Assembly: GCF_026410545.1 (NCBI RefSeq)
Contig: NZ_JAPMIT010000004.1
Span: forward strand, 310,001-374,000
Length of the DNA stretch: 64,000 nt
Origin: Microbacterium sp. STN6
Lineage (GTDB): Bacteria > Actinomycetota > Actinomycetes > Actinomycetales > Microbacteriaceae
Direction of reading: 5' to 3'
In this document: positions 1-64,000 of the stretch, in pieces
Layout: every line of letters begins with the position of its first letter
How positions within the stretch are numbered: position 1 is the first letter of the stretch
Notes under the pieces: generated by a model
Told to the model about the DNA's origin: nothing
The model's input: the letters and a program-made list of their open reading frames with translations, nothing else
Database searches by the model: none
Translations under genes and position numbers: made by a program

Positions 1-549
1 CCGCCCATCCGCCAGAGGGAAGTCGTCGCGCACCAGCACGCAGTAGCTCTCGTGCATGAGCACCGTGTCGCTCTTCAGGTCGCCGGCGAGCTGCGTGCTC
101 GCGATCGCCGCATCCACGCGGCCAACGGCCAGCCATTCCGGCACGAGATCGATCTGCATGGGCACGACTTCGAGCTCGACGTGCGGCGCTTGCGCCGCCA
201 TCCGCTCGAGAATCGGTGGAAGCAGGATCATCTCGCCCACGTCGGTCAGGCAGATGCGGAACCGCCGGCGTGAGGTTGCGGGGTCGAAGGCTGCGGTGCT
301 GTCGAGCGTGGTGTCAATGCGCACGAGCGACTGCTTGAAGACGCCGTAGAGCTCGTCCGCGAGAACCGTCGGCTGCATGCCGTGCTTGCGGCGAATGAAC
401 AGGGGGTCGTCGAAGCGGCTGCGCAGCCGGGCGAGGCCGTAGCTCACCGACGGCTGGGTCACCGTGAGCGCGTCTGCGGCCTGCGTGAGGCTGCCCGTCT
501 CGTGGATCGCTACGAAGGTGCGAAGGAGGTTGAGGTCCATTCCCGTCAT
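1..549 (-). CDS. LysR-family transcriptional regulator (3' end cut by window edge)
   Basis: The minus strand reads from an ATG at 549 to base 1 with no stop: 183 codons, so the C-terminal third is outside the window. Residues about 5-65 form a LysR winged helix-turn-helix (LNLLRTFVAIHETGSLTQAA, then TQPSVSYGLARLR). The LysR effector-binding domain begins near residue 90 (RFRICLTDVGEMILLPPIL). A second in-frame ATG is at 540. The gene is divergent from mdlC, the usual layout for a LysR activator controlling its neighbour with an aromatic acid or pathway intermediate as co-inducer. That regulatory target is inferred. Confidence 0.9.
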   Translation of the reverse strand, partial: MTGMDLNLLRTFVAIHETGSLTQAADALTVTQPSVSYGLARLRSRFDDPLFIRRKHGMQPTVLADELYGVFKQSLVRIDTTLDSTAAFDPATSRRRFRICLTDVGEMILLPPILERMAAQAPHVELEVVPMQIDLVPEWLAVGRVDAAIASTQLAGDLKSDTVLMHESYCVLVRDDFPLADGR

Positions 550-558
550 GCCGCAATC

Positions 559-573
559 ATAGAGAACATCTAT
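559..573. promoter_or_regulatory. Candidate LysR box in the divergent regR-mdlC spacer
   Basis: ATAGA-GAACA-TCTAT is a perfect 5-bp inverted repeat around 5 bases and contains the T-N11-A core typical of LysR-type binding sites. It lies 10 bp upstream of the LysR start and 83 bp upstream of the mdlC start, where such regulators repress themselves and activate the divergent gene. Binding is inferred. Confidence 0.5.
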
Positions 574-655
574 ACAGCAGGGGCGAAAGATTGATTTGAA
601 TGTTTTTACTTGTCTTCCTAAGCTGGCCGCACAGCAACGAGGCAAAGGACGATGG

Positions 656-2257
656 ATGTCGAGCGTACGTGACGAGACCTTCGAGGTCTTGAGGGCCCAC
701 GGGCTCACAACCGTCTTCGGCAACCCGGGGTCGAATGAGCTGCACTTTCTCGCCGGGCTGCCCGCCGACTTCCGTTACATACTCGGCCTGCACGAAGGCG
801 TGGTGGTCGGCATGGCAGACGGCTACGCGCTCGCCACGGGCCGGCCCGCGTTCGTCAACCTGCACGCCGCGGCCGGCACCGGCAACGCCATGGGCGCCCT
901 CGCCAACGCGTGGGCCTCGCACAGCCCCCTTGTCATCTCGGCGGGCCAGCAGGTGCGCGCCACCATCGGCGTCGAGCCGCTGCTCGCCAACACGGATGCC
1001 GCGCAGCTGCCGAAACCGCTCGTTCGCTTCAGCGCTGAGCCCGCCTCGGCCTCAGACGTGCCGCGCGTGATGGCTCAGGCCGTTCACGCCGCCACGAGTC
1101 ACCCCCGCGGCCCCGTGTACGTCTCGATTCCCTATGACGACTGGGCGCGGGAGGCCACCGGTGAGAGCGCGCACGTCGCGCTGCGGACGGTGAGCGAGGC
1201 CGCCTCGCCGTCGGCCGCCCAGGTCGCGGCACTGGTCGACCGATTCTCTCGCGCACAGAACCCCGTGCTCGTGGTCGGCGAAGACATCGACGCGACCGGC
1301 GCAAACGACCTCGCCGTCGCCCTGGCGGAGCGGCTGCGCATGCCGGCCTGGATCGCGCCCTCCGCCTCTCGCTGCCCGTTCCCCACGAGGCACCCGTCGT
1401 TCCGCGGCGTGCTCCCCGCGTCAGTTCGCGGCATCAGCGAGCTGCTCGCGGGCCACGACCTCGTCATCGTCGCCGGGGCTCCCGTGTTCCGCTACCACCA
1501 ATACGAGCCGGGGGAGTATCTGCCGGCGGGTGCCGAGCTCGTGCACCTCACCTCCGACGCGGACGAGGCGGCGAGGGCGCCGATGGGTGACGCCCTCATC
1601 GGCGATGTTCGCGCCATCCTCGATTCGGTTCTTGCCACGTTGTCTGAGGCCGACGGCCGTTCGATGCCCGACCCGCGCACGATCGCGCCTCTGGCTGCCA
1701 GGGCGACGGATGGCACGAGCCTCGACCCTGCCGAGGTCTTCGACGTGCTCAACGAGTGCACACCCGACGACGTGATCTACGTCAAGGAATCGACCTCGAC
1801 CACCAGCGTCTTCTGGGAGCGCATCGACATCAGCCGGCCCGGCAGCTACTTCTTCCCGGCTGCGGGCGGGCTGGGCTTCGGCATGCCCGCGGCGGTCGGC
1901 GTGCAGCTCGCGCATCCCGACCGCCGTGTCGTCGCGATCATCGGCGACGGCTCGGCCAACTACGGAATCACCGCCCTGTGGAGCGCCGCGACCTACCGCA
2001 CGCCGGTCGTCTTCTTGGTGCTCAAGAACGGTACATATGGCGCGCTCAAATCGTTCGCCGGTGTCATGGGGGTTCCGGATGCGCCCGGGCTCGATCTCGA
2101 CGGAATCGACTTCTGCGCGCTCGCCGAGGGCTACGGGGTGGCGGCGCGCCGGGCGCGAAGCCGTGACGAGCTCGAAGCGGCGCTCGCCGAGGCTCTCGCG
2201 AGCGACGGCCCCACGCTCATCGAGATTCCCACATCGACCACCAATCCCTTCGAGTGA
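656..2257 (+). CDS. mdlC: Benzoylformate decarboxylase (ThDP-dependent)
   Basis: Converts benzoylformate (phenylglyoxylate) or a ring-substituted analogue to the aldehyde plus CO2 using thiamine diphosphate and Mg2+. The 533 residues match the Pseudomonas putida MdlC family in length (528) and layout: PYR domain with FGNPGSNE, central domain, and PP domain with the cofactor motif GDGSANY near 430-436 and NGTYGA about 25 residues later. The known active-site residues of that family fall at the same numbers: Ser26, Glu47, His70 and His281. The ATG at 656 is chosen over an upstream TTG (596) because AAAGGA precedes it and it gives the family N-terminus. The aldehyde dehydrogenase follows 15 bp downstream, so the aldehyde is probably oxidised at once. 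The true substrate could be a hydroxylated benzoylformate. Confidence 0.93.
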   Translation: MSSVRDETFEVLRAHGLTTVFGNPGSNELHFLAGLPADFRYILGLHEGVVVGMADGYALATGRPAFVNLHAAAGTGNAMGALANAWASHSPLVISAGQQVRATIGVEPLLANTDAAQLPKPLVRFSAEPASASDVPRVMAQAVHAATSHPRGPVYVSIPYDDWAREATGESAHVALRTVSEAASPSAAQVAALVDRFSRAQNPVLVVGEDIDATGANDLAVALAERLRMPAWIAPSASRCPFPTRHPSFRGVLPASVRGISELLAGHDLVIVAGAPVFRYHQYEPGEYLPAGAELVHLTSDADEAARAPMGDALIGDVRAILDSVLATLSEADGRSMPDPRTIAPLAARATDGTSLDPAEVFDVLNECTPDDVIYVKESTSTTSVFWERIDISRPGSYFFPAAGGLGFGMPAAVGVQLAHPDRRVVAIIGDGSANYGITALWSAATYRTPVVFLVLKNGTYGALKSFAGVMGVPDAPGLDLDGIDFCALAEGYGVAARRARSRDELEAALAEALASDGPTLIEIPTSTTNPFE

Positions 2258-2272
2258 AGGAGCAGCAGAATC

Positions 2273-3823
2273 ATGACGGACACCACGCAGGGCACGGGCG
2301 CGACGCACGACACGGCAGCGACGCAGGGCGCGGCAGCGACGCTGCGCGCGGCAGGCGATGACAGCGGCGTCTACATCGGCGGCTGGGCCGCGGGCGAGGG
2401 CGAGAGCCTGACGGTTGAAGACAAGGCGACAGGCGAGACGCTCGCGCGGCTGGCCGAGGCCTCGCGGGCGCAACTCGACAACGCCGTCACGCTCGCGGTC
2501 GGCGCGCAACGCGCCTGGGCAGCGGATGCGCCCGAGCAGCGCGCACGCGTGCTCGAGCACGCGGCCGACGTGCTCGAGGCCCATCGGGAGGAGTACGTGC
2601 GCTGGCTCGTGCGCGAGGCGGGCAGTGCCGTGCCGAAGGCGCAGTCCGAGATCGCGCAGGCGCTCGACGAGTTCAGGGCCGCCGCCGACCTGGCGCGCGC
2701 CGATCACACCCGCATTCTGCCGACGACGGGGGAGGACGCGAGCGTGGCCGAACGCGTGCCGCACGGCGTCGTCGGCGTCATCACCCCCTGGAACGTGCCC
2801 CTCGTGCTTGCGATGCGCTCGGTCGCACCGGCGCTCGCGCTCGGCAACGCCGTCGTGCTCAAGCCGGATCACCAGACGCCGGTGAGCGGCGGCCTGCTCC
2901 TCGCCCGCGTGCTGGAGCTCGCGGGCCTGCCCGCCGGCGTGTTCTCGGTCGTGCCCGGGCGGGGGCCGAGCGTGGGCGAGGCGCTGGTGCAGCATCCGGA
3001 TGTCTCGATGGTCAGTTTCACGGGTTCGACCCGGGTGGGTCGCCAGATCGCGGCGATGACGGCTCCGCTGCTGAAGAAGGTGGCGCTGGAGCTCGGCGGC
3101 AAGAGCCCGCACGTGGTGCTCGCCGACGCAGACGTCGAGGGTGCCGCGGAGTCCGGCGCGTGGGGCACGTTCCTGCACCAGGGCCAGATCTGCATGGCGG
3201 CGGGCCGGCACGTGGTCGACGAGTCCGTGGCAGAGCGCTACGTCACCCGTCTCGCCGAGCGGGCCAGGTCGCTGCGCGTCGGCGACCCGGCCCAGGGCGA
3301 GGTGGACCTCGGGCCGCTCATCAACCGGGCGCAGGCCGAGCGCGTGGCCGAGATCATCGAGGATGCGCGGGCGAACGGCGCGACGGTCGTGGCCGGCGGC
3401 GAGGTGCGCGGCCAATTCGTGCAGCCGACGGTTCTCGCGGGCGTCCGTCCCGGCATGCGGGCCTACGCCGAGGAGATCTTCGGCCCTGTGGCCGTCGTGG
3501 TCACGGCGGCCGGGGACGACGAGGCGGTGCGTATCGCCAACGACACCGAGTACGGGCTCTCTGCCTCGGTGCACAGCGCCTCGATTGACCGTGCGAACCG
3601 GGTGGCGGACCGCATCCGCTCTGGCATGGTGCACATCAACGGTCAGCCGATCAACGACAACCCGTGGGCGCCGATGGGTGGGGTGCGAGCATCGGGCTCG
3701 GGCGGCCGCTTCGGCGGGGAGTCGAACGTCGACATGTTCACGACGGTGCGCTGGCGCACGACGCGGGCGAAGGCCGACCTTGGGCACTTCCCCGGGGCCG
3801 AGACCGCAGGGCAAGATTGTTGA
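2273..3823 (+). CDS. Aldehyde dehydrogenase, probably (hydroxy)benzaldehyde dehydrogenase
   Basis: A 516-residue NAD(P)-dependent aldehyde dehydrogenase. Visible family motifs are TPWNVPL (171-177), VVLKPD with Lys198, FTGSTRVGR (249-257), the general base Glu273 in LELGGKSPH, the catalytic Cys307 in GQICMAAG and the late EEIFGPV motif. It begins 15 bp after mdlC behind GAAGGAG, so it should oxidise the aldehyde made by MdlC to the aromatic acid, as XylC/MdlD enzymes do. The first 30 residues are a low-complexity Thr/Ala/Gly extension not typical of the family, and a later start cannot be excluded. Its TGA stop (3821-3823) lies inside the operator/promoter of the next transcription unit. Confidence 0.88.
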   Translation: MTDTTQGTGATHDTAATQGAAATLRAAGDDSGVYIGGWAAGEGESLTVEDKATGETLARLAEASRAQLDNAVTLAVGAQRAWAADAPEQRARVLEHAADVLEAHREEYVRWLVREAGSAVPKAQSEIAQALDEFRAAADLARADHTRILPTTGEDASVAERVPHGVVGVITPWNVPLVLAMRSVAPALALGNAVVLKPDHQTPVSGGLLLARVLELAGLPAGVFSVVPGRGPSVGEALVQHPDVSMVSFTGSTRVGRQIAAMTAPLLKKVALELGGKSPHVVLADADVEGAAESGAWGTFLHQGQICMAAGRHVVDESVAERYVTRLAERARSLRVGDPAQGEVDLGPLINRAQAERVAEIIEDARANGATVVAGGEVRGQFVQPTVLAGVRPGMRAYAEEIFGPVAVVVTAAGDDEAVRIANDTEYGLSASVHSASIDRANRVADRIRSGMVHINGQPINDNPWAPMGGVRASGSGGRFGGESNVDMFTTVRWRTTRAKADLGHFPGAETAGQDC

Positions 3824-3848
3824 CAATCATGTTGCGGATTTATAGCGT
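3815..3848 (+). promoter_or_regulatory. Promoter with palindromic operator for the ABC importer operon (copy 1)
   Basis: A sigma-70-like promoter: TTGACA (3820-3825), 17-bp spacer, TAGCGT (3843-3848). GATTGTTGACAATC (3815-3828), with 6-bp arms GATTGT/ACAATC, overlaps the -35 box. The same palindrome, spacing and -10 hexamer recur at 7546-7579. TTGT-N-ACAA-type palindromes are typical targets of GntR/FadR-class repressors, and a GntR/FCD gene lies at 12335-12967. Confidence 0.75.
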
Positions 3849-3969
3849 TAGTGCAGCGTCTCCTTCGGCGCGGCCTGGCGACACAAGCGTGACGGATGCC
3901 ACACAGCTCCACAGGCACCCGCTGCGGCAAGAGTGACACGCGTTAATCACACAAGAGAGAAGACACACA

Positions 3970-4935
3970 ATGAGAAGATCAATGACGATCGGCATCGTGG
4001 CTGCCGCCGTACTCGCGCTCAGCGCCTGCTCATCGGGCGGTACGGGCGGATCGAACAGCGACGATAAGGGCCCGAGCAAGAGCGAGCCGACAAAGGTGAC
4101 GCTCGGCGTCATTCCCATTCCCGACACGGCACCCGCGTACCTCGGCAAGGAGAAGGGCTTCTTCGCCGACGAGGGAATCGACCTCACCATCCAGCCGACA
4201 ACCGGCGGTGCGGCCGCCGTTCCCGGCGTGGTCTCGGGCACGTACGACTTCGCCTTCGGCAACTACGTGTCTGTCATGGTCGCCGAGGACAAGGGCCTCG
4301 ACCTCTCGTACGTGGCGAATGGCAACGCGGCTACGGGCGACCCGGGCTTCCAAGCGGTGATCGTGCCGAAGGATTCGCCGATCAAGACGGCCGCCGACCT
4401 GTCGGGCAAGCGCGTCTCCGTGAACAACCTGGCGAACATCAACGACACGACCATTCGTGCCATCGTGGACCGGGACGGCGGCGACTCGTCCAAGATCAAG
4501 TTCGTCGAGGTCGCGTTCCCTGACGCCGAGGCTGCCGTGGCCAACAAGCAGGTGGATGCGGCCACCGTGAACCCGTACCTCGGCTCCATGTCGAAGGACT
4601 ACCGCGTCATCACGTTCAACTTCTCGGGCTTCGATCCCAAGCTCGACGTGGCCGGTTACTTCACCAAGGGCGACACGATCAAGAACAAGCCCGAGCTGGT
4701 GAAGGCGTTCACCAAGGCCATGAACAAGTCGCTCGACTACGCGCAGGAGCACCCGGATGAGGTGCGCCAGATCATCACCACGTACACGAAGATGTCGGCC
4801 GACATGCTGAAGGACATGGTGCTGCCCACCTATTCCTCTGGCTTCAACAAGGACGCGCTGAAGAAGCTGGGCGAGGCGGCCGCGAAGTACGGCACGATCA
4901 GCAAGGCGCCTGACCTGGACAAGCTGCTGCCCTAG
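3970..4935 (+). CDS. NitT/TauT-type ABC transporter substrate-binding lipoprotein (NMT1/SsuA-like)
   Basis: A 321-residue periplasmic-binding protein of the NMT1/THI5 and SsuA type. It has a lipoprotein signal peptide with lipobox LSAC and lipidated Cys20, then a mature domain opening with KVTLGVIPIPDTAPAYLGKE, the usual start of this fold. It should sit on the outer face of the membrane and deliver substrate to the two permeases downstream. Families of this kind import sulfonates, nitrate, thiamine precursors and aromatic acids such as phthalate. In this locus an aromatic acid (mandelate, benzoylformate or hydroxybenzoate type) is the likely ligand, by context only. Confidence 0.88.
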   Translation: MRRSMTIGIVAAAVLALSACSSGGTGGSNSDDKGPSKSEPTKVTLGVIPIPDTAPAYLGKEKGFFADEGIDLTIQPTTGGAAAVPGVVSGTYDFAFGNYVSVMVAEDKGLDLSYVANGNAATGDPGFQAVIVPKDSPIKTAADLSGKRVSVNNLANINDTTIRAIVDRDGGDSSKIKFVEVAFPDAEAAVANKQVDAATVNPYLGSMSKDYRVITFNFSGFDPKLDVAGYFTKGDTIKNKPELVKAFTKAMNKSLDYAQEHPDEVRQIITTYTKMSADMLKDMVLPTYSSGFNKDALKKLGEAAAKYGTISKAPDLDKLLP

Positions 4936-5021
4936 GCCTGTGCCGGGCCCGCACCACCGCGCGTGGCTGGGCCTGTTGACCTAGGCTCGATCGAACTGTC
5001 GTAAGAAAGGCGTAGTACCCG

Positions 5022-5825
5022 ATGGCGAGTACGAACAGCAGGATGCCGAGCAGGCGGGTGACCGGTCCCCTCTTGGGTGCCGCGGGCATCCTGCTGTTCC
5101 TCGTCGCCTGGGAGGCGGTGCCCCGGCTCGGCCTGGTGCAGGAGAAGTTCCTGCCGCCAGCGAGCACGGTGCTCGTCTCCCTCGGGCAGTACCTCGGCCA
5201 GGGCGGCTTCTGGCACGACGTGGGCGAGACTATGACGGCGTGGGCGCTCGGCCTCGCCATCTCCATCGTGGCGGCGGTGGTTCTCGGCCTCATCATCGGC
5301 TCGAGTACCTTCCTTCGCCGGGCCACCCACTCCACCGTCGAGTTTCTGCGGCCGATCCCGTCGGTCGCGCTCATCCCGCTTGCGGTGCTGCTCTTCGGCG
5401 CCAAGCTCGAGTCGTCGCTGCTGCTCGTCGTCTACGCGTCGTTCTGGCAGGTTCTGCTCCAGGTGCTCTATGGCGTGGCCGACGTCGACCCGGTCGCCGA
5501 CAGCACGGCCAGAAGCTACGGTCTCGGGCGCCTCGCCCGCATGAGGTATGTGGTGTGGCCCACCATGCTGCCGTACCTCATGACGGGAATTCGCCTCGCA
5601 TCCGCTGTCGCCCTGATTCTCGCGATCACAGCGGAGCTCATCATCGGCAGCCCGGGCCTCGGTTACCAGATCGGGCTCACGCAGTCGGGCGGCGCGGTCG
5701 TCGAGATGTACGCGCTCATTCTGGCGACCGGCATGATCGGAGTTCTCATCAACGTCGGTGTGCGCATTCTCGAGAAGCGCGTGTTGAAATGGCACGCCTC
5801 GGTGCGAAGCGAGGTGGTCGTATGA
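5022..5825 (+). CDS. ABC transporter permease (SsuC/TauC type)
   Basis: A 267-residue inner-membrane permease of the binding-protein-dependent family with about six hydrophobic segments. The EAA-type coupling loop is visible as ARSYGLGRLARMRYVVWPT, followed by the family-typical PYLMTGIRLA. It starts at an ATG behind AAGAAAGG, 86 bp after the binding protein. It overlaps the second permease by 4 bp (ATGA), so the two probably form a heterodimeric channel made by coupled translation. Confidence 0.9.
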   Translation: MASTNSRMPSRRVTGPLLGAAGILLFLVAWEAVPRLGLVQEKFLPPASTVLVSLGQYLGQGGFWHDVGETMTAWALGLAISIVAAVVLGLIIGSSTFLRRATHSTVEFLRPIPSVALIPLAVLLFGAKLESSLLLVVYASFWQVLLQVLYGVADVDPVADSTARSYGLGRLARMRYVVWPTMLPYLMTGIRLASAVALILAITAELIIGSPGLGYQIGLTQSGGAVVEMYALILATGMIGVLINVGVRILEKRVLKWHASVRSEVVV

Positions 5826-6595
5826 GCACGGGAAAGCGCATCGCGTACTTCCTCGGCCTGCCGATCCTGCTCATTCTCGTGTGGTGGGCGGCGACGCTGG
5901 GATCGACGAACTTCTACGTGCCCACGCCGGGAAAGCTCGTCGAGACGTTCTGGCGGGTGTGGATAAGCAACCGGTTCTTCACGGACTTCATGCCGAGCAT
6001 CATCCGCCTGTTCATCGGCCTTGCCGCTACCATCGTGCTCGGTGTCGTGCTCGGTGTGCTGATCGGCTCGTTCCGCTGGCTGCGTAGTCTCTTCGAGCCA
6101 CTGCTCGAGTTCTTCCGCGCGGTGCCGCCGCCCGTGCTGGTTCCGCTGCTCATGCTGCTCATCGGCATCAACGACCAGATGAAGATCGTCGTCATCATCT
6201 CGGGCGCCATCTGGCCCGTTCTACTCAACACCGTCGAGGGCGTGCGCGCGGTCGACCAGGTGCTCAGCGACACGAGCCGCACGTACCGCATCACCGGCAT
6301 GGCCCGGTTGCGCTACCTCGTGCTGCCCGGTGCGAGCCCCCAGATCATGACGGGCGTGCGGCAGTGCCTGTCGATCGGGCTGATCCTCATGGTGATCAGC
6401 GAGATGTTCGGCTCATCGGCCGGCCTGGGCTTCACGATCGTTCTGTTCCAGCGCGCCTTCGCGGTGCCCGAGATGTGGAGCGGCATCGCGGTGCTCGGTC
6501 TCGTCGGCATCGGACTTTCCGCCATCTTCCAGCTTGTCGAACGCCGGGTGCTGCGCTGGTACCACGGATTGAGAGAGGTACAACGTGACAATTAG
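5822..6595 (+). CDS. ABC transporter permease (SsuC/TauC type), second subunit
   Basis: A 257-residue permease that begins at the ATG overlapping the stop of the first permease. The coupling-loop region reads TSRTYRITGMARLRYLVLPG followed by QIMTGVRQC, matching the first permease at the same place. The reading frame stays open far upstream, but that part is out-of-frame sequence of the preceding gene. The 3' end overlaps the ATPase gene by 11 bp. Confidence 0.9.
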   Translation: MSTGKRIAYFLGLPILLILVWWAATLGSTNFYVPTPGKLVETFWRVWISNRFFTDFMPSIIRLFIGLAATIVLGVVLGVLIGSFRWLRSLFEPLLEFFRAVPPPVLVPLLMLLIGINDQMKIVVIISGAIWPVLLNTVEGVRAVDQVLSDTSRTYRITGMARLRYLVLPGASPQIMTGVRQCLSIGLILMVISEMFGSSAGLGFTIVLFQRAFAVPEMWSGIAVLGLVGIGLSAIFQLVERRVLRWYHGLREVQRDN

Positions 6596-7433
6596 AGAAT
6601 CCGTCGACAGGGGCGCAGAACCCGATGCGGGAGCGCCCATGCTCTCGGTCTCCGGCCTGAAGAAGGTGTATCAGGTCGACGCGGGCGAGATCGAGGCGGT
6701 GCGCAACCTCACGTTCGACATCGACGCGGGCGAGCTCGTGTGCATCGTCGGGCCGTCGGGTGCAGGCAAGACCACCCTGCTCAAGTGCATCTCGGGGCTG
6801 CTGGCTCCGACCGCGGGCACGGTCACGCTTGCGGGCAAGCAGGTCACCGAGCCGCCGAAGGCCATGGCCGTCGTCTTCCAGGAGTACGGGCGCAGCCTGT
6901 TCCCGTGGATGACGGTGCGCGACAACGTCGAGCTGCCGCTGAAGAACCAGCGCGTGCCGCGCGCCGAGCGTGAGACGCTCGTGAACGAGGCGCTCGCCGC
7001 GGTCGAGCTCGGGCACGTGCCGGACAGCTACCCGTGGCAGCTCTCCGGCGGCATGCAGCAGCGCGTGGCGATCGCGCGCGCGGTGGCCTATCGACCGCAG
7101 GTGCTGCTCATGGACGAGCCCTTCGCGGCCGTCGACGCGCAGACGCGTGCCGACCTCGAAGACCTCATCCGCAGCATCTGGAAGAAGCTGGGGGTGACGA
7201 TCCTCTTCGTCACGCACGACATCGACGAATCGGTGTACCTGGGCCAGCGCGTGATCGTGCTCTCCAACTCGCCGACCGTGGTGCAGGAGGACCTGGCGAT
7301 CGACTTGCCGGATGAGCGCGACCAGCTCAGCACACGCTCCAGCGCGCGCTTCGGCGAGTTGCGCGGGCACGTATACGAGCAGATCCAGCTGGCGAAGTCG
7401 AAGGCGCAGACGGGCGCGGTCCGCGTCAAGTGA
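6585..7433 (+). CDS. ABC transporter ATP-binding protein (SsuB/TauB type)
   Basis: A 282-residue ATPase that powers the importer. All key motifs are present: Walker A GPSGAGKT (56-63), a Q-loop VFQEYGRSLFPW, signature LSGGMQQR (153-160), Walker B VLLMDEP (173-179) and the switch His211 in FVTHDIDE. The start is the GTG at 6585, preceded by GAGAGAGG. ATGs further in would remove part of the first strand. This gene completes an importer encoded binding protein - permease - permease - ATPase (3970-7433). A large palindromic repeat follows directly. Confidence 0.92.
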   Translation: MTIRESVDRGAEPDAGAPMLSVSGLKKVYQVDAGEIEAVRNLTFDIDAGELVCIVGPSGAGKTTLLKCISGLLAPTAGTVTLAGKQVTEPPKAMAVVFQEYGRSLFPWMTVRDNVELPLKNQRVPRAERETLVNEALAAVELGHVPDSYPWQLSGGMQQRVAIARAVAYRPQVLLMDEPFAAVDAQTRADLEDLIRSIWKKLGVTILFVTHDIDESVYLGQRVIVLSNSPTVVQEDLAIDLPDERDQLSTRSSARFGELRGHVYEQIQLAKSKAQTGAVRVK

Positions 7434-7442
7434 GCCCTGCAT

Positions 7443-7527
7443 GCGGGTTGAGGAGACCGCGAAGGTCGTCTCGAAACCCAGCGCGGCGACGGGGTTTCGA
7501 GACGCCCTTCGCGCCTCCTCAACCCGC
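7443..7527. repeat. Paired inverted copies of the GGGTTGAGGAG intergenic repeat (REP-A)
   Basis: The left arm (7443-7479) begins GCGGGTTGAGGAG and ends CGTCTCGAAACCC. The right arm (7491-7527) is its near-exact reverse complement, separated by 11 bp. The RNA would fold into a roughly 37-bp hairpin just after the ABC operon and before the next promoter, so it may also end transcription. Related single copies occur at 11945, 12003, 22365, 38859, 38915, 38965, 39015 and 51880. Confidence 0.85.
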
Positions 7528-7545
7528 TCCTCGGCCGGGCCGGAC

Positions 7546-7579
7546 GATTGTTGACAATCTTGTTAGCACTTTGTAGCGT
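7546..7579 (+). promoter_or_regulatory. Promoter with palindromic operator for the lower-pathway operon (copy 2)
   Basis: TTGACA (7551-7556), 17-bp spacer and TAGCGT (7574-7579), with GATTGTTGACAATC (7546-7559) over the -35 box. Palindrome, spacing and -10 are the same as at 3815-3848, and the spacers also share TGTT. The importer and the oxalomesaconate operon should therefore be co-regulated. Confidence 0.75.
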
Positions 7580-7648
7580 GGAGGAACGGATGGGGGAGGA
7601 CGCGAAGCGGCCGACTCATCCGCCCCACTTCATTTCAGGAGCCTTCGC

Positions 7649-8377
7649 ATGACAACAGCACCCCTGCTCGCCGTGACCGCGCACCCCGGCGACTTCGTGT
7701 GGCGTGCGGGAGGCGCCCTCGCGCTCGCTTCGCAGGCGGGACGCCGCGCCGTCATCGCGTGCCTGAGCTACGGCGAGCGGGGCGAATCCGCGCGGCTGTG
7801 GCGCGCAGGCAAGACGCTCGACGAGATCAAGGCCGCCCGCCGCGAGGAGGGCGAGGCCGCCGCTGCCGCCCTCGGCGCCGAGGTGCGGTTCTTCGACGCC
7901 GGCGACTACCCGCTGCCCGAGAGCGACGGCTTGCTGCAGCAGCTGATCGACCTCTACCGCGAGCTGCAGCCGGCCGCGGTGCTGACCCACGCCCCGAAAG
8001 ACCCGTACAACGTCGACCACCCGACCGCCGGCGAGATCGCCCGCAGGGCCCGCATTCTCGCCCAGGCTCCCGGCGTGGCCGGGCCGGGCGAGGTCATCGG
8101 AGCCCCGCCCGTCTTCTGTTTCGAACCGCACCAGAGCGAGGTCTGCGACTTCAAGCCAAACGTGCTGCTTGACATCACCGCTGTGTGGCAGAGAAAGGTG
8201 GACGCCATGAACGTCATGAGCGCCCAGGGGCATCTCATCGAGTACTACACCGACCTCGGCAGGCGCCGCGGGGTGCAGGCCAAGCGCAACAGCGGCCCGA
8301 ACTTGGGCCTTCCCGTCGATACATACGCCGAGGCGTATGAACGGGTGTACCCGCAGGTCACGAACGAACTGGACTGA
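7649..8377 (+). CDS. galB: 4-oxalomesaconate hydratase (PIG-L/LmbE fold)
   Basis: A 242-residue protein of the PIG-L/LmbE zinc-hydrolase fold. It resembles the GalB subgroup, which hydrates 4-oxalomesaconate to 4-carboxy-4-hydroxy-2-oxoadipate (CHA). Likely metal ligands are His12 and Asp15 in AHPGDF and His124 in DPYNVDHP. GalB-like segments are DFVWRAGGA, SYGERGESARLW and FEPHQSEVCDFKPNV. The next genes encode a CHA aldolase and an oxalomesaconate tautomerase, which makes the hydratase role much more likely than a sugar deacetylase. It is the first gene of the operon driven from 7546-7579. Confidence 0.85.
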   Translation: MTTAPLLAVTAHPGDFVWRAGGALALASQAGRRAVIACLSYGERGESARLWRAGKTLDEIKAARREEGEAAAAALGAEVRFFDAGDYPLPESDGLLQQLIDLYRELQPAAVLTHAPKDPYNVDHPTAGEIARRARILAQAPGVAGPGEVIGAPPVFCFEPHQSEVCDFKPNVLLDITAVWQRKVDAMNVMSAQGHLIEYYTDLGRRRGVQAKRNSGPNLGLPVDTYAEAYERVYPQVTNELD

Positions 8378-8382
8378 CCGAC

Positions 8383-9090
8383 ATGGCTCGCAACGTGGTG
8401 GTTCGGCAGATCAGCAGAGCGGATGCCGCAGACATCGACGCACTCGCCACGGCAGGCGTCGCGACGGTGCACGAGGCGGCTGGCCGCACGGGGCTCGTCG
8501 GGCCCGAGGTCGCGGCCCGACAGCAGGGCGTCGCCATTGCCGGCAGCGCCGTGACCGTCTCGTCGCATCCCGGTGACAACCTCATGATCCACGCCGCCGT
8601 CGAGGTATGCCGGCCGGGCGATATTCTCGTCGTCACGACGACCTCGCCCTCGGTGCATGGCATGTTCGGCGACCTGCTCGCCACCTCCCTGAAGGCGCAC
8701 GGCGTGCGAGGCATCGTCATCGATGCCGGCGTGCGCGACATTGCCACGCTGCGCGCCATGGGCTTTCCCGTCTGGTCGAGGGCGGTGCACGCGCAGGGCA
8801 CGGTGAAGGCGACACCGGGCTCGGTCAACGTGCCCGTCGTGTGTGCGGGTCAGGCGGTCGTGCCGGGCGACGTGATCGTGGCAGACGACGACGGCGTCGT
8901 GTGCGTGCCGCGCGCCGAGGCGGCGGCCGTGCGCGCCGCGGCCGAGGCACGCGCCGCGAAAGAGGAGGAGAAGCGTGCCGTTTTCGAGGCGGGAGCGCTG
9001 GGCCTCGACCTTTACAACCTGCGCCCCCTGCTCGCCGATCTCGGCGTCGAGTACGTCGACCGGCTCGACGAGAGCGGCGGGCAGCCGTGA
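8383..9090 (+). CDS. galC: 4-carboxy-4-hydroxy-2-oxoadipate aldolase / oxaloacetate decarboxylase (RraA fold)
   Basis: A 235-residue RraA-fold class II aldolase that splits CHA into pyruvate and oxaloacetate with a divalent metal; many members also decarboxylate oxaloacetate. Family signatures are the substrate loop near GDILVVTT, the metal-binding stretch DAGVRDIATLRAMGFPVWSR and the C-terminal GDVIVADDDGVVCVPR. It lies 5 bp after galB and overlaps the next gene by 4 bp (GTGA). Pairing with galB and galD identifies it as the last step of the gallate/protocatechuate meta-cleavage branch. Confidence 0.88.
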   Translation: MARNVVVRQISRADAADIDALATAGVATVHEAAGRTGLVGPEVAARQQGVAIAGSAVTVSSHPGDNLMIHAAVEVCRPGDILVVTTTSPSVHGMFGDLLATSLKAHGVRGIVIDAGVRDIATLRAMGFPVWSRAVHAQGTVKATPGSVNVPVVCAGQAVVPGDVIVADDDGVVCVPRAEAAAVRAAAEARAAKEEEKRAVFEAGALGLDLYNLRPLLADLGVEYVDRLDESGGQP

Positions 9091-9884
9091 GCGAGCCGCT
9101 GCGCATCGCGCTTCTCGGCCTCGGCGAGGCCGGGTCGATCGTCGCGGAAGACCTCGCGGGCGCGGCATCCGTCTCGGGCTATGACCCGCTCGTCACTCGG
9201 CCGACTGGTGCCTACGAGCGCGCGGCCTCGGGTGCCATGGCCGTCGCCGATGCCGACGTGATCATCGCGCTCACCGCCGGGCACGACGCCGAGGGCGCGC
9301 TCGCTTCCGCTGCCGGGGTCGCGCAGGCGGGAACGATCTACGCTGACCTCTCCAGCTCGAGCCCCGCGTTGAAGCGCCGTCTGGCGGCGACCGCCGAGGC
9401 TGCCGGCCTGCGCTTCGTTGACGGCGTGTTCGTCGCCACCGTGCCCGCCCGCCGCTCTGCCACGCCCCTGCTCGCGTCGGGACCGGGCGCCACCGCATTC
9501 GCCGACGCCATGACGCCCCTCGGCATGCAGGTCACGGTGGTCGGCGCGCAGGCGGGCGAAGCCGCGACGCGCAAGCTGCTGCGCAGCATCGTGATGAAGG
9601 GCATGACGGCGCTGCTCGTCGAATCGCTGCGCGCGGCCGAGGCGACGGGCGAGCTCGAGTGGTACACCGAGCACATCCGCTCCACCCTCACCGACATCAC
9701 GCCTGAACTGCTCACCCGCCTGCTCGACGGCACGCTCACCCACAGCGTGCGCCGCGTTCACGAGATGCAGGCCGCCGTCGAACTGGTTGAGGGGGCCGGC
9801 GTCGAGGCGGCCATGACCCGCGCCACCGTCGAGGTGCTCGAGCGCGTCGGCGAGACCGGAATTCCACGCGGGAGCGCGCTATGA
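9087..9884 (+). CDS. NAD(P)-dependent oxidoreductase, 6-phosphogluconate-dehydrogenase-like with DUF1932-type C-terminus
   Basis: A 265-residue Rossmann oxidoreductase starting at the GTG that overlaps the galC stop. The nucleotide-binding loop is GLGEAGSIV near residues 10-18. The C-terminal half is an all-helical dimerisation domain with RKLLRSIVMKGMTALLVES, where the Lys would be the catalytic residue of the beta-hydroxyacid dehydrogenase superfamily. Its 3' end overlaps the tautomerase gene by 4 bp. The substrate is unknown. Position suggests oxidation or reduction of a ring-cleavage intermediate, perhaps a semialdehyde/lactol as LigC does, but LigC belongs to a different family. Confidence 0.75.
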   Translation: MSEPLRIALLGLGEAGSIVAEDLAGAASVSGYDPLVTRPTGAYERAASGAMAVADADVIIALTAGHDAEGALASAAGVAQAGTIYADLSSSSPALKRRLAATAEAAGLRFVDGVFVATVPARRSATPLLASGPGATAFADAMTPLGMQVTVVGAQAGEAATRKLLRSIVMKGMTALLVESLRAAEATGELEWYTEHIRSTLTDITPELLTRLLDGTLTHSVRRVHEMQAAVELVEGAGVEAAMTRATVEVLERVGETGIPRGSAL

Positions 9885-10951
9885 GCGCCGACGGAATCCG
9901 CTGCATGCTCATGCGGGGCGGTACTTCGAAGGGCGCATACTTTCTCGCCGACGACCTGCCCGGCGACCGGGCAGAGCGCGACGACCTGCTGCTGCGGGTT
10001 CTCGGCTCGCCCGACGCGAGGCAGATCGACGGCATCGGTGGCGGTCATCCGCTCACGAGCAAGGTCGCGGTGGTGAGCGCCTCGGCCGACTCGGGAGCCG
10101 ACGTCGACTACCTCTTTCTGCAGGTGCAGGTCGACGAGCCCATCGTGAGCGACAGCCAGACATGCGGCAACCTGCTCGCGGGCGTCGGGCCGTTCGCGAT
10201 CGAGCGCGGGCTCGTTGAAGCAAGAGATCAGACGACGGATGTGCGCATCCGCGTCATGAACGGCCACGGCGGCACCGCCATCGCGCACGTGGCCACCCCC
10301 GGCGAGCGCGTCGAGTACGCCGGCGACGTGCGTATCTCGGGCGTGCCGTTCGCGGCCGCCGCCGTGTCGCTGGAGTTCCCGCCGGCATCCGGCCCGCTGC
10401 TGCCCACCGGGCACGCGACAGACGTTCTCGCCGGGCTCACGGTTACCTGCGTCGACGCGGGGATGCCGGTGGTGCTCGTCACCGCCGACGCGCTCGGGAT
10501 CGCGGGTGACGAGACGCCGGCCGAGCTGGAGGGCGATGCGGCCCTGCGCGGGCGCGTCGAGGCGCTGCGGCTGGCGGCGGGCAGTGCCATGGGCCTCGGT
10601 GACGTCAGCGCTACCACGGTGCCGAAGATCTCGATCGTCTCGCCCGCCTCTAACGGCGGCGACATCGCCACCCGCACGTTCATTCCGCGCCGCGTACATA
10701 CCTCCATCGGCGTCGTCGGTGCCATTTCGGTCGCGGCGGGCGCACTCGTTCCTGGCTCGGTGGGCGGCGGGGTTCTCGGCAGTGCTCGCACGGGATCGCG
10801 GGTGCGAATCGAGCACCCGACCGGGTTCTTCGACGTCGAGATCGAGCTCGAGACGAACGGCGGCTCGCCGCGGGTGGCGCGCAGCGCCGTCATCCGCACT
10901 GCACGAAAGCTGTTCGACGGCACGGTGTGGCCCCGGTCAGGAGCCGAATGA
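9881..10951 (+). CDS. galD: 4-oxalomesaconate tautomerase (PrpF fold)
   Basis: A 356-residue PrpF-family isomerase. In the GalD branch it converts the keto and enol forms of 4-oxalomesaconate so the hydratase can act. Family hallmarks are MRGGTSKGAYF near residues 11-21, IDGIGGGHPLTSKVAVV, SQTCGN and the late PRRVHTSIGVVGA. The ATG overlaps the preceding stop (ATGA). PrpF relatives also isomerise aconitate, but no methylcitrate-cycle genes are nearby whereas galB and galC are in the same operon. Confidence 0.87.
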   Translation: MSADGIRCMLMRGGTSKGAYFLADDLPGDRAERDDLLLRVLGSPDARQIDGIGGGHPLTSKVAVVSASADSGADVDYLFLQVQVDEPIVSDSQTCGNLLAGVGPFAIERGLVEARDQTTDVRIRVMNGHGGTAIAHVATPGERVEYAGDVRISGVPFAAAAVSLEFPPASGPLLPTGHATDVLAGLTVTCVDAGMPVVLVTADALGIAGDETPAELEGDAALRGRVEALRLAAGSAMGLGDVSATTVPKISIVSPASNGGDIATRTFIPRRVHTSIGVVGAISVAAGALVPGSVGGGVLGSARTGSRVRIEHPTGFFDVEIELETNGGSPRVARSAVIRTARKLFDGTVWPRSGAE

Positions 10952-10969
10952 TTCGCCCGAAGGAGACCC

Positions 10970-11953
10970 ATGATCGAACATGACCCCGCGCGCCCGCGCG
11001 ATATCGCCCACATCGGCCCGGTCGAGCTCTACACGCCCGTGCTCGAGGCGAGCCGCGACTTCTTCGTGAACCAGATGGCGCTGCGCGAGGTGCGCCGCGA
11101 CGCGGACTCCGTGTGGCTGCACACCTGGGACGACTACCAGAGCTACACGGTGCGGCTCATCCAGCGCGAGTCGGCCGGGGTCGGCCGCACATTCGTGCGC
11201 GCGTCGAGCCAGCCGGCGATGGACCGCCTCGTCGAGGCGATCGAGGCGACCGGGTACGGTCGGGGCTTCAGCGAGAGCGAGTACGGGCTCGGCCGCGTCT
11301 ACCTGTTCGACGACCCGGACGGGCACCAGATGGGCGTGTACTGGGACGTCGACCGCTATCAACCGGATGACACCGACACCCCGAAGCTCAAGAACCAGGC
11401 CGCGGCGTTCCCCGGGCGCGGGGCGAACGTGCGCCGGCTCGATCACGTGAACTATCTGACAAACGACGTTGCCGCCGTCACGGCGTTTCTCTCGGACCAG
11501 CTGGGCGCCCGCTGCACCGAGCGCATCTCACGCGACGACGGCGGCTACGACGGGGTGTGGTTCTCGGTGTGCAACAAGTCGTACGACCTCGTTTACACGA
11601 AGGACTGGCTGGGAGCGAAGGGCCGGCTGCACCACGTGGCGTTCGCCACCGACACGCGCGAGGACATCCTGCGCGCAGCCGACGTGTTCCTCGAGGCGGG
11701 CGTGCACATCGAGACGGGTCCGCACAAGCACACCATCCAGCAGGGGTTCTTCCTGTACGTGTGGGAGCCAGGCGGCAACCGCATCGAGCTGCACAACCCC
11801 GGTGCGCGCCTTATCCTGCAGCCGGACTGGGAGCCCGTCACCTGGTCGCCGGCCGAGCGCGCGAAGGGGCAGGCGTGGGGGCTGAAGACCATCGAGACGT
11901 TCCACACGCATGGCACCCCGGTGATCGACGACGCCCCCAGCGAGGCGGGTTGA
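10970..11953 (+). CDS. Type I (VOC-fold) extradiol ring-cleavage dioxygenase, catechol 2,3-dioxygenase-like
   Basis: A 327-residue two-domain vicinal-oxygen-chelate protein behind AAGGAG, 18 bp after galD. The C-terminal domain carries the 2-His-1-carboxylate Fe(II) facial triad: His159 in RLDHVNY, His222 in LHHVAFATD and Glu273 in GGNRIELHN. His254 and Tyr263 match the second-sphere residues of catechol 2,3-dioxygenase. The enzyme should open a catecholic ring next to the hydroxyls. Known gallate and protocatechuate 4,5-dioxygenases that feed GalBCD are LigB-type, a different fold, so the pairing here is unusual. The stop TGA (11951-11953) lies inside an intergenic repeat. Confidence 0.85.
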   Translation: MIEHDPARPRDIAHIGPVELYTPVLEASRDFFVNQMALREVRRDADSVWLHTWDDYQSYTVRLIQRESAGVGRTFVRASSQPAMDRLVEAIEATGYGRGFSESEYGLGRVYLFDDPDGHQMGVYWDVDRYQPDDTDTPKLKNQAAAFPGRGANVRRLDHVNYLTNDVAAVTAFLSDQLGARCTERISRDDGGYDGVWFSVCNKSYDLVYTKDWLGAKGRLHHVAFATDTREDILRAADVFLEAGVHIETGPHKHTIQQGFFLYVWEPGGNRIELHNPGARLILQPDWEPVTWSPAERAKGQAWGLKTIETFHTHGTPVIDDAPSEAG

Positions 11954-12039
11954 GGAGTGCGAAGCGCGTCTCGAAACCCGCGCCACTGTGTGTCGCCTCG
12001 AGGCGGGTTGAGGAGTGCGAAGCGCGTCTCGAAACCCGC
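11945..12039 (+). repeat. Two direct copies of the REP-A repeat (58-bp period)
   Basis: GCGGGTTGAGGAG to GAAACCCGC occurs at 11945-11981 and again at 12003-12039. Each copy is itself an imperfect palindrome (GCGGGTT...AACCCGC), and the surrounding bases are also duplicated. The first copy supplies the stop codon of the dioxygenase gene. Confidence 0.85.
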
Positions 12040-12099
12040 GCCATTGCGCGAACGGTCGCGCTCTGCGCCAATCCAGCCTCTGCAGCAGACCCTGCACCA

Positions 12100-12173
12100 A
12101 TTCAGGAAGAATCGCGCGACACGCGCTGAGAGTGCGCGCTCTCATCGGCGTGCCGTGCGATTCCTCCTGTTGA
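12100..12173. repeat. Palindromic repeat REP-B, copy 1
   Basis: TTCAGGAAGAATCGCGCGAC on the left pairs imperfectly with GTGCGATTCCTCCTG on the right around a short loop. A clearly related element is at 22427-22497. In both places it follows a REP-A copy by 30-70 bp, so the two repeats appear to travel or be kept together. Confidence 0.7.
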
Positions 12174-12185
12174 AGCGCGCCCACA

Positions 12186-12330
12186 GTGAGGGCGAGCACG
12201 GTGAGGGCGAGCACGGTGAGGGCGAGCACGGTGAGGGCGAGCACGCACGGTGAGGGCGAGCACGCCGCGGTGAGCGCGAACTCGCGAGCACGAGGGCGAA
12301 CTCGCGAGCACGAGGGCGAACTCGCGAGCG
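12186..12330. repeat. Tandem repeats: 15-bp unit (about 5 copies) then 20-bp unit (2.5 copies)
   Basis: GTGAGGGCGAGCACG is repeated at 12186, 12201, 12216 and 12231, with a further copy at 12250. From 12281 the unit CTCGCGAGCACGAGGGCGAA is repeated twice plus a partial copy, ending four bases before the GntR stop codon. No gene is seen in 11954-12334: the stretch is entirely REP-A, REP-B and these arrays. Confidence 0.85.
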
Positions 12331-12334
12331 CGAC

Positions 12335-12967
12335 CTACTCCGGCGGCAGCGGCTCGCGCAGCGTGGCGGTGACGGTGCGCAAATGCGAGTGCATGGCTGA
12401 CTCGGCCGCATCCGCGTCGTGGGCGGCGATCGCGTCGACGACGGCGGTGTGCTCCTCGAACGAGCGCCGCGGCCGGTCGGGCTGCATGATCGTGCGATAG
12501 TGGTACCGCACGAGGTGCGAGTTGAGCGTGGAGACGAGCCGCAGCGCCGTACGGTGGGCCGCGATGTCGAGGATCGCCGCGTGCAGGCTCATATTCAGAT
12601 CGGATGCCGCCATGAGCTCGCCGTCGTCGAGATGCTGCCCGATGCGCAGCAACAGGTCGCGCAACCTCTGCACGTCGTCGGCTGTCGCCCGCTCGGCGGC
12701 CTTGCGCGCGGCGAGGGCTTCGAGGGCGCTGCGGGTCTCGTAGATCTCGACGGCCTCGTCTTCGTCGATGAGCCGCACCTTCGCGCCGCGGTTGCGTTCG
12801 TGCTCGACGAGTCCCTCCTGCTCGAGGCGTACCAGGGCGGTGCGCACCGCGGAGCGCGACACGTTGTACGCCGCGGTGAGGTCGGCCTCGACGAGGCGCT
12901 CGTTGGGGTGCAGCCGGCCCGACGCGATGGCGTCGCGGACCTTCTCGTAGACCACGTCCTCGTTCAT
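12335..12967 (-). CDS. GntR-family transcriptional regulator, FadR/FCD subclass
   Basis: A 210-residue regulator. Residues 1-70 are a GntR winged helix-turn-helix (VYEKVRDAIASGRLHPNERL, then AYNVSRSAVRTALVRLEQEGLV). The FCD ligand domain follows, with candidate metal ligands in DLNMSLHAAI and the late SHLRTV. FCD repressors commonly respond to organic acids. The gene closes the aromatic cluster and is the best candidate for binding the twin GATTGTTGACAATC operators at 3815 and 7546. This assignment rests on location and operator type, not on a demonstrated match. Confidence 0.88.
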   Translation of the reverse strand: MNEDVVYEKVRDAIASGRLHPNERLVEADLTAAYNVSRSAVRTALVRLEQEGLVEHERNRGAKVRLIDEDEAVEIYETRSALEALAARKAAERATADDVQRLRDLLLRIGQHLDDGELMAASDLNMSLHAAILDIAAHRTALRLVSTLNSHLVRYHYRTIMQPDRPRRSFEEHTAVVDAIAAHDADAAESAMHSHLRTVTATLREPLPPE

Positions 12968-13006
12968 CGTCTCGATGCTATCGCCGAAGCGGGAACAGGC
13001 GCGGCG

Positions 13007-13321
13007 TCAGAGCGCGTGCGGCGACCAGGCCGCCACGCGCAGATCGATGCGGTAGCCGGCATCCGCGGTTCGAAGTGGCGTGCCCTCCTCGCGGTAGTGC
13101 TCGAGCGCGCGGCCCTCGTGGCACTCGGGCGGCCTGCCGTCAGAACGGATCACCCGCCACCAGGGCACGTCGCTGCCGTAGCGCGCCATGACCTGCCCGA
13201 CCTGACGCGAGGCCCGCGAGCCGAGCACGGCCGCGATGCCGCCGTAGGTCATGACGCGCCCGGCCGGGATCTCCTCCACCACGCCGAGCACCTGCTCGAC
13301 GAACGGGTGGTCAGGGTTCAC
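13007..13321 (-). CDS. MGMT-family alkyltransferase-like protein (ATL)
   Basis: A 104-residue protein equal to the DNA-binding domain of O6-methylguanine-DNA methyltransferase (EIPAGRVMTYGGIAAVLGS, then RQVGQVMARYG). The PCHR methyl-acceptor motif of true methyltransferases is replaced by PWWRV, so it lacks the acceptor cysteine. Such alkyltransferase-like proteins bind O6-alkylguanine and hand the lesion to nucleotide excision repair. Short length and the Trp substitution are typical of actinobacterial members. Confidence 0.88.
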   Translation of the reverse strand: MNPDHPFVEQVLGVVEEIPAGRVMTYGGIAAVLGSRASRQVGQVMARYGSDVPWWRVIRSDGRPPECHEGRALEHYREEGTPLRTADAGYRIDLRVAAWSPHAL

Positions 13322-13354
13322 GGTGGTCAGGGCTCACGCGGCGGCACCCACGCC

Positions 13355-13807
13355 TCAGAGCGTGAGCGCGCCGATGGTCTCGCCGTACTGGGTCTCGCCG
13401 ACATCCGTGAACCCGATTCGGTGGAAGAACGCCTCAGGGCCCTCCTCGCCCGGCTCCCAGATGACGGTGACGCGGTCGAAGCCGCGCTTGCGTGCCTCTT
13501 CGGCCAGCGCGCGGGTCGCGAACGTGCCGACGCCCTTGCCCTGAGCGTCGGCGTCGACGTTGATGCGCCACAGACACGCGCGGAATTCCTCGTGCTCGCT
13601 GTCGGGGTCGAAGTTGCCGTGAATGAAGCCCACGACCTCGTCGTCGATCGTGACGACGCGTTGCCACGAGGTGTTCGGATTGACGACGGATGCTGCTGCC
13701 GAGTACGAAACGGGAGCCACGAACTGTTCCTGCCCCGGTTTCAGAGTGAGGCTGTTCGCCGCCACGATGTTCGACGCCGACAACTCTTCAAGTTTCATCT
13801 CCGCCAT
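13355..13807 (-). CDS. GNAT N-acetyltransferase
   Basis: A 150-residue GNAT protein starting at MAEMKLEEL; the frame stays open upstream but without similarity to the fold. The acetyl-CoA loop is visible as DADAQGKGVGTFATRAL near residues 92-107, followed by the C-terminal FFHRIGFTDVGETQYGET. The N-terminal LKPGQEQFVAPVSYS resembles polyamine/diamine acetyltransferases of the BltD/SpeG group, but the substrate cannot be fixed from the sequence. Confidence 0.82.
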   Translation of the reverse strand: MAEMKLEELSASNIVAANSLTLKPGQEQFVAPVSYSAAASVVNPNTSWQRVVTIDDEVVGFIHGNFDPDSEHEEFRACLWRINVDADAQGKGVGTFATRALAEEARKRGFDRVTVIWEPGEEGPEAFFHRIGFTDVGETQYGETIGALTL

Positions 13808-13888
13808 GGCATCAGGGTAACGGAGTACCGCCGCAGGTGCACCCGAGAGTTCACAAGCCGCGGCCCAGCGTGCCTGCGCGCTACCGCG

Positions 13889-14001
13889 TGCGCATAACTC
13901 CTGCAGGACGCCAGCGCCTCGCGGAGGCAGGCCCGTGGCAGGCCCGTGGCAGGCCCGTCCTTCCGGGCAGCTGCCCGTCCTGCCGGAGTTATGGGCGCAC
14001 C
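13889..14001. repeat. Long inverted repeat with internal 11-bp tandem repeat (REP-C)
   Basis: GCATAACTCCTGCAGGACG (13892-13910) is mirrored by CGTCCTGCCGGAGTTATGG (about 13976-13994) with one mismatch. Between the arms GGCAGGCCCGT is repeated three times (13925-13957). It sits in the 361-bp gap between the GNAT gene and the sugar-importer operon; I see no gene in the gap, only this repeat and the operator that follows. Confidence 0.8.
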
Positions 14002-14026
14002 GAAGCGAGAAGCACTTGCGCTTTGA

Positions 14027-14049
14027 TTGTTCGTAAGCTTTACTAACAA
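14027..14049. promoter_or_regulatory. Operator upstream of the DasABC-like operon
   Basis: A 23-bp imperfect palindrome with outer arms TTGTT/AACAA and inner arms GTAA/TTAC around AAGCTTT-like centre bases. It lies 120 bp upstream of the binding-protein start. AT-rich TTAGTAAA-type palindromes are common targets of ROK-family and similar sugar repressors. No ROK repressor with a helix-turn-helix is encoded in the window, so the regulator is unknown. Confidence 0.55.
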
Positions 14050-14168
14050 AACAAGAACGGGCGGATGCGCGGGGCCGCACCCGAAGCGCCGCCTTCCGCC
14101 CGTACAACCGCACCAACGGTGTTGCGCACGCACACTTCGTGAGACATCGCCACCTGAAAGGAACAGCA

Positions 14169-15512
14169 ATGAAGAGAAAGCTCGCAGGCATCGCCGCCCT
14201 GGCGACGGCCTCCGCCCTCGTTCTCGCCGGATGCTCCAGCACGCCGGCCGAGAAGGCCAGCACTGACGGCAAGGGCAAGACCATCACGCTCTGGCTCGCC
14301 GGCTCTGACACCCCCGACGCCCTGCGCGACTACCTGAAGACCGAGTTCACCAAGGAGACCGGCGCCACGCTGAAGATCCAGCAGCAGGACTGGGGAGACC
14401 TCGTCACCAAGCTCACGACGGCGCTGCCCGACGCCAACAACACGCCAGACGTCACCGAGATCGGCAACACCCAGTCGCCGACCTTCACGAACGTCGGCGC
14501 GTTCCTCGACATCTCCGACATGTACAAGGAGCTCGGCGGCAGCGACCTGCTGCAGTCGTTCGTCGACGCCGGCACGGTGGACGGCAAGAACTTCACCCTG
14601 CCCTACTACTTCGGCTCGCGCTACGTGTTCTACCGCAAGGATGTCTGGCAGAAGGCGGGCATCACGCAGCCGCCGACCACCCTTGACGAGTTCAACAAGG
14701 ATGTCGCCACCATCGCGAAGGCAGAGCCCACCCTCTCGGGCTTCTACCTCGGCGGCCAGGACTGGCGCGATGGCATCTCATGGATCTTCGCCAACGGTGG
14801 CGACATCGCCAAGAAGAAGGGCGACAAGTGGGTCGCCACGCTCGACGACCCCAAGACGCTCACGGGTCTCGAGCAGCTGCAGGCGATCTACAAGGACGCC
14901 TCGAAGGCGCCGAACGATGCGCAGGACAGCAACCAGTACATCTACCTGAACGATGACGACGAGATTCCGGCGGCCAAGGAGGGCGACAAGGCCACTCCCG
15001 TCTCGCTGTCGGCGGCGACGATCATGGCCCCGAGCTGGGCGCACTGGTCCATCGGTGTCAAGGGCACCGGCGACGACGGCAAGGTCACCCGCACCTGGGA
15101 CGACAACACGTTCGGCGTCTTCGCCCTGCCCGGCAACGACGGAAACACCGCTCCCGTGTTCGCCGGCGGCTCCAACATCGGCATCTCGGCCACGACCAAG
15201 AACCCGGGTCTGTCCAAGACGCTGATGAAGATCATCTTCTCGAAGAAGTACCAGGAGCTGCTCGGCAAGAACGGCCTCGGCCCCGCCAACCAGAAGTACG
15301 TCTCCTCCCTCGGTGACGACGAGTTCGCCAAGGCGCTCATCGCGTCGGCCTCCAACTCGAAGCTCACCCCGGCCGCTCCCGGCTGGGCGTCGGTCGAGGC
15401 ATCGAAGGTGCTCGAGGAGTTCTTCAGCAAGATTGCGGGCGCGCCCGACCTGACCGCTCTCGCCAAGCAGTACGACGAGAAGATCACGCCGATGCTGAAC
15501 GCGAAGAACTAG
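14169..15512 (+). CDS. Sugar ABC transporter substrate-binding lipoprotein, probably chitooligosaccharide/GlcNAc (DasA-like)
   Basis: A 447-residue family 1 solute-binding protein. Lipoprotein signal MKRKLAGIAALATASALVLA with lipidated Cys22 in AGC, then the mature fold starting KTITLWLAGSD. It starts at the ATG at 14169 behind GAAAGGAA; the frame is open 30 bp further but without a ribosome site. The operon continues with two permeases, a GH3 beta-N-acetylglucosaminidase, a sugar kinase and nagB, so the ligand is probably N,N'-diacetylchitobiose or another GlcNAc-containing oligosaccharide. A strong hairpin after the stop may raise its level over the permeases. Confidence 0.85.
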   Translation: MKRKLAGIAALATASALVLAGCSSTPAEKASTDGKGKTITLWLAGSDTPDALRDYLKTEFTKETGATLKIQQQDWGDLVTKLTTALPDANNTPDVTEIGNTQSPTFTNVGAFLDISDMYKELGGSDLLQSFVDAGTVDGKNFTLPYYFGSRYVFYRKDVWQKAGITQPPTTLDEFNKDVATIAKAEPTLSGFYLGGQDWRDGISWIFANGGDIAKKKGDKWVATLDDPKTLTGLEQLQAIYKDASKAPNDAQDSNQYIYLNDDDEIPAAKEGDKATPVSLSAATIMAPSWAHWSIGVKGTGDDGKVTRTWDDNTFGVFALPGNDGNTAPVFAGGSNIGISATTKNPGLSKTLMKIIFSKKYQELLGKNGLGPANQKYVSSLGDDEFAKALIASASNSKLTPAAPGWASVEASKVLEEFFSKIAGAPDLTALAKQYDEKITPMLNAKN

Positions 15513-15530
15513 CGTTCGACGCATTCCGCG

Positions 15531-15561
15531 GGTGCCGGCCGGGTATCGCCCGGCCGGCACC
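15531..15561 (+). terminator. Intercistronic hairpin after the binding-protein gene
   Basis: GGTGCCGGCCGGG and CCCGGCCGGCACC form a perfect 13-bp stem around TATCG, with no run of T after it. In ABC operons such hairpins between the binding protein and permeases usually protect the upstream mRNA or attenuate, giving excess binding protein. Confidence 0.75.
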
Positions 15562-15599
15562 ATCCGTCATACTCATCGCACGCGAAAGGAGGTCGCGCC

Positions 15600-16568
15600 A
15601 TGGCCATCGACACCTTGCCGGCGACGACCCCGCCCCGAGCATCCGGTCAGCTGCAGAGAACGGATGCGCCGGCTCGCCGAGGGCGACGCCGGCTCACGCT
15701 CACGGCCTGGCTGCTGCTCGTGCCCTCCATCGTGGTGCTCGCCGCCGCCATGGGCTACCCGCTCGTGTGGCAGATCATCACGTCGATGCAGAGCTTCGGG
15801 CTCGCCCAGCAGTTCGGCAAACCCGCCCCGTTCGTCGGGCTGGAGAACTACGCGAAGCTCGTCACCGATCCCTATATGTGGACCGTGGTCGGCCGTTCCG
15901 TTCTCTTCTGCCTGCTGACGGCGGCCATCACCATGGTGGTCGGCGTGCTGATGGCGCTGCTCATGAAGGCCGTGGGCCGGGTGGTGCGTGTCATTCTGCA
16001 GGTCTCGATGCTGCTCGCCTGGGCGATGCCGATCGTCGCCGCCATGACGGTGTGGACCTGGCTGTTCGACTGGCGCCGTGGCGTGGTCAACTGGCTGCTC
16101 ACCCGGATGGGCCTCGACTTCGAGGGCCACAACTGGCTCGCCAACCCCCTCTCGTTCTTCGCGGTCGCCCTCATCATCGTGGTCTGGATGAGCGTGCCGT
16201 TCGTGGCGTTCTCGATTTTCGCGGGCCTCACCCAGGTGCCGGACGAGGTGCTCGAGGCGGCCCAGATGGACGGGGCGAGCGGTTGGCAGCGGCTGCGCGG
16301 CATTATTCTGCCCATGGTGCGGCCGGTCATCGCCATCGTGATGCTGCTGCAGATCATCTGGGATCTGCGGGTGTTCACGCAGATCAAGATGCTGCAGGAT
16401 CGCGGCTCCATCGCGAGTGAGACGAACCTGCTCGGCACCTACATCTACCAGCTCGGAACCGGCTCGAGCGACTTCGCCATGGCCTCGGCCGTGTCGGTCT
16501 TCGTTCTCATCATCACCATTGCGCTCAGCTGGTTCTACGTTCGACAAATGCTGAAGGAAGGAGCCTGA
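15600..16568 (+). CDS. Sugar ABC transporter permease (MalF/DasB-like)
   Basis: A 322-residue CUT1-family permease behind GAAAGGAGG. After a 35-residue cytoplasmic tail there are six predicted membrane segments, and the coupling loop EAAQMDGASGWQRLRGIILP near residues 218-237. It overlaps the next permease by one base. No ATPase gene is present in the operon, as in Streptomyces CUT1 systems that share an MsiK-type ATPase encoded elsewhere. Confidence 0.9.
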   Translation: MAIDTLPATTPPRASGQLQRTDAPARRGRRRLTLTAWLLLVPSIVVLAAAMGYPLVWQIITSMQSFGLAQQFGKPAPFVGLENYAKLVTDPYMWTVVGRSVLFCLLTAAITMVVGVLMALLMKAVGRVVRVILQVSMLLAWAMPIVAAMTVWTWLFDWRRGVVNWLLTRMGLDFEGHNWLANPLSFFAVALIIVVWMSVPFVAFSIFAGLTQVPDEVLEAAQMDGASGWQRLRGIILPMVRPVIAIVMLLQIIWDLRVFTQIKMLQDRGSIASETNLLGTYIYQLGTGSSDFAMASAVSVFVLIITIALSWFYVRQMLKEGA

Positions 16569-17404
16569 TGCCCGCCCGCACCCGCCGCACGCTGCTCGGC
16601 GTGCTCGGCGTCGTCGTCGCCCTCATCTGGGTGTTCCCCGTCTACTGGATGGTGAACTCGTCGATGCTGCCGAACGCCCAGCTGCAGCTGCTCACGCCGA
16701 CGTTCCTGCCCTTCGGCGGCTCGTTCGACAACTTCACGCAGGTCTTCGCGGGCGGCACGTTCCTGCCCGCGCTCGGCATGAGCGTGACGGTGGCCCTCAT
16801 CACGGTCGTCGTGTGCCTCCTCTTCGCGTTCCTCGCCGCGCTGGCGATCAGCAGGTTCCGCTTCCGCGGCCGCACGGCCTTCGTGCTCGCGATTCTGCTG
16901 GTGCAGATGCTGCCGGCCGAGGGCCTCTTCATCGCCCAGTACAAGATGATGGCTGGCCTCGGCCTGCTCAACACGGTCATCGGCGTGAGCGTCATCTACA
17001 TCGCCTCGGTCGTGCCGTTCACCATCTGGATGCTGCGCGGCTTCGTCGCCGGAATCCCCGCCGACCTCGAGGAGGCCGCCATGGTCGACGGCCTCAGCCG
17101 CACGCAGGCGTTCATGCGCATCACGTTCCCGCTGCTCGCGCCCGGCCTCGTGGCATCCGGCGTGTACGCGTTCCTGCAGGCGTGGAACGAGTTCACGGTC
17201 GCCCTCGTGCTGCTGCCGGACAACGCCAGCGCGACGCTGCCGCTGTGGCTGCGCGGCTTCATCCAGGCCAGCGCGAGCAAGGCCATCGACTGGGGCCAGG
17301 TCATGGCCGCTTCCACCCTCGTTGCCGTTCCCGTCATCATCTTCTTCCTGTTCGTTCAGGGCCGCATGACCAGCGGCCTCGTCAGCGGGGCGGTGAAGGG
17401 GTGA
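16568..17404 (+). CDS. Sugar ABC transporter permease (MalG/DasC-like)
   Basis: A 278-residue CUT1 permease, partner of the preceding gene. Six hydrophobic segments; coupling loop EEAAMVDGLSRTQAFMRITF near residues 170-190. The C-terminus ends with the usual RMTSGLVSGAVKG that marks MalG-type subunits. It overlaps the GH3 gene by 4 bp (GTGA), so import and cleavage of the sugar are translationally coupled. Confidence 0.9.
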   Translation: MPARTRRTLLGVLGVVVALIWVFPVYWMVNSSMLPNAQLQLLTPTFLPFGGSFDNFTQVFAGGTFLPALGMSVTVALITVVVCLLFAFLAALAISRFRFRGRTAFVLAILLVQMLPAEGLFIAQYKMMAGLGLLNTVIGVSVIYIASVVPFTIWMLRGFVAGIPADLEEAAMVDGLSRTQAFMRITFPLLAPGLVASGVYAFLQAWNEFTVALVLLPDNASATLPLWLRGFIQASASKAIDWGQVMAASTLVAVPVIIFFLFVQGRMTSGLVSGAVKG

Positions 17405-19011
17405 GCGCGAGTACGAACGACAAGCGGATGGGCGCCGCCGCCGACACCCCAGACACGACAGAGCCCGCGTTCCGACGCCTCGTGGCCGCCACGCTGCTGC
17501 CCGGCTTTGCCGGAACGACGCTGCCCCACTGGCTCGCCGCCCGGCTGCGTGACGGCCTCGGCGGCGTGTGCATCTTCGGCGAGAACATCGTCTCGGTGCC
17601 GCAGCTGCGCGCCCTGACCGATGCGATTCTCGAGGCCAACCCGCGCGCCGTCATCGCCATCGACGAGGAGGGCGGCGACGTCACCCGCCTCTTCTTCGCG
17701 ACCGGCTCGCCCTACCCTGGCAACGCCGTGCTCGGCCGCCTCGACGATGCGGCCACGACCGAGGCGGTCGCCCGGCAGGTGGGTCACGCCCTGCGCGAGG
17801 CCGGCTGCACGGTCGACTTCGCCCCCGACGTCGACATCAACTCGAACCCTCTGAACCCCGTGATCGGCGTGCGCAGCTTCGGCGCGACCGCCGACGCCGT
17901 CTCCCGGCACAGCGCCGCCTGGGTGCGCGGGCTGCAGTCGCAGGGCGTCGCCGCCAGTGCCAAGCATTTTCCGGGCCACGGCGACACCGCGCAGGATTCG
18001 CACCTCGCGCTTCCCGTCGTCGACCGCTCGCTTGCCGAGCTTCGCGAGCGCGAACTGAAGCCGTTCCAGGCGGCGATCGCCGCGGGAACGCGCACGATCA
18101 TGACCTCCCACATTCTGCTGCCGCAGCTCGACGCCGAGAACCCCGCCACCCTCAGCCCGCGCATCCTGCAGGGGCTGCTGCGCGACGAGCTCGGCTTCGA
18201 CGGCGTCATCGTCAGCGACGCTCTCGACATGCGCGGGGCGAGCGGCACCATCGGCATTCCCGCGGCGGCGGCGCGTGCGCTGTCTGCCGGCTGCGACCTG
18301 CTGTGCATCGGCACGAAGAACACGGACGAGCAGCTGGGTGACATCGAGAACGCTGTCCTCGCCGCGGTCGCGAGCGGTGCTCTGGATGCCGCACGCGTCG
18401 CCGACGCGGCGGCTCGCGTACACGGGCTCGCCGACGCGCTCGCGTACGCACGACGGGAGCGGCCCGTGACCGGCCCGGCTGTGGCCGGGGCGGCATCCGC
18501 TGGTGAGGCCCTGGGGAAGGACGCGGCATTCGAGAGCGACGGTGAGACGGCGGTGGACGCGCAGGCGGTGCTGGACGCCTTCGACATCGGCGAACGAGCC
18601 GAGGCCTGGCGTCGCGCTGCTGCCGGCGGCTACGTGGTGTACCGCATGGAATCCGAGGTGAATGTGGCGGTGGGAACGGCTCCGTGGGGCCCGTTCGCCG
18701 AGGTCGTCGGCGATCCCGCGAGCACGGCGTCGGCGCTCTTTGCCGCGAACCCCGTTGTGACCTGCCTGGCGCAGGCGCCGCAGGGCGTGGGGCGCCCAGA
18801 CGCGCCGGTGCTGGTGATCGGCCGCGACAATCATCGGCACGCGTTCGTGCGCGAGACGGTTGACGCGCTGCGGGCGACGCGGGACGATGTGCTTGTGGTC
18901 GACATGGGGTGGCCCTCCGACGATCGTGCGTACGCCGACGTCGCCACCTTCGGCGCGTCACGCCTCGTCGGCCGCGCGGTGCTTCAGTGGCTCGCCGGGG
19001 CGGCCTCGTGA
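17401..19011 (+). CDS. GH3 beta-N-acetylglucosaminidase (NagZ/DasD-like), cytoplasmic
   Basis: A 536-residue glycoside hydrolase family 3 protein without signal peptide, starting at the GTG that overlaps the permease stop. The NagZ-type general acid/base dyad is seen in KHFPGHGDTAQDSH (188-201), and the nucleophile is Asp273 in VIVSDALDM. This His/Asp dyad separates beta-N-acetylglucosaminidases from other GH3 enzymes. Residues after about 340 form a C-terminal extension with a low-complexity linker near 360-380. Likely role: removing GlcNAc from imported chitooligosaccharides or GlcNAc-containing muropeptide sugars. Some members of this subgroup have been reported to act as phosphorylases. 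Confidence 0.88.
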   Translation: MSASTNDKRMGAAADTPDTTEPAFRRLVAATLLPGFAGTTLPHWLAARLRDGLGGVCIFGENIVSVPQLRALTDAILEANPRAVIAIDEEGGDVTRLFFATGSPYPGNAVLGRLDDAATTEAVARQVGHALREAGCTVDFAPDVDINSNPLNPVIGVRSFGATADAVSRHSAAWVRGLQSQGVAASAKHFPGHGDTAQDSHLALPVVDRSLAELRERELKPFQAAIAAGTRTIMTSHILLPQLDAENPATLSPRILQGLLRDELGFDGVIVSDALDMRGASGTIGIPAAAARALSAGCDLLCIGTKNTDEQLGDIENAVLAAVASGALDAARVADAAARVHGLADALAYARRERPVTGPAVAGAASAGEALGKDAAFESDGETAVDAQAVLDAFDIGERAEAWRRAAAGGYVVYRMESEVNVAVGTAPWGPFAEVVGDPASTASALFAANPVVTCLAQAPQGVGRPDAPVLVIGRDNHRHAFVRETVDALRATRDDVLVVDMGWPSDDRAYADVATFGASRLVGRAVLQWLAGAAS

Positions 19012-19922
19012 GGCTCGGCATCGACATCGGCGGCACCAAGACCGACGCCGTCGCCGTGCTCGACGACGGTACGACGAGCACGCGCATCCGCCTCGCCACC
19101 GGCTTCGGCCCGGAGGCCGTGACCGCCAGCGCCATCGCCTCGATCGTGCAGGTGTGCGAGCTGACCGGAACGGATGCGGCCGCGCTCGAGTCGATCGGCA
19201 TCGGCATCCCGGGCTTCGTTGAGGGCGGCTCCCTCGTGCATCACGCGGTCAACCTCGGTGTCGAATCGCTCGACCTCGGCGGTGCGGTCAGCCGGCGGTT
19301 CGGCGTGGCCACGGTCGTCGAGAACGACGTGAAGGCGGCGGCTCTCGGCGCCTACCACGTGCTCGGCCTCGAGGGCTCCATGGCGTACCTGAACCTCGGC
19401 ACCGGGCTCGCCGCGGGCCTCGTCGTGAACGGCCGTCTGTGGCGCGGCGCGTACGGAACCGCCGGCGAGATCGGGCACATTCCCATCGACCCGGCCGGTG
19501 TGCTGTGTGCGTGCGGGCAGCACGGCTGTCTCGAGACGGTCGCGTCGGGCTCGGGAGTTGCCCGTCTGTGGCGCACCGACGACGAGCACCCGGCCCGGGC
19601 GCTCATGGCGGCGGCGCTCGCGCGCGACGAGGAGGCGCTCATCGTCGCCCGGCGGCTGTTCGAGGGCATCGCCTCGGCCGTGCGCGTGCTCGTGCTCACG
19701 GTCGATGTCGACACGGTGGTCATCGGTGGCGGCCTCAGCCACCTGGGTGATGCGCTCGTCGCCGGCGTCTCGGGCGTGCTCGCGGAATGGGCGTCGTCGT
19801 CGGCGTTCCTCGCGTCCCTGCACCTCGCCGATCGGCTGCGGCTCATCCCCGAGGGCGTGCCGGTGGCCGCGATCGGTGCGGGGCTGGTCGGTACCGTCGA
19901 AGAAGGAGTGACCGTTGGCTGA
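19008..19922 (+). CDS. ROK-family sugar kinase, probably N-acetylglucosamine/glucose kinase
   Basis: A 304-residue kinase starting at a GTG overlapping the GH3 stop. The phosphate-binding loop GIDIGGTKT is at 4-12, and the ROK signature includes the catalytic Asp in VVENDVKAAALGAY. The structural zinc motif CACGQHGCLE is near 165-175, preceded by GEIGHIPID. It has no helix-turn-helix, so it is an enzyme and not a repressor. In the operon it would phosphorylate the GlcNAc freed by the GH3 enzyme to GlcNAc-6-phosphate, feeding nagA and nagB. Confidence 0.87.
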   Translation: MRLGIDIGGTKTDAVAVLDDGTTSTRIRLATGFGPEAVTASAIASIVQVCELTGTDAAALESIGIGIPGFVEGGSLVHHAVNLGVESLDLGGAVSRRFGVATVVENDVKAAALGAYHVLGLEGSMAYLNLGTGLAAGLVVNGRLWRGAYGTAGEIGHIPIDPAGVLCACGQHGCLETVASGSGVARLWRTDDEHPARALMAAALARDEEALIVARRLFEGIASAVRVLVLTVDVDTVVIGGGLSHLGDALVAGVSGVLAEWASSSAFLASLHLADRLRLIPEGVPVAAIGAGLVGTVEEGVTVG

Positions 19923-20700
19923 AGTGGTTGTGGTCGAGAGCGAAGCACGGGCGGGCGAGCTGGCGGCAGGCAGCATCCTCGATCTCATTGCGGCGAAGCC
20001 AGACGCGGTTCTGGGCCTCGCGACGGGCTCGACGCCGCTGCCGGTGTATCGCGCGCTCGCCGAGGGCGTTCGCTCTCGCGGCATCGACGTGAGCAGCCTG
20101 CGTGGCTTCGCCCTCGACGAGTACGTCGGCCTGCCCGCCGGGCACCCCGAGAGCTACCGGTCGGTGATCGCACGTGAGGTGGTGCAGCCGCTCGGGCTCG
20201 ACCCGCACCGCATCCACGTGCCGAATGGGGCGCTCGAGACCATCAGCGATGCGGGGGAGCAGTACGAACTCGCCATCGAGCGCGCCGGCGGAGTCGACGT
20301 GCAGATTCTCGGCATCGGCACCGACGGCCACATCGGCTTCAACGAGCCGGGCTCGTCGTTCGCCTCGGCGACCCGCGTGAAGACGCTCACCGCCCAGACG
20401 CGGCGTGACAACGCGCGCTTCTTCGATTCGCCCGATGACGTGCCCATGCACTGCATCACGCAGGGCCTCGGCACCATTCTGCGCGCCAGGCACCTGCTAC
20501 TGCTCGCGTTCGGTGGAGGCAAAGCGGATGCCGTCGCCTCCGCCGTCGAAGGGCCCATCAGCGCCAGCTCACCCGGCACCGCGATCCAGCTGCACCCGCA
20601 CGCGACGGTGATCGTGGACGAGGCAGCGGCCGGCCGCTTGCAGAACCTCGACTACTACCGCTACGCGTGGAACAACAAGCCGCGCTGGCAGGGGCTCTGA
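19915..20700 (+). CDS. nagB: Glucosamine-6-phosphate deaminase
   Basis: Converts glucosamine-6-phosphate to fructose-6-phosphate and ammonia. The 261 residues match the family length. Motifs: GLATGSTPLPVYRAL (phosphate binding), FALDEYVGL with the catalytic Asp, GIGTDGHIGFNEPGSSF and TVIVDEAAA. The start is a TTG at 19915, supported by AAGGAG eight bases upstream; it overlaps the kinase gene by 8 bp. Confidence 0.95.
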   Translation: MAEVVVVESEARAGELAAGSILDLIAAKPDAVLGLATGSTPLPVYRALAEGVRSRGIDVSSLRGFALDEYVGLPAGHPESYRSVIAREVVQPLGLDPHRIHVPNGALETISDAGEQYELAIERAGGVDVQILGIGTDGHIGFNEPGSSFASATRVKTLTAQTRRDNARFFDSPDDVPMHCITQGLGTILRARHLLLLAFGGGKADAVASAVEGPISASSPGTAIQLHPHATVIVDEAAAGRLQNLDYYRYAWNNKPRWQGL

Positions 20701-20715
20701 GGGCGTACGTGACGC

Positions 20716-20737
20716 GGGACGAGCGTTAGCGCTCGCC
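20716..20737. terminator. Bidirectional terminator between convergent nagB and nagA
   Basis: CGAGCG-TTAG-CGCTCG forms a perfect 6-bp stem with flanking GGG/CCC extending it. It fills the short gap between two converging genes. There is no clear T-run on either side, so strength is uncertain. Confidence 0.6.
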
Positions 20738-21910
20738 CTACGCGGCGATCTCGGCGCCCGCGGCCCAGACGCCGCGCACGTTCCACTCGTGGTCGAGCAG
20801 CACCGCGTCGGCGGCATATCCAGGGCGCAGTCGGCCGAACTCGTGGTCGATCCCGAGCACGCGCGCGGGCGTGTGGGTCAGCGCGGCGACCGCTTCCGGT
20901 AGCTCGGCGCCTGCTTTCGTCACCGCGAGCCGCAGCGCCGTGTCGAGGGTCAGCGTCGAGCCGGCGATCGACGAGGTGCCGGAAAGCAGGGCGCGCCCGT
21001 CGGTCACGGTCACATTGAGGGAACCGAGCTGGTAGTCCCCGTCATCCGCCCCCGCTGCAGCCATGGCGTCGGTGATGAGCGCCACGCGACCCTTCGCCTG
21101 TCCGAAGACCACGCGGGCGACATCGGGGTGCACGTGCATGCCGTCGAGGATCAGCTCGACCGTGACGCGCTCGTCTTCGAAGGCCGCGATGATGGGGCCG
21201 GGGTTGCGGTGATGGATGCCTTCCATCGCGTTGAAGAGGTGCGTCACCAGGCGAGCGCCCGCGTCGAAGGCCCGCCGGGTCTGCGCGTCGTCGGCCTCGG
21301 TGTGGCCGACCGCGGCGACCACGCCGGCCTCGACGAGAACTTCGATCGACTCGATGGCGTTCGGCCGCTCGGGTGCGATGGTCATCTGGCGCAGCGTGCC
21401 GCGGGCGGCGCCGATGAGCTCGTCGAGCATCTCGGGGCCAGGGTCGCGAATGAACGCCGGGTTGTGCGCGCCACGGCGCTCGATCGAGAGGAACGGACCC
21501 TCGAGGTGGGAGCCGAGTACGAGCGGGTCGAGCTCGGTGAGGTCGGCGATGTAGCCGAGGCTCTCACGCAGCTGAGCGAGCGGGTTCGTCACCAGGCTGA
21601 TGACGGACCGGGTGGTGCCGTGGGCGCGGTGGGTAGCAAGCCCGCCGAGGATCTCCTCGGGGCCGTCGTCGAAACCATGGCCGCCGCCGCCGTGGCAGTG
21701 CAGGTCGATGAAGCCCGGGGTGAGCCAGTGGCCGTGCGCGTCGAGCTCGGTGCGGCCCTCGCGGTGCGCGTGCCAGCCGACGCCGTCGCCCGTGGCGGTG
21801 ATGCGGTCGCCGTCGGTTGCAAGCCAGAAGTCGTCCACGATGCCGTCGACGTCGAGCTTGCGTGCGCTGTGGATGAGGATGCCGGTTTGCACGTCGGTCG
21901 TGTCATTCAT
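20738..21910 (-). CDS. nagA: N-acetylglucosamine-6-phosphate deacetylase
   Basis: Removes acetate from GlcNAc-6-phosphate to give glucosamine-6-phosphate. A 390-residue amidohydrolase with the metal pair His71/His73 in FIDLHCHGG, the metal Glu in GSHLEGPFLS, AVGHTEADD, the substrate motif THLFNAMEGIHHRNPG and the catalytic Asp in LITDAMAAAG. It converges on nagB and so is not part of that operon, but the two catalyse consecutive steps. It also serves the MurQ product described at 42.6 kb. Confidence 0.95.
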   Translation of the reverse strand: MNDTTDVQTGILIHSARKLDVDGIVDDFWLATDGDRITATGDGVGWHAHREGRTELDAHGHWLTPGFIDLHCHGGGGHGFDDGPEEILGGLATHRAHGTTRSVISLVTNPLAQLRESLGYIADLTELDPLVLGSHLEGPFLSIERRGAHNPAFIRDPGPEMLDELIGAARGTLRQMTIAPERPNAIESIEVLVEAGVVAAVGHTEADDAQTRRAFDAGARLVTHLFNAMEGIHHRNPGPIIAAFEDERVTVELILDGMHVHPDVARVVFGQAKGRVALITDAMAAAGADDGDYQLGSLNVTVTDGRALLSGTSSIAGSTLTLDTALRLAVTKAGAELPEAVAALTHTPARVLGIDHEFGRLRPGYAADAVLLDHEWNVRGVWAAGAEIAA

Positions 21911-21964
21911 GTCAGACTCCCTCGTCGTGTTGCCGCCTGGTGTCGCGTGCCATCGATCGGCGGC

Positions 21965-22318
21965 TCAGCTCAGTTCCTTGAGGCCATTCACGATTCCGCT
22001 GATGATCGCGATGACGGCGAAGACGAGCGCGACGATCGGCTGACCGAGATCCCACCAGGCGAGCGCGGCCGCGGCCATCACGATGATCTCGACGATCGCC
22101 CGCCCGAACGTGTCGATGTGGAACACGGCCTTGGGCGAGCGGAACAGCGCCCAGAGCACGATGGCGATCACCGGTGCGCCGATGCCGACCACGATGTTCC
22201 ACGGCAGCGGCCACGCCACGAAGCCCCAGAACGCGAGTGTGGCGAACGCGAACAGTTCGAGCACGAACCGCACGACGTCGTTGATTCCGATTGATGCCGG
22301 GGCGCGCGTCTCACTCAC
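21965..22318 (-). CDS. YrdB-family (DUF2568) small membrane protein
   Basis: A 117-residue protein with four hydrophobic segments (residues about 15-32, 38-55, 68-85 and 90-107) and the family-like motif FRSPKAVFHID. The GTG at 22318 is chosen because the open frame upstream runs through a REP-A and REP-B repeat and cannot be coding. The function of the family is unknown. Confidence 0.75.
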   Translation of the reverse strand: MSETRAPASIGINDVVRFVLELFAFATLAFWGFVAWPLPWNIVVGIGAPVIAIVLWALFRSPKAVFHIDTFGRAIVEIIVMAAAALAWWDLGQPIVALVFAVIAIISGIVNGLKELS

Positions 22319-22364
22319 GCTTCCATCGTATCGGCGGCTCGGCCACAGCCTGGCCCGCTCAGAC

Positions 22365-22403
22365 GCGGGTTGAGGAGGTCGCGAAGCGCCCGTCTCGAAA
22401 CCC
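22365..22403 (+). repeat. REP-A repeat copy
   Basis: GCGGGTTGAGGAGG to CGTCTCGAAACCC, the same palindromic unit as at 7443 and 11945. It lies between the YrdB gene and purU, and a REP-B element follows 24 bp later. Confidence 0.85.
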
Positions 22404-22426
22404 GTCTCGCCCCAACAGTGCAGTTC

Positions 22427-22497
22427 TGCAGGAGGAATCGCGCGACACGCCGTCACCGCACTCGGCTGCAGCGGTGTGTCGTGCAATTCCTCCTGAA
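22427..22497. repeat. Palindromic repeat REP-B, copy 2
   Basis: TGCAGGAGGAATCGCGCGAC on the left is mirrored by GTCGTGCAATTCCTCCTGAA on the right with a GC-rich loop. It is closely related to the element at 12100-12173 in both arms, while the loops differ, as expected for a structure-conserved repeat. Confidence 0.75.
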
Positions 22498-22528
22498 TAG
22501 ATGCACAGAGTGGTGGGTTCGTCGGAAC

Positions 22529-23404
22529 TCAGCGGAAGATGATCGTGCGCGCCCCGTCGAGCAGCACCCGGTGCTCCGCGAACCAGCGCACGGCCTGGGT
22601 GAGCGTGCGGCTCTCCTCATCCTGGCCGATGGAGACGAGCTCAGACGCTGTGCGGCTGTGGTCAACTCTCACGACGTTCTGCTCGATGATGGGCCCCTCG
22701 TCGAGGTCGCTCGTCACGAAGTGCGCCGTCGCACCGATGAGCTTCACCCCGCGCGCGTGCGCCTGCTTGTACGGGTTCGCGCCCTTGAAGCCCGGCAGGA
22801 ATGAGTGGTGAATGTTGATGGCCCGCCCCGCCAGCCGTTCGCACAGCTCGGGGGAGAGAATCTGCATGTAGCGGGCGAGCACGACGAGCTCGATGTCGTG
22901 CTCGTCGACCACGTCGAGGATGCGACGTTCGAACGCGGCCTTGCCCGCGGCATCCGTAATGCTTCTCGATTCGAAGGGCACTCCGTAGAAGCCGGCCAGC
23001 TCGCGCAGGCTGTCGTGGTTCGAGAGCACGAGCGGCACCTCGACGGGCAGCTGGCCGGCACGCTGGCGGAACAGCAGGTCGTTGAGGCAGTGCGCGGCGG
23101 TCGAGGCGAGAACGAGCGTGCGCATGCGGCGGCCGACGACGTCGAGGCTCCACGTCATGTCGTACCGGCGAGTCACGGGGGCCAGCGCCGCCTCGATCTC
23201 GTCTCGCTCGGCGGGCGATTCCACCTGGAGACGCATGAAGAAGCGCCCGGTGTCGGCGCTCGAGAACTGCTGGCTCTCTGTGATGTTGCCGCCCGACGAC
23301 ACGATGGCCCCGCTGACTGCGTGCACGATTCCGGGCTGGTCGGCGCAGACGAGCGTCAGAACCCAGTGGGTGGATGCGGTGGTACTGCCGCTGACGGAAC
23401 TCAC
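22529..23404 (-). CDS. purU: Formyltetrahydrofolate deformylase
   Basis: Hydrolyses 10-formyltetrahydrofolate to formate and tetrahydrofolate, balancing one-carbon pools. The 291 residues comprise an N-terminal ACT regulatory domain (WVLTLVCADQPGIVHAVSGA, residues 13-32) and a formyltransferase-like domain. The latter has the active-site motifs INIHHSFLPGFKGANPYKQA and GATAHFVTSDLDEGPII. The Asn-His-Asp triad expected for the family is present. It stands alone, divergent from the MFS gene; functional partners glyA and folD are 14 kb away. Confidence 0.93.
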   Translation of the reverse strand: MSSVSGSTTASTHWVLTLVCADQPGIVHAVSGAIVSSGGNITESQQFSSADTGRFFMRLQVESPAERDEIEAALAPVTRRYDMTWSLDVVGRRMRTLVLASTAAHCLNDLLFRQRAGQLPVEVPLVLSNHDSLRELAGFYGVPFESRSITDAAGKAAFERRILDVVDEHDIELVVLARYMQILSPELCERLAGRAINIHHSFLPGFKGANPYKQAHARGVKLIGATAHFVTSDLDEGPIIEQNVVRVDHSRTASELVSIGQDEESRTLTQAVRWFAEHRVLLDGARTIIFR

Positions 23405-23550
23405 CTGATCAGCGTACCGAATCGCGTAGACTGGGCGTGGTCGGCGGATCCCGCTCGGCCCTGGGCGCGCACATCAGCGCGTAGTCGACCCGCTCCCGAT
23501 TCCGCGTCGCGCGGAATGAGCGGGGAACGCCGTACGTTGGCCACTCACGT

Positions 23551-24864
23551 ATGACAGTCACTGAACGTCGGCAGCCGCGCGCCGCCACCCGCTTCCCGTG
23601 GGCCGGTCTCATCGTGCTCGCCTCGGCCGTGTTCCTCTCGGTCACGAGCGAGATGCTGCCTGCCGGCCTGCTGCCCGACATGAGCCGCTCGCTCGATGCT
23701 TCGAAGCCGCAGATCGGCATTCTCGTCACGATCTTCGCGTTCACCGTGGTTGTGACCAGCACACCGCTGTCGGCGCTGACCCGCCGCTGGGATCGCCGCG
23801 GCCTCATGATGGCGATCCTTGCCGTGCTGGCGATCAGCAACGTCTTCACCGCCCTCGCCCCCACCTACGAGCTCGTCGTCGCTTCGCGTGTTCTCGGCGG
23901 CATCGCACACGGGCTGTTTTGGGCGCTCGTGGGCGCCTATGCCGGCCACCTCGTGCCGCGTGAGCAGATCGGGCGCGCCGTCGCCATCACCCTCGGCGGC
24001 GGCACGGTCGCGATCGTGCTCGGCGTGCCGGTCGGCACCGCGCTCGGTCACGTCTTCGGCTGGCGCCTCGCGTTCGCCATCGTCGGCGGACTCATGGTGG
24101 GTGCGGCCGTGCTCATCTGGCGCTTTCTGCCCCGCATCGCGAGGGCGGGCGAGGCGGGCACCGGCGGCGGCACGGTCTCCGACAGCGGCACGGCCTCCGA
24201 CGGCGGCACGGTCTCCGACAGCCGCACGGACTCCGACAGCACAGCGGATGCCGCCGCCGCCAGCGTGCCCGCCAGGTCACGCGGCCGCGCGCGCCTCGAC
24301 CCCACCTTCGGCGCCGTGCTCGTCGTCTGCGTGGTGACGGCGGTCATCATGACCGGCCAATACAGCTTCTACACCTACATCGCGCCGTTCATGATCCAGC
24401 AGATGGGCGTCGCCGACGGCGACGTGAGCGGCCTGCTGTTCCTCTACGGGATCGCGGGCGCGGCCGGCCTGCTACTGGCCGGCGTTCTCGGGCGGCGCCC
24501 CACGAGCGCCCTCATCGTTGGAGTGTTCGTCACGGGGGCCGCCGTCGCGACGCTCGCTGCGTTCGCGAGCATGCCGTTCGTCGCGATCGGCGCGATGGTG
24601 CTGTGGGGCCTGGGCTTCGGAGCGATCCCGCCGCTGCTGCAGACCCGCCTGCTGCACACCTCGTCGGCGGCGTTCCGCGACACCGCGAGCGCGATCTACA
24701 CGACGGCGTTCAACGTGGGCATCGGCGGGGGAGCGCTGCTCGGCGCCGTGCTTCTCGGCATCACCGGCCTCGGCGGTCTCGCCTGGGTCTTCGCGGGCAT
24801 CCTCGGCCTCTCGCTCGTCATCGTCCTCGCGACCACACGATCGGCGAGGGCCCGCCGCGCCTGA
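23551..24864 (+). CDS. MFS transporter, DHA1 family (AraJ/NepI-like efflux)
   Basis: A 437-residue major facilitator with 12 membrane segments in two halves. The first half shows SEMLPAGLLPDM, typical of the sugar/purine-ribonucleoside exporter branch, and the second TGQYSFYTYIAPFM. The central cytoplasmic loop (about residues 205-235) contains four imperfect six-residue repeats of the GTVSDS type, encoded by an 18-bp DNA repeat near 24171-24242. Such a loop is not conserved in the family. Substrate unknown. Confidence 0.85.
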   Translation: MTVTERRQPRAATRFPWAGLIVLASAVFLSVTSEMLPAGLLPDMSRSLDASKPQIGILVTIFAFTVVVTSTPLSALTRRWDRRGLMMAILAVLAISNVFTALAPTYELVVASRVLGGIAHGLFWALVGAYAGHLVPREQIGRAVAITLGGGTVAIVLGVPVGTALGHVFGWRLAFAIVGGLMVGAAVLIWRFLPRIARAGEAGTGGGTVSDSGTASDGGTVSDSRTDSDSTADAAAASVPARSRGRARLDPTFGAVLVVCVVTAVIMTGQYSFYTYIAPFMIQQMGVADGDVSGLLFLYGIAGAAGLLLAGVLGRRPTSALIVGVFVTGAAVATLAAFASMPFVAIGAMVLWGLGFGAIPPLLQTRLLHTSSAAFRDTASAIYTTAFNVGIGGGALLGAVLLGITGLGGLAWVFAGILGLSLVIVLATTRSARARRA

Positions 24865-25031
24865 CAGTCTCCCAGTCCCGCAGCCGTGCGCTCGCTCATC
24901 GCAACTGATCGGTTTGGTGCGATATCGCGCAGAACATTGCACGATTCGATCACTGTGGCCGAAGATCGGGGCATGAGTACACGCCTGAACGCCAGCCCCC
25001 GCCCCCGCCCGCGCCCGTATCGAGCCGCGCA

Positions 25032-25949
25032 GTGAGCGCCGTCAGCACCCGGCACCTCGTCGATGAGGCCGTCGTTCGCGGCACGGCGGTGCTCGGCTTC
25101 AACGTCATCACCCTGGAGCACGCCGAGGGCATCGTCGCGGGCGCCGAGCGGGCGGGCACCGGCGTGCTGCTGCAGCTCAGCGAGAACGCCGTCGTGTACC
25201 ACGGCAGGCGGATGCGCCCGCTCGTCGCGGCCTGCCGCGAGCTGGCGGCAGCGGCATCCGTGCCCGTCGCCCTGCACCTCGATCACGTGCGCGAGCCTGC
25301 GCTCATCGACGAGACCATCGACCTGGGCAGCGCCGCCGGAATCGGCTCGATCATGATCGACGCCTCCACGCTGCCGTACGACGAGAACGTGCGGGCGACG
25401 ACTGAGGCTGCGGTGCGCGCGCGCGCGGCGGGCCTGTGGGTGGAGGCGGAGCTCGGCGAGGTCGGCGGCAAGGATGGTGCGCACGCCCCCGGCGTGCGCA
25501 CGGACCCTCGCGAGGCAGCGGCGTTCGTCGCGGCCACCGGGGTCGACGGGCTCGCCGTGGCGGTCGGCTCGTCGCACGCCATGACGACCCGCACGGCCCA
25601 CCTCGACCTCGAGCTCATCGCGCGACTGGCCGCTGCCGTGCCCGTGCCGCTCGTGCTGCATGGCTCGTCGGGGGTGGCCGACGACGACCTGCGACGGGCG
25701 GTGGCAGCCGGCATCCGCAAGGTGAACGTTGGTACCGCTCTGAATGTCGTCTGGAGTGCCGAGGTGCGACGTGTGCTCGACGGCGACGCCGCCCTCACTG
25801 ACCCGCGTAGGTATCTCGGGCCAGCCCGCGAGGCGGTGGCCGAGCTGGTGGAGCACCTGTGCGGGGTGATCGCAGTACCCCATCGCGTATCACCTGGGCT
25901 TGCCGCAGTCGACGGTCTCGAAGGCTATTCGCGAGATACGAAACTGTAG
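25032..25949 (+). CDS. Class II fructose/tagatose-bisphosphate aldolase family protein, with aberrant C-terminal tail
   Basis: A 305-residue zinc aldolase of the KbaY/GatY/FbaA fold. Zinc and active-site motifs: the His in LHLDHVREP, Asp/Glu in VEAELGEVGGKDG, VGSSHAM, VLHGSSGV and IRKVNVGTALN. The family normally ends just after the helix EAVAELVEHLCGVI; here about 22 more residues of unrelated sequence follow, beginning at the border of a lower-GC patch. The start is a GTG overlapping the stop of a possible 20-codon upstream frame (24973-25035). With the two PfkB kinases at 28-30 kb it would split a 1,6-bisphosphate sugar into triose phosphates. Confidence 0.82.
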   Translation: MSAVSTRHLVDEAVVRGTAVLGFNVITLEHAEGIVAGAERAGTGVLLQLSENAVVYHGRRMRPLVAACRELAAAASVPVALHLDHVREPALIDETIDLGSAAGIGSIMIDASTLPYDENVRATTEAAVRARAAGLWVEAELGEVGGKDGAHAPGVRTDPREAAAFVAATGVDGLAVAVGSSHAMTTRTAHLDLELIARLAAAVPVPLVLHGSSGVADDDLRRAVAAGIRKVNVGTALNVVWSAEVRRVLDGDAALTDPRRYLGPAREAVAELVEHLCGVIAVPHRVSPGLAAVDGLEGYSRDTKL

Positions 25950-26760
25950 GGCGGGTCAGAACCCACCTTCAACAGGGCTTACGGTAACCTCCTCAGGGTA
26001 GACTCACCAGGTTTCTAAGACAACATTTCAGACCAAGTGAGTCACCGCATGAACCGAGTTGGATCTGAGGGACCAGAGCAGACCGAAGGAGGGATCTCCT
26101 ATGAACACGACTTCCGCCGTGCGCAGCCGAGTCGCAAGGATTGCCGGTGGAGTTGGTCTCCTCGTCGGGGGCGGGTTCTGGATCCTCGGAGCGTCCCACG
26201 TGCGGGCTCCACTCAACTTCTCCGATTCGGGCCCCTCAGCGACGGCGGCCATCATCGTGCTAGCCGGCATGATCCTCCTGGCTATGGGCGTGGGTAAGAA
26301 CTCAGGCGTTGTCGGGCGCTCAGCCACCGGCAAAATCGCCCTGATCCTCTTCGGTCTCCGGAACCTCGTGCTGTGGGCCTTCACTCAAATCGTCGTTGAT
26401 CACGGTGCTATGTCCGCAGCGATCATCATCGGGAACAGCCTTTCGGTATTCTTTGCCGTGGTGGGGCTGGTAGCAGCAATACAGGTGACACGTGCTCGAG
26501 TCGTCTCACGCGTTGCGAGTACCGTGTTTCTGATCGTGGCGATCGTCTATGCCGCCGCCAGCGCAATGTCCGTGGTGCCCGTTATCGGGATAGCCATCTT
26601 CCTGTCCACGATTCATGCCGCTGAGGTCTTGGCCGTTGCCCTTCTCATAATCGGAGCCATTTTCCTGATCGAAGGCTGCATACTTCCGGACCGACAGCTG
26701 TATAGCCGGAAATCTCTGAAGTCCCGGTAACCGGTCGCCTCTGGTTCGTTACCGCTCGCT
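25880..26760. other. Lower-GC patch, likely acquired segment
   Basis: GC drops to about 55% in typical 60-base stretches, against roughly 68% around it, and codon use shifts. It includes the aldolase tail, a gap with no REP elements and one membrane-protein gene. In a second frame at its left edge (about 25867-25950) a helix-turn-helix-like peptide can be read (AYHLGLPQSTVSKAIREIR), perhaps the remnant of a recombinase or regulator. No terminal inverted repeats or target duplications were found. Confidence 0.5.
26101..26730 (+). CDS. Integral membrane protein of unknown function
   Basis: A 209-residue protein with about six hydrophobic segments and a basic C-terminus ending SRKSLKSR. The ATG at 26101 has a near-perfect AAGGAGG site; an upstream TTG at 26059 lacks one. 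I recognise no family. Codon use and GC are lower than in the neighbours, consistent with recent acquisition. It interrupts what otherwise looks like a continuous sugar-catabolic cluster. Confidence 0.75.
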   Translation: MNTTSAVRSRVARIAGGVGLLVGGGFWILGASHVRAPLNFSDSGPSATAAIIVLAGMILLAMGVGKNSGVVGRSATGKIALILFGLRNLVLWAFTQIVVDHGAMSAAIIIGNSLSVFFAVVGLVAAIQVTRARVVSRVASTVFLIVAIVYAAASAMSVVPVIGIAIFLSTIHAAEVLAVALLIIGAIFLIEGCILPDRQLYSRKSLKSR

Positions 26761-26844
26761 GCCTGGTAAAGGCGCGATGCCATGCCGCACTCGGTAGGCA
26801 AGCAACCCATCGACCGCGCCCACAACGTCAGCGGGGAAGATCGC

Positions 26845-27912
26845 CTAGAGGCCGAGCACGCGGGCGGCGTTGTCATGGTAGATCGCGGCGAGCTCGGGTG
26901 CGTCGAGGCCGAGGCCCGAGACCGTCCAGCGGCCCTGCGGCGGCACCGCCTCACCGGGCGCATACTCGAAGGCCTCGTCGGTGCTCTCGAGAAAGCGGAA
27001 GTGCAGCTCGAACTGCTCCGAGGTGATCGGGTAGATGTCGGTACCGAACAGCACCCGGTCGGGCCATGCCTCGATGAGGCGCCGGAACCGCCGCGGCTGC
27101 CTGCCGAGCTCGGCCACGCGCCCGGCGATGTCGATCGTGAAGTTCGGCGCGTCGGCGATGAGCGCCTCGACGAGGTCGAGATCCTCTGCGGCACAGCCCG
27201 CATGCGCGCCGATGTAGGTCGTGCCCGGGGTGGCGAGCACGAGCGCGCGCAGCGCGGCCAGGAGCGTCTCGAACGTCGGGAACCGGTCGGTGTCGCCGAA
27301 CCACCAATCGCGCTCGACGAGCAGTTCGTCAAGTCGCTCGTTTTTCTCGTCGACGGGCTCGAAGAACGCCTTCGGGTCGGCCGTGTGAATGAGCACGGGC
27401 AGCCCCAGCTCGCCGGCGCGGCCGAGCACCCGCACCACCCGCGGGTCGTCCGGCATGACCAGCCGCCCCTGTTCGTCGTGCACCCTGAGCCCGAGATTCT
27501 TCCACACCTTCACCCCGCGCGCGCCCTGCGCTGCGCTCTCCTCGAGGGATGCGAGAAGCCGTTCTTCTCCCGCGCCTTCTGCAAGCTGCTCCCAGTCGAG
27601 CTGGCAGAACGTGAGGAAGCGGCCGGGGTGCGCCCGATCGTAGCGGTCGAGGTTGGCGCGCAGCTCGTCGTCCCACATGCCGTCGAGGTTGACCATGGCC
27701 TGGATGTTTCGCTCGTCCATGACCCGCAACAGGGCATCGACGTCGTCGATCATCCATTCGCCGTCGCTGAGCCAGCGGCCCAGGTGGTTGTGGATGTCGA
27801 TGGCGGGCACGGCGCTGCGCGGAACAGGTGTCGCCGGCAACGAGAGCTGGCTGCGCGGGTGCCAGGCGGTGAGGGGCAGGGTCGCCATTCGGGACCAGTC
27901 GGGCTGCGGCAT
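26845..27912 (-). CDS. Amidohydrolase-2 family metal-dependent hydrolase
   Basis: A 355-residue TIM-barrel amidohydrolase. The first metal-binding motif appears as AIDIHNHLGRW, then a conserved GVKVWKNLGL, the His in LIHTADPKAFF, the His in IGAHAGC and the late Asp in VLFGTDIYPIT. These are the landmarks of the amidohydrolase-2 branch, which includes decarboxylases, lactonases and deacetylases. The ATG at 27912 is preferred over a GTG at 27930 because GAAAGG precedes it by nine bases. The substrate is unknown; location within a sugar cluster suggests a sugar lactone or similar. Confidence 0.82.
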   Translation of the reverse strand: MPQPDWSRMATLPLTAWHPRSQLSLPATPVPRSAVPAIDIHNHLGRWLSDGEWMIDDVDALLRVMDERNIQAMVNLDGMWDDELRANLDRYDRAHPGRFLTFCQLDWEQLAEGAGEERLLASLEESAAQGARGVKVWKNLGLRVHDEQGRLVMPDDPRVVRVLGRAGELGLPVLIHTADPKAFFEPVDEKNERLDELLVERDWWFGDTDRFPTFETLLAALRALVLATPGTTYIGAHAGCAAEDLDLVEALIADAPNFTIDIAGRVAELGRQPRRFRRLIEAWPDRVLFGTDIYPITSEQFELHFRFLESTDEAFEYAPGEAVPPQGRWTVSGLGLDAPELAAIYHDNAARVLGL

Positions 27913-27933
27913 CCGCGGTACCTTTCTCACGAG

Positions 27934-27952
27934 CGCTCACTTTAAGTGAGCG
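27934..27952. promoter_or_regulatory. Perfect palindromic operator between the amidohydrolase and PfkB genes
   Basis: CGCTCACTT-T-AAGTGAGCG is a perfect 9-bp inverted repeat around one base, 22 bp upstream of the amidohydrolase start and 113 bp upstream of the divergent kinase. The regulator could be DeoR-, GntR- or LacI-like; none is encoded immediately beside it. Confidence 0.65.
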
Positions 27953-28064
27953 GTAATCGCACGTTTGTTGTCATATGAACAGTTCTGGATGCACTATTGC
28001 ACAGATATAGGGGCGGCGCACCGTCGATGCCCGCATCGCGGCGGCGCAGTGCCGGGCGGCGAGA

Positions 28065-29105
28065 ATGGAGAGCATGAACGCGCAGAGCACCGACCGTGAC
28101 GCGGCCGAGCCGCCGCGGATTCTCGTAGCGGGCGACGCCAATGTCGACCTCGTACTGCGCGGTGACGTCGTGCCCCGCTTCGGCCAGGCCGAGCAGCTGC
28201 TGAGCGCCGCCGACCTCACGCTTGGCAGCTCGGCCGGCATCGTTGCACACGGGCTGGCGCGCCTCGGAGTGCCAACCGCGCTCGCAGCCTGCGTCGGCGA
28301 CGACGAATTCGGTCGGTTCACGCTGGCGCGACTGGCTGAGGCGGGCGTCGACACGAGCGCCGTCATCGTGCACCCGGAGGCTCCCACAGGCGTCTCGGTG
28401 ATCCTGTCGGCGCCGGCCGACCGCGCGATCCTCACGCTCACGGGGGCGATCCCGGCGCTGACGGCGGCGGCCGTGGAGGCCGCTGCCGCATCCGCTGGGC
28501 ATGTGCACTTCGCCTCATACTTTCTGCTCGCGCCGCTTGCCGCCGAGCTACCGGCGCTGCTCGCGCGGCTGCGCTCGCGGGGAGTGACGACGAGCCTCGA
28601 CACGAACTGGGACCCCGCCGAGCAGTGGGCCGGACTCGACGCGGTGCTGCCGCAGCTCGACATTCTCATGCCCAACCTCGAGGAGCTGCGGGCGATCTCG
28701 CTGGCCCTCGGCGGCGCGGGCGGCGCCGACGACATCGAGCACGCGCGGCACCTCGCCGCGCTCGGTCCCCGCGTGGTCGTGAAGGCCGGCCGAGACGGCG
28801 GCTTCAGCGTGGGGCCGGATGGTCGGCTCGAGCGCGCGCCCGGCCTGGTCGTCGACGTCACAGACACGACCGGCGCGGGGGACAGCTTCGACGCAGGCTA
28901 CCTCGCCGCCCTGGTGGCGGGCGTCGGCAGCGAGGCTCAGCGACTGCGCTGGGCCACGGTGGCCGGCTCGCTCTCGACGCTCGGCGTCGGCGGCACCGGC
29001 GCGCAGGCCACGCGAGGCGAGCTCGAGGCGAGGCTGCACGACGGGCTCGACAGCGGGCTCGACAGCGGGCTCGAGAGTGGGCTCGAGGCCGGGCTGCAGG
29101 CATGA
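28065..29105 (+). CDS. PfkB-family carbohydrate kinase (ribokinase-like)
   Basis: A 346-residue ribokinase-fold kinase. Motifs: AGDANVDLVLRGD at the N-terminus, the sugar-binding GSSAGIVAHGLARLG and the anion-hole/catalytic DTTGAGDSFDAGYL near residue 265. A second ATG at 28074 is possible. The last 20 residues are four imperfect copies of DSGL, encoded by a 12-bp repeat (29043-29090), a tail outside the conserved fold. The stop overlaps the next kinase gene by 4 bp. Confidence 0.87.
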   Translation: MESMNAQSTDRDAAEPPRILVAGDANVDLVLRGDVVPRFGQAEQLLSAADLTLGSSAGIVAHGLARLGVPTALAACVGDDEFGRFTLARLAEAGVDTSAVIVHPEAPTGVSVILSAPADRAILTLTGAIPALTAAAVEAAAASAGHVHFASYFLLAPLAAELPALLARLRSRGVTTSLDTNWDPAEQWAGLDAVLPQLDILMPNLEELRAISLALGGAGGADDIEHARHLAALGPRVVVKAGRDGGFSVGPDGRLERAPGLVVDVTDTTGAGDSFDAGYLAALVAGVGSEAQRLRWATVAGSLSTLGVGGTGAQATRGELEARLHDGLDSGLDSGLESGLEAGLQA

Positions 29106-30058
29106 TCACGGCGGTCGCGCTCAGCGCGGCGGTCGATGTGATGTACCTTGTCGACGCGTTCGAGGAGGGCCGCATCCACCGGCCGACCGCGGTGCACCGT
29201 CTGCCTGGAGGCAAGGCGCTGAACGCGGTGCGGGCGGCGGCCACGGTGGGCGCCGACGTGCGCGCGGTGGCCATGCTGGGTGGCGACACCGGCGCATTCA
29301 TCGCGCGTGAACTGGCGGCTGCCGGCATCCGCACGCATGTCGTGCAGGGTGCGATGCCGACCCGCACCTGCGTCACCGTGGCCTCTGCGACGAGTGGACT
29401 GCTGACCGAGATCTACGAGCATCCGACCGAGGTGAGCGCGGCCGAGTGCGAGGCGGCGATCGAGAGCGTGCGCGAGGTGCTGGCGGGCGGCGAAGGGTGG
29501 GTGCTGGTCTCCGGCGGTATGCCCGCGGCGTTCGCCGATGGCGGGCTCGATCGCGTGGTGCGGCTCGCGCACGAGAGCGGGCATCGCATCGCCATCGACA
29601 GCCACGGCCCGGCCCTGGCGACGGCGCTCGACGCGCGGCCCGATGTCGTGAAGGTGAACCGGTCCGAGGCGATGGAGCTCGTGGCTGCGGCCGACGGCTC
29701 CCTCGACCTCGTGGAGGCCGCCGGTGAGGTGCAGCGCCGCACGGGAGGCATCGTCATCATCACGGATGGCGAGCACGGCTCGGTGGCACTCGATTCGCGC
29801 AGTGCCGCCGCTCATGCCGGCCGCGCCGCCGCCTGGCGCGTGCAGCCGAGCGCGCGTCGCGGGCACTACCCCACCGGCAGCGGGGATTCGTTCCTCGGCG
29901 GCCTCGTCGCCGCCCTCGACCACGGTAACGCGCTGCCCGACGCACTGCGGCTCGCGGCGGCGTGCGCGACGGCCAACGCGCTGGCGCCCGGTGCGGCGGT
30001 CTTCGACGCGGACAAGGCGCGCGAGATCGCGGGGGAGCTCGAGGTTACGGCGCTCTGA
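29102..30058 (+). CDS. PfkB-family kinase of the 1-phosphofructokinase/tagatose-6-phosphate kinase branch
   Basis: A 318-residue kinase starting at the ATG overlapping the previous stop; the frame is open upstream but is out-of-frame sequence of the first kinase. Signatures: ALSAAVDVMY, RLPGGKALNAVRAAATVG and the catalytic PTGSGDSFLGGLVAAL. The GGKALN form (in place of GGKGINVA) is slightly divergent. It probably makes a sugar bisphosphate for the class II aldolase at 25032. Its last 14 bp overlap the convergent BadF gene. Confidence 0.85.
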   Translation: MITAVALSAAVDVMYLVDAFEEGRIHRPTAVHRLPGGKALNAVRAAATVGADVRAVAMLGGDTGAFIARELAAAGIRTHVVQGAMPTRTCVTVASATSGLLTEIYEHPTEVSAAECEAAIESVREVLAGGEGWVLVSGGMPAAFADGGLDRVVRLAHESGHRIAIDSHGPALATALDARPDVVKVNRSEAMELVAAADGSLDLVEAAGEVQRRTGGIVIITDGEHGSVALDSRSAAAHAGRAAAWRVQPSARRGHYPTGSGDSFLGGLVAALDHGNALPDALRLAAACATANALAPGAAVFDADKAREIAGELEVTAL

Positions 30059-31040
30059 GCCGCTCCACGTCGGCGACGATGCGATCGAAGACACCCTGGT
30101 CGACCGGCACCCCGCCGCGGACGAGCGCGAGTACCACCGCGCCGACCGCCCCGTCGCGCACGCGGATCGGCGAGCCGCCATCGCCACCTCCGGCACCGCC
30201 CGCGCCCAGCGCCTCGGCGTTCAGCGCCCCGGTGTCCAGCAGCGCGCTCAGCACGCTGCCTCCGATCGTGAGCGGGCCGGTCACCCCCTCCTCCCGCACG
30301 GCGCGGAGCGAGGCGGCGAGCTCAGCGGCGGCGTCACGCAGAATGGATGCTGCGACCGCATCCGCTCGAGAGGCGAACGCGAGCGGGGCGAACCGGGAGA
30401 GCTGCACCGGTCTCAGCGCGTAGAGCGCCTCGATGAGCTGCAGCAGCTCGCGCGGCCTGCCCGTGGCGCGCCCGCCGGTGCGCCCGAGGCCGAGCTCGGC
30501 GAGCAGCAGGTCGGTCAGCGCCGTCGCCGGGCCGAGGCCGTCGAGGTCGGCAACGGCCGCGCGGGCGATGCGCCGGCCGATCCAGAAGCCGCTGCCGGCG
30601 TCGCCGAGAAGCCAGCCGGTGCCGTCGGCTACGCGATCCAGGCGGTGACCCACGATGCGCGCGGCGACCGAGCCGGTGCCAGCGGCCAGCGCGTACCCGT
30701 CGGGCGAGGGCGTGCCGGAGCAGAACATGGCCAGCAGATCCGATTCGACGCTGACCGGCCCGTGGATGCCGACCGCAGCCAGCGACGCGCTGATGCGTTC
30801 GAGCGGGAGTCCGGCGCCGTGTCCTGCCATCGCGAACACGATGCGCGCGAACGGTGGCACGTTCCCGCCGCCGCTCGCCTGAAGCGCCGCCTCGGTGAAA
30901 GAAGCCAGCGCGCCTTCCGTGCCCGCGGAGATGGGATTGCCCGGGCCCGAGACTCCGTAGCCGAGGCAGTGGCCCGCGGCATCCGCTCGCACTGCCCTGG
31001 TGTGAGTGCCGCCCGCGTCGATGGCGAGAATGTGCTGCAC
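30045..31040 (-). CDS. BadF/BadG/BcrA/BcrD-family ATPase, candidate N-acetylglucosamine/MurNAc kinase
   Basis: A 331-residue ASKHA-fold kinase starting at a GTG (31040) behind AAGGGCGG. Phosphate loop ILAIDAGGTHTRAV (4-17), second phosphate motif LAAGTGSVAA, then DRVADGTGWLLGDAGSGFWIGR, typical of the sugar-kinase branch that contains human NAGK and clostridial MurK. MurK phosphorylates MurNAc and GlcNAc at O6. Because murQ and namZ lie in the same window and no MurNAc PTS gene does, a MurK-like role is attractive but inferred. It is divergent from the RpiR-SIS-NgcEFG operon. Confidence 0.82.
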   Translation of the reverse strand: MQHILAIDAGGTHTRAVRADAAGHCLGYGVSGPGNPISAGTEGALASFTEAALQASGGGNVPPFARIVFAMAGHGAGLPLERISASLAAVGIHGPVSVESDLLAMFCSGTPSPDGYALAAGTGSVAARIVGHRLDRVADGTGWLLGDAGSGFWIGRRIARAAVADLDGLGPATALTDLLLAELGLGRTGGRATGRPRELLQLIEALYALRPVQLSRFAPLAFASRADAVAASILRDAAAELAASLRAVREEGVTGPLTIGGSVLSALLDTGALNAEALGAGGAGGGDGGSPIRVRDGAVGAVVLALVRGGVPVDQGVFDRIVADVERLRAP

Positions 31041-31154
31041 GCGACCGCCCTTCGTCCCTGTCGTGGTCGATCGACAGTACCGCGGTGAGCTTCGTAACGC
31101 GCAGGCAACGATTGCGCGAAAGCTCTTGACACCGTGCACCGAATAGATGAGAGT

Positions 31155-31168
31155 GAATTTTGAAATTC
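31155..31168. promoter_or_regulatory. Candidate RpiR operator upstream of the SIS/NgcEFG operon
   Basis: GAATTT-TG-AAATTC is a perfect 6-bp inverted repeat around two bases, 30 bp before the RpiR start and 115 bp from the divergent kinase start. TGAAA/TTTCA-type palindromes are typical RpiR-family sites, so autoregulation and control of both directions is likely. TTGACA occurs 28 bp upstream. Confidence 0.6.
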
Positions 31169-31197
31169 TCCGCCGGAGCTGAAACGGAGTCTCAGAA

Positions 31198-32136
31198 GTG
31201 GCAGTGTCGCCGATTGTGGATGATGGCGCCCCAGCGAGCTGGGTCGCCAACCGCATCCTCACGCACCTGCCCTCCATGTCAGGCACGATGCGCAAGATCG
31301 CGACCGTGCTCATCGAGCACCCGCACGCCCCGCTCGAGATGTCGATCGGCGAGCTGGCGCTGAAGGCCGGTACCTCGCCCGCCACGGTCACGCGCTTCTG
31401 CCGACTGCTCGGCTACTCGGGGTACGTCCCCTTCCGCGTGAGCATCGCCACCGACATGGGGCGGGCCTCGGCGCGAGACACGTGGAAGGCCGACATCGGG
31501 CGGGAGTTCGGGCCGGATGATGCCCCGCGCGACGTGTTGAGCACGCTGCTGAATGCGCACATCCGCTCTCTTCAGGAGACCGCGGCGACCATGGACCTCG
31601 CCGTCATGCAGAACATCTCCATGCGCATCGCCTCCGGCCGGCACGTCGACATCTACGGGGTGGGCGGCAGCTCGACGCTGGCCGAGGAACTGCAGGCGCG
31701 CTTCTACCGCATCGGCATCAACTCGCACCACTGGTCAGAGGTGCACGCGGGGCTCACGAGCGCCGCGATCCAGGGCGACGACTGCGTGGCCATCGGCATC
31801 TCGAACACGGGCATGACCGAAGAGACGATCCAGATGCTGCGCCAGGCTCGCGACGCCGGCGCGCTCGCCGTGGCGATCAGCAACAACCCGAAGTCGGTTC
31901 TGGCCGAGATCGCCGATCTCAGCATCATCACCTCGGTCTACGAACGCTTTCTGCAGCCGGACGATCTCTCGGCCAAGCACGCGCAGCTGCTTGTGCTCGA
32001 CCTGCTGTACCTGCTTGTGGCACAGGAGAACTTCACGCAGACCACGTCGAACCTGGCGGCCTCGGCCGTCGCCGTATCCGGACACAGGCGCGCGCATCGC
32101 GCGCGCATCGTCGTGGCCGCTCAGGAGAAGAAATGA
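31198..32136 (+). CDS. RpiR/MurR-family transcriptional regulator
   Basis: A 312-residue regulator with an N-terminal RpiR helix-turn-helix (residues about 20-95: MSGTMRKIATVLIEHPH, then SPATVTRFCRLLGYSGYVPFR). A C-terminal SIS domain follows (IYGVGGSSTLAEELQARF, then IGISNTGMTEETI) that binds phosphosugars. The start is a GTG with GGAG 9 bases upstream. It overlaps the SIS gene by 4 bp and so regulates an operon of which it is part. Phosphorylated amino sugars are the expected effectors. Confidence 0.9.
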   Translation: MAVSPIVDDGAPASWVANRILTHLPSMSGTMRKIATVLIEHPHAPLEMSIGELALKAGTSPATVTRFCRLLGYSGYVPFRVSIATDMGRASARDTWKADIGREFGPDDAPRDVLSTLLNAHIRSLQETAATMDLAVMQNISMRIASGRHVDIYGVGGSSTLAEELQARFYRIGINSHHWSEVHAGLTSAAIQGDDCVAIGISNTGMTEETIQMLRQARDAGALAVAISNNPKSVLAEIADLSIITSVYERFLQPDDLSAKHAQLLVLDLLYLLVAQENFTQTTSNLAASAVAVSGHRRAHRARIVVAAQEKK

Positions 32137-32903
32137 CAGAGTCCGCTCTTTCCGACCTCACCCGGCGTTACCTGGCCGAGGTGGTGCCGCGTGTGCAGGA
32201 GCTCGCTGCGCAGGCGCAGTCGGGTGCGTTCGATGACGCGATCGACCTCATGGTCGAGGCCATCGACAAGGGTGGAATCATTCAGGCGTTCGGCACCGGG
32301 CACTCCGAGGCGTTCGCCATGGAGATCGCGGGTCGGGCCGGCGGGCTGATTCCCACCAACAAGATCGCGTTGCGCGACGTCGTCGTCTGGGGCAGCAAGA
32401 GCCCCGAGATCCTGGGCGGCTCGGAGCTTGAACGCGACCCAGCGATCGTCGATGAGCTGTTCGCGCTGTCGCCCGTGGGCGAAGACGACGTGTTTCTGAT
32501 CGCCTCGAACTCGGGGGTCAACGGCTCCATCGTCGGCCTTGCGCTGCTCGTCAAGGAGCGGGGCCACAAGCTCATCGCCGTGACGAGCCTTGAGCACACC
32601 AACCGGGTGCAGCCGAAGCACCCCAGTGGCAAGCGTCTCGCCGACGTCGCCGACGTCGTCATCGACAACCTGGCGCCGTTCGGCGATGCGACGCTCGAAC
32701 TGGCCGGGGGCACCCCGGTCGGCGCCGTGTCGTCGATCACCGCCGCCTTCATCGCCCAGCTGCTCACCATCGGCACCGCGGAGCGCATTGCGGAACGCGG
32801 CGTCACCCCACCGCTCTACATCTCGGCGAACATCCCGGGTGGCGACGAGCACAACAGGGCGCTCGAAGAGCTCTACCGCGGAAAGATCACGCGGACGGCA
32901 TGA
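32133..32903 (+). CDS. SIS-domain phosphosugar-binding protein (UPF0309-like isomerase/lyase)
   Basis: A 256-residue single-SIS protein. Phosphosugar-binding segments are IIQAFGTGHSEAFAMEIAGR near residues 49-68 and FLIASNSGVNGSIVGLAL near 122-139. This group is often annotated as a sugar isomerase and is commonly found beside RpiR regulators and amino-sugar importers. The chemistry is not established. It lacks the ASECPPT signature of MurQ, so it is not a second etherase. Confidence 0.8.
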   Translation: MTESALSDLTRRYLAEVVPRVQELAAQAQSGAFDDAIDLMVEAIDKGGIIQAFGTGHSEAFAMEIAGRAGGLIPTNKIALRDVVVWGSKSPEILGGSELERDPAIVDELFALSPVGEDDVFLIASNSGVNGSIVGLALLVKERGHKLIAVTSLEHTNRVQPKHPSGKRLADVADVVIDNLAPFGDATLELAGGTPVGAVSSITAAFIAQLLTIGTAERIAERGVTPPLYISANIPGGDEHNRALEELYRGKITRTA

Positions 32904-33077
32904 GACGCGAGACCTCATGACAACCACTACACGTAACCGGCGCACACGCTACGCACTCTCAGTCAGACAGGAAGCAAGAAAGGCAAGAAAGGCAACAAAC
33001 CTCACGCACCAGATGTCAGGCCGCGACACACCGGTCGCGATCACGGCAATGACGCCACGAACGGAAGGCAGCAACAC

Positions 33078-34472
33078 ATGACAATCCAAGACAAGCCCAT
33101 GGTCCGGCGCGACTTCCTGCGGGGAGCTCTCGTGCTCGGTGTCGGCGTGCCGCTCAGCGCCACGCTCGCGTCGTGCGCCGCCGGCGGAGGTGGCGGCGAC
33201 AACGGAAGCGGGGGCGCCACCGGCAAGAAGTCGGCCAAGAACCCCTTCGGTCTCGCCGACAACTCCACGGTCGACGCGGTCATCTTCAACGGTGGCTACG
33301 GTTACGACTACGTGACCTTCGCGGCGAACATCGTTGAGAAGAACCACAAGGGGGTCAAGGCCAAGGTCTCCCCGTCGACGCAGATCGGCCAGCAGCTGCA
33401 GCCGCGCTTCGTCGGCGGCAACCCGCCCGACCTCATCGACAACTCGGGCGCCGGCGCAATCGGGTTCAACACGATTCTCGACCAGCTCTCGGAGCTCGAC
33501 GACGTTCTCGCGTCGAACAACCTCGAGGGCACGAAGATCTCCGACACCGTGTACCCGCACGTCAAGGATCCCGGCACGTTCAACGGCAAGTTCCTTGCGC
33601 TGAACTACGTGATGACGGTCTACGCCCTCTGGTACTCCGAGAGTCTGTTCCAGGAGAACGGATGGACGCCGCCCAAGACGTGGGACGAGGCGATCGAGCT
33701 CGGCGCCAAGGCGAAGACGAAGGGCAAGTACCTCTTCGTCTGGGGCAAGGAAGCGGCGACCTACTACCAGACCATGGCCATGGACTCGGCCATCAAGGAG
33801 GGTGGCGATGACGTTCTGAACGCTCTGGAGAGCCTCGACCCGAAATGCTGGTCGCACCCGGCGATCCAGGGCGTGTTCAAGGCGCTGGAACAGATCGTGA
33901 AGGCCGGCTACTTCGTGCCCGGCGGCGCGGGAACCCAGTTCACCAAGGCGCAGGCGCAGTGGAGCAACGATCAGCAGGCGATCCTGTACCCCTCGGGCGG
34001 CTGGATCGAGAACGAGATGAAGAAGGCGACGAAGGACGGTTTCAAGATGACCGGCGCTCCCGAGCCGACGGTCACCTCGGGCTCGAAGATGCCGTACGAG
34101 GCGCTGCGAAGCGCCGCCGGTGAGCCATACATCGTTCCGAAGCAGGGCAAGAACGTGGCGGGTGGCAAGGAGATCCTGCGCGCCATGCTGTCGAAGGATG
34201 CGGCCACGAACTTCTCGAAGACGCGTCTGGCGCCGACGATCGTCAAGGGCCTCGTTCCCGACGACGGTTTCGGCTCGACCGCGCTGGTGTCGCAGACGAA
34301 GATGCTGGATGGCGCTGGCGACAACGTCTTCAACTACCAGTTCGTCGACCTCTACGGCCTCAACCAGGACCAGCTGGTCGTGTGGAACTCGTTCCTCTCC
34401 GGGGGAACGGATGCCGCCGGCCTCACCACGGGCCTGCAGCAGATCACGGACAAGGCCGCGGCAAACAAGTGA
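33078..34472 (+). CDS. ngcE: GlcNAc/diacetylchitobiose ABC transporter substrate-binding lipoprotein (NgcE-like)
   Basis: A 464-residue binding protein resembling NgcE. The N-terminus has a twin-arginine-like VRRDFLRGA and then a lipobox ending at Cys33 (LASC). NgcE-like segments include NPFGLADNSTVDAVIFNGGY, RFVGGNPPDLIDNSGAGAIG and LNYVMTVYALWYSESLFQENG. The start ATG at 33078 has GGAAGG upstream. The 174-bp leader after the SIS gene holds no convincing gene. It overlaps the permease gene by 4 bp. Ligand is inferred as GlcNAc or chitobiose, possibly also a MurNAc-containing sugar given the rest of the locus. Confidence 0.87.
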   Translation: MTIQDKPMVRRDFLRGALVLGVGVPLSATLASCAAGGGGGDNGSGGATGKKSAKNPFGLADNSTVDAVIFNGGYGYDYVTFAANIVEKNHKGVKAKVSPSTQIGQQLQPRFVGGNPPDLIDNSGAGAIGFNTILDQLSELDDVLASNNLEGTKISDTVYPHVKDPGTFNGKFLALNYVMTVYALWYSESLFQENGWTPPKTWDEAIELGAKAKTKGKYLFVWGKEAATYYQTMAMDSAIKEGGDDVLNALESLDPKCWSHPAIQGVFKALEQIVKAGYFVPGGAGTQFTKAQAQWSNDQQAILYPSGGWIENEMKKATKDGFKMTGAPEPTVTSGSKMPYEALRSAAGEPYIVPKQGKNVAGGKEILRAMLSKDAATNFSKTRLAPTIVKGLVPDDGFGSTALVSQTKMLDGAGDNVFNYQFVDLYGLNQDQLVVWNSFLSGGTDAAGLTTGLQQITDKAAANK

Positions 34473-35464
34473 CCAGTTCGACCGACACCGTGACGCCGGG
34501 GGGCGCAGTCAAGCGCGCCCCCCGGCGCCACCGGCGCAAGCTGACCTTCGACAAGGTCAGCTTCATGGTGGTGTTCCTCGGAGTCCCCCTGGCGATCTTC
34601 CTGATCTTCGTGATCTCGCCGTTCGTGCAGGCGCTCTACTATTCGATGACGGACTGGAACGGCTTCTCGCCGAGCATGGACTTCGTCGGGCTCAAGAACT
34701 TCGAGAGGCTGCTGCAGGACGACACCTTCATTCGTGCCGTCATCAACTGCATCCTGCTCGGTGTGATCGTGCCGTTCGTCACGATCGCGATCGCCCTCAT
34801 CATCGCGAGCGTCGTCACGGTGGCCGGCCCGAGCAAGGGCACCGTGCGCGGCATCAAGGGTGCCGGCCTGTACCGTGCCGTTTCGTTCTTCCCGTACTGC
34901 ATCCCCGCGATCGTCATCGGCCTCATCTGGGCGCAGGTGTACGACCCCTCCTCCGGCCTGCTGAACGGGTTCCTCACCTCGATCGGGCTGCACCAGTTCG
35001 AGAACTTCCCGTGGCTCGGCAACGTCACGACCGCCATGCCCGCCTCGATGTGGGTGATCATCTGGGGTTTCATCGGCTTCTACACGGTGCTGTTCGTCGC
35101 CGCCATCAAGGGAATCCCCGCCGAGACGTACGAGGCGGTGCGGCTCGACGGAGCCGGCCGGTTCCGCACGGCGATGTCGGTCACGATCCCTCTTATCCGC
35201 GACAGCGTGCAGACCGCATACATCTATCTGGGCATCGCCGCCCTGGATTCCTTCGTCTACATGTCGGCGTTGTTCCCGAACGCGGGCGGCCCGGCGAACA
35301 CCACGCTCGTCATCAGCCAGGAGCTGTTCAACACGGCCTTCCGCAAGGGCCAGTTCGGCTACGCGACGGCCATGGGTGTTGTGCTTGCCGCAGTGACCCT
35401 GCTGTTCGCGGCGATCGTATTCATCGTCGTTCGCCTCAGCCGAGGCCGTGAGGAAGGTCGATGA
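34469..35464 (+). CDS. ngcF: Sugar ABC transporter permease (NgcF-like)
   Basis: A 331-residue CUT1 permease starting at the GTG that overlaps the ngcE stop. After a basic cytoplasmic tail (KRAPRRHRRK) come six membrane segments, and the coupling loop YEAVRLDGAGRFRTAMSVTI near residues 222-241. It overlaps the next permease by 4 bp. As in the first sugar importer of this window, no ATPase is encoded. Confidence 0.88.
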   Translation: MTSSTDTVTPGGAVKRAPRRHRRKLTFDKVSFMVVFLGVPLAIFLIFVISPFVQALYYSMTDWNGFSPSMDFVGLKNFERLLQDDTFIRAVINCILLGVIVPFVTIAIALIIASVVTVAGPSKGTVRGIKGAGLYRAVSFFPYCIPAIVIGLIWAQVYDPSSGLLNGFLTSIGLHQFENFPWLGNVTTAMPASMWVIIWGFIGFYTVLFVAAIKGIPAETYEAVRLDGAGRFRTAMSVTIPLIRDSVQTAYIYLGIAALDSFVYMSALFPNAGGPANTTLVISQELFNTAFRKGQFGYATAMGVVLAAVTLLFAAIVFIVVRLSRGREEGR

Positions 35465-36372
35465 TGACCGTGACCACAAGCCCCGTGACCGATCGCCCGG
35501 CCCAGACCCCTGTGGCGCCCGGCGGCCGGTCGCAGAAGCAGTCCCGAGGCGACGTCGCCGTCGCCGCATCCTCACACACCCTGCTGATCATCTGGCTGGT
35601 CATCGTCGTCGTTCCCCTGGTGTGGGTTCTCATGTCGTCGTTCAAGACGACAGACGAGATCCTCTCCTCGCCATTCGCCCCGCCCAAGAGCTTCCACCTC
35701 GACAACTACGTCAACGCGTGGAACGGCGCCGGTATCGGCAGCTACTTCGTCAACACGCTCATCGTGGTCGGCTGCGCGCTGGTGATCGTCATGATCCTCG
35801 GGGCCATGTGCGCATACGTGCTGGCGCGGTTCAGGTTCTTCGGCGCGCGAGCCATCTATTACCTCATGCTCGCCGGGCTCACGTTCCCGGTGTTTCTCGC
35901 GATCGTTCCGTTGTTCTTCATCCTGCGCAACATCGGGCTGCTGAACACACTGCCGGGCCTCATCCTGACCTACGTGGCCTTCGCGCTGCCGTTCACGGTC
36001 TTCTTCCTGTACTCGTTCTTCCAGACCCTGCCAGATGAGATCTACGAGGCGGCGCAGGTCGACGGTGCGAGCGAGTGGCGCACGTTCTTCCAGGTCATGC
36101 TGCCCATGGCCAGGCCCGGCATGGCATCGGTCGCGATCTTCAACTTCCTCGGCCTCTGGAACCAGTTCCTGCTGCCGGTGGCGTTGAACTCCGATCAGAG
36201 CCACTACGTGCTCACTCAGGGCATGGCGTCGTTCGCATCGCAGGCCGGCTACTCCATCGACTTCGGCGCGCTCTACGCGGCGGTCGTCATCACGGTCGTT
36301 CCCGTGCTCATCGTGTACGTGTTCTTCCAGCGCCAGCTGCAGGGTTCGGTGTCGGCCGGAACCATGAAGTGA
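35461..36372 (+). CDS. ngcG: Sugar ABC transporter permease (NgcG-like)
   Basis: A 303-residue CUT1 permease of MalG type; coupling loop YEAAQVDGASEWRTFFQVML near residues 200-219 and C-terminal FFQRQLQGSVSAGTMK. Two adjacent ATGs (35461 and 35464) are possible starts. The operon RpiR-SIS-ngcEFG ends here, followed 4 bp later by a small hairpin. Confidence 0.88.
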   Translation: MMTVTTSPVTDRPAQTPVAPGGRSQKQSRGDVAVAASSHTLLIIWLVIVVVPLVWVLMSSFKTTDEILSSPFAPPKSFHLDNYVNAWNGAGIGSYFVNTLIVVGCALVIVMILGAMCAYVLARFRFFGARAIYYLMLAGLTFPVFLAIVPLFFILRNIGLLNTLPGLILTYVAFALPFTVFFLYSFFQTLPDEIYEAAQVDGASEWRTFFQVMLPMARPGMASVAIFNFLGLWNQFLLPVALNSDQSHYVLTQGMASFASQAGYSIDFGALYAAVVITVVPVLIVYVFFQRQLQGSVSAGTMK

Positions 36373-36376
36373 CAGG

Positions 36377-36394
36377 CGGATGCGCCAGCATCCG
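36377..36394 (+). terminator. Hairpin terminator after ngcG
   Basis: CGGATGC-GCCA-GCATCCG, a perfect 7-bp stem immediately after the ngcG stop and before the glyA promoter. The following TTGATAT is only weakly T-rich. Confidence 0.55.
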
Positions 36395-36398
36395 TTGA

Positions 36399-36404
36399 TA
36401 TGAT
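36399..36404 (+). promoter_or_regulatory. -10 box of the glyA-folD transcript
   Basis: TATGAT lies six bases before the first conserved bases of the ZTP riboswitch, so the transcript would begin right at the aptamer. No good -35 is seen because the expected position falls within the upstream hairpin. Confidence 0.5.
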
Positions 36405-36408
36405 TTGC

Positions 36409-36480
36409 CTGTCGCGACTGGCGTATGGGCGGTGGCCGCAAGGAGGCCGCCCGTAGATGGTTCACCATCGGGGAACGACG
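36409..36480 (+). promoter_or_regulatory. ZTP/ZMP (pfl-motif) riboswitch aptamer
   Basis: The conserved 5' core GTCGCGACTGGCG (36411-36423) and the 3' core ATCGGGGAACGAC (36467-36479) match the pfl consensus pattern (GUCGUGACUGGCG ... CCGGGGAGCGAC). GTCG pairs with CGAC to close the structure. Between them are a GC hairpin (GGGCGGTGGCC/GGCCGCCC) and the short ATGGTTCACCAT helix that carries the pseudoknot bases. The class binds ZTP or ZMP (AICAR phosphate) and turns on 10-formyl-THF genes when the cofactor is short. Its position before glyA-folD is a standard one. Confidence 0.87.
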
Positions 36481-36537
36481 CTGACCCTTGAGTTCACGAG
36501 GGCGAGATCGGCCGCGCGCCTGGGCCGAAACGGATAG

Positions 36538-36573
36538 CGTTGGTGGCGTCGAGAAAATCGACGCTCGCCAACG
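36538..36573 (+). promoter_or_regulatory. Leader hairpin, possible riboswitch expression platform
   Basis: CGTTGG...GCGTCGA pairs with TCGACGC...CCAACG around GAAAA, with a small internal mismatch. It lies between the ZTP aptamer and the glyA ribosome site (AAGGAG at 36605-36610). It could be the terminator/anti-terminator or a spacer hairpin; no T-run follows. Confidence 0.45.
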
Positions 36574-36617
36574 GAACTACTAGCCGTTCGCGCCCGTCAG
36601 ACACAAGGAGCCCCGTC

Positions 36618-37943
36618 TTGAACGACACTTTCTCCACCTTCACCGCGCCGCTCGCCGAGGTCGACCCTGAGATCGCCGAGGTGCTGCAGCTGGAGCTCGG
36701 CCGTCAGCGTGACTACCTCGAGATGATCGCGAGCGAGAACTTCGTTCCGCGCGCCGTTCTCGAGTCGCAGGGCTCGGTGCTCACGAACAAGTACGCCGAG
36801 GGCTACCCCGGCCGCCGCTACTACGGCGGCTGCGAGTTCGTCGACATCGCCGAGTCGCTCGCCATCGAGCGCGCCAAGAGCCTGTTCGGCGCGGCGTTCG
36901 CGAACGTGCAGCCGCACTCCGGCGCGTCGGCCAACGCGGCCGTGCTCTCGGCCATCGCGACCCCGGGCGACACTATTCTGGGCCTCGAGCTCGCGCACGG
37001 TGGGCATCTCACGCACGGCATGAAGCTCAACTTCTCCGGCAAGCTCTACAACGCGGTCGCGTACGGCGTCGACCCCGAGACGTTCCTGGTCGACATGAAC
37101 GTGGTGCGCGAGAAGGCGCTCGAGCACCGGCCGCAGGTCATCATCGCCGGCTGGTCCGCATACCCGCGCCAGCTCGACTTCGCGGCGTTCCGCGAGATCG
37201 CCGACGAGGTGGGCGCGCGGCTGTGGGTCGATATGGCGCACTTCGCGGGCCTGGTCGCGGCGGGGCTGCATCCGTCGCCCGTTCCCTATGCCGACGTCGT
37301 CTCATCGACCGTGCACAAGACCATCGGCGGCCCGCGCAGCGGCTTCATTCTTTCCCGCGACACGGATCTCGGCAAGAAGCTGAACTCCAACGTGTTTCCT
37401 GGCCAGCAGGGCGGTCCGCTCATGCACGTGATCGCGGCGAAGGCCACCGCGTTCAAGCTTGCGGCGACCGAGGAGTTCGCGGACCGGCAGCGGCGCACGG
37501 TGAGCGGCGCGAGAATCCTCGCCGATCGGCTGACCGCCGAGGATTCGAAGGCCGGCGGCGTCGACGTGCTCACCGGTGGAACCGACGTGCACCTAGTGCT
37601 GGCCGACCTGCGCAACTCGCCGCTCGACGGCAAGCAGGCCGAGGATGTGCTGCACGAGGTGGGCATCACCGTGAACCGCAACTCGGTGCCGTTCGACCCG
37701 CGCCCGCCCATGGTGACCTCTGGCCTGCGCATCGGCACGCCGGCGCTGGCGACCCGCGGCTTCGGTGACCCGGAGTTCACCGAGGTCGCCGACATCATCG
37801 CCGCCGCGCTGAAGCCTGAGCCCGATATCGCCGGCTTGCGTGCCCGCGTGCGTTCGCTGACCGAGGCGTTCCCGCTGTACGCCGGGCTGAACCCGTTCGG
37901 CCAGCCGGAGCCGGCTGTCGAGCTCGATTCGAGCGTGAGGTAG
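36618..37943 (+). CDS. glyA: Serine hydroxymethyltransferase
   Basis: Interconverts serine plus THF with glycine plus 5,10-methylene-THF using PLP. The 441 residues show [19 protein letters not shown], the glycine-rich [11 protein letters not shown] and the PLP-lysine region [13 protein letters not shown]. The TTG at 36618 is chosen because AAGGAG precedes it by seven bases; the open frame upstream (to 36540) runs through the riboswitch leader. folD follows three bases after the stop, and both are under the ZTP riboswitch. Confidence 0.94.
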
Positions 37944-37946
37944 CCG

Positions 37947-38828
37947 ATGACCGCGATCCGCCTTGACGGCGTGGCGACGGCCGCCGTGATGAAGAACGAG
38001 CTCGCGGCGCGCGTGGAGGTGCTGCGCCAGCGCGGCATCCGTGCCGGCCTCGGAACCCTGCTCGTGGGCGACGACCCCGGCTCGGTGTCGTACGTGGGCG
38101 GAAAGCACCGCGACTGCGCCGAGGTGGGCATCGAGTCGATCCGCATCGACTTGCCCGCCAGCGCCAGTGCGGACGACGTGCGCGCCGCCATCGATGAGCT
38201 GAACGCCAGTGAGGCGGTGACCGGGTTCATCGTGCAGCTGCCGCTGCCGGCGGGCATCGACGAGCACGAGATGCTCGAGCGCGTTGACCCGGCCAAGGAT
38301 GCCGACGGCCTGCACCCCACCAACCTGGGCAAGCTCGTGCTCGGCGTCTCGGGCGAGATCGCCACGCCGCTGCCATGCACGCCCGCCGGCGTGATCGAGC
38401 TGCTGCGTCGCTACGACGTGCCGCTCGCAGGCAAGCACGTGGTGGTGATCGGCCGCGGCATCACAGTGGGCCGGCCGCTCGGCCTGCTGCTGACGCGCAA
38501 GGGCGTGGATGCCACCGTGACGCTGACGCACTCGCGCACGGCCGACCTCGCGGCCGAGGTGCGGCGTGCCGATGTGGTGATCGCCGCGGTCGGGAAGCCG
38601 GGGCTCGTCAAGCCGGACTGGGTGAAGCCGGGTGCGGCGGTGATCGATGTGGGCGTAACCCGCGTGGGCACGGCGCCGAGCGGCAAGGCCAAGCTCGCGG
38701 GCGACGTCGACCCGGCGGTCGCCGAGGTGGCGGGGTACCTCTCGCCCGTGCCCGGCGGCGTCGGCCTCATGACGCGCGCGATGCTGCTCGAGAACGTGGT
38801 GACGGCCGCGGAGCGCCTCACTGCGTAG
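37947..38828 (+). CDS. folD: Bifunctional methylene-THF dehydrogenase / methenyl-THF cyclohydrolase
   Basis: A 293-residue FolD that oxidises 5,10-methylene-THF to methenyl-THF (NADP) and hydrolyses it to 10-formyl-THF. The catalytic Lys is in [15 protein letters not shown]; the substrate loop is VQLPLP, followed by KDADGLHP; the NADP site is [16 protein letters not shown]. The C-terminal signature is [13 protein letters not shown] (Leu in place of the usual Pro). It completes the one-carbon operon and supplies the 10-formyl-THF sensed indirectly by the riboswitch. Confidence 0.95.
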
Positions 38829-38858
38829 AGCACCGAGGCCGAGTGAGGAGCCCGTTGT

Positions 38859-39053
38859 GCGGGTTGAGGAGGCCGCGTCGCGGCCGTCTCGAAACCCTCG
38901 CGTTGAGAAGCGGAGCGGGTTTCGAGACGCGCTTCGCGCTCTTCAACCAGCGTTCGGTCGCGGAGCGGGTTTCGAGACGCGCTTCGCGCTCTTCAACCAG
39001 CGTTCGGTCGCGGAGCGGGTTTCGGGACGCGCTTCGCGCTCCTCAACCGGCGT
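38859..39053. repeat. REP-A cluster: one forward copy and three reverse copies on a 50-bp period
   Basis: A forward copy at 38859-38897 is followed by three reverse-oriented copies at 38915, 38965 and 39015. The whole 50-bp unit from CGGAGCGGGTTTCGAGACGC onward is repeated at 38911, 38961 and 39011. The last copy overlaps the 3' end of the carbonic-anhydrase-like gene and provides its stop codon. No gene lies in 38829-39042. Confidence 0.88.
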
Positions 39054-39582
39054 TGGCGGCGCGGTGCAGAGCCGTGTGCTCCCGGTAGACCTCGGCGTTG
39101 TGGCGGATGCCCGCCACCTCATCGTCGGTGAGCTCGCGCCGCACCTTGCCCGGCACGCCGGCCACGAGTGATCGCGGTGGGATGCGGCTGCCCTCGAGCA
39201 CCACGGTGCCGGCGGCGACGAGCGAGCCCGCGCCGATCACGGCGCCGTTGAGAACGCGGGCGCCCATGCCGATGAGCACGTCGCCCTCGATCGTGCAGCC
39301 GTGCAGCACAGCCCCATGCCCCACCGACACACCGCGCCCGAGCGTCAGCGGGAATCCGACATCGACGTGGCACGACACGGTGTCCTGCAGGTTCGAATCG
39401 GCGCCGATCGCGATCGGTACGCCCTCCGACCGCAGCACCGAGTTGTACCAGACGCTCGCGCGCTCGCCGAGGCTCACGTTGCCCACCAGCACGGCCCCAG
39501 GCGCCACCCAGGCGCTTTCGGCGACCGAGGGGCTGCCCTTCTCGCCGAGGGAGATGATGCGGGCCTGAGCGTCGACGGTCAT
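39043..39582 (-). CDS. Gamma-carbonic-anhydrase-like hexapeptide-repeat protein (YrdA/PaaY family)
   Basis: A 179-residue left-handed beta-helix protein with repeated hexapeptides (VAPGAVLVGNVSLGERASVW and following turns). The gamma-class zinc ligands appear as His in DTVSCHVDVG and in VSVGHGAVLHGC. Homologues include Cam-like anhydrases and thioesterase PaaY. The final residues and the TGA stop are encoded by a REP-A repeat copy, so the natural C-terminus may have been altered by repeat insertion. Confidence 0.85.
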   Translation of the reverse strand: MTVDAQARIISLGEKGSPSVAESAWVAPGAVLVGNVSLGERASVWYNSVLRSEGVPIAIGADSNLQDTVSCHVDVGFPLTLGRGVSVGHGAVLHGCTIEGDVLIGMGARVLNGAVIGAGSLVAAGTVVLEGSRIPPRSLVAGVPGKVRRELTDDEVAGIRHNAEVYREHTALHRAANAG

Positions 39583-39681
39583 GCCGACAGCCTACCGAGC
39601 GTCACAAGCCCCAACCGAGCGGATGCCGGTGGCCGGCCACGTCGCCGAGAACGCGTGTTCGCGACGAATGTGGGCGGTGGA

Positions 39682-42627
39682 TCACTCACCCTCGTCGCGA
39701 ACACCCACGTTCGGCCGCGTCGCCCGCTCGAGCAGCTCGAGCACGTGCCGGTACGGGCGCCCGGTGGCGCCCGTCATCCCCAGCTCGCAGGTTCGATTGG
39801 TCGATGCGTATTCGGCGACGTCGCGCGCTGCGATCTCTGCCGCCTCGGCCGCCGTAGCCGACGCGGTGAGCTCGGGGTGCAGCAGGCCGCGGTCCCCGGC
39901 GAAGCCGCAGCAGCCCCACTCCACGGGCACGACCACGTCGTCGCTGATCGTCTCGGCGATGGTCTGCAGGGCGGCCACGCTGCCGAGCTGGGTCGATGAG
40001 CACGTGGGGTGCAGAGCGAGCGAGTCGATGGGGTTCGTGACGGTCAGCCGGTCGAGCAGGTGCTCGACGGCGAAGTCGACGGAGTCGACGAACCGCAGCG
40101 AGGAGAAGCGAGCACGCGTGTCGCCGCCGCCATCGGCCGCCAGCCGCAGCATCGTCACCAGGCCCTCGGTGCAACTCGATGCGTCGCACACGACAAGCAG
40201 GGCGCCGTTGCCGCTCGCCGCCCACAGTCGCTCAAGAACCCGCTCGGTCATGCTGCGGTAGCCATCGAGCATGCCCTTCGACTTCCAGGGGGTGCCGCAG
40301 CACAGGCCGTCGATCCCGTCGGGAATGACGAGCCGCACCCCGGCGCGCTCGCAGAGGGAGAGCAGCGCCGGCATCACGCCCTCGCCGCCCTCGGCCGGCC
40401 CGAACATGGTGCCGATGCAGGCGGGGAAGTAGACAGCGACCGGCGCCACCTGCCCCAAGCCTGCCGCGTCGGCGTCGCCAGAAGCGGGCCCCATCACGGA
40501 TGCGCCACGCGAGCGCGCCAGCACGGATGCGCCACGCGAGCGCGCCACCCGGCTGCGCCGCGCGCCACCGCCCGGTAGCCCCGCCTCATACAGCGGCACG
40601 TTCTCGGCACCCAGCGCCGCGCGTGCCACCCGCGTTGCCGCGGTCACGACCGGCGCGGGCAGCGCCTTCGCCACAGTGAGCGCCGTGCCGATGGCGCGCC
40701 CGGCGGCGTCCCAGTGCTCGGCGGCTGCGGCCCATCCGCTGTTCTGGGCTGACCCGCTCTGCTCGGCCCGCAGCCGCCGCACCAGGTCTCCCGTGTTGAT
40801 GAGCACCGGGCAGGCCACCTGGCACATGCCGTCGACGGCGCACGTGTCAACGCCGTCGTACTGGTAGTCCTGGCGCAGCCGGCCCGCCAGGCCGGTATCG
40901 CCGCGCGCCTCAGCGGCGGCGATCTCGCGGCGGATCACAATGCGCCGCCGCGGCGTCATCGTCAGATCCTTCGAGGGGCACACCGGCTCGCAATAGCCGC
41001 ACTCGACGCAGCGATCCACTTCGGCCTCGACGCTCGGTGCCGTCTTCAGATCGTCGGTGTACGAAGCGCCGTCGGCGGCGACGATGACGCCGGGGTTCAG
41101 CAGCGCACCGGGGTCGATCAGCGTCTTCACCGAGCGGATCACGTCGTACAGCTCCGCGCCGTACTGCCGCTCGACGAAGGGTGCCATCATGCGCCCCGTG
41201 CCGTGTTCGGCCTTCAGCACGCCGCCGGCCTCAAGCACCATGTCGACCATGTCGTCGGTGAACGCGCGGTACCGCCGCAGCATGCTCGCGTCGTCGAACC
41301 GCTCGGCGAGCATGAAGTGAATGTTGCCATCCTTCGCGTGGCCGAAGATCACGCTGTCGCGGTAGCCGTGCTCCGCGAACAGCCCGGTGAGCGAGCGGCA
41401 CGTGGCGAGCAGGGCGGGCACCGGCACCGCGATGTCCTCGAGCAGCGCGTTGCTGCCGCTCGGCCGGCTCGCCGCCACAGCCGTGTACAACCCCTTGCGC
41501 AGGTGCCAGAGCGCGGCCCTTGTCTCGGGTTCGGTCGTGAGTGCGAAGGGCGTGGCCAGTTCGAGGCCACGGGCGACGGATGCCGTCTCCGCACGCGTGC
41601 GCTCAAGCGTCTCGTCGTCTCCCGCCTGCTGCTCGACCAGCAGCGCCGCGTGCTCGTGCACCTGGAGCTGCGCAAGCCATCGGGGCGCACCGGGGTCGGC
41701 TTGCGCGACGCGCAGCGACGCGGCATCCATCAGTTCGATGGTTGCCAGGCCCGTCTCGACCAGTTGCGGCAGCGCGGCCGTGGCTGCAGACAGGCTCGGG
41801 AAGGTGAGCAGCCCGGTCGCGGCGCGCGGCAGGATCGGAACCGTGCGGAAGACGGCGGAGGCCACGAAGCCGAGCGTGCCCTCGGAGCCGACCAGGAGAT
41901 GCGCCAGAATCTGGGCGGGTGCGTCGAAGTCGAGGAACGCGTTGAGGCTGTAGCCCATGGTGTTCTTCATCGAGAAGAGACGCCGAATAGTGGCCACCGA
42001 CGCGGGATCGGCGCGCACGCGGTCGCGCAGATGGGTGAGGCCCGCGTGAATATCGGGCTCGAGGGCGGCGAGGCGCGCATCCGCATCGTGGGCGGAGGTG
42101 TCGATGACGGTGCCGCTCGGCAGCACCACGACCATGGACTCGAGGGTTCGGTAGGTGTTCAGCTCGGTGCCGCACGCCATGCCGGAGGAGTTGTTGGCGA
42201 TGACGCCGCCGATGGTGCACGCGATCTCGCTTGCCGGATCGGGCCCCAGCCGGCGGCCGTGGCGCGCCAGGTGCGCGTTGACCTGCCGAACGGTGATCCC
42301 CGGCTCGACGCGCACCCGCTCGCCGCCGTCGAGGATCTCGATGCCGCGGAAGCGGGAGCGGGTGTCGACGAGGATGCTGTCGGTCAGCGCCTGTCCGCTC
42401 AGCGAGGTGCCGCCGGAGCGGAACGTGAGAGGTCGGTCGAGCCGCGCCGCGGCGGCCATGATGCGCGCTACCTGGTCGGCCGAGGTCGGCGTGACGACGG
42501 CGTCCGGCACGAGCAGGTAGTGCGACGCGTCGTGGGCCATGGCGAGTCGGTCGATCTCGCGGTCGGTGACGGCGTCGGTGCCCGCGGCCTCGGCCAGGCT
42601 CGAACGCAGGGCGCCGGCCGCGCTCAT
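39682..42627 (-). CDS. FAD/4Fe-4S D-lactate dehydrogenase-like flavoprotein (GlcD-GlpC fusion type)
   Basis: A 981-residue membrane-associated type dehydrogenase. Residues about 40-270 form a PCMH FAD-binding domain (TFRSGGTSLSGQALTDSI, ACTIGGVIANNSSGMACG). A FAD-linked oxidase C-terminal domain follows (GHAKDGNIHFMLAE, LKAEHGTGRMMAPFVE), then two 4Fe-4S clusters (CVECGYCEPVCPS, CAVDGMCQVACPV) and CCG-type domains (YFPACIGTMFG, then CCGTPWKSKG and CCGFAGDRG). It overlaps murQ by up to 4 bp, so D-lactate released by MurQ is the likely substrate. A 27-bp tandem duplication (40497-40550) encodes repeated ARSRGASV in a linker. A GTG one codon upstream (42630) is an alternative start. Confidence 0.87.
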   Translation of the reverse strand: MSAAGALRSSLAEAAGTDAVTDREIDRLAMAHDASHYLLVPDAVVTPTSADQVARIMAAAARLDRPLTFRSGGTSLSGQALTDSILVDTRSRFRGIEILDGGERVRVEPGITVRQVNAHLARHGRRLGPDPASEIACTIGGVIANNSSGMACGTELNTYRTLESMVVVLPSGTVIDTSAHDADARLAALEPDIHAGLTHLRDRVRADPASVATIRRLFSMKNTMGYSLNAFLDFDAPAQILAHLLVGSEGTLGFVASAVFRTVPILPRAATGLLTFPSLSAATAALPQLVETGLATIELMDAASLRVAQADPGAPRWLAQLQVHEHAALLVEQQAGDDETLERTRAETASVARGLELATPFALTTEPETRAALWHLRKGLYTAVAASRPSGSNALLEDIAVPVPALLATCRSLTGLFAEHGYRDSVIFGHAKDGNIHFMLAERFDDASMLRRYRAFTDDMVDMVLEAGGVLKAEHGTGRMMAPFVERQYGAELYDVIRSVKTLIDPGALLNPGVIVAADGASYTDDLKTAPSVEAEVDRCVECGYCEPVCPSKDLTMTPRRRIVIRREIAAAEARGDTGLAGRLRQDYQYDGVDTCAVDGMCQVACPVLINTGDLVRRLRAEQSGSAQNSGWAAAAEHWDAAGRAIGTALTVAKALPAPVVTAATRVARAALGAENVPLYEAGLPGGGARRSRVARSRGASVLARSRGASVMGPASGDADAAGLGQVAPVAVYFPACIGTMFGPAEGGEGVMPALLSLCERAGVRLVIPDGIDGLCCGTPWKSKGMLDGYRSMTERVLERLWAASGNGALLVVCDASSCTEGLVTMLRLAADGGGDTRARFSSLRFVDSVDFAVEHLLDRLTVTNPIDSLALHPTCSSTQLGSVAALQTIAETISDDVVVPVEWGCCGFAGDRGLLHPELTASATAAEAAEIAARDVAEYASTNRTCELGMTGATGRPYRHVLELLERATRPNVGVRDEGE

Positions 42628-43574
42628 CACGCCTCCCCGCTGCGCTGCGCCGCCTCGATCGCACGGCGCAGATACCCGCCATGGGCCGCGAGCACGGCGC
42701 GCGCCTCGGCGTAAGGCAGGCCGGTTCTCAGCATCATGATCGCCTCCTTGAGCGAGCCGTCGGCCTCGGCGAGCGCGCGTGCGGCGGGTGCCGCGTCGAC
42801 TTCCGCCACCCGCATCACGGTGGCCTCCGCTCGGGCACGCAGCTTCTCGTTGGTGGCGCGCAGGTCGACCATGGTGTTGCCGTACGTCTTGCCGAGCCGC
42901 ACCATCGTGATGGTGCTGATCATGTTGAGCACGAGCTTCTGGGCGGTGCCGGCCTTCAGGCGCGTGGAACCCGTGATGAACTCGGGCCCGACCTCGACCT
43001 CGATGCGCACCTCGGCCGCCTCACCCACGGGCGAGTGACGGTTGCAGGCGACGCCGACGGTGAAGGCGCCGACCTCGCGGGCGTGCCCGAGGGCAGCGAC
43101 CACGTACGGGGTGCGACCGGACGCCGAGATGCCGACGACAGCATCCGCGTGGCTCAACCGCAGTTCGCTCAGCTGCCGGATCGCCGCGGCGCCGTCGTCT
43201 TCGGCATTCTCGATGGCGGTGCGCAGCGCAGCGTCGCCGCCGGCGATGAGCCCGACGACGAGCGAGGGGTCGGTGCCGAAGGTCGGGGGGCACTCACTCG
43301 CGTCGAGCACGCCGAGGCGGCCGGGAGTGCCGGCGCCCACGTAAATGAGGCGTCCGCCGTGCGCGAGGCGCTCGCTGATGCCGTCGATCGCGGTGGCGAT
43401 GTTCTGGGACTCCCGGGCGACCGCGACGGGCGCCTCGGCGTCCTGCGCGTTCATCGACGCAACGAGCTGCGAGGTCGGGAGAGTGTCGAGATCGCGCAGC
43501 TCGTCGTTGACCGATTCAGTCGACAGCCCGGCCAGCTGCGAGCGCAGCTGCGCCCGATCGTCGCTCTGGCCCAT
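42627..43574 (-). CDS. murQ: N-acetylmuramic acid 6-phosphate etherase
   Basis: Cleaves the lactyl ether of MurNAc-6-phosphate to GlcNAc-6-phosphate plus D-lactate. The 315 residues form a SIS-fold enzyme with the MurQ signature YVGAGTPGRLGVLDASECPP (78-97). Catalytic Glu94 and Glu125 match E. coli Glu83 and Glu114 in spacing. Later motifs are VGISASGRTPYV and TGSTRLKAGTAQKLVLNM. The ATG at 43574 has GGAGAGG upstream. It is divergent from namZ and overlaps the D-lactate dehydrogenase gene. Confidence 0.95.
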   Translation of the reverse strand: MGQSDDRAQLRSQLAGLSTESVNDELRDLDTLPTSQLVASMNAQDAEAPVAVARESQNIATAIDGISERLAHGGRLIYVGAGTPGRLGVLDASECPPTFGTDPSLVVGLIAGGDAALRTAIENAEDDGAAAIRQLSELRLSHADAVVGISASGRTPYVVAALGHAREVGAFTVGVACNRHSPVGEAAEVRIEVEVGPEFITGSTRLKAGTAQKLVLNMISTITMVRLGKTYGNTMVDLRATNEKLRARAEATVMRVAEVDAAPAARALAEADGSLKEAIMMLRTGLPYAEARAVLAAHGGYLRRAIEAAQRSGEA

Positions 43575-43673
43575 CTGGCAACCTCTCCGTTGACCGTGCG
43601 TAGCTGAATGACGGCTTCGCTCACGCCAGTGTAAATGATTGACCAACGCGCGGCCACTGCCTAGGCTCGCAGC

Positions 43674-44909
43674 ATGATCGAGGTGAGAACGGGAGCCGAC
43701 CGCCTTCGCCGCGACCCCTCCCTGCTGCGCGGGCCGGTCGATGCGCTCGGCCTCGTCACCAATGTCACGGGCACCATGCCCGACCTCTCGCGCAGCATCG
43801 ACGCGCTTCGCGCCGCCGGGTTGTCGATCACGGCTCTCTTCGCGCCCGAGCACGGCCTCTGGGGCAGCGCTCAGGCGGGCGCGAGCGAGACGAGCGGCAT
43901 CGACGAGGCGAGCGGGCTGCCCGTGCACGACACGTACGGCGTCGAGGGAGCGGCGCTCGACGCCCTGCTGCGCGACTCGGGCGTGAGCGCGCTGCTCGTC
44001 GACCTGCAGGACATCGGCGTGCGCAGCTACACCTACGTCTGGTCGCTCTTCGACCTCATGGTCTCGGCCGCGCGCGTCGGCCTGCCCGTCACGGTGCTCG
44101 ACCGCCCCAACCCTCTCGCGGGTCTGGGGCGGCGCGGCCCCGGCCTCGACCCCTCGTGCTCAAGCTTCGTCGGCCGCGTATCGATCCCGTTCCTGCACGC
44201 GCTGACCCTCGGCGAGCTCGCCCGGCTGTTCGCCGAGCAGCACGTGCCGGCGCGGGCCGGCCACGAGCTCGAGCTGCGGGTGATCACGGTGCACGGCTGG
44301 CAGCGGGGTGCGGGGGCGGCAGGCAGCATCCGCCCCTGGGTGTCGCCCTCGCCCAACCTGCCCACGCCCGCGAGCGTGCTCGCCTACGCGGGCACGGTGC
44401 TGTTCGAGGGCACCAACGTGTCGGAGGGGCGCGGCACGACGCACCCGTTCGAGCTCATCGGGGCACCATGGGCGGATGCGCGCTTCGCGGCATCCCTTCG
44501 CCAGACGCCGCTGCCCGGCGTGCTCTTTCGCGACGTCGTCTTCGTGCCCACGTTCAGCAAGGGCGCCGGAGAGCGCGTTCGCGGGGTGCAGCTGCACATC
44601 ACTGACGAGCGGGCGTTCGACCCGCTCGCCACGGCGGTCGTGATGCTGGGCGAGCTGGCCCGGCTGTACCCGGGGGAGTTGCGCGTTCTGCCCGCAGCGA
44701 CGCCGGGCGAGAGGCCGTTCATGGATCTGCTGTGGGGCAGCGACGCTCTGCGGCAGAGCCTCGGCGCCGCCGGCGCGGTCGGCGGCGGTGGCGACGCGGG
44801 CGCGGGCGGCGTCGGCGCGCATCCGCTCGACCCGGCCGCCGCGCTCGCCGCGCTGCTCGAGGCGAGCCCCGTCGCCCCCGAGGTGCCCGAGGCGGTGCGG
44901 CTGTATTGA
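43674..44909 (+). CDS. namZ: Exo-beta-N-acetylmuramidase (DUF1343, GH171)
   Basis: A 411-residue DUF1343 protein. Bacillus subtilis NamZ of this family releases MurNAc from the non-reducing end of MurNAc-GlcNAc chains. Family motifs: ALGLVTNVTGTMPDLSRSID, LFAPEHGLWGSAQAG, DTYG, VDLQDIGVRSYTYVWSL, LDRPNPLAG, WVSPSPNLPTPASVLAY and FEGTNVSEGRGTTHPFELIG. The N-terminus starts directly in the domain and has no signal peptide, unlike the secreted Bacillus enzyme, so hydrolysis is predicted in the cytoplasm. A Gly/Ala-rich linker lies near residues 365-385. The stop overlaps the RpiR start. Confidence 0.9.
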   Translation: MIEVRTGADRLRRDPSLLRGPVDALGLVTNVTGTMPDLSRSIDALRAAGLSITALFAPEHGLWGSAQAGASETSGIDEASGLPVHDTYGVEGAALDALLRDSGVSALLVDLQDIGVRSYTYVWSLFDLMVSAARVGLPVTVLDRPNPLAGLGRRGPGLDPSCSSFVGRVSIPFLHALTLGELARLFAEQHVPARAGHELELRVITVHGWQRGAGAAGSIRPWVSPSPNLPTPASVLAYAGTVLFEGTNVSEGRGTTHPFELIGAPWADARFAASLRQTPLPGVLFRDVVFVPTFSKGAGERVRGVQLHITDERAFDPLATAVVMLGELARLYPGELRVLPAATPGERPFMDLLWGSDALRQSLGAAGAVGGGGDAGAGGVGAHPLDPAAALAALLEASPVAPEVPEAVRLY

Positions 44910-45904
44910 GCATCCAGAGCACCATTCAGGCTCGCGCTGACGCGCTGCCGCCCTCGTCGCGGCGCGTCGCCGACGCGATCGTCGCCGACCCGCAACTGGT
45001 CATGGAGAAGACCATCAGCGAGCTGGCCCGGCTGTGCCAAACCTCGGAGACCTCGGTCGTGCGCTTCTGTCGCAGCATGGGGATGGCCGGCTACGCGCAC
45101 CTGCGCATCGCCCTCGCCGCCGAGCTCGGTCGCGAACGGGCCCAACGCGCCGCATCGGGCAGCGTGGCGGGTGACGAGCGCTATGGCTCGGATATCAGCC
45201 ACAACGACGACCTCGCCGACGCCATCGCGAAGGTGGCGTTCTCGCAGCGGCTCAGCATTGAAGAGACGGTAGGCGGCCTCGACGTCGGTGCGCTCGCGCT
45301 CGCCGTCGATGCGCTGGACCGAGCGCGGCGCGTGATCGTCTTCGGCATCGGGGCCAGCGCGCTGCCGGCCCAGGATCTGCAGGCCAAACTGCTGCGCATC
45401 GGCCGCACCGTGTTCACCTTTGCCGGCGCGCACGACGCGATGGCGGTGGCGTCGCTCGCCACGCCCGAGGATGTGGTGGTGGCCTTCTCACACAGCGGCA
45501 CCACGCTCGAACCCGTGGAGCTCGTGCGCCTGGCGCGCTCCACGGGCGCGACCACGCTCGCCGTCACCAACGGGCGGGGCTCGCCCCTGGCATCCGCTGT
45601 CGATATCGCGCTGTTCACGGCGGCGCGTGAGACGCGTTTTCGGGCCGCCGCCATGGCGAGCCGCACCGCGCAGTTCACGCTGGTCGACTGCCTGTTCGTC
45701 GGCGTGGCGCAGCGCCGACACGACGAGACGACCCTCGCGCTGAAGGCCACGCACGAGGCGACCGAGCCACTGCGGCGCGGCGGCACCACCACCGAGCCGG
45801 CGAGGCGCGGCACCGCCACGACCGAGCCGGCGAGGCGCGGCACCACCACGACCGAGCCGGCGAGACGCGGCACCACGGCACCCGAGGAGGAACGACATGG
45901 CTGA
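44906..45904 (+). CDS. RpiR/MurR-family transcriptional regulator with repetitive C-terminal tail
   Basis: A 332-residue regulator: RpiR helix-turn-helix at residues about 10-80 (PPSSRRVADAIVADPQLVM, then TSETSVVRFCRSMGMAGY) and a SIS domain (VIVFGIGASALPAQDLQAKL, then VVAFSHSGTTLEPVEL). The start is a TTG overlapping the namZ stop (TTGA). After the SIS domain, about residues 288-330 are four copies of TTEPARRG, encoded by a 24-bp tandem repeat (45776-45876) and unlikely to be structured. By position it is the counterpart of MurR, which senses MurNAc-6-phosphate. Confidence 0.88.
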   Translation: MSIQSTIQARADALPPSSRRVADAIVADPQLVMEKTISELARLCQTSETSVVRFCRSMGMAGYAHLRIALAAELGRERAQRAASGSVAGDERYGSDISHNDDLADAIAKVAFSQRLSIEETVGGLDVGALALAVDALDRARRVIVFGIGASALPAQDLQAKLLRIGRTVFTFAGAHDAMAVASLATPEDVVVAFSHSGTTLEPVELVRLARSTGATTLAVTNGRGSPLASAVDIALFTAARETRFRAAAMASRTAQFTLVDCLFVGVAQRRHDETTLALKATHEATEPLRRGGTTTEPARRGTATTEPARRGTTTTEPARRGTTAPEEERHG

Positions 45905-46586
45905 GAGGATCCTGGCGATCGGCGCCCACATCGGCGACATGGATCTGGCGGCGGGCCCGTACCTGGCGCAGAACGTGCTCGACGGCGGCGAGAGCATGCT
46001 GCTGGCCCTCACCCCGGGCGAGCGCGGGCACCCGCGGCTGCCGATCGACGAGTACCGGCGGCAGAAGATCGCCGAGGGGGCAGCCCTGGCCGAGGCGATC
46101 GGCGCGAGATTCGAGGTGTTCGACGACGAGTCCGATGGGATGCTGCGCGCCGACGATGCGGTCGCGGGCCGCGTCGCCCGGCTCATCAGGAGCTATCGGC
46201 CGAGCATGGTGCTGGCGCACTGGAAGCGCAGCATCCACACCGACCACGAGAACGCGTCATGGATCGCCGACCGCGCCCGCTACCTCGCCGGGCTGCCCGG
46301 CTGGCAGACCGACACGAGCGAGCGCCACGGCGTCGCGCGGCTGCTGTACACCGAGAACTGGGAGGACGCCGACGGCTTCAGAGCCGACACGATCGCCGCG
46401 ATCTCAGCCGACGCATACGAGCGCTGGCTTGCGGGCATCAGCGGCCAGGCGTTCGCGCGCGGCGAGACGTACGGCTTCCGCTACATCGACTTCTACAGCG
46501 CGCAGCAGATCACGCGCGGCTGCCTGAACGACGTACCGCGGGCGGTCGCGTTCGCCGCGAGCGAGCCCGCTATGGCGAGGCTCTGA
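45897..46586 (+). CDS. PIG-L family deacetylase
   Basis: A 229-residue LmbE/PIG-L protein. The first metal motif appears as GAHIGDMD (His10, Asp13), a variant of AHPDD, and the second as HTDHENAS. These enzymes remove N-acetyl groups from GlcNAc moieties. Placement in the namZ operon suggests deacetylation of an amino sugar or muropeptide sugar, or of a GlcNAc conjugate. It overlaps the repetitive end of the RpiR gene by 8 bp. Confidence 0.82.
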   Translation: MAERILAIGAHIGDMDLAAGPYLAQNVLDGGESMLLALTPGERGHPRLPIDEYRRQKIAEGAALAEAIGARFEVFDDESDGMLRADDAVAGRVARLIRSYRPSMVLAHWKRSIHTDHENASWIADRARYLAGLPGWQTDTSERHGVARLLYTENWEDADGFRADTIAAISADAYERWLAGISGQAFARGETYGFRYIDFYSAQQITRGCLNDVPRAVAFAASEPAMARL

Positions 46587-46629
46587 GAGCCGTCGAGAAG
46601 AGCCCGGAGCAGTGCGAGGAGGCACTCAC

Positions 46630-47592
46630 ATGCAAGAGAACTGGCAGCTGCGGCCGTTTCAGCCGCACGACCTCGGGCAGCTCGTTGCGGGCCTCGCGTT
46701 GGCAGCGCCGACGGATGCTGTCGGCGTCGACCGTTTCGCCGAGAACGTGCTGCTCGACGTCAACTTTCAGCCCGGCGGGCTCATGGTGGCCGTCGCAGGC
46801 GGCCGAGTCGTCGGCGCCCTGTATGCCGTCGTCTCCCGCGGTGCCGCCACGCCGATCCCTGCAGACGGCGGCTGGATCAGCTTCTTCTACGTGCACCCCG
46901 AGTGGCAGGGCCGCGGCATCGGCTCGGCACTTCTCGAGGCGGCGCTCGCCTGGCTTGCCGAGCGCGGCGCCACCTGGGCGAACTTCTCCGGGTACGCCCC
47001 GGCGTACTTCCTGCCCGGCCTCGACGAGCAGCGGTATCCGCGGGCGATGCGGGTGCTGACGCGAGCCGGCTTCGAGGTGCTGTACACCGCATCCGCCATG
47101 GATCTCAGCATCGCCGCCTACCGGATGCCGGACGAGGTGCGTGAGCTGATCAGCGCGCGCGAGGCCGAGGGGTATTCGTTCGCGCCGGCCGGGTACGGCG
47201 ACCTGCCGGAGGCGATCGCCTTCGCGGCCGAGCGGCTGGCGCCCGACTGGGGCCAGGTCATGCGCGAGTCGGTTCTGCATCAGGGGCACCCCGAACGCGT
47301 GCTGCTCGCCCGCGACGCGGGGGGCGCCGTGGTCGGCTTCGCCACCTACGGCTCGTACGGCGGGCTCATCGAGCGGTTCGGGCCGTTCGGCGTCGACGAG
47401 GGTCAGCGCGGGCGCAGCCTCGGCAAGATCCTGCTGCATCGCACGATGGCGCAGATGCGCAGCGAGGGCGCGCACAGCGCCTGGTTCCTGTGGACCGACG
47501 AGCAGAGCCCCGCCGGCTGGCTCTACCGTCAGGCGGGCTACACGACGACGCGCACGTTCCACGTCATGCAGCGCTCGCTCTCGACGCGCTGA
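46630..47592 (+). CDS. Double-domain GNAT N-acetyltransferase
   Basis: A 320-residue protein with two GNAT domains. The first carries the acetyl-CoA loop VHPEWQGRGIGSALLEAAL near residues 90-108; the second has VDEGQRGRSLGKILLHRTM near 258-276. The ATG at 46630 is preferred because GAGGAGG lies seven bases before it. It is last in the namZ-RpiR-PIG-L unit. Deacetylase and acetyltransferase in the same unit hint at cycling of an amino group on an imported sugar, which is inference only. Confidence 0.83.
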   Translation: MQENWQLRPFQPHDLGQLVAGLALAAPTDAVGVDRFAENVLLDVNFQPGGLMVAVAGGRVVGALYAVVSRGAATPIPADGGWISFFYVHPEWQGRGIGSALLEAALAWLAERGATWANFSGYAPAYFLPGLDEQRYPRAMRVLTRAGFEVLYTASAMDLSIAAYRMPDEVRELISAREAEGYSFAPAGYGDLPEAIAFAAERLAPDWGQVMRESVLHQGHPERVLLARDAGGAVVGFATYGSYGGLIERFGPFGVDEGQRGRSLGKILLHRTMAQMRSEGAHSAWFLWTDEQSPAGWLYRQAGYTTTRTFHVMQRSLSTR

Positions 47593-47658
47593 CCCTGAGC
47601 GCTATCGGCGCCGGCGCCGGTGCCGATGCCGCCGCCGCCGCCGGCGTCGCCGTCGCCG

Positions 47659-48815
<1,157 letters not shown>

Positions 48816-48819
<4 letters not shown>

Positions 48820-49937
48820 ACCGGGTTCTCCTCGTCTGCTCGTGCGATGGCCTCGCGTACCATCGCCGCCTGCTTCTCGGGCGGCACATCGCCGATCCAC
48901 GCGCCCATCGCGGCCTCGCTTCCGGCCAGGTATTTGAGCTTATCCGCCGCGCGGCGCGGGCTCGTCAGCTGCAGCATGAGGCGGATCTCGTCACGCTTCA
49001 CGCGCACCGGTGCCTGGTGCCATGCGGCGATGTAGGGGGTCGGGGTGTCGTAGAGCGCGTCGATGCCGCGCAGCAGCCGCAGGTAAAGCGCCGAAAGCTC
49101 GTCGCGTTCGGCCTCGTTCGTCTCGGCGAAGTCGGCAACGTGACGGTGCGGCAGCATGTGAACCTCGATGGGCCAGCGCGCGGCGAAGGGCACGAAGGCG
49201 CTCCAGTGCTCACCGCTGAGTACCAGCCGCTCGCCGCCTCGCTCGAACGAGAGAATGTCGTCGAACAGCGTCGGCCCGTACGACTCGATCGAGTCGATGA
49301 GCCGGCTCGTGCGCGGCGTCACGTATGGATACGCGTAGATCTGGCCATGCGGATGACGCAGCGTCACCCCGATCGCCTCGCCCCTGTTCTCGAACGGGAA
49401 CACCTGCTCGATTCCCTCCATGGCACTGAGAGCGGATGTGCGATCGGCCCATGCCTCGATCACGGTTCGCGCGCGCGAGACCGAGAGGCTGCCGAACGCG
49501 CCCTCGTGCTTCGGGCTGAAGCACACGACCTCGCAGCGGCCCACCGAGGTGCGGGTGCGGCCGAGGCCGATCTCGGCGAGGTCGTCAAGGCCCTGTGGCG
49601 CGTTCTCGTCGTTGAGCAGCGGACCGAACGAGGGGGAGCGGTTCTCGAAGACGGCGACGTCGTAGTTGTCTGGAACCTCCGAGGGGTTGGTGGGCGAGGC
49701 CGGCGCAAGCGGGTCGAGTTCGGCGGGCGGCAGGAACACCCGGTTCTGTCGAGCTGCCGCGATTGACACCCATTCGCCGGTCAGCGGGTCCTGGCGCATG
49801 GTTGCCGTGGCGGGCCGCGGGTCGAGCTCGCGCAGGTCGGGCTTGCGATCGGGGCCGAGCGTGCTGTCGGCGTCGTCGAAGTAGATGAGCTCGCGACCGT
49901 CGGCCAGTGTCGTCGAGTGACGGGTGATCTTTCCCAT
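48816..49937 (-). CDS. galT: Galactose-1-phosphate uridylyltransferase
   Basis: Exchanges UMP between UDP-glucose and galactose-1-phosphate. The 373 residues carry the nucleophile motif HPHGQIYAYPYV (family HPH), the N-terminal MRQDPLTGEWVSIAAARQNR and the second HIT-like half with WPIEVHMLPHRHVADF. Start ATG at 49937 behind AGGGGAA. First gene of a galT-galK operon divergent from a DeoR regulator. Confidence 0.95.
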
Positions 49938-49960
49938 CGGTGTTCCCCTGCCGTTCGCTT

Positions 49961-49990
49961 GCGAATGTGAAAGCGATTCTACACATTCGC
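49961..49990. promoter_or_regulatory. Operator in the galT-DeoR divergent region
   Basis: GCGAATGTG and CACATTCGC form a perfect 9-bp inverted repeat separated by 12 bp, 24 bp upstream of galT. Nearby on the DeoR side, GAGAACGAA is directly repeated (about 50024-50045) after a TTGACA at 50019. These are the most likely binding sites for the DeoR-family protein. Confidence 0.6.
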
Positions 49991-50053
49991 CCCGCCTCGA
50001 GCGTCGCACATTTACGTATTGACAAGAGAACGAAAGAGAACGAAGATCGGGCC

Positions 50054-50878
50054 ATGCCTGATGCGAACGAACAGCAACTGCCGGCATCCGTTCGTCGCAG
50101 CCGCATGCTCGAGCGCATTGTCGCCGACGGGTTCGCCACCGTGAGCGAGCTCGGCGAGAGATTCGGTGTGTCGGATGTCACGATCCGCAACGATCTCGAC
50201 GTGCTGATCGAGTACGAGCCCATCCGCCGGGTGCACGGCGGCGTCGTCGTCAGCTCGCCGACCGCCGAGCGCGAGTCGTCGTTCGAGGAATCGCTCGCCG
50301 CATCCGCGCCCGAGAAGCGCGCGATCGCGCGGGGCGCGGTCGACCTGATCGAGTCGGGCATGAGCGTGATTCTCGACGTCGGCACCACCACGGCCGCCCT
50401 CGCGCGGGAGATCGTGGCCCGCGACGACCTCACGAACCTCACCGTGATCACCAACGGCCTCGCCCTCGCCCTCGAACTCGAGAAGGCGATCGGCCGCCTG
50501 CAGGTCGTTGTGACCGGCGGAACGCTGCGCCCGCTTCAGCACTCGCTCGTCGACCCGCTTGCCTCGACGCTGTTCGCCAGGGTCACCGCAGACATTGCGT
50601 TCATCGGCTGCAACGGCGTCTCGGCCCGCTATGGGGTGACCAACGTCAACCTGCCCGAGGCCGAGCTCAAGCGGCTGATGGTCGCCAGCGCGGCCCGCGC
50701 GGTGGTGGTCGCCGACGGCAGCAAGGTCGGGTCGCGGAGCCTCGGCAGGGTGGCCGCTCTCGGGGAGCTGAGCGCGCTCGTGACGGGCGCATCCGCGCCA
50801 CTCGATCAGGTTCGTGAACTGCGCGAGGCGGGCCTCGAGGTGCTCGTCGCCACTGCCGATGGCGACCGCCGCGACTGA
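50054..50878 (+). CDS. DeoR-family transcriptional regulator, probably of galactose genes
   Basis: A 274-residue DeoR repressor. The helix-turn-helix (RRSRMLERIVADGFATVSEL, then GVSDVTIRNDLDVL) lies at residues 14-60, and the sugar-phosphate-binding domain shows DVGTTTAALAREI, VITNGLALA, VTGGTLRP and VVVADGSKVG. The ATG at 50054 gives the family N-terminus. It is flanked by galT-galK (divergent) and galM (downstream), which indicates galactose control. Confidence 0.9.
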   Translation: MPDANEQQLPASVRRSRMLERIVADGFATVSELGERFGVSDVTIRNDLDVLIEYEPIRRVHGGVVVSSPTAERESSFEESLAASAPEKRAIARGAVDLIESGMSVILDVGTTTAALAREIVARDDLTNLTVITNGLALALELEKAIGRLQVVVTGGTLRPLQHSLVDPLASTLFARVTADIAFIGCNGVSARYGVTNVNLPEAELKRLMVASAARAVVVADGSKVGSRSLGRVAALGELSALVTGASAPLDQVRELREAGLEVLVATADGDRRD

Positions 50879-50901
50879 GACGAGAGGGTTAAGCTGGGCG
50901 A

Positions 50902-51828
50902 ATGCGTGCACCCACCGGAGAACAGTTCGAACTCACCCGTCAGACGCCCGCAGGCGAGGCCCGCGCGGTCATCACCGAGGTCGCCGCGTCGCTGCGGCAG
51001 TTCACGCTCGGCGGCGTCGACCTGACCGAGCCGTACCCGCAGAACGCGACTCCGCCGTCGGGCGTCGGCATCGTGCTGGTGCCCTGGCCGAACCGCGTGA
51101 AAGACGGCCGGTGGCAGCTGAACGGGCAGACGCAGCAGCTCGATCTCACCGAGCCGGACCGCGACAACGCGATCCACGGCCTGCTCCGGTACAGCCCGTA
51201 CACGGCGGGCGAGCGCAGCGCGTCGGCGGTCACGCTGCACGCAACCGTGTTCCCGCAGGCGGGCTACCCGTTCCTGCTCGACACGTCCGTGACCTACGAG
51301 ATCGTCGACGACGGACTGACCGTCACGCACACCATCACGAACGCCGGAACCGAGGCCGCGCCGGTGGCCGTGGGGACGCATCCGTACTTCAAGATCGGCG
51401 ACGTGCCCACGGCCGACCTCACGATCACCGTGCGCGCCGACACGCACTTCGAGGTCGACGACCGCCTCAATATCGTGGGCGAGCACCCGGTCGAGGGCAC
51501 GAAGTACGACCTGCGCGGCGGCAAGCGGGTCGGCGACCTCACGCTCGACGACGGCTGGGCCGACGTCACGATCACGGATGGCCGCGGCGAGCAGACGCTC
51601 ACCGCGCCAGACGGCCGCACGGTTTCGATGTGGAGCGATGAGCACTTCGGCTACGTGCAGGTGTTCACCTCGCGCAGCCTGCCCACGCTCGCCGACGGCG
51701 AGGTGGCGATCGCGATCGAGCCCATGACGGCCCCGACGAACGCGCTGAACACCGGCCGCTCGCTCACGTGGCTGGAGCCGGGCGACACATGGACCGTGCG
51801 CTGGGGCATGCGCCACACCGGCTTCTGA
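50902..51828 (+). CDS. galM: Aldose 1-epimerase family protein
   Basis: Interconverts alpha and beta anomers of hexoses such as galactose before GalK. The 308-residue beta-sandwich shows VPWPNRVKDGRW, the catalytic His motif NAIHGLLR, the second His in GTHPYFKIG and the late Glu region AIEPMTAPTNALN. It follows the DeoR gene by 23 bp and completes a Leloir set together with galT and galK; galE is not in the window. Confidence 0.9.
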   Translation: MRAPTGEQFELTRQTPAGEARAVITEVAASLRQFTLGGVDLTEPYPQNATPPSGVGIVLVPWPNRVKDGRWQLNGQTQQLDLTEPDRDNAIHGLLRYSPYTAGERSASAVTLHATVFPQAGYPFLLDTSVTYEIVDDGLTVTHTITNAGTEAAPVAVGTHPYFKIGDVPTADLTITVRADTHFEVDDRLNIVGEHPVEGTKYDLRGGKRVGDLTLDDGWADVTITDGRGEQTLTAPDGRTVSMWSDEHFGYVQVFTSRSLPTLADGEVAIAIEPMTAPTNALNTGRSLTWLEPGDTWTVRWGMRHTGF

Positions 51829-51833
51829 CGAAC

Positions 51834-51920
51834 GCGGGTTGAGGAGCCGACTGAACGTGGGTTGAGGAGCCGACTGAACGCGGGTTGAGGAGCCGGCCGC
51901 AGGCCGGCGTCTCGAAACCC
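51834..51920 (+). repeat. REP-A element with two tandem half-copies (23-bp period)
   Basis: GCGGGTTGAGGAGCCGACTG recurs at 51834 and 51857 as half elements (one base differs), then a full element runs from 51880 to GTCTCGAAACCC at 51920. The tandem halves show how the element can be partly amplified. Confidence 0.85.
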
Positions 51921-51987
51921 AGCCCACGCAAAGCGGGCCCGGCGCTGTGCGCCGAGCCCGCCATCCGCTCGCTAAAACCTGCTGCGA

Positions 51988-52551
51988 CTACTGCTGGAGC
52001 GTCGCCTGCAGCTCGAGGGTGATGGTCACCTTGTCGCCGAGCAGCATTCCGCCGGTCTCGAGGGCGGCGTTGTAGGTGAGGCCGAAGTCCTCGCGGTTGA
52101 TCTCGGTCGTGGCGGTCGCGCCGGCCTTGTAGTTGCCGTAGGGGTCCTGGGCGAAGCCGCCGAACTCGAAGGCGAAGGTGACCTTCTTGGTGACGCCCTT
52201 GATGGTCAGGTCGCCGTCGACGAAGAAGTCGCCCTTGTTCTCGCGCACGCCGGTCGACACGAAGTCGATGGTCGGGTAGGTCTCGGCCTCGAAGAAGTCG
52301 CCCGTGCGCAGGTGCGCGTCGCGGTTGGCGTCGCGCGTCTCGACCGAAGTGACCGTGGCGTGGGCGGTGACGCTGGAGTCGAGCGGGTCCTCGCCGGTCA
52401 CGAATGTGGCATCGAACTCGGCGAAACGGCCCTTGACCTTGCTCACCATGAGGTGCCGAATGCTGAAGCCGACCTCGCTGTGCGCCGGGTCGATGGTCCA
52501 GGTGCCGGCGCGGTAGCCGGGAATCGTGGTGGTGAGTGTGGTCTCAGACAT
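51988..52551 (-). CDS. YceI-family polyisoprenoid-binding-like protein
   Basis: A 187-residue lipocalin-like YceI domain without signal peptide. Landmarks: GTWTIDPAHSEVGFSIRHLM at the N-terminus, GRFAEFDATFVTGEDP, AHLRTGDFFEAETYPTIDF and the C-terminal EINREDFGLTYNAALETGG. The family binds long isoprenoid-type lipids; the cellular role is usually unknown. An ATGCA-AC-TGCAT-like palindrome (52602-52613) about 50 bp upstream may be a regulator site. Confidence 0.9.
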   Translation of the reverse strand: MSETTLTTTIPGYRAGTWTIDPAHSEVGFSIRHLMVSKVKGRFAEFDATFVTGEDPLDSSVTAHATVTSVETRDANRDAHLRTGDFFEAETYPTIDFVSTGVRENKGDFFVDGDLTIKGVTKKVTFAFEFGGFAQDPYGNYKAGATATTEINREDFGLTYNAALETGGMLLGDKVTITLELQATLQQ

Positions 52552-52691
52552 GCATTCTCCTCGAAGGTTAGAAGTGGAGGTGAGGGCCGCGCCCTCGATG
52601 CATGCAACTGCATAGATATCCCGGCTATTCCCGCCGACGCAAAATGCGCGGAAAGCGCGATCGCACCGACGCGATCGCACCGACGAAAGAC

Positions 52692-53456
52692 CTACTCGGC
52701 CGAGGAGGGAAGCCTGAAAAGCTGCCCAAGGGTGAAGTCGAAACGCTCGTGCCCGTCTCCTGTGCTGAGCTCCCGCGCGTGCGCGACGGTGTTGGGGAAG
52801 AGGCTCGTCGGCAGCATGCGCAGCCGCTCGACGATCTCGTCGTTGTCGTTGTCGTGTTCGTGTTCGTTGTCGTGGTCGCCTCCTTCTTCGCCATTCCCCG
52901 GCCTGCTGCGCAGTGACGCCTCCAGGCTGTATGCGGCGACGTAGAGATACGCGGCGTCGATCGCCCACGCGGCGAATTGAGGGGGAGCGCCTCCCGCCAG
53001 CAGAAGCGTCAGCAGCCCCTCGTTGATTCGAAGCGTTTCCAGGCTGGTCGGTGTCGCTGCCATCGCCGCAGTCGCGATGCCCGGGTACCGCAGGAACTGA
53101 TCGCGCAATTGCCCGCAGACGTTCATGATCTGCGCCTGCCACTGCTTCGGGTCCGGCTCCGGCAGCATCACGTGAGAGCACAGCTCTCCGATCAGCAGGT
53201 CGTCGAGCGCGGCCTTGTTGCGAACGTGAGCGTAGAGCGATGCCGCGCCGGTCTGCAGGGCCGCGGCAACACGCCGCATCGTCACGGCCTCAAAGCCCTC
53301 GGCCTCGATGAGCTCAAGGGCGGTGTGCACGATCCGTTCGACGGTGAGGGGGGCTTTGCGAGAGCGAGCCGGGGTCGGTGGATTCTCGAGCGCAGCGATC
53401 TGAGCGATCCAGCGCTGGCGGGAGTCGTCACCGCGTTTCGCATTCTTCTCGGCCAT
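52692..53456 (-). CDS. TetR-family transcriptional repressor (TetR_C-type)
   Basis: A 254-residue regulator. The TetR helix-turn-helix spans about residues 37-85 (LTVERIVHTALELIEAEGFE, then VAAALQTGAASLYAHVRNK), the form seen in TetR itself and relatives that control efflux pumps. The ligand domain contains an unusual acidic/histidine-rich insert (HDNEHEHDNDNDE near residue 200), encoded by a degenerate 6-bp repeat. It is divergent from the DHA2 transporter and probably represses it. Confidence 0.9.
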   Translation of the reverse strand: MAEKNAKRGDDSRQRWIAQIAALENPPTPARSRKAPLTVERIVHTALELIEAEGFEAVTMRRVAAALQTGAASLYAHVRNKAALDDLLIGELCSHVMLPEPDPKQWQAQIMNVCGQLRDQFLRYPGIATAAMAATPTSLETLRINEGLLTLLLAGGAPPQFAAWAIDAAYLYVAAYSLEASLRSRPGNGEEGGDHDNEHEHDNDNDEIVERLRMLPTSLFPNTVAHARELSTGDGHERFDFTLGQLFRLPSSAE

Positions 53457-53479
53457 GTCGTCACTCTAGCAGTTGACAC

Positions 53480-53544
53480 GAACGGCGTTTGAGCGTAGAA
53501 CGGTGTTCGACATCGGAACGACGTTCGAGAATCGAGCGGTGTTC
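53480..53544. promoter_or_regulatory. Four tandem operator half-palindromes on an exact 18-bp period
   Basis: GAACGGCGTTT (53480), GAACGGTGTTC (53498), GAACGACGTTC (53516) and GAGCGGTGTTC (53534) all fit GAACGNNGTTC and start exactly 18 bp apart. They fill the space between the TetR gene and its target pump. A TTGACA precedes the first copy. Confidence 0.8.
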
Positions 53545-53557
53545 GGAAGTCGATCGC

Positions 53558-53571
53558 CTACCGCTTGGTAG
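53558..53571. promoter_or_regulatory. TetR-type operator palindrome
   Basis: CTACC-GCTT-GGTAG is a perfect 5-bp inverted repeat 24 bp before the pump start. TACCnnnnGGTA is a common recognition core for TetR repressors of efflux pumps, so this may be the repressor's own site, with the 18-bp array serving another protein. Confidence 0.65.
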
Positions 53572-53595
53572 ATCACCCGCAGAGAAGGAGTGAAC

Positions 53596-55062
53596 ATGAT
53601 CACCCAGAACGACGAAGCCGCGGCAACGGAGCTTCAGAGCAGATATCGGCCTCGGACGCTGCGGGACGCCTGGATGGCTCTCGCCGGCCTCTCCGCCGTC
53701 TTCCTGTTCGAGATGTTGGACAACTCGATCCTGAACGTCGCTCTGCCGACGATCGGCCATGACCTGCACGCGTCGACCACGGGCCTCCAGTGGGTGACGA
53801 GCTCGTATTCCATCGTGTTCGGCTCCCTGATGCTGGTTTTCGGCGCCGTCGCCGATCGCTTCGGCCGACGGCGCATCATGCTCATCGGCCTGGCCCTGCT
53901 CGGCGTCGCCAGCCTTGCGACCCTGTTCGTCAGCACAGAGGGGCAGTTGATCGCCGTCCGTTCTGTCATGGGGGCCGCCGCCGCGATGACGACGCCAGGG
54001 TCGATGGCGCTCGCCTTCCGGCTGTTCGACACCGATCGACTTCGCGTTCGTGCCATCACCCTCATCTCCACCGTTGGGCTCGTCGGGCTCGCGATCGGCC
54101 CGACCGTGGGCGGCCTGGTGCTCGCATTCGCGCCCTGGCAGGTGCTGCTACTCGTGAACGTGCCGATCGCGGCGCTGGCAATCGTCGGCATTCGTCTCGG
54201 CATCGCAGCGGATGCTGCTGCCGACCTCCATCGCGATCCGATCGACGTGCTCGGGGCCGCTCTCGGCACGGCGACGATCGTCTTTGCGCTTGTCGCACCC
54301 ACGCTCTTCGTGGAGTCCGGCGTCGCCTCGTGGGAGCCGTGGGCGGCCACGGCCGCCGCCGTCGCCGGCCTGATCCTCTTCGTGCTCAGGCAGCGGTCGG
54401 CCCGCTATCCGCTGCTCGACCTCAAGCTCGTCGCGCACCCCCTGGTCTCAAGCGGACTGGCGTTCAAGGCGGCAGCGGGGCTCGCGACGGCCGGGCTGGG
54501 CTACCTGGTCACGCTGCAACTCCAGCTTCAGTGGGGTTGGCCGCCGGCGCTCGCCTCGATTGGAATGCTGCCGCAGGTTGCCGTTCTGATCGCAGGCGGC
54601 GCATTCGTCGATCCGTTCGTGCGATGGATCGGGCTGGTTCGAGCGGCATGGCTGAGCGCCATCGCTGTCGTGGCCGGCCTCGCCATCTACAGCCTCTTCA
54701 ACGGCTTCGGATATGTGTGGATCGCGGTCGCACTCGCGCTGGTGGCCGCTGGTCTTCGCGTCGTCGGCGTCGTCGCCGCCACGAATGTGCTCAGTGGACT
54801 GCCCGAGAACCGCACCACGATCGGCGCGGCGCTTTCCGACACGGCAACCGAGGTGGCCAACGGTGTGGGCATCGCGGCAGCAGGCACCATCCTTGCCGCG
54901 CTGTTCGCGGGAAGCATCACCGCATCGAACTGGAGCCACGTGCAAGCCACGCAATTCCAGTCGGGAGTGTCGACGGCGGGGTTCGTGCTCACGGTGCTGG
55001 CCGCGGCTCTCGTGGCCTGGGGGATCGCTCGGACTCGACCCGCCGCTGCCGAGCGGGGCTGA
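53596..55062 (+). CDS. DHA2-family MFS drug efflux transporter (EmrB/QacA type)
   Basis: A 488-residue proton-coupled exporter with 14 membrane segments. The DHA2 hallmarks are LFEMLDNSILNVALPTIG in the first segment, motif A ADRFGRRRIMLIGLALL and the motif C region STVGLVGLAIGPTVGGLVL. An ATG at 53596 with AGAAGGAG upstream is used; a GTG two codons earlier is possible. Its divergent TetR gene and the operator array indicate inducible control. Substrate unknown. Confidence 0.9.
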   Translation: MITQNDEAAATELQSRYRPRTLRDAWMALAGLSAVFLFEMLDNSILNVALPTIGHDLHASTTGLQWVTSSYSIVFGSLMLVFGAVADRFGRRRIMLIGLALLGVASLATLFVSTEGQLIAVRSVMGAAAAMTTPGSMALAFRLFDTDRLRVRAITLISTVGLVGLAIGPTVGGLVLAFAPWQVLLLVNVPIAALAIVGIRLGIAADAAADLHRDPIDVLGAALGTATIVFALVAPTLFVESGVASWEPWAATAAAVAGLILFVLRQRSARYPLLDLKLVAHPLVSSGLAFKAAAGLATAGLGYLVTLQLQLQWGWPPALASIGMLPQVAVLIAGGAFVDPFVRWIGLVRAAWLSAIAVVAGLAIYSLFNGFGYVWIAVALALVAAGLRVVGVVAATNVLSGLPENRTTIGAALSDTATEVANGVGIAAAGTILAALFAGSITASNWSHVQATQFQSGVSTAGFVLTVLAAALVAWGIARTRPAAAERG

Positions 55063-55127
55063 GCGGCATCACCGTCACCAGTTGCCTCGTGCGTCCTCAA
55101 GCAACTCCCGGGAACTCACTGCGACGG

Positions 55128-55200
55128 TGGGCCCGGAGGGGCTCGAACCCTCGACCCGCGGATTAAAAGTCCGATGCTCTACCAACTGAGCTACAGGCCC
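55128..55200 (-). tRNA. tRNA-Lys (anticodon TTT)
   Basis: The minus strand reads GGGCCTG acceptor, D-arm GCTCAGTTGGTAGAGC, anticodon loop CTTTTAA (anticodon TTT), T-arm GAGGGTTCGAGCCCCTC and acceptor CGGGCCC with discriminator A. All arms pair as expected apart from the outermost anticodon-stem pair. The 3' CCA is not encoded. Confidence 0.97.
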
Positions 55201-55216
55201 GTAAGCTTAAATCTAC

Positions 55217-55846
55217 ATGCCTGACAACTTCCACAAGCCCACTCAGTTCCCCAGCGGCCGGTTCGAGGCGTTCCACGGCGGCGACGACCCCGCCGAGACG
55301 AGCCGCATCGCACACGAGACCGCGCAGGCGCTCCTCGCCCGCGTGCGCGCCGACCCCACCGAGGCCGTCGTCGGCCGGCTCGTCACGTTCACCGACGAGC
55401 ACGGCATCGATGCCATCGCCGAACTCTGGTCGCGTTCCCTGCCCCGCTCGCTCCCGGGCGCGCTCTGGCGCATCTACCTGCTGCGCGTGCTGATCCGACA
55501 GGACCCGCAGGCCACCAGCTACCTCTTCCAGCGGGGCACCGAGGTGAGCACCACCATCGATCCCGTCGTCGCCGGAGCCCCCATCCCCACCGGCCCTGCC
55601 GAGATCACCGAGCTCGCCGACCGCATCCTTCGCGGCGCCTTCGAGGGCGACTTCGCCATCGCGCTCGAGAGGGCCGCCGCGTTCTGCCGCGTTGTCGCCG
55701 CCGGCTGCGCGAGCATCGCCGACGACCACGACGTCACCGAACCCGCTCGCTCCGCCGAGCTCACTACGCGCGCCCTGCGCTTCTCCGAGACCGCCAACGA
55801 GCTTGCCGGATGCGCGCGCCTCTGGCGCAGCGATTCCCTCGAATAG
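55217..55846 (+). CDS. Conserved hypothetical actinobacterial protein
   Basis: A 209-residue, mostly helical soluble protein with no signal peptide or membrane segment. Notable segments are RVRADPTEAVVGRLVTFTDE, WRIYLLRVLIRQDP and IALERAAAFCRVVAAG. It starts at the ATG 16 bp past the divergent tRNA gene. I do not recognise a functional family. Codon use is like its neighbours, so it appears to be an ordinary chromosomal gene. Confidence 0.75.
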   Translation: MPDNFHKPTQFPSGRFEAFHGGDDPAETSRIAHETAQALLARVRADPTEAVVGRLVTFTDEHGIDAIAELWSRSLPRSLPGALWRIYLLRVLIRQDPQATSYLFQRGTEVSTTIDPVVAGAPIPTGPAEITELADRILRGAFEGDFAIALERAAAFCRVVAAGCASIADDHDVTEPARSAELTTRALRFSETANELAGCARLWRSDSLE

Positions 55847-56093
55847 CGGCCCACGTTGCCCGCGTCACCTGACCCTGAGAGTCCCGTGAGCATCCGGGAA
55901 TGCAGGAACGGCTCGCTCGGTTACACTGGGCGTGGCCGGGCCGTGGTAACCCCGGGCTCCAATATTCGCCGCTTCGAGCGGCCTCGCGCCGAGAGGCGTT
56001 CCGCGGCCTGGCCACCATCATCTCCACGCGAGAGCGGCGTCACGCGAGAACTGCGTAACGCCCGGGGCGTGGCGCTGTGAGTGCAGCGTCGAC

Positions 56094-56873
56094 TCAGCCG
56101 AACTTGCCCGAGACGTAGTCCTCGGTCGCCTGCACAGACGGCCTCGAGAAGATCGTGGCGGTGTCGTCGTACTCGATCAGCGTGCCGGGGGTGCCAGCCC
56201 CAGAGATGTTGAAGAACGCGGTGCGGTCTGAGACGCGCGAGGCCTGCTGCATGTTGTGGGTCACGATCACGATCGTGTACTGCTGCTTGAGCTCCTCGAT
56301 GAGATCCTCGATCGCGAGCGTCGAGATCGGGTCGAGTGCCGAGCACGGCTCGTCCATCAGCAGCACGTCGGGCGCGACGGCCACCGCGCGCGCGATGCAC
56401 AGGCGCTGCTGCTGGCCGCCCGACAGGCTCGAGCCCGGCAGGTTCAACCGGTCCTTCACCTCGTTCCACAGGTTGGCAGAGGCCAGGGAACGTTCGACCA
56501 GGTCATCCGCGTCGGCCCGCGGCATCCGTCGATTGTTCAAACGAACGCCCGCGAGCACGTTCTCGCGAATGGACATGGTGGGGAACGGGTTGGGGCGCTG
56601 GAACACCATGCCCACCTGCCTGCGCACGAGAACCGGGTCGACGTCGGGCGCGTAGAGATCGTCGCCGTCGATCAGCACGCGGCCCTCGACGCGGGCGCCC
56701 GGCACGACCTCGTGCATGCGGTTGAGGGTGCGCAGCAGGGTGGATTTGCCGCAGCCGCTCGGGCCGATGAACGCCGTCACCGTGCGGGGCTCGATGGTGA
56801 GCGAGACGTTCTGCACCGCGAGGAAGCGGCTGTAGTAGACGTCGAGATCGGTGACTTCGATGCGCTTGGACAA
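56094..56873 (-). CDS. pstB: Phosphate ABC transporter ATP-binding protein
   Basis: A 259-residue ATPase of the Pst high-affinity phosphate importer. Walker [10 protein letters not shown] (about 34-42), [16 protein letters not shown], signature [14 protein letters not shown], Walker [16 protein letters not shown] and the switch HNMQQA match PstB. The start is a TTG at 56873 with AAGGAG eight bases upstream; the longer open frame runs back through pstA. Last gene of pstSCAB; phoU is not next to it. Confidence 0.95.
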
Positions 56874-56890
56874 CGGTGAGGCTCCTTGGG

Positions 56891-58018
56891 CTAACGGCCG
56901 TAACGGGGGGCGAAGATGCGGGCGATGACGCGGCCGGCGAGGTTCAGCACCATGACGATGATGATGAGCGTAAGCGCGCCGGCCCATGCGCGGTCGACCG
57001 CCGCCTGAGCATGCAGCCCCGCAGCCTGCGTGTACTGCGTGTAGACGAAGACCGGCAGGGTCATCATGCGATCCGAGAAGAGGTCGTAGTTCATGCTGGC
57101 GGTGAATCCCGCCACGATGAGCAGCGGCGCCGTCTCGCCGATCACCCGCGCAATGGCGAGCATGACGCCCGTCACGAGCCCGGCGATCGAGGTGGGCAGC
57201 ACGATCTTCAGCACCGTGAGCCACTTCGGCACGCCGAGGGCGAGGGAGGCCTCGCGCAGCTCGTTCGGCACGAGGCGCAGAATCTCCTCGCTCGAGCGCA
57301 CGACCACCGGGATCATGAGCACGCTCAGCGAGACCGCCCCGACGAAGCCGCTGCGAATGCCCGGGTTGCCGGTGGCCAGGGCGAAGAGGGCGAACGCGAA
57401 AAGTCCCGCGACGATCGAGGGGATGCCCATCATCACGTCGACGAAGAAGGTGATGCCGCGCGCCAGCGCCCCGCGGCCGTACTCCACGAGGTAGATCGAC
57501 GCGAGCAGGCCGACCGGAACCGAGATCAGCGTCGCCATGCCGGTGATCTCGAGCGTGCCCACGATGGCGTGCAGGCCTCCTCCTCCCGCGCCGATCACAT
57601 TGCGCATGGACTCGGTGAAGTACGCGGTGTCGAACCGGGCGAGGCCGTTCTGCAGCACGGTCGCCACGAGCGAGACGAGGGGGAGCAGCGCGATCACGAA
57701 CGCGGTCGAGACGAGCGAGGTCACGAGCCGGTCGAGTGCCCGCCTTCGGCCCTCGACCAGCAGGGCGAGGCTCCAGATGGCGACGTCGAAGAGCACGGTG
57801 CCGAAGAAGATGGTGCCCACCAGGTTGAAGCCGTCGCTCGCGCCCGCGGCGTCGAGAATGCCGAACAGGCCGCCCGTGACCAGCCAGCTCGCCGCGAGCG
57901 TCGCCCAGGCGGTGCCGCGCGGCAGCCGAGCCGCCGCATAGAGGCCGCCGCGCCGCGCCGCGACCGCGCCCGCGCCCGGCATCGTCGTGGCACTAGGCGT
58001 GCTGGTCGTGGTCGTCAT
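56891..58018 (-). CDS. pstA: Phosphate ABC transporter permease PstA
   Basis: A 375-residue permease, longer than E. coli PstA (about 296) owing to an N-terminal extension with extra hydrophobic segments (about 35-110), a form common in actinobacteria. Family motifs: [51 protein letters not shown] and the coupling loop [20 protein letters not shown]. It overlaps pstC by 4 bp. Confidence 0.94.
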
Positions 58019-58953
58019 GCGTTGGCTCCCGAGAAGGCGCGGCGCCGGCCCACGATGTATCGGGCGATCATGTTGATGCCGAGCGTCACGAGGAACAGCA
58101 CGAGCCCCGACGCGATGAGCGCGTTCACCGAGACGCCTGTCGCCTCAGGGAACTGCAGCGCGATGTTGGCCGCGATCGTGTTCGGGTTGATCGAGGTCAG
58201 CAGGAACATATTGACCACCAGTGCGGGCGAGAGCACCATGGCCACCGCCATCGTCTCGCCGAGCGCGCGGCCGAGCCCAAGCATGATCGCCGACACGATG
58301 CCTGCCCGCGCGAACGGCAGCACCGCCATGCGGATCATCTCCCACCGCGTCGCCCCCAGCGCGAGAGCCGCCTCCTCGTGCAGCCGCGGCGCCTGCAGAA
58401 AGACCTCGCGGCAGATCGCCGTCATGATCGGCAGCACCATGACCGCCAGAACGACGGATGCCGTCAGCACCGTGCGCCCTGTGCCCGAAACCGGGCCCGC
58501 GAAGAGAGGAATCCAGCCCAGGTTCGCCACCAGCCACGAGTACATCGGCTGCACGAACGGCGCCAGCACGACGATGCCCCAGAGCCCGAAGACCACCGAC
58601 GGCACCGCCGCGAGCAGGTCGATCACATAGCCGAGCGCCTGCGCCAGCCGGCGCGGCGCGTAGTGCGAGATGAACAGGGCGATGCCGATCGACAGCGGCG
58701 TTGCCACCAGGAGCGCGAGAAACGCCGACCAGATCGTGCCGAAGACCAGCGGCCAGACGTACACCCAGAAGTTCTGCGCCGTACCTGGAAGCTCGCCGGG
58801 GCCGGCGCCGAGGGCGGGCAGGCTCTGCGCGATGAGGAACACCGCGACCGCGGCGAGCACGATGAGAATCAGTGCTCCCGCGGTCGCGGCGCTGCCAGCG
58901 AAGACCCGATCGCCCAGGCGAATTCCGCCGCGGCGTGCCGTGTCAGTCGTCAT
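58015..58953 (-). CDS. pstC: Phosphate ABC transporter permease PstC
   Basis: A 312-residue permease with six membrane segments. PstC motifs: FWVYVWPLVFGTIWSAFLAL, DLLAAVPSVVFGLWGIVVL, ILPIMTAICREVFL-like VMVLPIMTAICREV and the coupling loop HEEAALALGATRWEMIRMAV. It starts 42 bp after pstS. Confidence 0.95.
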   Translation of the reverse strand: MTTDTARRGGIRLGDRVFAGSAATAGALILIVLAAVAVFLIAQSLPALGAGPGELPGTAQNFWVYVWPLVFGTIWSAFLALLVATPLSIGIALFISHYAPRRLAQALGYVIDLLAAVPSVVFGLWGIVVLAPFVQPMYSWLVANLGWIPLFAGPVSGTGRTVLTASVVLAVMVLPIMTAICREVFLQAPRLHEEAALALGATRWEMIRMAVLPFARAGIVSAIMLGLGRALGETMAVAMVLSPALVVNMFLLTSINPNTIAANIALQFPEATGVSVNALIASGLVLFLVTLGINMIARYIVGRRRAFSGANA

Positions 58954-58995
58954 GGGCCTCTCGATCTCGTTGGGTCTTCGCGTGGGGTTGTCGTG

Positions 58996-60108
58996 CTACT
59001 TGATGCTCGCGGCGGCGGCCTGAACCTTCGTCGCGAGTTCCGCGCTGAGCGGCGCCGAACCGGTCTGCTCGGCGGAGGCCTGTTGCGCAGCATCCGTGGC
59101 AAGGTAGCCCGCGTACGCCTTGACCAGGTCGGCTTTCGCCGAATCCTTGTACTGCTGGCAGGCGATCACGTAGCTGACGAGCACGAGCGGCCAGGCGTCG
59201 GCGTCGGTGATGGTGCGGTCGATGTCGACGGCCAGGTCGTGGTCGGCGCGGCCTGACTTGAGTGGCGAGGCGGCGACCACGGCCGCGGCGCCCTTCGCGT
59301 TGATCGTCACGAACGCGTCACCCACTTTGAGCTGGGCGATGCTGAGCCCCGCTGAGCCGGACTCGTCGACGTACGTGATGCTGTTCGACGCGCTCTTCGT
59401 GGCGTCGGCGACACCCGAGGTGCCCTTGGCCGCGTCGCCCACCTGGTAGGGGAACGTCTGCGAGGCGGGGGCATCCCACACGCTCTTCGCGTTGGCCGCG
59501 AGGTACTCGGTGAAGTTCTGCGTGGTGCCGGAGTCGTCGGAACGGTGCACGACTGTGATGGCGGCGTCGGGCAGCTTCGCGTCGGGGTTGAGTGCGGTGA
59601 GCGCCTTGTCGTTCCAGCGCGTGATCGAGCCCTTGAAGATGCCGGCGATGGTGTCGGCATCGAGGCGCAGGTCGCTGACGCCGTCCACGTTGTACGCGAC
59701 CGCGATGGGCGAGATGTACACCGGCAGGTCGATGGCGCCCGAGCCCGGCGTGCACAGGGCGAAGTCGCCGCCGAGCTCGTCGTCGCTAAGCGCCGCGTCC
59801 GAGCCGGCGAAATCGGCCGCACCCGAGATGAACGACTTGCGGCCTGCGCCGGAGCCCTGCGGGTCGTAGTTGACCGTGACGTCGGGGTTGTCGGTCTGGA
59901 AGCCGGCGGCCCAGACGGTCTCCGCGGCTCCTTGCGCCGACGAGCCGACGGCGCTGAGCGTGCCCTTCAGAGCGGATGCCGGCGCGGCGTCGGCCGCGCC
60001 GGTACCGCGCTCGTTCGCCGCGCATCCGCTGAGCGCGATCGTGGCGATCGCCAGCGCGGCGACGGGTGCGGTGATGCGGGCCGATGCGGTGAAGCGAGTG
60101 AATGTCAC
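58996..60108 (-). CDS. pstS: Phosphate-binding lipoprotein PstS
   Basis: A 370-residue phosphate-binding protein; lipobox ends at Cys29 (LSGC). Ligand-binding segments are LSAVGSSAQGAAETVWAAGF, NYDPQGSGAGRKSFISGAAD and VHRSDDSGTTQNFTEYL. First gene of the pstSCAB operon and the target of the PHO box at 60200-60221. Confidence 0.95.
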   Translation of the reverse strand: MTFTRFTASARITAPVAALAIATIALSGCAANERGTGAADAAPASALKGTLSAVGSSAQGAAETVWAAGFQTDNPDVTVNYDPQGSGAGRKSFISGAADFAGSDAALSDDELGGDFALCTPGSGAIDLPVYISPIAVAYNVDGVSDLRLDADTIAGIFKGSITRWNDKALTALNPDAKLPDAAITVVHRSDDSGTTQNFTEYLAANAKSVWDAPASQTFPYQVGDAAKGTSGVADATKSASNSITYVDESGSAGLSIAQLKVGDAFVTINAKGAAAVVAASPLKSGRADHDLAVDIDRTITDADAWPLVLVSYVIACQQYKDSAKADLVKAYAGYLATDAAQQASAEQTGSAPLSAELATKVQAAAASIK

Positions 60109-60199
60109 TGTGGCTGTTCCCTTCCCTGGGGATCGTGTGCAGGTGGGCCGGGTCGGCCCGTCTGCGACGCTATTCCCGAGGCGTTACCAGCGTTGCGCA

Positions 60200-60221
60200 C
60201 GCCGGTGAACCGGAGGTGAAC
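60200..60221 (-). promoter_or_regulatory. PHO box (PhoP site) upstream of pstS
   Basis: On the pstS strand two 11-bp direct repeat units follow each other exactly: GTTCACCTCCG then GTTCACCGGCG. This is the actinobacterial PHO-box pattern bound by PhoP under phosphate limitation. It ends 92 bp before the pstS start. Confidence 0.85.
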
Positions 60222-60241
60222 AGGAGGAGAAGGTTGTGGCG

Positions 60242-61177
60242 CTACAGCCGCGGGCTGTGCGTCTCGATGGCGATGATGCCCGAGCTGGGATTGGTGGCCG
60301 AGAGGTGCACGACCGAGAACGCGCCGGTCTCGAGCGCCGCCGCCTCGCGCAGATACGGGCCACTCGTCGTGCCCGTGGCGAGCGCGATCTCACGCAGGAT
60401 CACCGGCAGCACCGGCCCGTGCGAGCACAGCACCACGGTGCGGCGCTTACGCACGCGCTTGCCCACGATCTCGCGCACGGTTGCGGCACCGTTCTCATAT
60501 GCGTCCTGGCTGATGCCCTCTTCGCGCACCGGCTTCAGCCCGAAGGCCGCCGCGAGAGGCGCGACCGTCGCGGCGCAGCGCACCGCCGTGCTCGTGATGA
60601 GCTTCCGCGGGTTCCACGCGGCGATGGTGGGCACGTTGCCTGCCGCCTGCTTGGCCCCTCGATCGGTGAGCGGCCGCGAGGCATCCGTTCCCGACCATTC
60701 GCCTGCCGGGGTGGCCTTGCCGTGCCGCAGCACGATGAGGGCGAAGGTCTCGGTGACGCCGTCGTCGAGAAGCGTGGCGAAGTTGTCGATGATTTCGACG
60801 TCGTGCTCGTACGTGAGGTACTTGCGGGCCTTCTTGATGCTCACCCACTCGAGCGCGGCGACCTCGCCGTTCGGCACGAAAGTCGACCGTGCAACCGCAT
60901 CGTCATCGACCTGCGCCGCCCAGTAGTGCACGAACTTCTCGCGACCGCTCTCGAGGCGGTAGTTCGAGACGCCGATCGGCACGCCGAGGGTCACCGACAG
61001 CCCGGTCTCCTCCTTGATCTCGCGCACCGCGGTCTGGGGCAGGGTCTCGCCCGCGTCGACCTTGCCTTTGGGGATCGTCACGTCGCCGTAGCGCGTGCGG
61101 TGGATCACGAGAACGAGGAGCTTGCCCCCCACGATGCGCCAGCAGACGGCGCCTGCGGCGTAGATTGCGGTCGTCAC
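60242..61177 (-). CDS. mutT1: Nudix hydrolase fused to histidine phosphatase (MutT1-like)
   Basis: A 311-residue two-domain protein. The Nudix box runs G38-x5-E44 to REIKEETGL (52-60). The C-terminal phosphoglycerate-mutase-like domain begins with the catalytic [14 protein letters not shown] near residue 148 and has a later CSHGPVLPV. Mycobacterial MutT1 of the same layout degrades 8-oxo-(d)GTP and diadenosine polyphosphates. It overlaps ppk1 by 4 bp, a conserved actinobacterial pairing. Confidence 0.9.
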
Positions 61178-63351
61178 CGGCGGCTGCCCGTGCGCGGCCG
61201 GTGCGTGATCTGCTGCATGAGCCTATTCTGCAGGTCCACGAGCGGGTGTCCAGCCTCGTCTTTGCTGTGCCGGCTCCAGACGCCGTCGGAGTCGAGCGAC
61301 CAGGCCGACACGTTCTCGTCGAACGCCTGGTCGACGAGCGCGTCGAGCTCCCTGATCTGGCCCGGATCGGTGAGGCGCACGAGCGTCTCGACGCGTCGGT
61401 CGAGGTTGCGGTGCATCATGTCGGCGCTGCCGATGTACACCTGCGGGTCGCCGTTGTTCACGAACGAGAAGATGCGCGAGTGCTCGAGGTAGCGGCCGAG
61501 GATCGATCGCACCCGAATGTTCTCGCTGAGTCCCGGCACGCCCGGCCGCAGCCCGCAGATGCCGCGCACCCACAGGTCGACCGTGACGCCCGCGTTGCTC
61601 GCCCGGTAGAGCGCGTCGATGATCGCCTCGTCGACGATCGAATTGAGCTTGATTCGGATGCCGCTGGGCAGCCCCTCCTGCGCGTTCTGCGTCTCCACCT
61701 GAATGCGCTTCAGCAGCCCCTTGCGCAGGTGCAGCGGCGCGACGAGCAGCCGCTTGAACTTCTTCTCGATGGCGTAGCCGCTCAGCTCGTTGAAGAGACG
61801 GGTCAGATCCTTGCCCACCTGGTCGTCGGCCGTCAGCAGCCCGAGATCCTCGTAGACGCGGCTCGTCTTGGGGTTGTAGTTTCCGGTGCCGATGTGGCTG
61901 TAGTGCCGCAGCCCACCCGGCTCGTTGCGAATCACGAGCGCCAGCTTGCAGTGCGTCTTCAGCCCGACGAGGCCGTACACGACGTGCACGCCTGCCTTCT
62001 CGAGCTTGCGCGCCCACGAGATGTTGTTCTGCTCGTCGAAGCGGGCCTTGATCTCCACGAGGGCCAGCACCTGCTTGCCCGACTCGGCGGCGTCGATGAG
62101 CGCCTCGACGATGGGGCTGTCGCCCGAGGTGCGGTACAGCGTCTGCTTGATGGCGAGCACGTTGGGGTCGGCGGCGGCCTGCTCGAGGAACGCCTGCACG
62201 CTGGTCGCGAACGACTCGTAGGGGTGGTGCAGCAGCACGTCGCGCCGGGCGACGGCGGCGAAGACGTCGGGCTTGGCGTTGGGCTCGCGCGCCATGAGGG
62301 CCGCCGCGGTTGTGGGCACGTGCGTGGGGTAGTGCAGGTCTGGCCGGTCGATCTTCGACAGGTCGAACAGGCCGCCGAGGTCGAGCGGCGCCGGCAGCCG
62401 GTACACCTCCTGCTCGCTCACGTCGAGCTCGCGCACGAGCAGCCCGAGCGTGACCTCGTCCATGTCGTCGGTCACCTCGAGGCGAATGGGCGGTCCGAAC
62501 CGGCGGCGCAGCAGCTCCTTCTCGAGCGCCTGCAGCAGGTTCTCCGTCTCATCCTCGTCGACCTCGACATCCTCGTTGCGCGTCACACGGAAGATGTGGT
62601 GGTCGAGCACCTCCATGCCCGGAAAAAGGTCGCCCAGGTGGTTCGCGATCAGGTCCTCGAGCATGATGAAGCGCATCTGGTCGACGCTTTCGCGCTGGTC
62701 GATGCGCATGAACCGCGGCAGCATCTGCGGCACCTTGAGCCGGGCGAACTGCTCCTTGCCGGTCTTGGGGTGGCGAACGCGCACGGAAAGGTTGAGCGAG
62801 AGGCCCGAGATATAGGGGAACGGATGCGCGGGGTCCACCGCGAGCGGCATGAGCACCGGGAAGATCCGCCTCGAGAAGATCTCGCGCATCTGCACACGGT
62901 CGGCGTCGTCGAGGCTCTCCCAGCTCACGATCTCGATGCCGGCATCGGCGAGGGTCGGCTTCACCGAGTCCTGGTACGCCCTGGCGTGACGCGCCTGCAG
63001 CTCGTGCGCCTTGTCGCTCACGTCGGCGAGAACGTCGAGCGGCGCGCGGCCCACGTTGGTCGGCACGGCGAGTCCCGTGAGAATGCGCCGCTTGAGGCCG
63101 GCCACGCGCACCATGAAGAACTCGTCGAGGTTGCTGGCGAAGATCGCGAGAAAGTTGGCCCGCTCGAGAATGGGAACGTCGGGATCTTCGGCGAGTTCGA
63201 GCACGCGCTGGTTGAACGCCAGCCAGCTCAGTTCGCGGTCCAGGTACCGATCCTCCGGCAGCGTCGGATCGTTCTCGTACACGAAGGGGGCGAAGTCGTC
63301 GTCGAAATCGCTCGCCATGCCCGAATCGAGCATGATGTTCTCGCCGTCCAT
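61174..63351 (-). CDS. ppk1: Polyphosphate kinase 1
   Basis: A 725-residue PPK1 that makes polyphosphate reversibly from ATP. Domain landmarks: [19 protein letters not shown] (N domain), [18 protein letters not shown] (head), [20 protein letters not shown] and the catalytic-His region [16 protein letters not shown]. The C-terminal phosphohistidine-binding part has [23 protein letters not shown] at 63351 is used; a GTG one codon upstream (63354) would overlap the upstream stop by 4 bp. Neighbouring pst and mutT1 genes tie it to phosphate metabolism. Confidence 0.95.
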
Positions 63352-64000
63352 CACAACATCATGGCATCGTGCGCTGAAACTGCACGTCGATACTGCACGT
63401 CAATCATGTGGTCGATGAAGCCGCTGGAGCGGTAAAGGCGCAGTGCGGGCTCGTTGTCGCCTTCCACGTAGAGGGTGGCCGACCGGCATCCGCGTGCCGA
63501 CAATCGGGCGAGGCCCGCCTCAAGCAGCCGCCTGCCGAGCCCTTTGCCCGCGGCGGCCGAATCCACCCCGATCACGTAGATCTCGCCCTCGTCGCTGCCG
63601 GGCTCGATCTTGAGCCAGTTGTAGCCGACCATGCGACCGGCGGCATCGCGAGCCACCAGAAAGTCGCCCGCGTCGAACCACGGCTCGGCCTCGCGGTCGG
63701 CGAGGTCGGCTTCGCTCACCCGCCCCTGCTCGGGATGCGCGTGGAACACCCGGGCGTTCAGCCGCACCCACTCGCCCTCATCGGCCCCCGGCCGAAACGC
63801 CCCGATCGAAAACGACGGAGAAAGTGAAGCGGATGCGGCATCCGTGCCCCCTTCTGCCCCCGTACCCGGCAAAATCTCCGTCGTTTTCGATCGGGCGGCG
63901 GTCGACGCGGCGGGCAGCCGGGCCAGGCGCAGTTGCAGCAGAGTGCGCACGAGCGCGAAGCCGAAGCGCGGCGCGAGGGCACGGGCGGCGGGATGGTCGC
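63351..64000 (-). CDS. mshD: Mycothiol synthase (5' end beyond window), with palindromic insertion in the interdomain linker
   Basis: The frame runs from a stop at 63351-63353 up to the window edge, so the N-terminal part is missing. The second GNAT domain is complete: [39 protein letters not shown] (acetyl-CoA loop) and [19 protein letters not shown]. The end of the first domain reads [20 protein letters not shown]. MshD acetylates Cys-GlcN-Ins to mycothiol. Between the domains lies a perfect 21-bp inverted repeat, translated in frame as an about 30-residue low-complexity linker. It overlaps or abuts the ppk1 start. Confidence 0.9.
63801..63895. repeat. Perfect 21-bp inverted repeat inside mshD (REP-D)
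   Basis: The arm at 63801-63821 begins CCCGATCGAAAACGACGGAG; the arm at 63875-63895 is its exact reverse complement, with a 53-bp spacer. The element lies wholly within the mshD reading frame, in the linker between its two GNAT domains, and resembles a REP/MITE-type palindromic insertion. Confidence 0.85.

Follow-up and report, generated by a model that had tools for sequence, protein, structure and literature searches.

Can a member of the Microbacteriaceae salvage MurNAc without the phosphotransferase (PTS) protein MurP? This question is raised by a unit of Microbacterium sp. STN6 in which namZ and the genes of an RpiR regulator, a PIG-L protein and a tandem GNAT protein run divergently from murQ and the gene of a D-lactate-dehydrogenase-like flavoprotein (LDH). 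We analysed the whole stretch of 64,000 nucleotides that holds it (contig NZ_JAPMIT010000004.1, positions 310,001 to 374,000), hereafter the window. Judged from sequence, the unit would best be read as known MurNAc salvage in a variant form, to which LDH, GNAT and PIG-L are added.

Gene content of the locus

The original prediction named namZ, RpiR, PIG-L, the tandem GNAT and a divergent murQ, and every one of these genes is present at 42627-47592 (Table 1). The D-lactate dehydrogenase named with them is also present, but at 39682-42630, outside the interval given for the module. All frames of the unit are intact and tightly overlapping. The LDH gene starts with GTG and has a 4-base overlap with the murQ stop, and the first codon of the RpiR frame at 44903 is GTA. 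When the 99-base gap between murQ and namZ was searched for an inverted-repeat operator, none was found. The predicted nagA and nagB both score above their NCBIfam cut-offs.

Table 1. Features of the window that bear on the proposed MurNAc route
Feature	Position	Strand	Basis or remark
ROK kinase, before nagB	18909-19922		
nagB, glucosamine-6-phosphate deaminase	19915..20700	+	NF001684, 390.8 > 326 bits
nagA, GlcNAc-6-phosphate deacetylase	20738..21910	-	TIGR00221, 261.4 > 225.65 bits
BadF-family sugar kinase, candidate for GlcNAc (possibly also MurNAc)	30045..31040	-	PF01869; tree
NgcE-type ABC importer	33078..36372	+	binding protein 33078; permeases 34382, 35461
FAD/Fe-S 2-hydroxyacid dehydrogenase (LDH), 982 aa, probably D-lactate dehydrogenase	39682..42630	-	domains, PDB relative, murQ linkage
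murQ, MurNAc-6-P etherase	42627..43574	-	ATG start at 43574; TIGR00274
murQ/namZ divergent gap, 99 bases, presumed promoter-operator	43575..43673		
namZ, exo-beta-N-acetylmuramidase	43674..44909	+	NamZ_N + NamZ_C
RpiR/MurR-type regulator	44903..45904	+	HTH_6 + SIS; start uncertain
PIG-L-fold protein, namZ-linked branch	45897..46586	+	PF02585; AHIGDMD replaces AHPDDxE
Tandem GNAT, GlmA-like glucosamine N-acetyltransferase candidate	46612..47592	+	two acetyltransferase stretches; fold match

MurQ, NamZ and the search for MurP

The murQ product exceeds the cut-off of the NCBIfam etherase equivalog (353.1 vs 302 bits), and the alignment, read by eye, keeps the two conserved Glu, which we assume to hold the roles known for these positions. 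NamZ exceeds both Pfam cut-offs (NamZ_N 198.4 > 26.9 bits; NamZ_C 141.8 > 25 bits), and PEHG and other columns are invariant in seven family members. No signal peptide was seen in NamZ by eye. The genome contains one MurQ over the cut-off and one NamZ, and a search of it for AnmK found none. Its single PF02378 EIIC is flanked by ptsI-, mtlF- and mtlD-like frames, as read from their translations, and judged by these neighbours it is of the mannitol type. This protein aside, no MurP-type PF02378 EIIC was found near murQ or elsewhere in the genome. These results agree with the predicted MurNAc route without MurP, and the contrary arrangement that had been considered, a second murQ beside a MurP-type PTS gene, is absent in the PF02378 search.

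Linkage in relatives and the kinase

The expected linkage is conserved in related genomes. In G017, G192 and G006, rpiR-namZ is divergent from murQ-ABC, while G098 (66% complete, about 290 contigs) contains nagA-nagB, PF00144-rpiR-namZ and murQ-SBP-MalF-MalG-LDH-BadF contiguously. The full set is also contiguous in G014 and G239. An importer adjoins murQ in G017, G192, G006 and G098, and the kinases that adjoin murQ in relatives are BadF proteins. Several actinobacterial loci show the order nagZ-namZ-PF00144-rpiR-murQ among the best 80 matches to the window NamZ, a non-random set in which short contigs hide neighbours.

The kinase proposed for MurNAc (30045-31040) is a BadF-family protein (PF01869, 60.3 vs cut-off 31.5 bits) that falls far under the NCBIfam NagK equivalog cut-off (83 vs 370 bits). 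Its gene lies beside RpiR and SIS genes and a GlcNAc importer of the NgcE type (TIGR03851, 601 > 399.65 bits), 11 kb from murQ. We built a BadF tree of 23 rows from 27 found, after dropping L153, L011, L006, L135 and L195 as duplicate or overlapping and adding the second own copy. The kinase was placed outside the 8-row MurQ-cluster clade of relatives (98/96) and grouped weakly with Actinoplanes L054 (58/98). Because of this position and of the adjoining importer, the kinase would be the weak link of the route if assigned to MurNAc; its family is as predicted, while its proposed substrate is weakly backed. Specificity could not be read from the small lactyl-site residues of MurK (T94, S133-P134-L135), since they are mixed among the BadF rows and fail to separate them.

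It is thus a serious alternative, though not the one that we favour, that the route works with another MurNAc kinase, such as the ROK kinase at 18909-19922 or an unrecognised one, and that the BadF kinase serves GlcNAc imported by NgcEFG. The neighbours of the BadF gene, its place in the tree and the position of the ROK gene before nagB point this way, whereas the use of BadF kinases beside murQ in relatives argues for a BadF enzyme, and the Clostridium acetobutylicum MurK phosphorylates both MurNAc and GlcNAc according to the available part of PMC5790795.

The flavoprotein and its tie to murQ

LDH contains FAD_binding_4, FAD-oxidase_C, Fer4 and CCG domains (Pfam) and reaches no NCBIfam equivalog cut-off (GlcD 188 of 568 bits, YdiJ 178 of 1350). 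Its best solved relative in the PDB is mitochondrial D-lactate dehydrogenase (residues 241-516, E 8.8e-34), and enzymes of the glycolate oxidase and 2-hydroxyglutarate dehydrogenase types are also among the solved relatives. Among 299 family genomes, 36 contain both MurQ and LDH at threshold, 25 MurQ only and 30 LDH only. The two genes lie within 10 kb of each other in 18 of the 36 genomes (10 of 19 genera, our own included) and not in the other 18. Genus g50 contributes five of the near pairs, g79 three, and g7 and g3 two each, and the surrounding gene order differs between genomes. The binomial test of this nearness assumed a 2% chance and ignored relatedness, and in L205, L206 and L208 a MurQ or LDH missed by greedy frame picking was placed from the family-genome matches. 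Because of this recurrent nearness we assign LDH to the MurNAc module, so that the predicted tie of the flavoprotein to murQ holds across the family, and LDH is probably a D-lactate dehydrogenase that oxidises the D-lactate from MurQ.

We consider it improbable that LDH mainly uses another 2-hydroxyacid (glycolate or D-2-hydroxyglutarate) and adjoins murQ incidentally. This would fit its below-cut-off scores against models of glycolate oxidase and 2-hydroxyglutarate dehydrogenase, its solved relatives and the genomes in which it occurs without MurQ at threshold, but not its nearness to murQ in so many genera and in varied gene orders. There is a similarly small chance that the unit is an incomplete remnant, which lost the importer and kinase that the murQ cluster has in relatives and with which growth on MurNAc is no longer possible. 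No importer adjoins murQ or namZ in the own genome, although one does so in the four relatives named above, and NamZ, MurQ and LDH are all absent, at the thresholds used, from the sole congener sampled (G008). Against decay stand the intact and tightly overlapping frames, the retained PIG-L and GNAT genes and the two ABC importers of amino-sugar type in the window, of which the NgcE-type one is a possible, putative amino-sugar route.

The PIG-L and GNAT proteins

The PIG-L protein scored 62.3 bits against PF02585 (cut-off 28.2), and its structure was predicted with a pLDDT of 88. In a fold search with the model, the 22 top rows, all PIG-L-type by title or fold, had Z values of 20.4-27.6. The HPDD motif of canonical PIG-L N-acetylglucosamine deacetylases is absent from the window protein, and with it the usual aspartate, which we take to be the general base, as in MshB. 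In our motif survey this place is Gly or Ser in 7 of 7 namZ-linked bacterial members, a branch with its own motif Hx[GS]D[MA][DE], while canonical deacetylases keep HPDD and GalB-like rows have H[SA][AG]DFVW. The GalB-like motif is also absent from the window protein; the residues after the Asp differ, and the fold alone is shared. Since the usual Asp is missing, the predicted name 'PIG-L deacetylase' is unsafe.

The closest fold to GNAT is the glucosamine N-acetyltransferase of C. acetobutylicum, presumably GlmA (Z 29.7, 299 residues, 2.6 Å, 15% identity), and the next row of another kind has a Z of 24.4. A profile search reached glucosamine N-acetyltransferase with an E of 2.1e-29, while in a single-sequence search the C. 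acetobutylicum enzyme was not among the listed matches. GNAT is thus a candidate GlmA-like enzyme.

Genes for namZ, GNAT and PIG-L recur together in at least six further bacterial loci among the best 80 NamZ matches, in four phyla (Actinomycetota, Bacillota, Chloroflexota and Spirochaetota). One of the six, in Paenibacillus guangzhouensis, is a single run of rpiR-murQ-ABC-anmK-GNAT-PIG-L-namZ-BadF. L101, whose GNAT was masked by the overlap filter but is present in the raw list, was left out of the PIG-L count because its motif is canonical, and L021 and L088 have weak GNAT matches below the score used. Among plasmid records, 10 of 12 with a PIG-L match also hold NamZ (nine of these 10 haloarchaeal, at distances of at least 15 kb, and the one motif read there canonical), as do 3 of 3 with a GNAT match. 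It is very unlikely that GNAT and PIG-L are chance neighbours uninvolved in MurNAc use, for example enzymes of thiol metabolism. Their weak, below-cut-off resemblance to mycothiol and bacillithiol enzymes and the lack of matches to them near namZ in the six other NamZ-bearing family genomes would fit this, but the recurrence in four phyla and the plasmid records speak against it. Related gene sets were also found on haloarchaeal replicons; to our knowledge haloarchaea have no murein.

None of the 6 PIG-L loci has PF00144 or NagZ, whereas of the 34 remaining namZ loci that carry salvage genes 20 have PF00144 (Fisher p 0.02) and 22 have NagZ (Fisher p 0.005). In so few and related loci this is only a hint that PIG-L stands in for the PF00144 hydrolase or NagZ. 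A role of PIG-L as a new etherase replacing MurQ was rejected, with MurQ over the cut-off in 8 of 8 genomes tested; the genomes of L020, L075 and L094 have MurQ, though not beside namZ, GNAT and PIG-L. Tentatively, the namZ-linked PIG-L may be a new amino-sugar enzyme of one of two kinds. It might take part in N-acyl editing, removing an N-glycolyl or other non-acetyl group without the usual aspartate before GNAT re-acetylates the sugar, or it might be a hydratase like GalB, recovering the dehydrated by-products to which the MurQ step gives rise. Editing would let the walls of N-glycolylating bacteria enter the MurQ route, and either version would make the three genes in four phyla an undescribed arm of peptidoglycan salvage. 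A PF00355 search of the own organism for a NamH-like Rieske hydroxylase gave five matches. L152 (506 aa), the only frame of suitable size, was rejected as NamH, since by eye it looks like an FAD oxidoreductase whose C-terminal portion is of the Rieske type. Judged from L152 alone (the other frames are of 380, 298, 191 and 363 aa), N-glycolyl in this organism finds no support, although NamH might escape PF00355.

Proposed route

Based on gene identity, copy number and conserved linkage, we consider it likely that the unit is a catabolic PTS-independent MurNAc salvage module, whose enzyme activities, importer, kinase, PIG-L reaction and regulation we infer as follows. An ABC importer would bring in a MurNAc-containing saccharide, probably MurNAc-GlcNAc, from which cytoplasmic NamZ would cleave off MurNAc. 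An ATP-dependent kinase would convert MurNAc to MurNAc-6-P, MurQ would split this into GlcNAc-6-P and D-lactate, and NagA and NagB would supply fructose-6-P to glycolysis. LDH, whose start overlaps murQ, would oxidise D-lactate to pyruvate, so that the murQ-LDH unit would dispose of the D-lactate half of MurNAc. The GlmA-like GNAT would re-acetylate de-N-acetylated amino sugars and make them usable by the route, PIG-L would act on these sugars too, in a reaction that either produces or depends on a free amine, and RpiR would regulate the module. The analysis offers named genes for MurNAc uptake and use in actinobacteria without MurP, and shows a GNAT/PIG-L pair that accompanies NamZ across phyla.

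Comparison with known systems

The claim that no actinobacterial pathway with exactly this gene set has been described agrees with our literature search, which found none, but near systems are published (available parts of PMC5790795 and PMC13041923). In the accessible text of a 2026 preprint, M. smegmatis has AnmK, MurK and MurQ, no MurP homologue is reported in the Mycobacteriales tested there, transporters and enzymes are asked for, and a swap of N-glycolyl for N-acetyl is raised (PMC13041923). In Tannerella forsythia, a PTS-independent system encoded by a murT-murK-murQ operon is published (PMC5790795, PMC10465942), and NamZ enzymes are mentioned through a reference in PMC10465942. As far as these texts go, that system is like the window in its PTS independence and in its BadF/ASKHA-type kinase with MurQ, whereas the window has no MurT-like symporter at murQ and adds LDH, GNAT, PIG-L and RpiR. 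The family genome G014 has a Tannerella-like arrangement of symporter, BadF and MurQ in series.

The PIG-L protein shares its fold with the 4-oxalomesaconate hydratase GalB and with BshB/chitobiose deacetylases (Z 27.6 and 26.2), but differs from them in its motif, as described above. The Bacillus subtilis cluster, murQ-murR-murP-amiE-nagZ-namZ, takes up MurNAc via the PTS protein MurP. It brings NamZ, MurQ and an RpiR/MurR regulator together as the window does, whereas the window unit is without MurP, AmiE and NagZ.

C. acetobutylicum resembles the window in two proteins, a BadF-type kinase for MurNAc and GlcNAc and a tandem GNAT that shares the fold of the window GNAT and has a glucosamine/glucosaminide N-acetyltransferase role (PMC4680927). 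The window GNAT is distant from it in sequence, and a PIG-L partner and LDH are not described there in the available text. Finally, in a Corynebacterium glutamicum that received E. coli murP-murQ in order to use MurNAc, the available part of the report describes lactate build-up and a need for quinone-dependent D-lactate dehydrogenase to use the D-lactate from MurQ (PMC6165865). Both there and in the proposed route D-lactate must be oxidised, but the C. glutamicum system is engineered and PTS-based and its dld is unlinked to murQ. The link between LDH and murQ described here would bear on that lactate build-up.

Gene organization of the murQ/namZ locus

The window spans positions 310001-374000 of contig C4 in a genome that comprises 3.15 Mb in 5 contigs with a G+C content of 68.8%. 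Examination of reading frames and domain/profile matches confirmed that all the frames and families named in the original prediction are present. The murQ gene and a gene encoding a candidate D-lactate dehydrogenase (LDH) form one unit, and a plus-strand run of namZ, rpiR, a PIG-L-fold gene and a tandem GNAT gene, with overlaps or short gaps between the genes, forms the other. The two units are divergent and 99 bases apart. No signal peptide was visible by eye in NamZ, so the enzyme should act in the cytoplasm.

Features of the window
Feature	Position	Strand	Remark
LDH gene	39682-42630	-	982-aa FAD/Fe-S dehydrogenase, downstream of murQ
murQ	42627-43574	-	LDH gene next, 4-base overlap
Putative GlcNAc/chitobiose cluster (by name)	30045-36372		BadF, RpiR, SIS protein, NgcE-type importer
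Second amino-sugar cluster	14139-20700		row of ABC importer, GH3 beta-N-acetylhexosaminidase-like gene, ROK kinase, nagB
GH3 gene	17.5-18.4 kb		200 vs 207 bits, just below beta-N-acetylhexosaminidase cut-off
Second PIG-L-fold gene	7649-8377	+	AHPGDFVW; GalB (4-oxalomesaconate hydratase) type; separate cluster

The genome contains one NamZ, one MurQ and two BadF proteins over the cut-off, and seven GH3 matches, one of them inside the window; a search for AnmK found none. A search with the PF02378 family revealed a single EIIC, and its translated surroundings contain ptsI-, mtlF- and mtlD-like frames, for which reason we regard it as mannitol-type. With one MurQ and this sole PF02378 EIIC, which is mannitol-like, the predicted MurNAc route without a phosphotransferase system is the probable reading. 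The kinase assigned to it is the BadF protein at 30045. When 23 BadF proteins were placed in a tree, this protein was separated from an actinobacterial clade of eight MurQ-cluster kinases (98/96) and grouped weakly with one Actinoplanes protein and the second copy of its own genome (58/98). The residues at the MurK lactyl site (site after excerpts of PMC10465942) are mixed. The gene adjoins an RpiR gene, a PRK02947-subfamily SIS protein gene and the genes of an ABC importer; the binding protein of this importer scores over the NgcE equivalog cut-off. The BadF protein is probably a GlcNAc kinase that may use MurNAc as well. NagS is described as the Streptomyces GlcNAc-6-P dehydratase in an excerpt of PMC12680351, and the SIS protein may be a candidate of the NagS kind.

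Linkage of namZ, murQ and LDH in Microbacteriaceae

NamZ is rare in the family, being found in 7 of the 299 genomes sampled (own genome included). Conserved linkage in relatives, which had been set beforehand as a test of the prediction, was found. Three genomes (G017, G192 and G006) contain murQ-SBP-MalF-MalG divergent from rpiR-namZ together with a PF00144 hydrolase, and the locus of G006 also contains a BadF kinase. In G098, nagA-nagB is followed by PF00144-rpiR-namZ, which is divergent from murQ-SBP-MalF-MalG-LDH-BadF. In G031, namZ is faced by BadF, MurQ and an NlpC/P60 peptidase. The seventh genome, G257, shows RpiR- and SBP-like frames with namZ on a short contig. The units of the relatives include an importer and a kinase, whereas the murQ/namZ unit of the window has neither. 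In the only congener sampled (G008), NamZ, MurQ and LDH were unmatched at the thresholds used.

In the same 299 genomes, MurQ (E <= 1e-60) was detected in 61 and LDH (E <= 1e-100) in 66. The two were detected together in 36 genomes; 25 have MurQ without LDH and 30 have LDH without MurQ (odds ratio 10). The genes lie within 10 kb of each other in 18 of these 36 genomes (10 of 19 genera) but not in the other 18; when our own genome was left out, the values were 17 of 35 genomes and 9 of 18 genera. Their arrangement varies. The order AnmK-MurQ-NagB-LDH was observed in five genomes of genus g50, MurQ-SBP-MalF-MalG-BadF-LDH in two of g79, and AnmK-sodium symporter-BadF-MurQ-NagB-NagA-LDH in G014. 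In g7, g3, g49, g53, g55 and one g79 genome, LDH flanks one side of an Opp-type set composed of SBP5, two permeases, MurQ, AnmK, PF00144 and an OppDF-type ATPase, to which a GNAT or enolase-superfamily protein is sometimes added. This set, with OppBC as its permeases, is widespread in the family (loci L200, L203, L205-L208, L210 and L211), and the enolase-superfamily protein of some loci is dipeptide epimerase-like.

The closest solved relative of LDH is a mitochondrial D-lactate dehydrogenase, and none of the curated models tried reaches its cut-off. The D-lactate produced by MurQ is most likely disposed of by LDH, for which the re-use of the pair in unlike gene orders is the best evidence. 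According to an excerpt of PMC6165865, C. glutamicum carrying E. coli murP and murQ accumulates lactate on MurNAc, and the authors propose more dld. In Alkalihalobacillus (L089:15276-16673), an FAD-oxidase relative of LDH (~24% identity) is encoded near namZ, rpiR and BadF, and the lactate link may therefore reach Bacillota.

The namZ-GNAT-PIG-L cassette

We compared 90 namZ loci: 6 from the family, 80 from named genomes, which are the best matches to the window's NamZ among those listed, and 4 plasmid-collection records. A PIG-L protein of the namZ-linked branch occurs in six bacterial loci, all with a tandem GNAT: Kribbella rubisoli (L020), a Spirochaetales MAG (L047), two Chloroflexota MAGs (L075 and L094), a Bacillota MAG (L097) and a Paenibacillus guangzhouensis plasmid record (L100). 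Window included, this PIG-L is always accompanied by GNAT (7/7), and GNAT occurs without PIG-L in 4 of 83 other namZ loci at the score used. L047 is a single run of binding protein, two permeases, amidohydrolase, MurQ, BadF, GNAT, PIG-L and NamZ; its amidohydrolase (5019-6572, Amidohydro_3) might cut the peptide side. L100 is also a single run, rpiR-murQ-SBP-two permeases-anmK-GNAT-PIG-L-namZ-BadF, with nagA-nagB-rpiR ~7 kb farther; in this 44.7-kb "plasmid" record (L100/L134, NZ_CP045294.1), the full MurNAc operon adjoins phage tail and baseplate genes. Among Actinomycetota, 43 of 396 genomes have a PIG-L match (E <= 1e-20), and among the 30 loci fetched, only the window's own has a NamZ or GNAT match within ~1.5 kb.

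PIG-L was matched in 12 plasmid records, 10 of which also encode NamZ. Nine of the 10 are haloarchaeal, with PIG-L at ~15-18 kb from NamZ in six and farther in three. The one haloarchaeal region examined, that of Halorussus limi (L101), carries nagZ, namZ, anmK and GNAT within ~20 kb, together with genes for an Opp-type importer, a peptidoglycan-recognition protein and a PIG-L protein that has the canonical motif. By gene content, NamZ-bearing haloarchaea seem equipped for eating bacterial wall.

The GNAT model (pLDDT 87) matched C. acetobutylicum glucosamine N-acetyltransferase best (Z 29.7, 299 residues, 2.6 Å, 15% identity), five Z units above the first row of another kind. The profile search agreed (E 2.1e-29), and the single-sequence search did not give this enzyme among the matches listed. 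Such enzymes transfer acetyl groups to glucosamine residues in peptidoglycan fragments (PMC4680927, in excerpt).

The PIG-L protein had been named a deacetylase, which is unsafe. The 38 PIG-L rows fall into three motif groups, HPDDx[ED] (16), GalB-like H[SA][AG]DFVW (14) and the namZ-linked Hx[GS]D[MA][DE] (8 rows, 7 distinct proteins), and the model (pLDDT 88) is nearly equally close to the hydratase GalB, LnmX and deacetylases (Z 27.6, 27.2 and 26.8; BshB 26.2). The protein may deacylate by another route or may act as a hydratase. Since PIG-L of the namZ-linked branch always occurs with GNAT and GNAT sometimes occurs alone, we infer that PIG-L makes or needs a free amine which GNAT acetylates. 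The PIG-L enzyme is the part most worth follow-up.

Comparison with known MurNAc salvage

In the literature searched, which covers a minority of subscription papers, neither the murQ-LDH unit nor the namZ-GNAT-PIG-L cassette was described, and no paper on DUF1343, PIG-L and GNAT together was found. In T. forsythia, PTS-independent MurNAc use by MurT (sodium symporter superfamily), MurK and MurQ is described in an excerpt of PMC5790795. For M. smegmatis, the available part of a preprint (PMC13041923) lists AnmK, MurK and MurQ and states that MurQ is required for MurNAc rescue of glmS depletion (see also PMC6572805). The window probably encodes a PTS-independent MurNAc salvage module, a variant of known salvage that most likely has its own D-lactate oxidising step.
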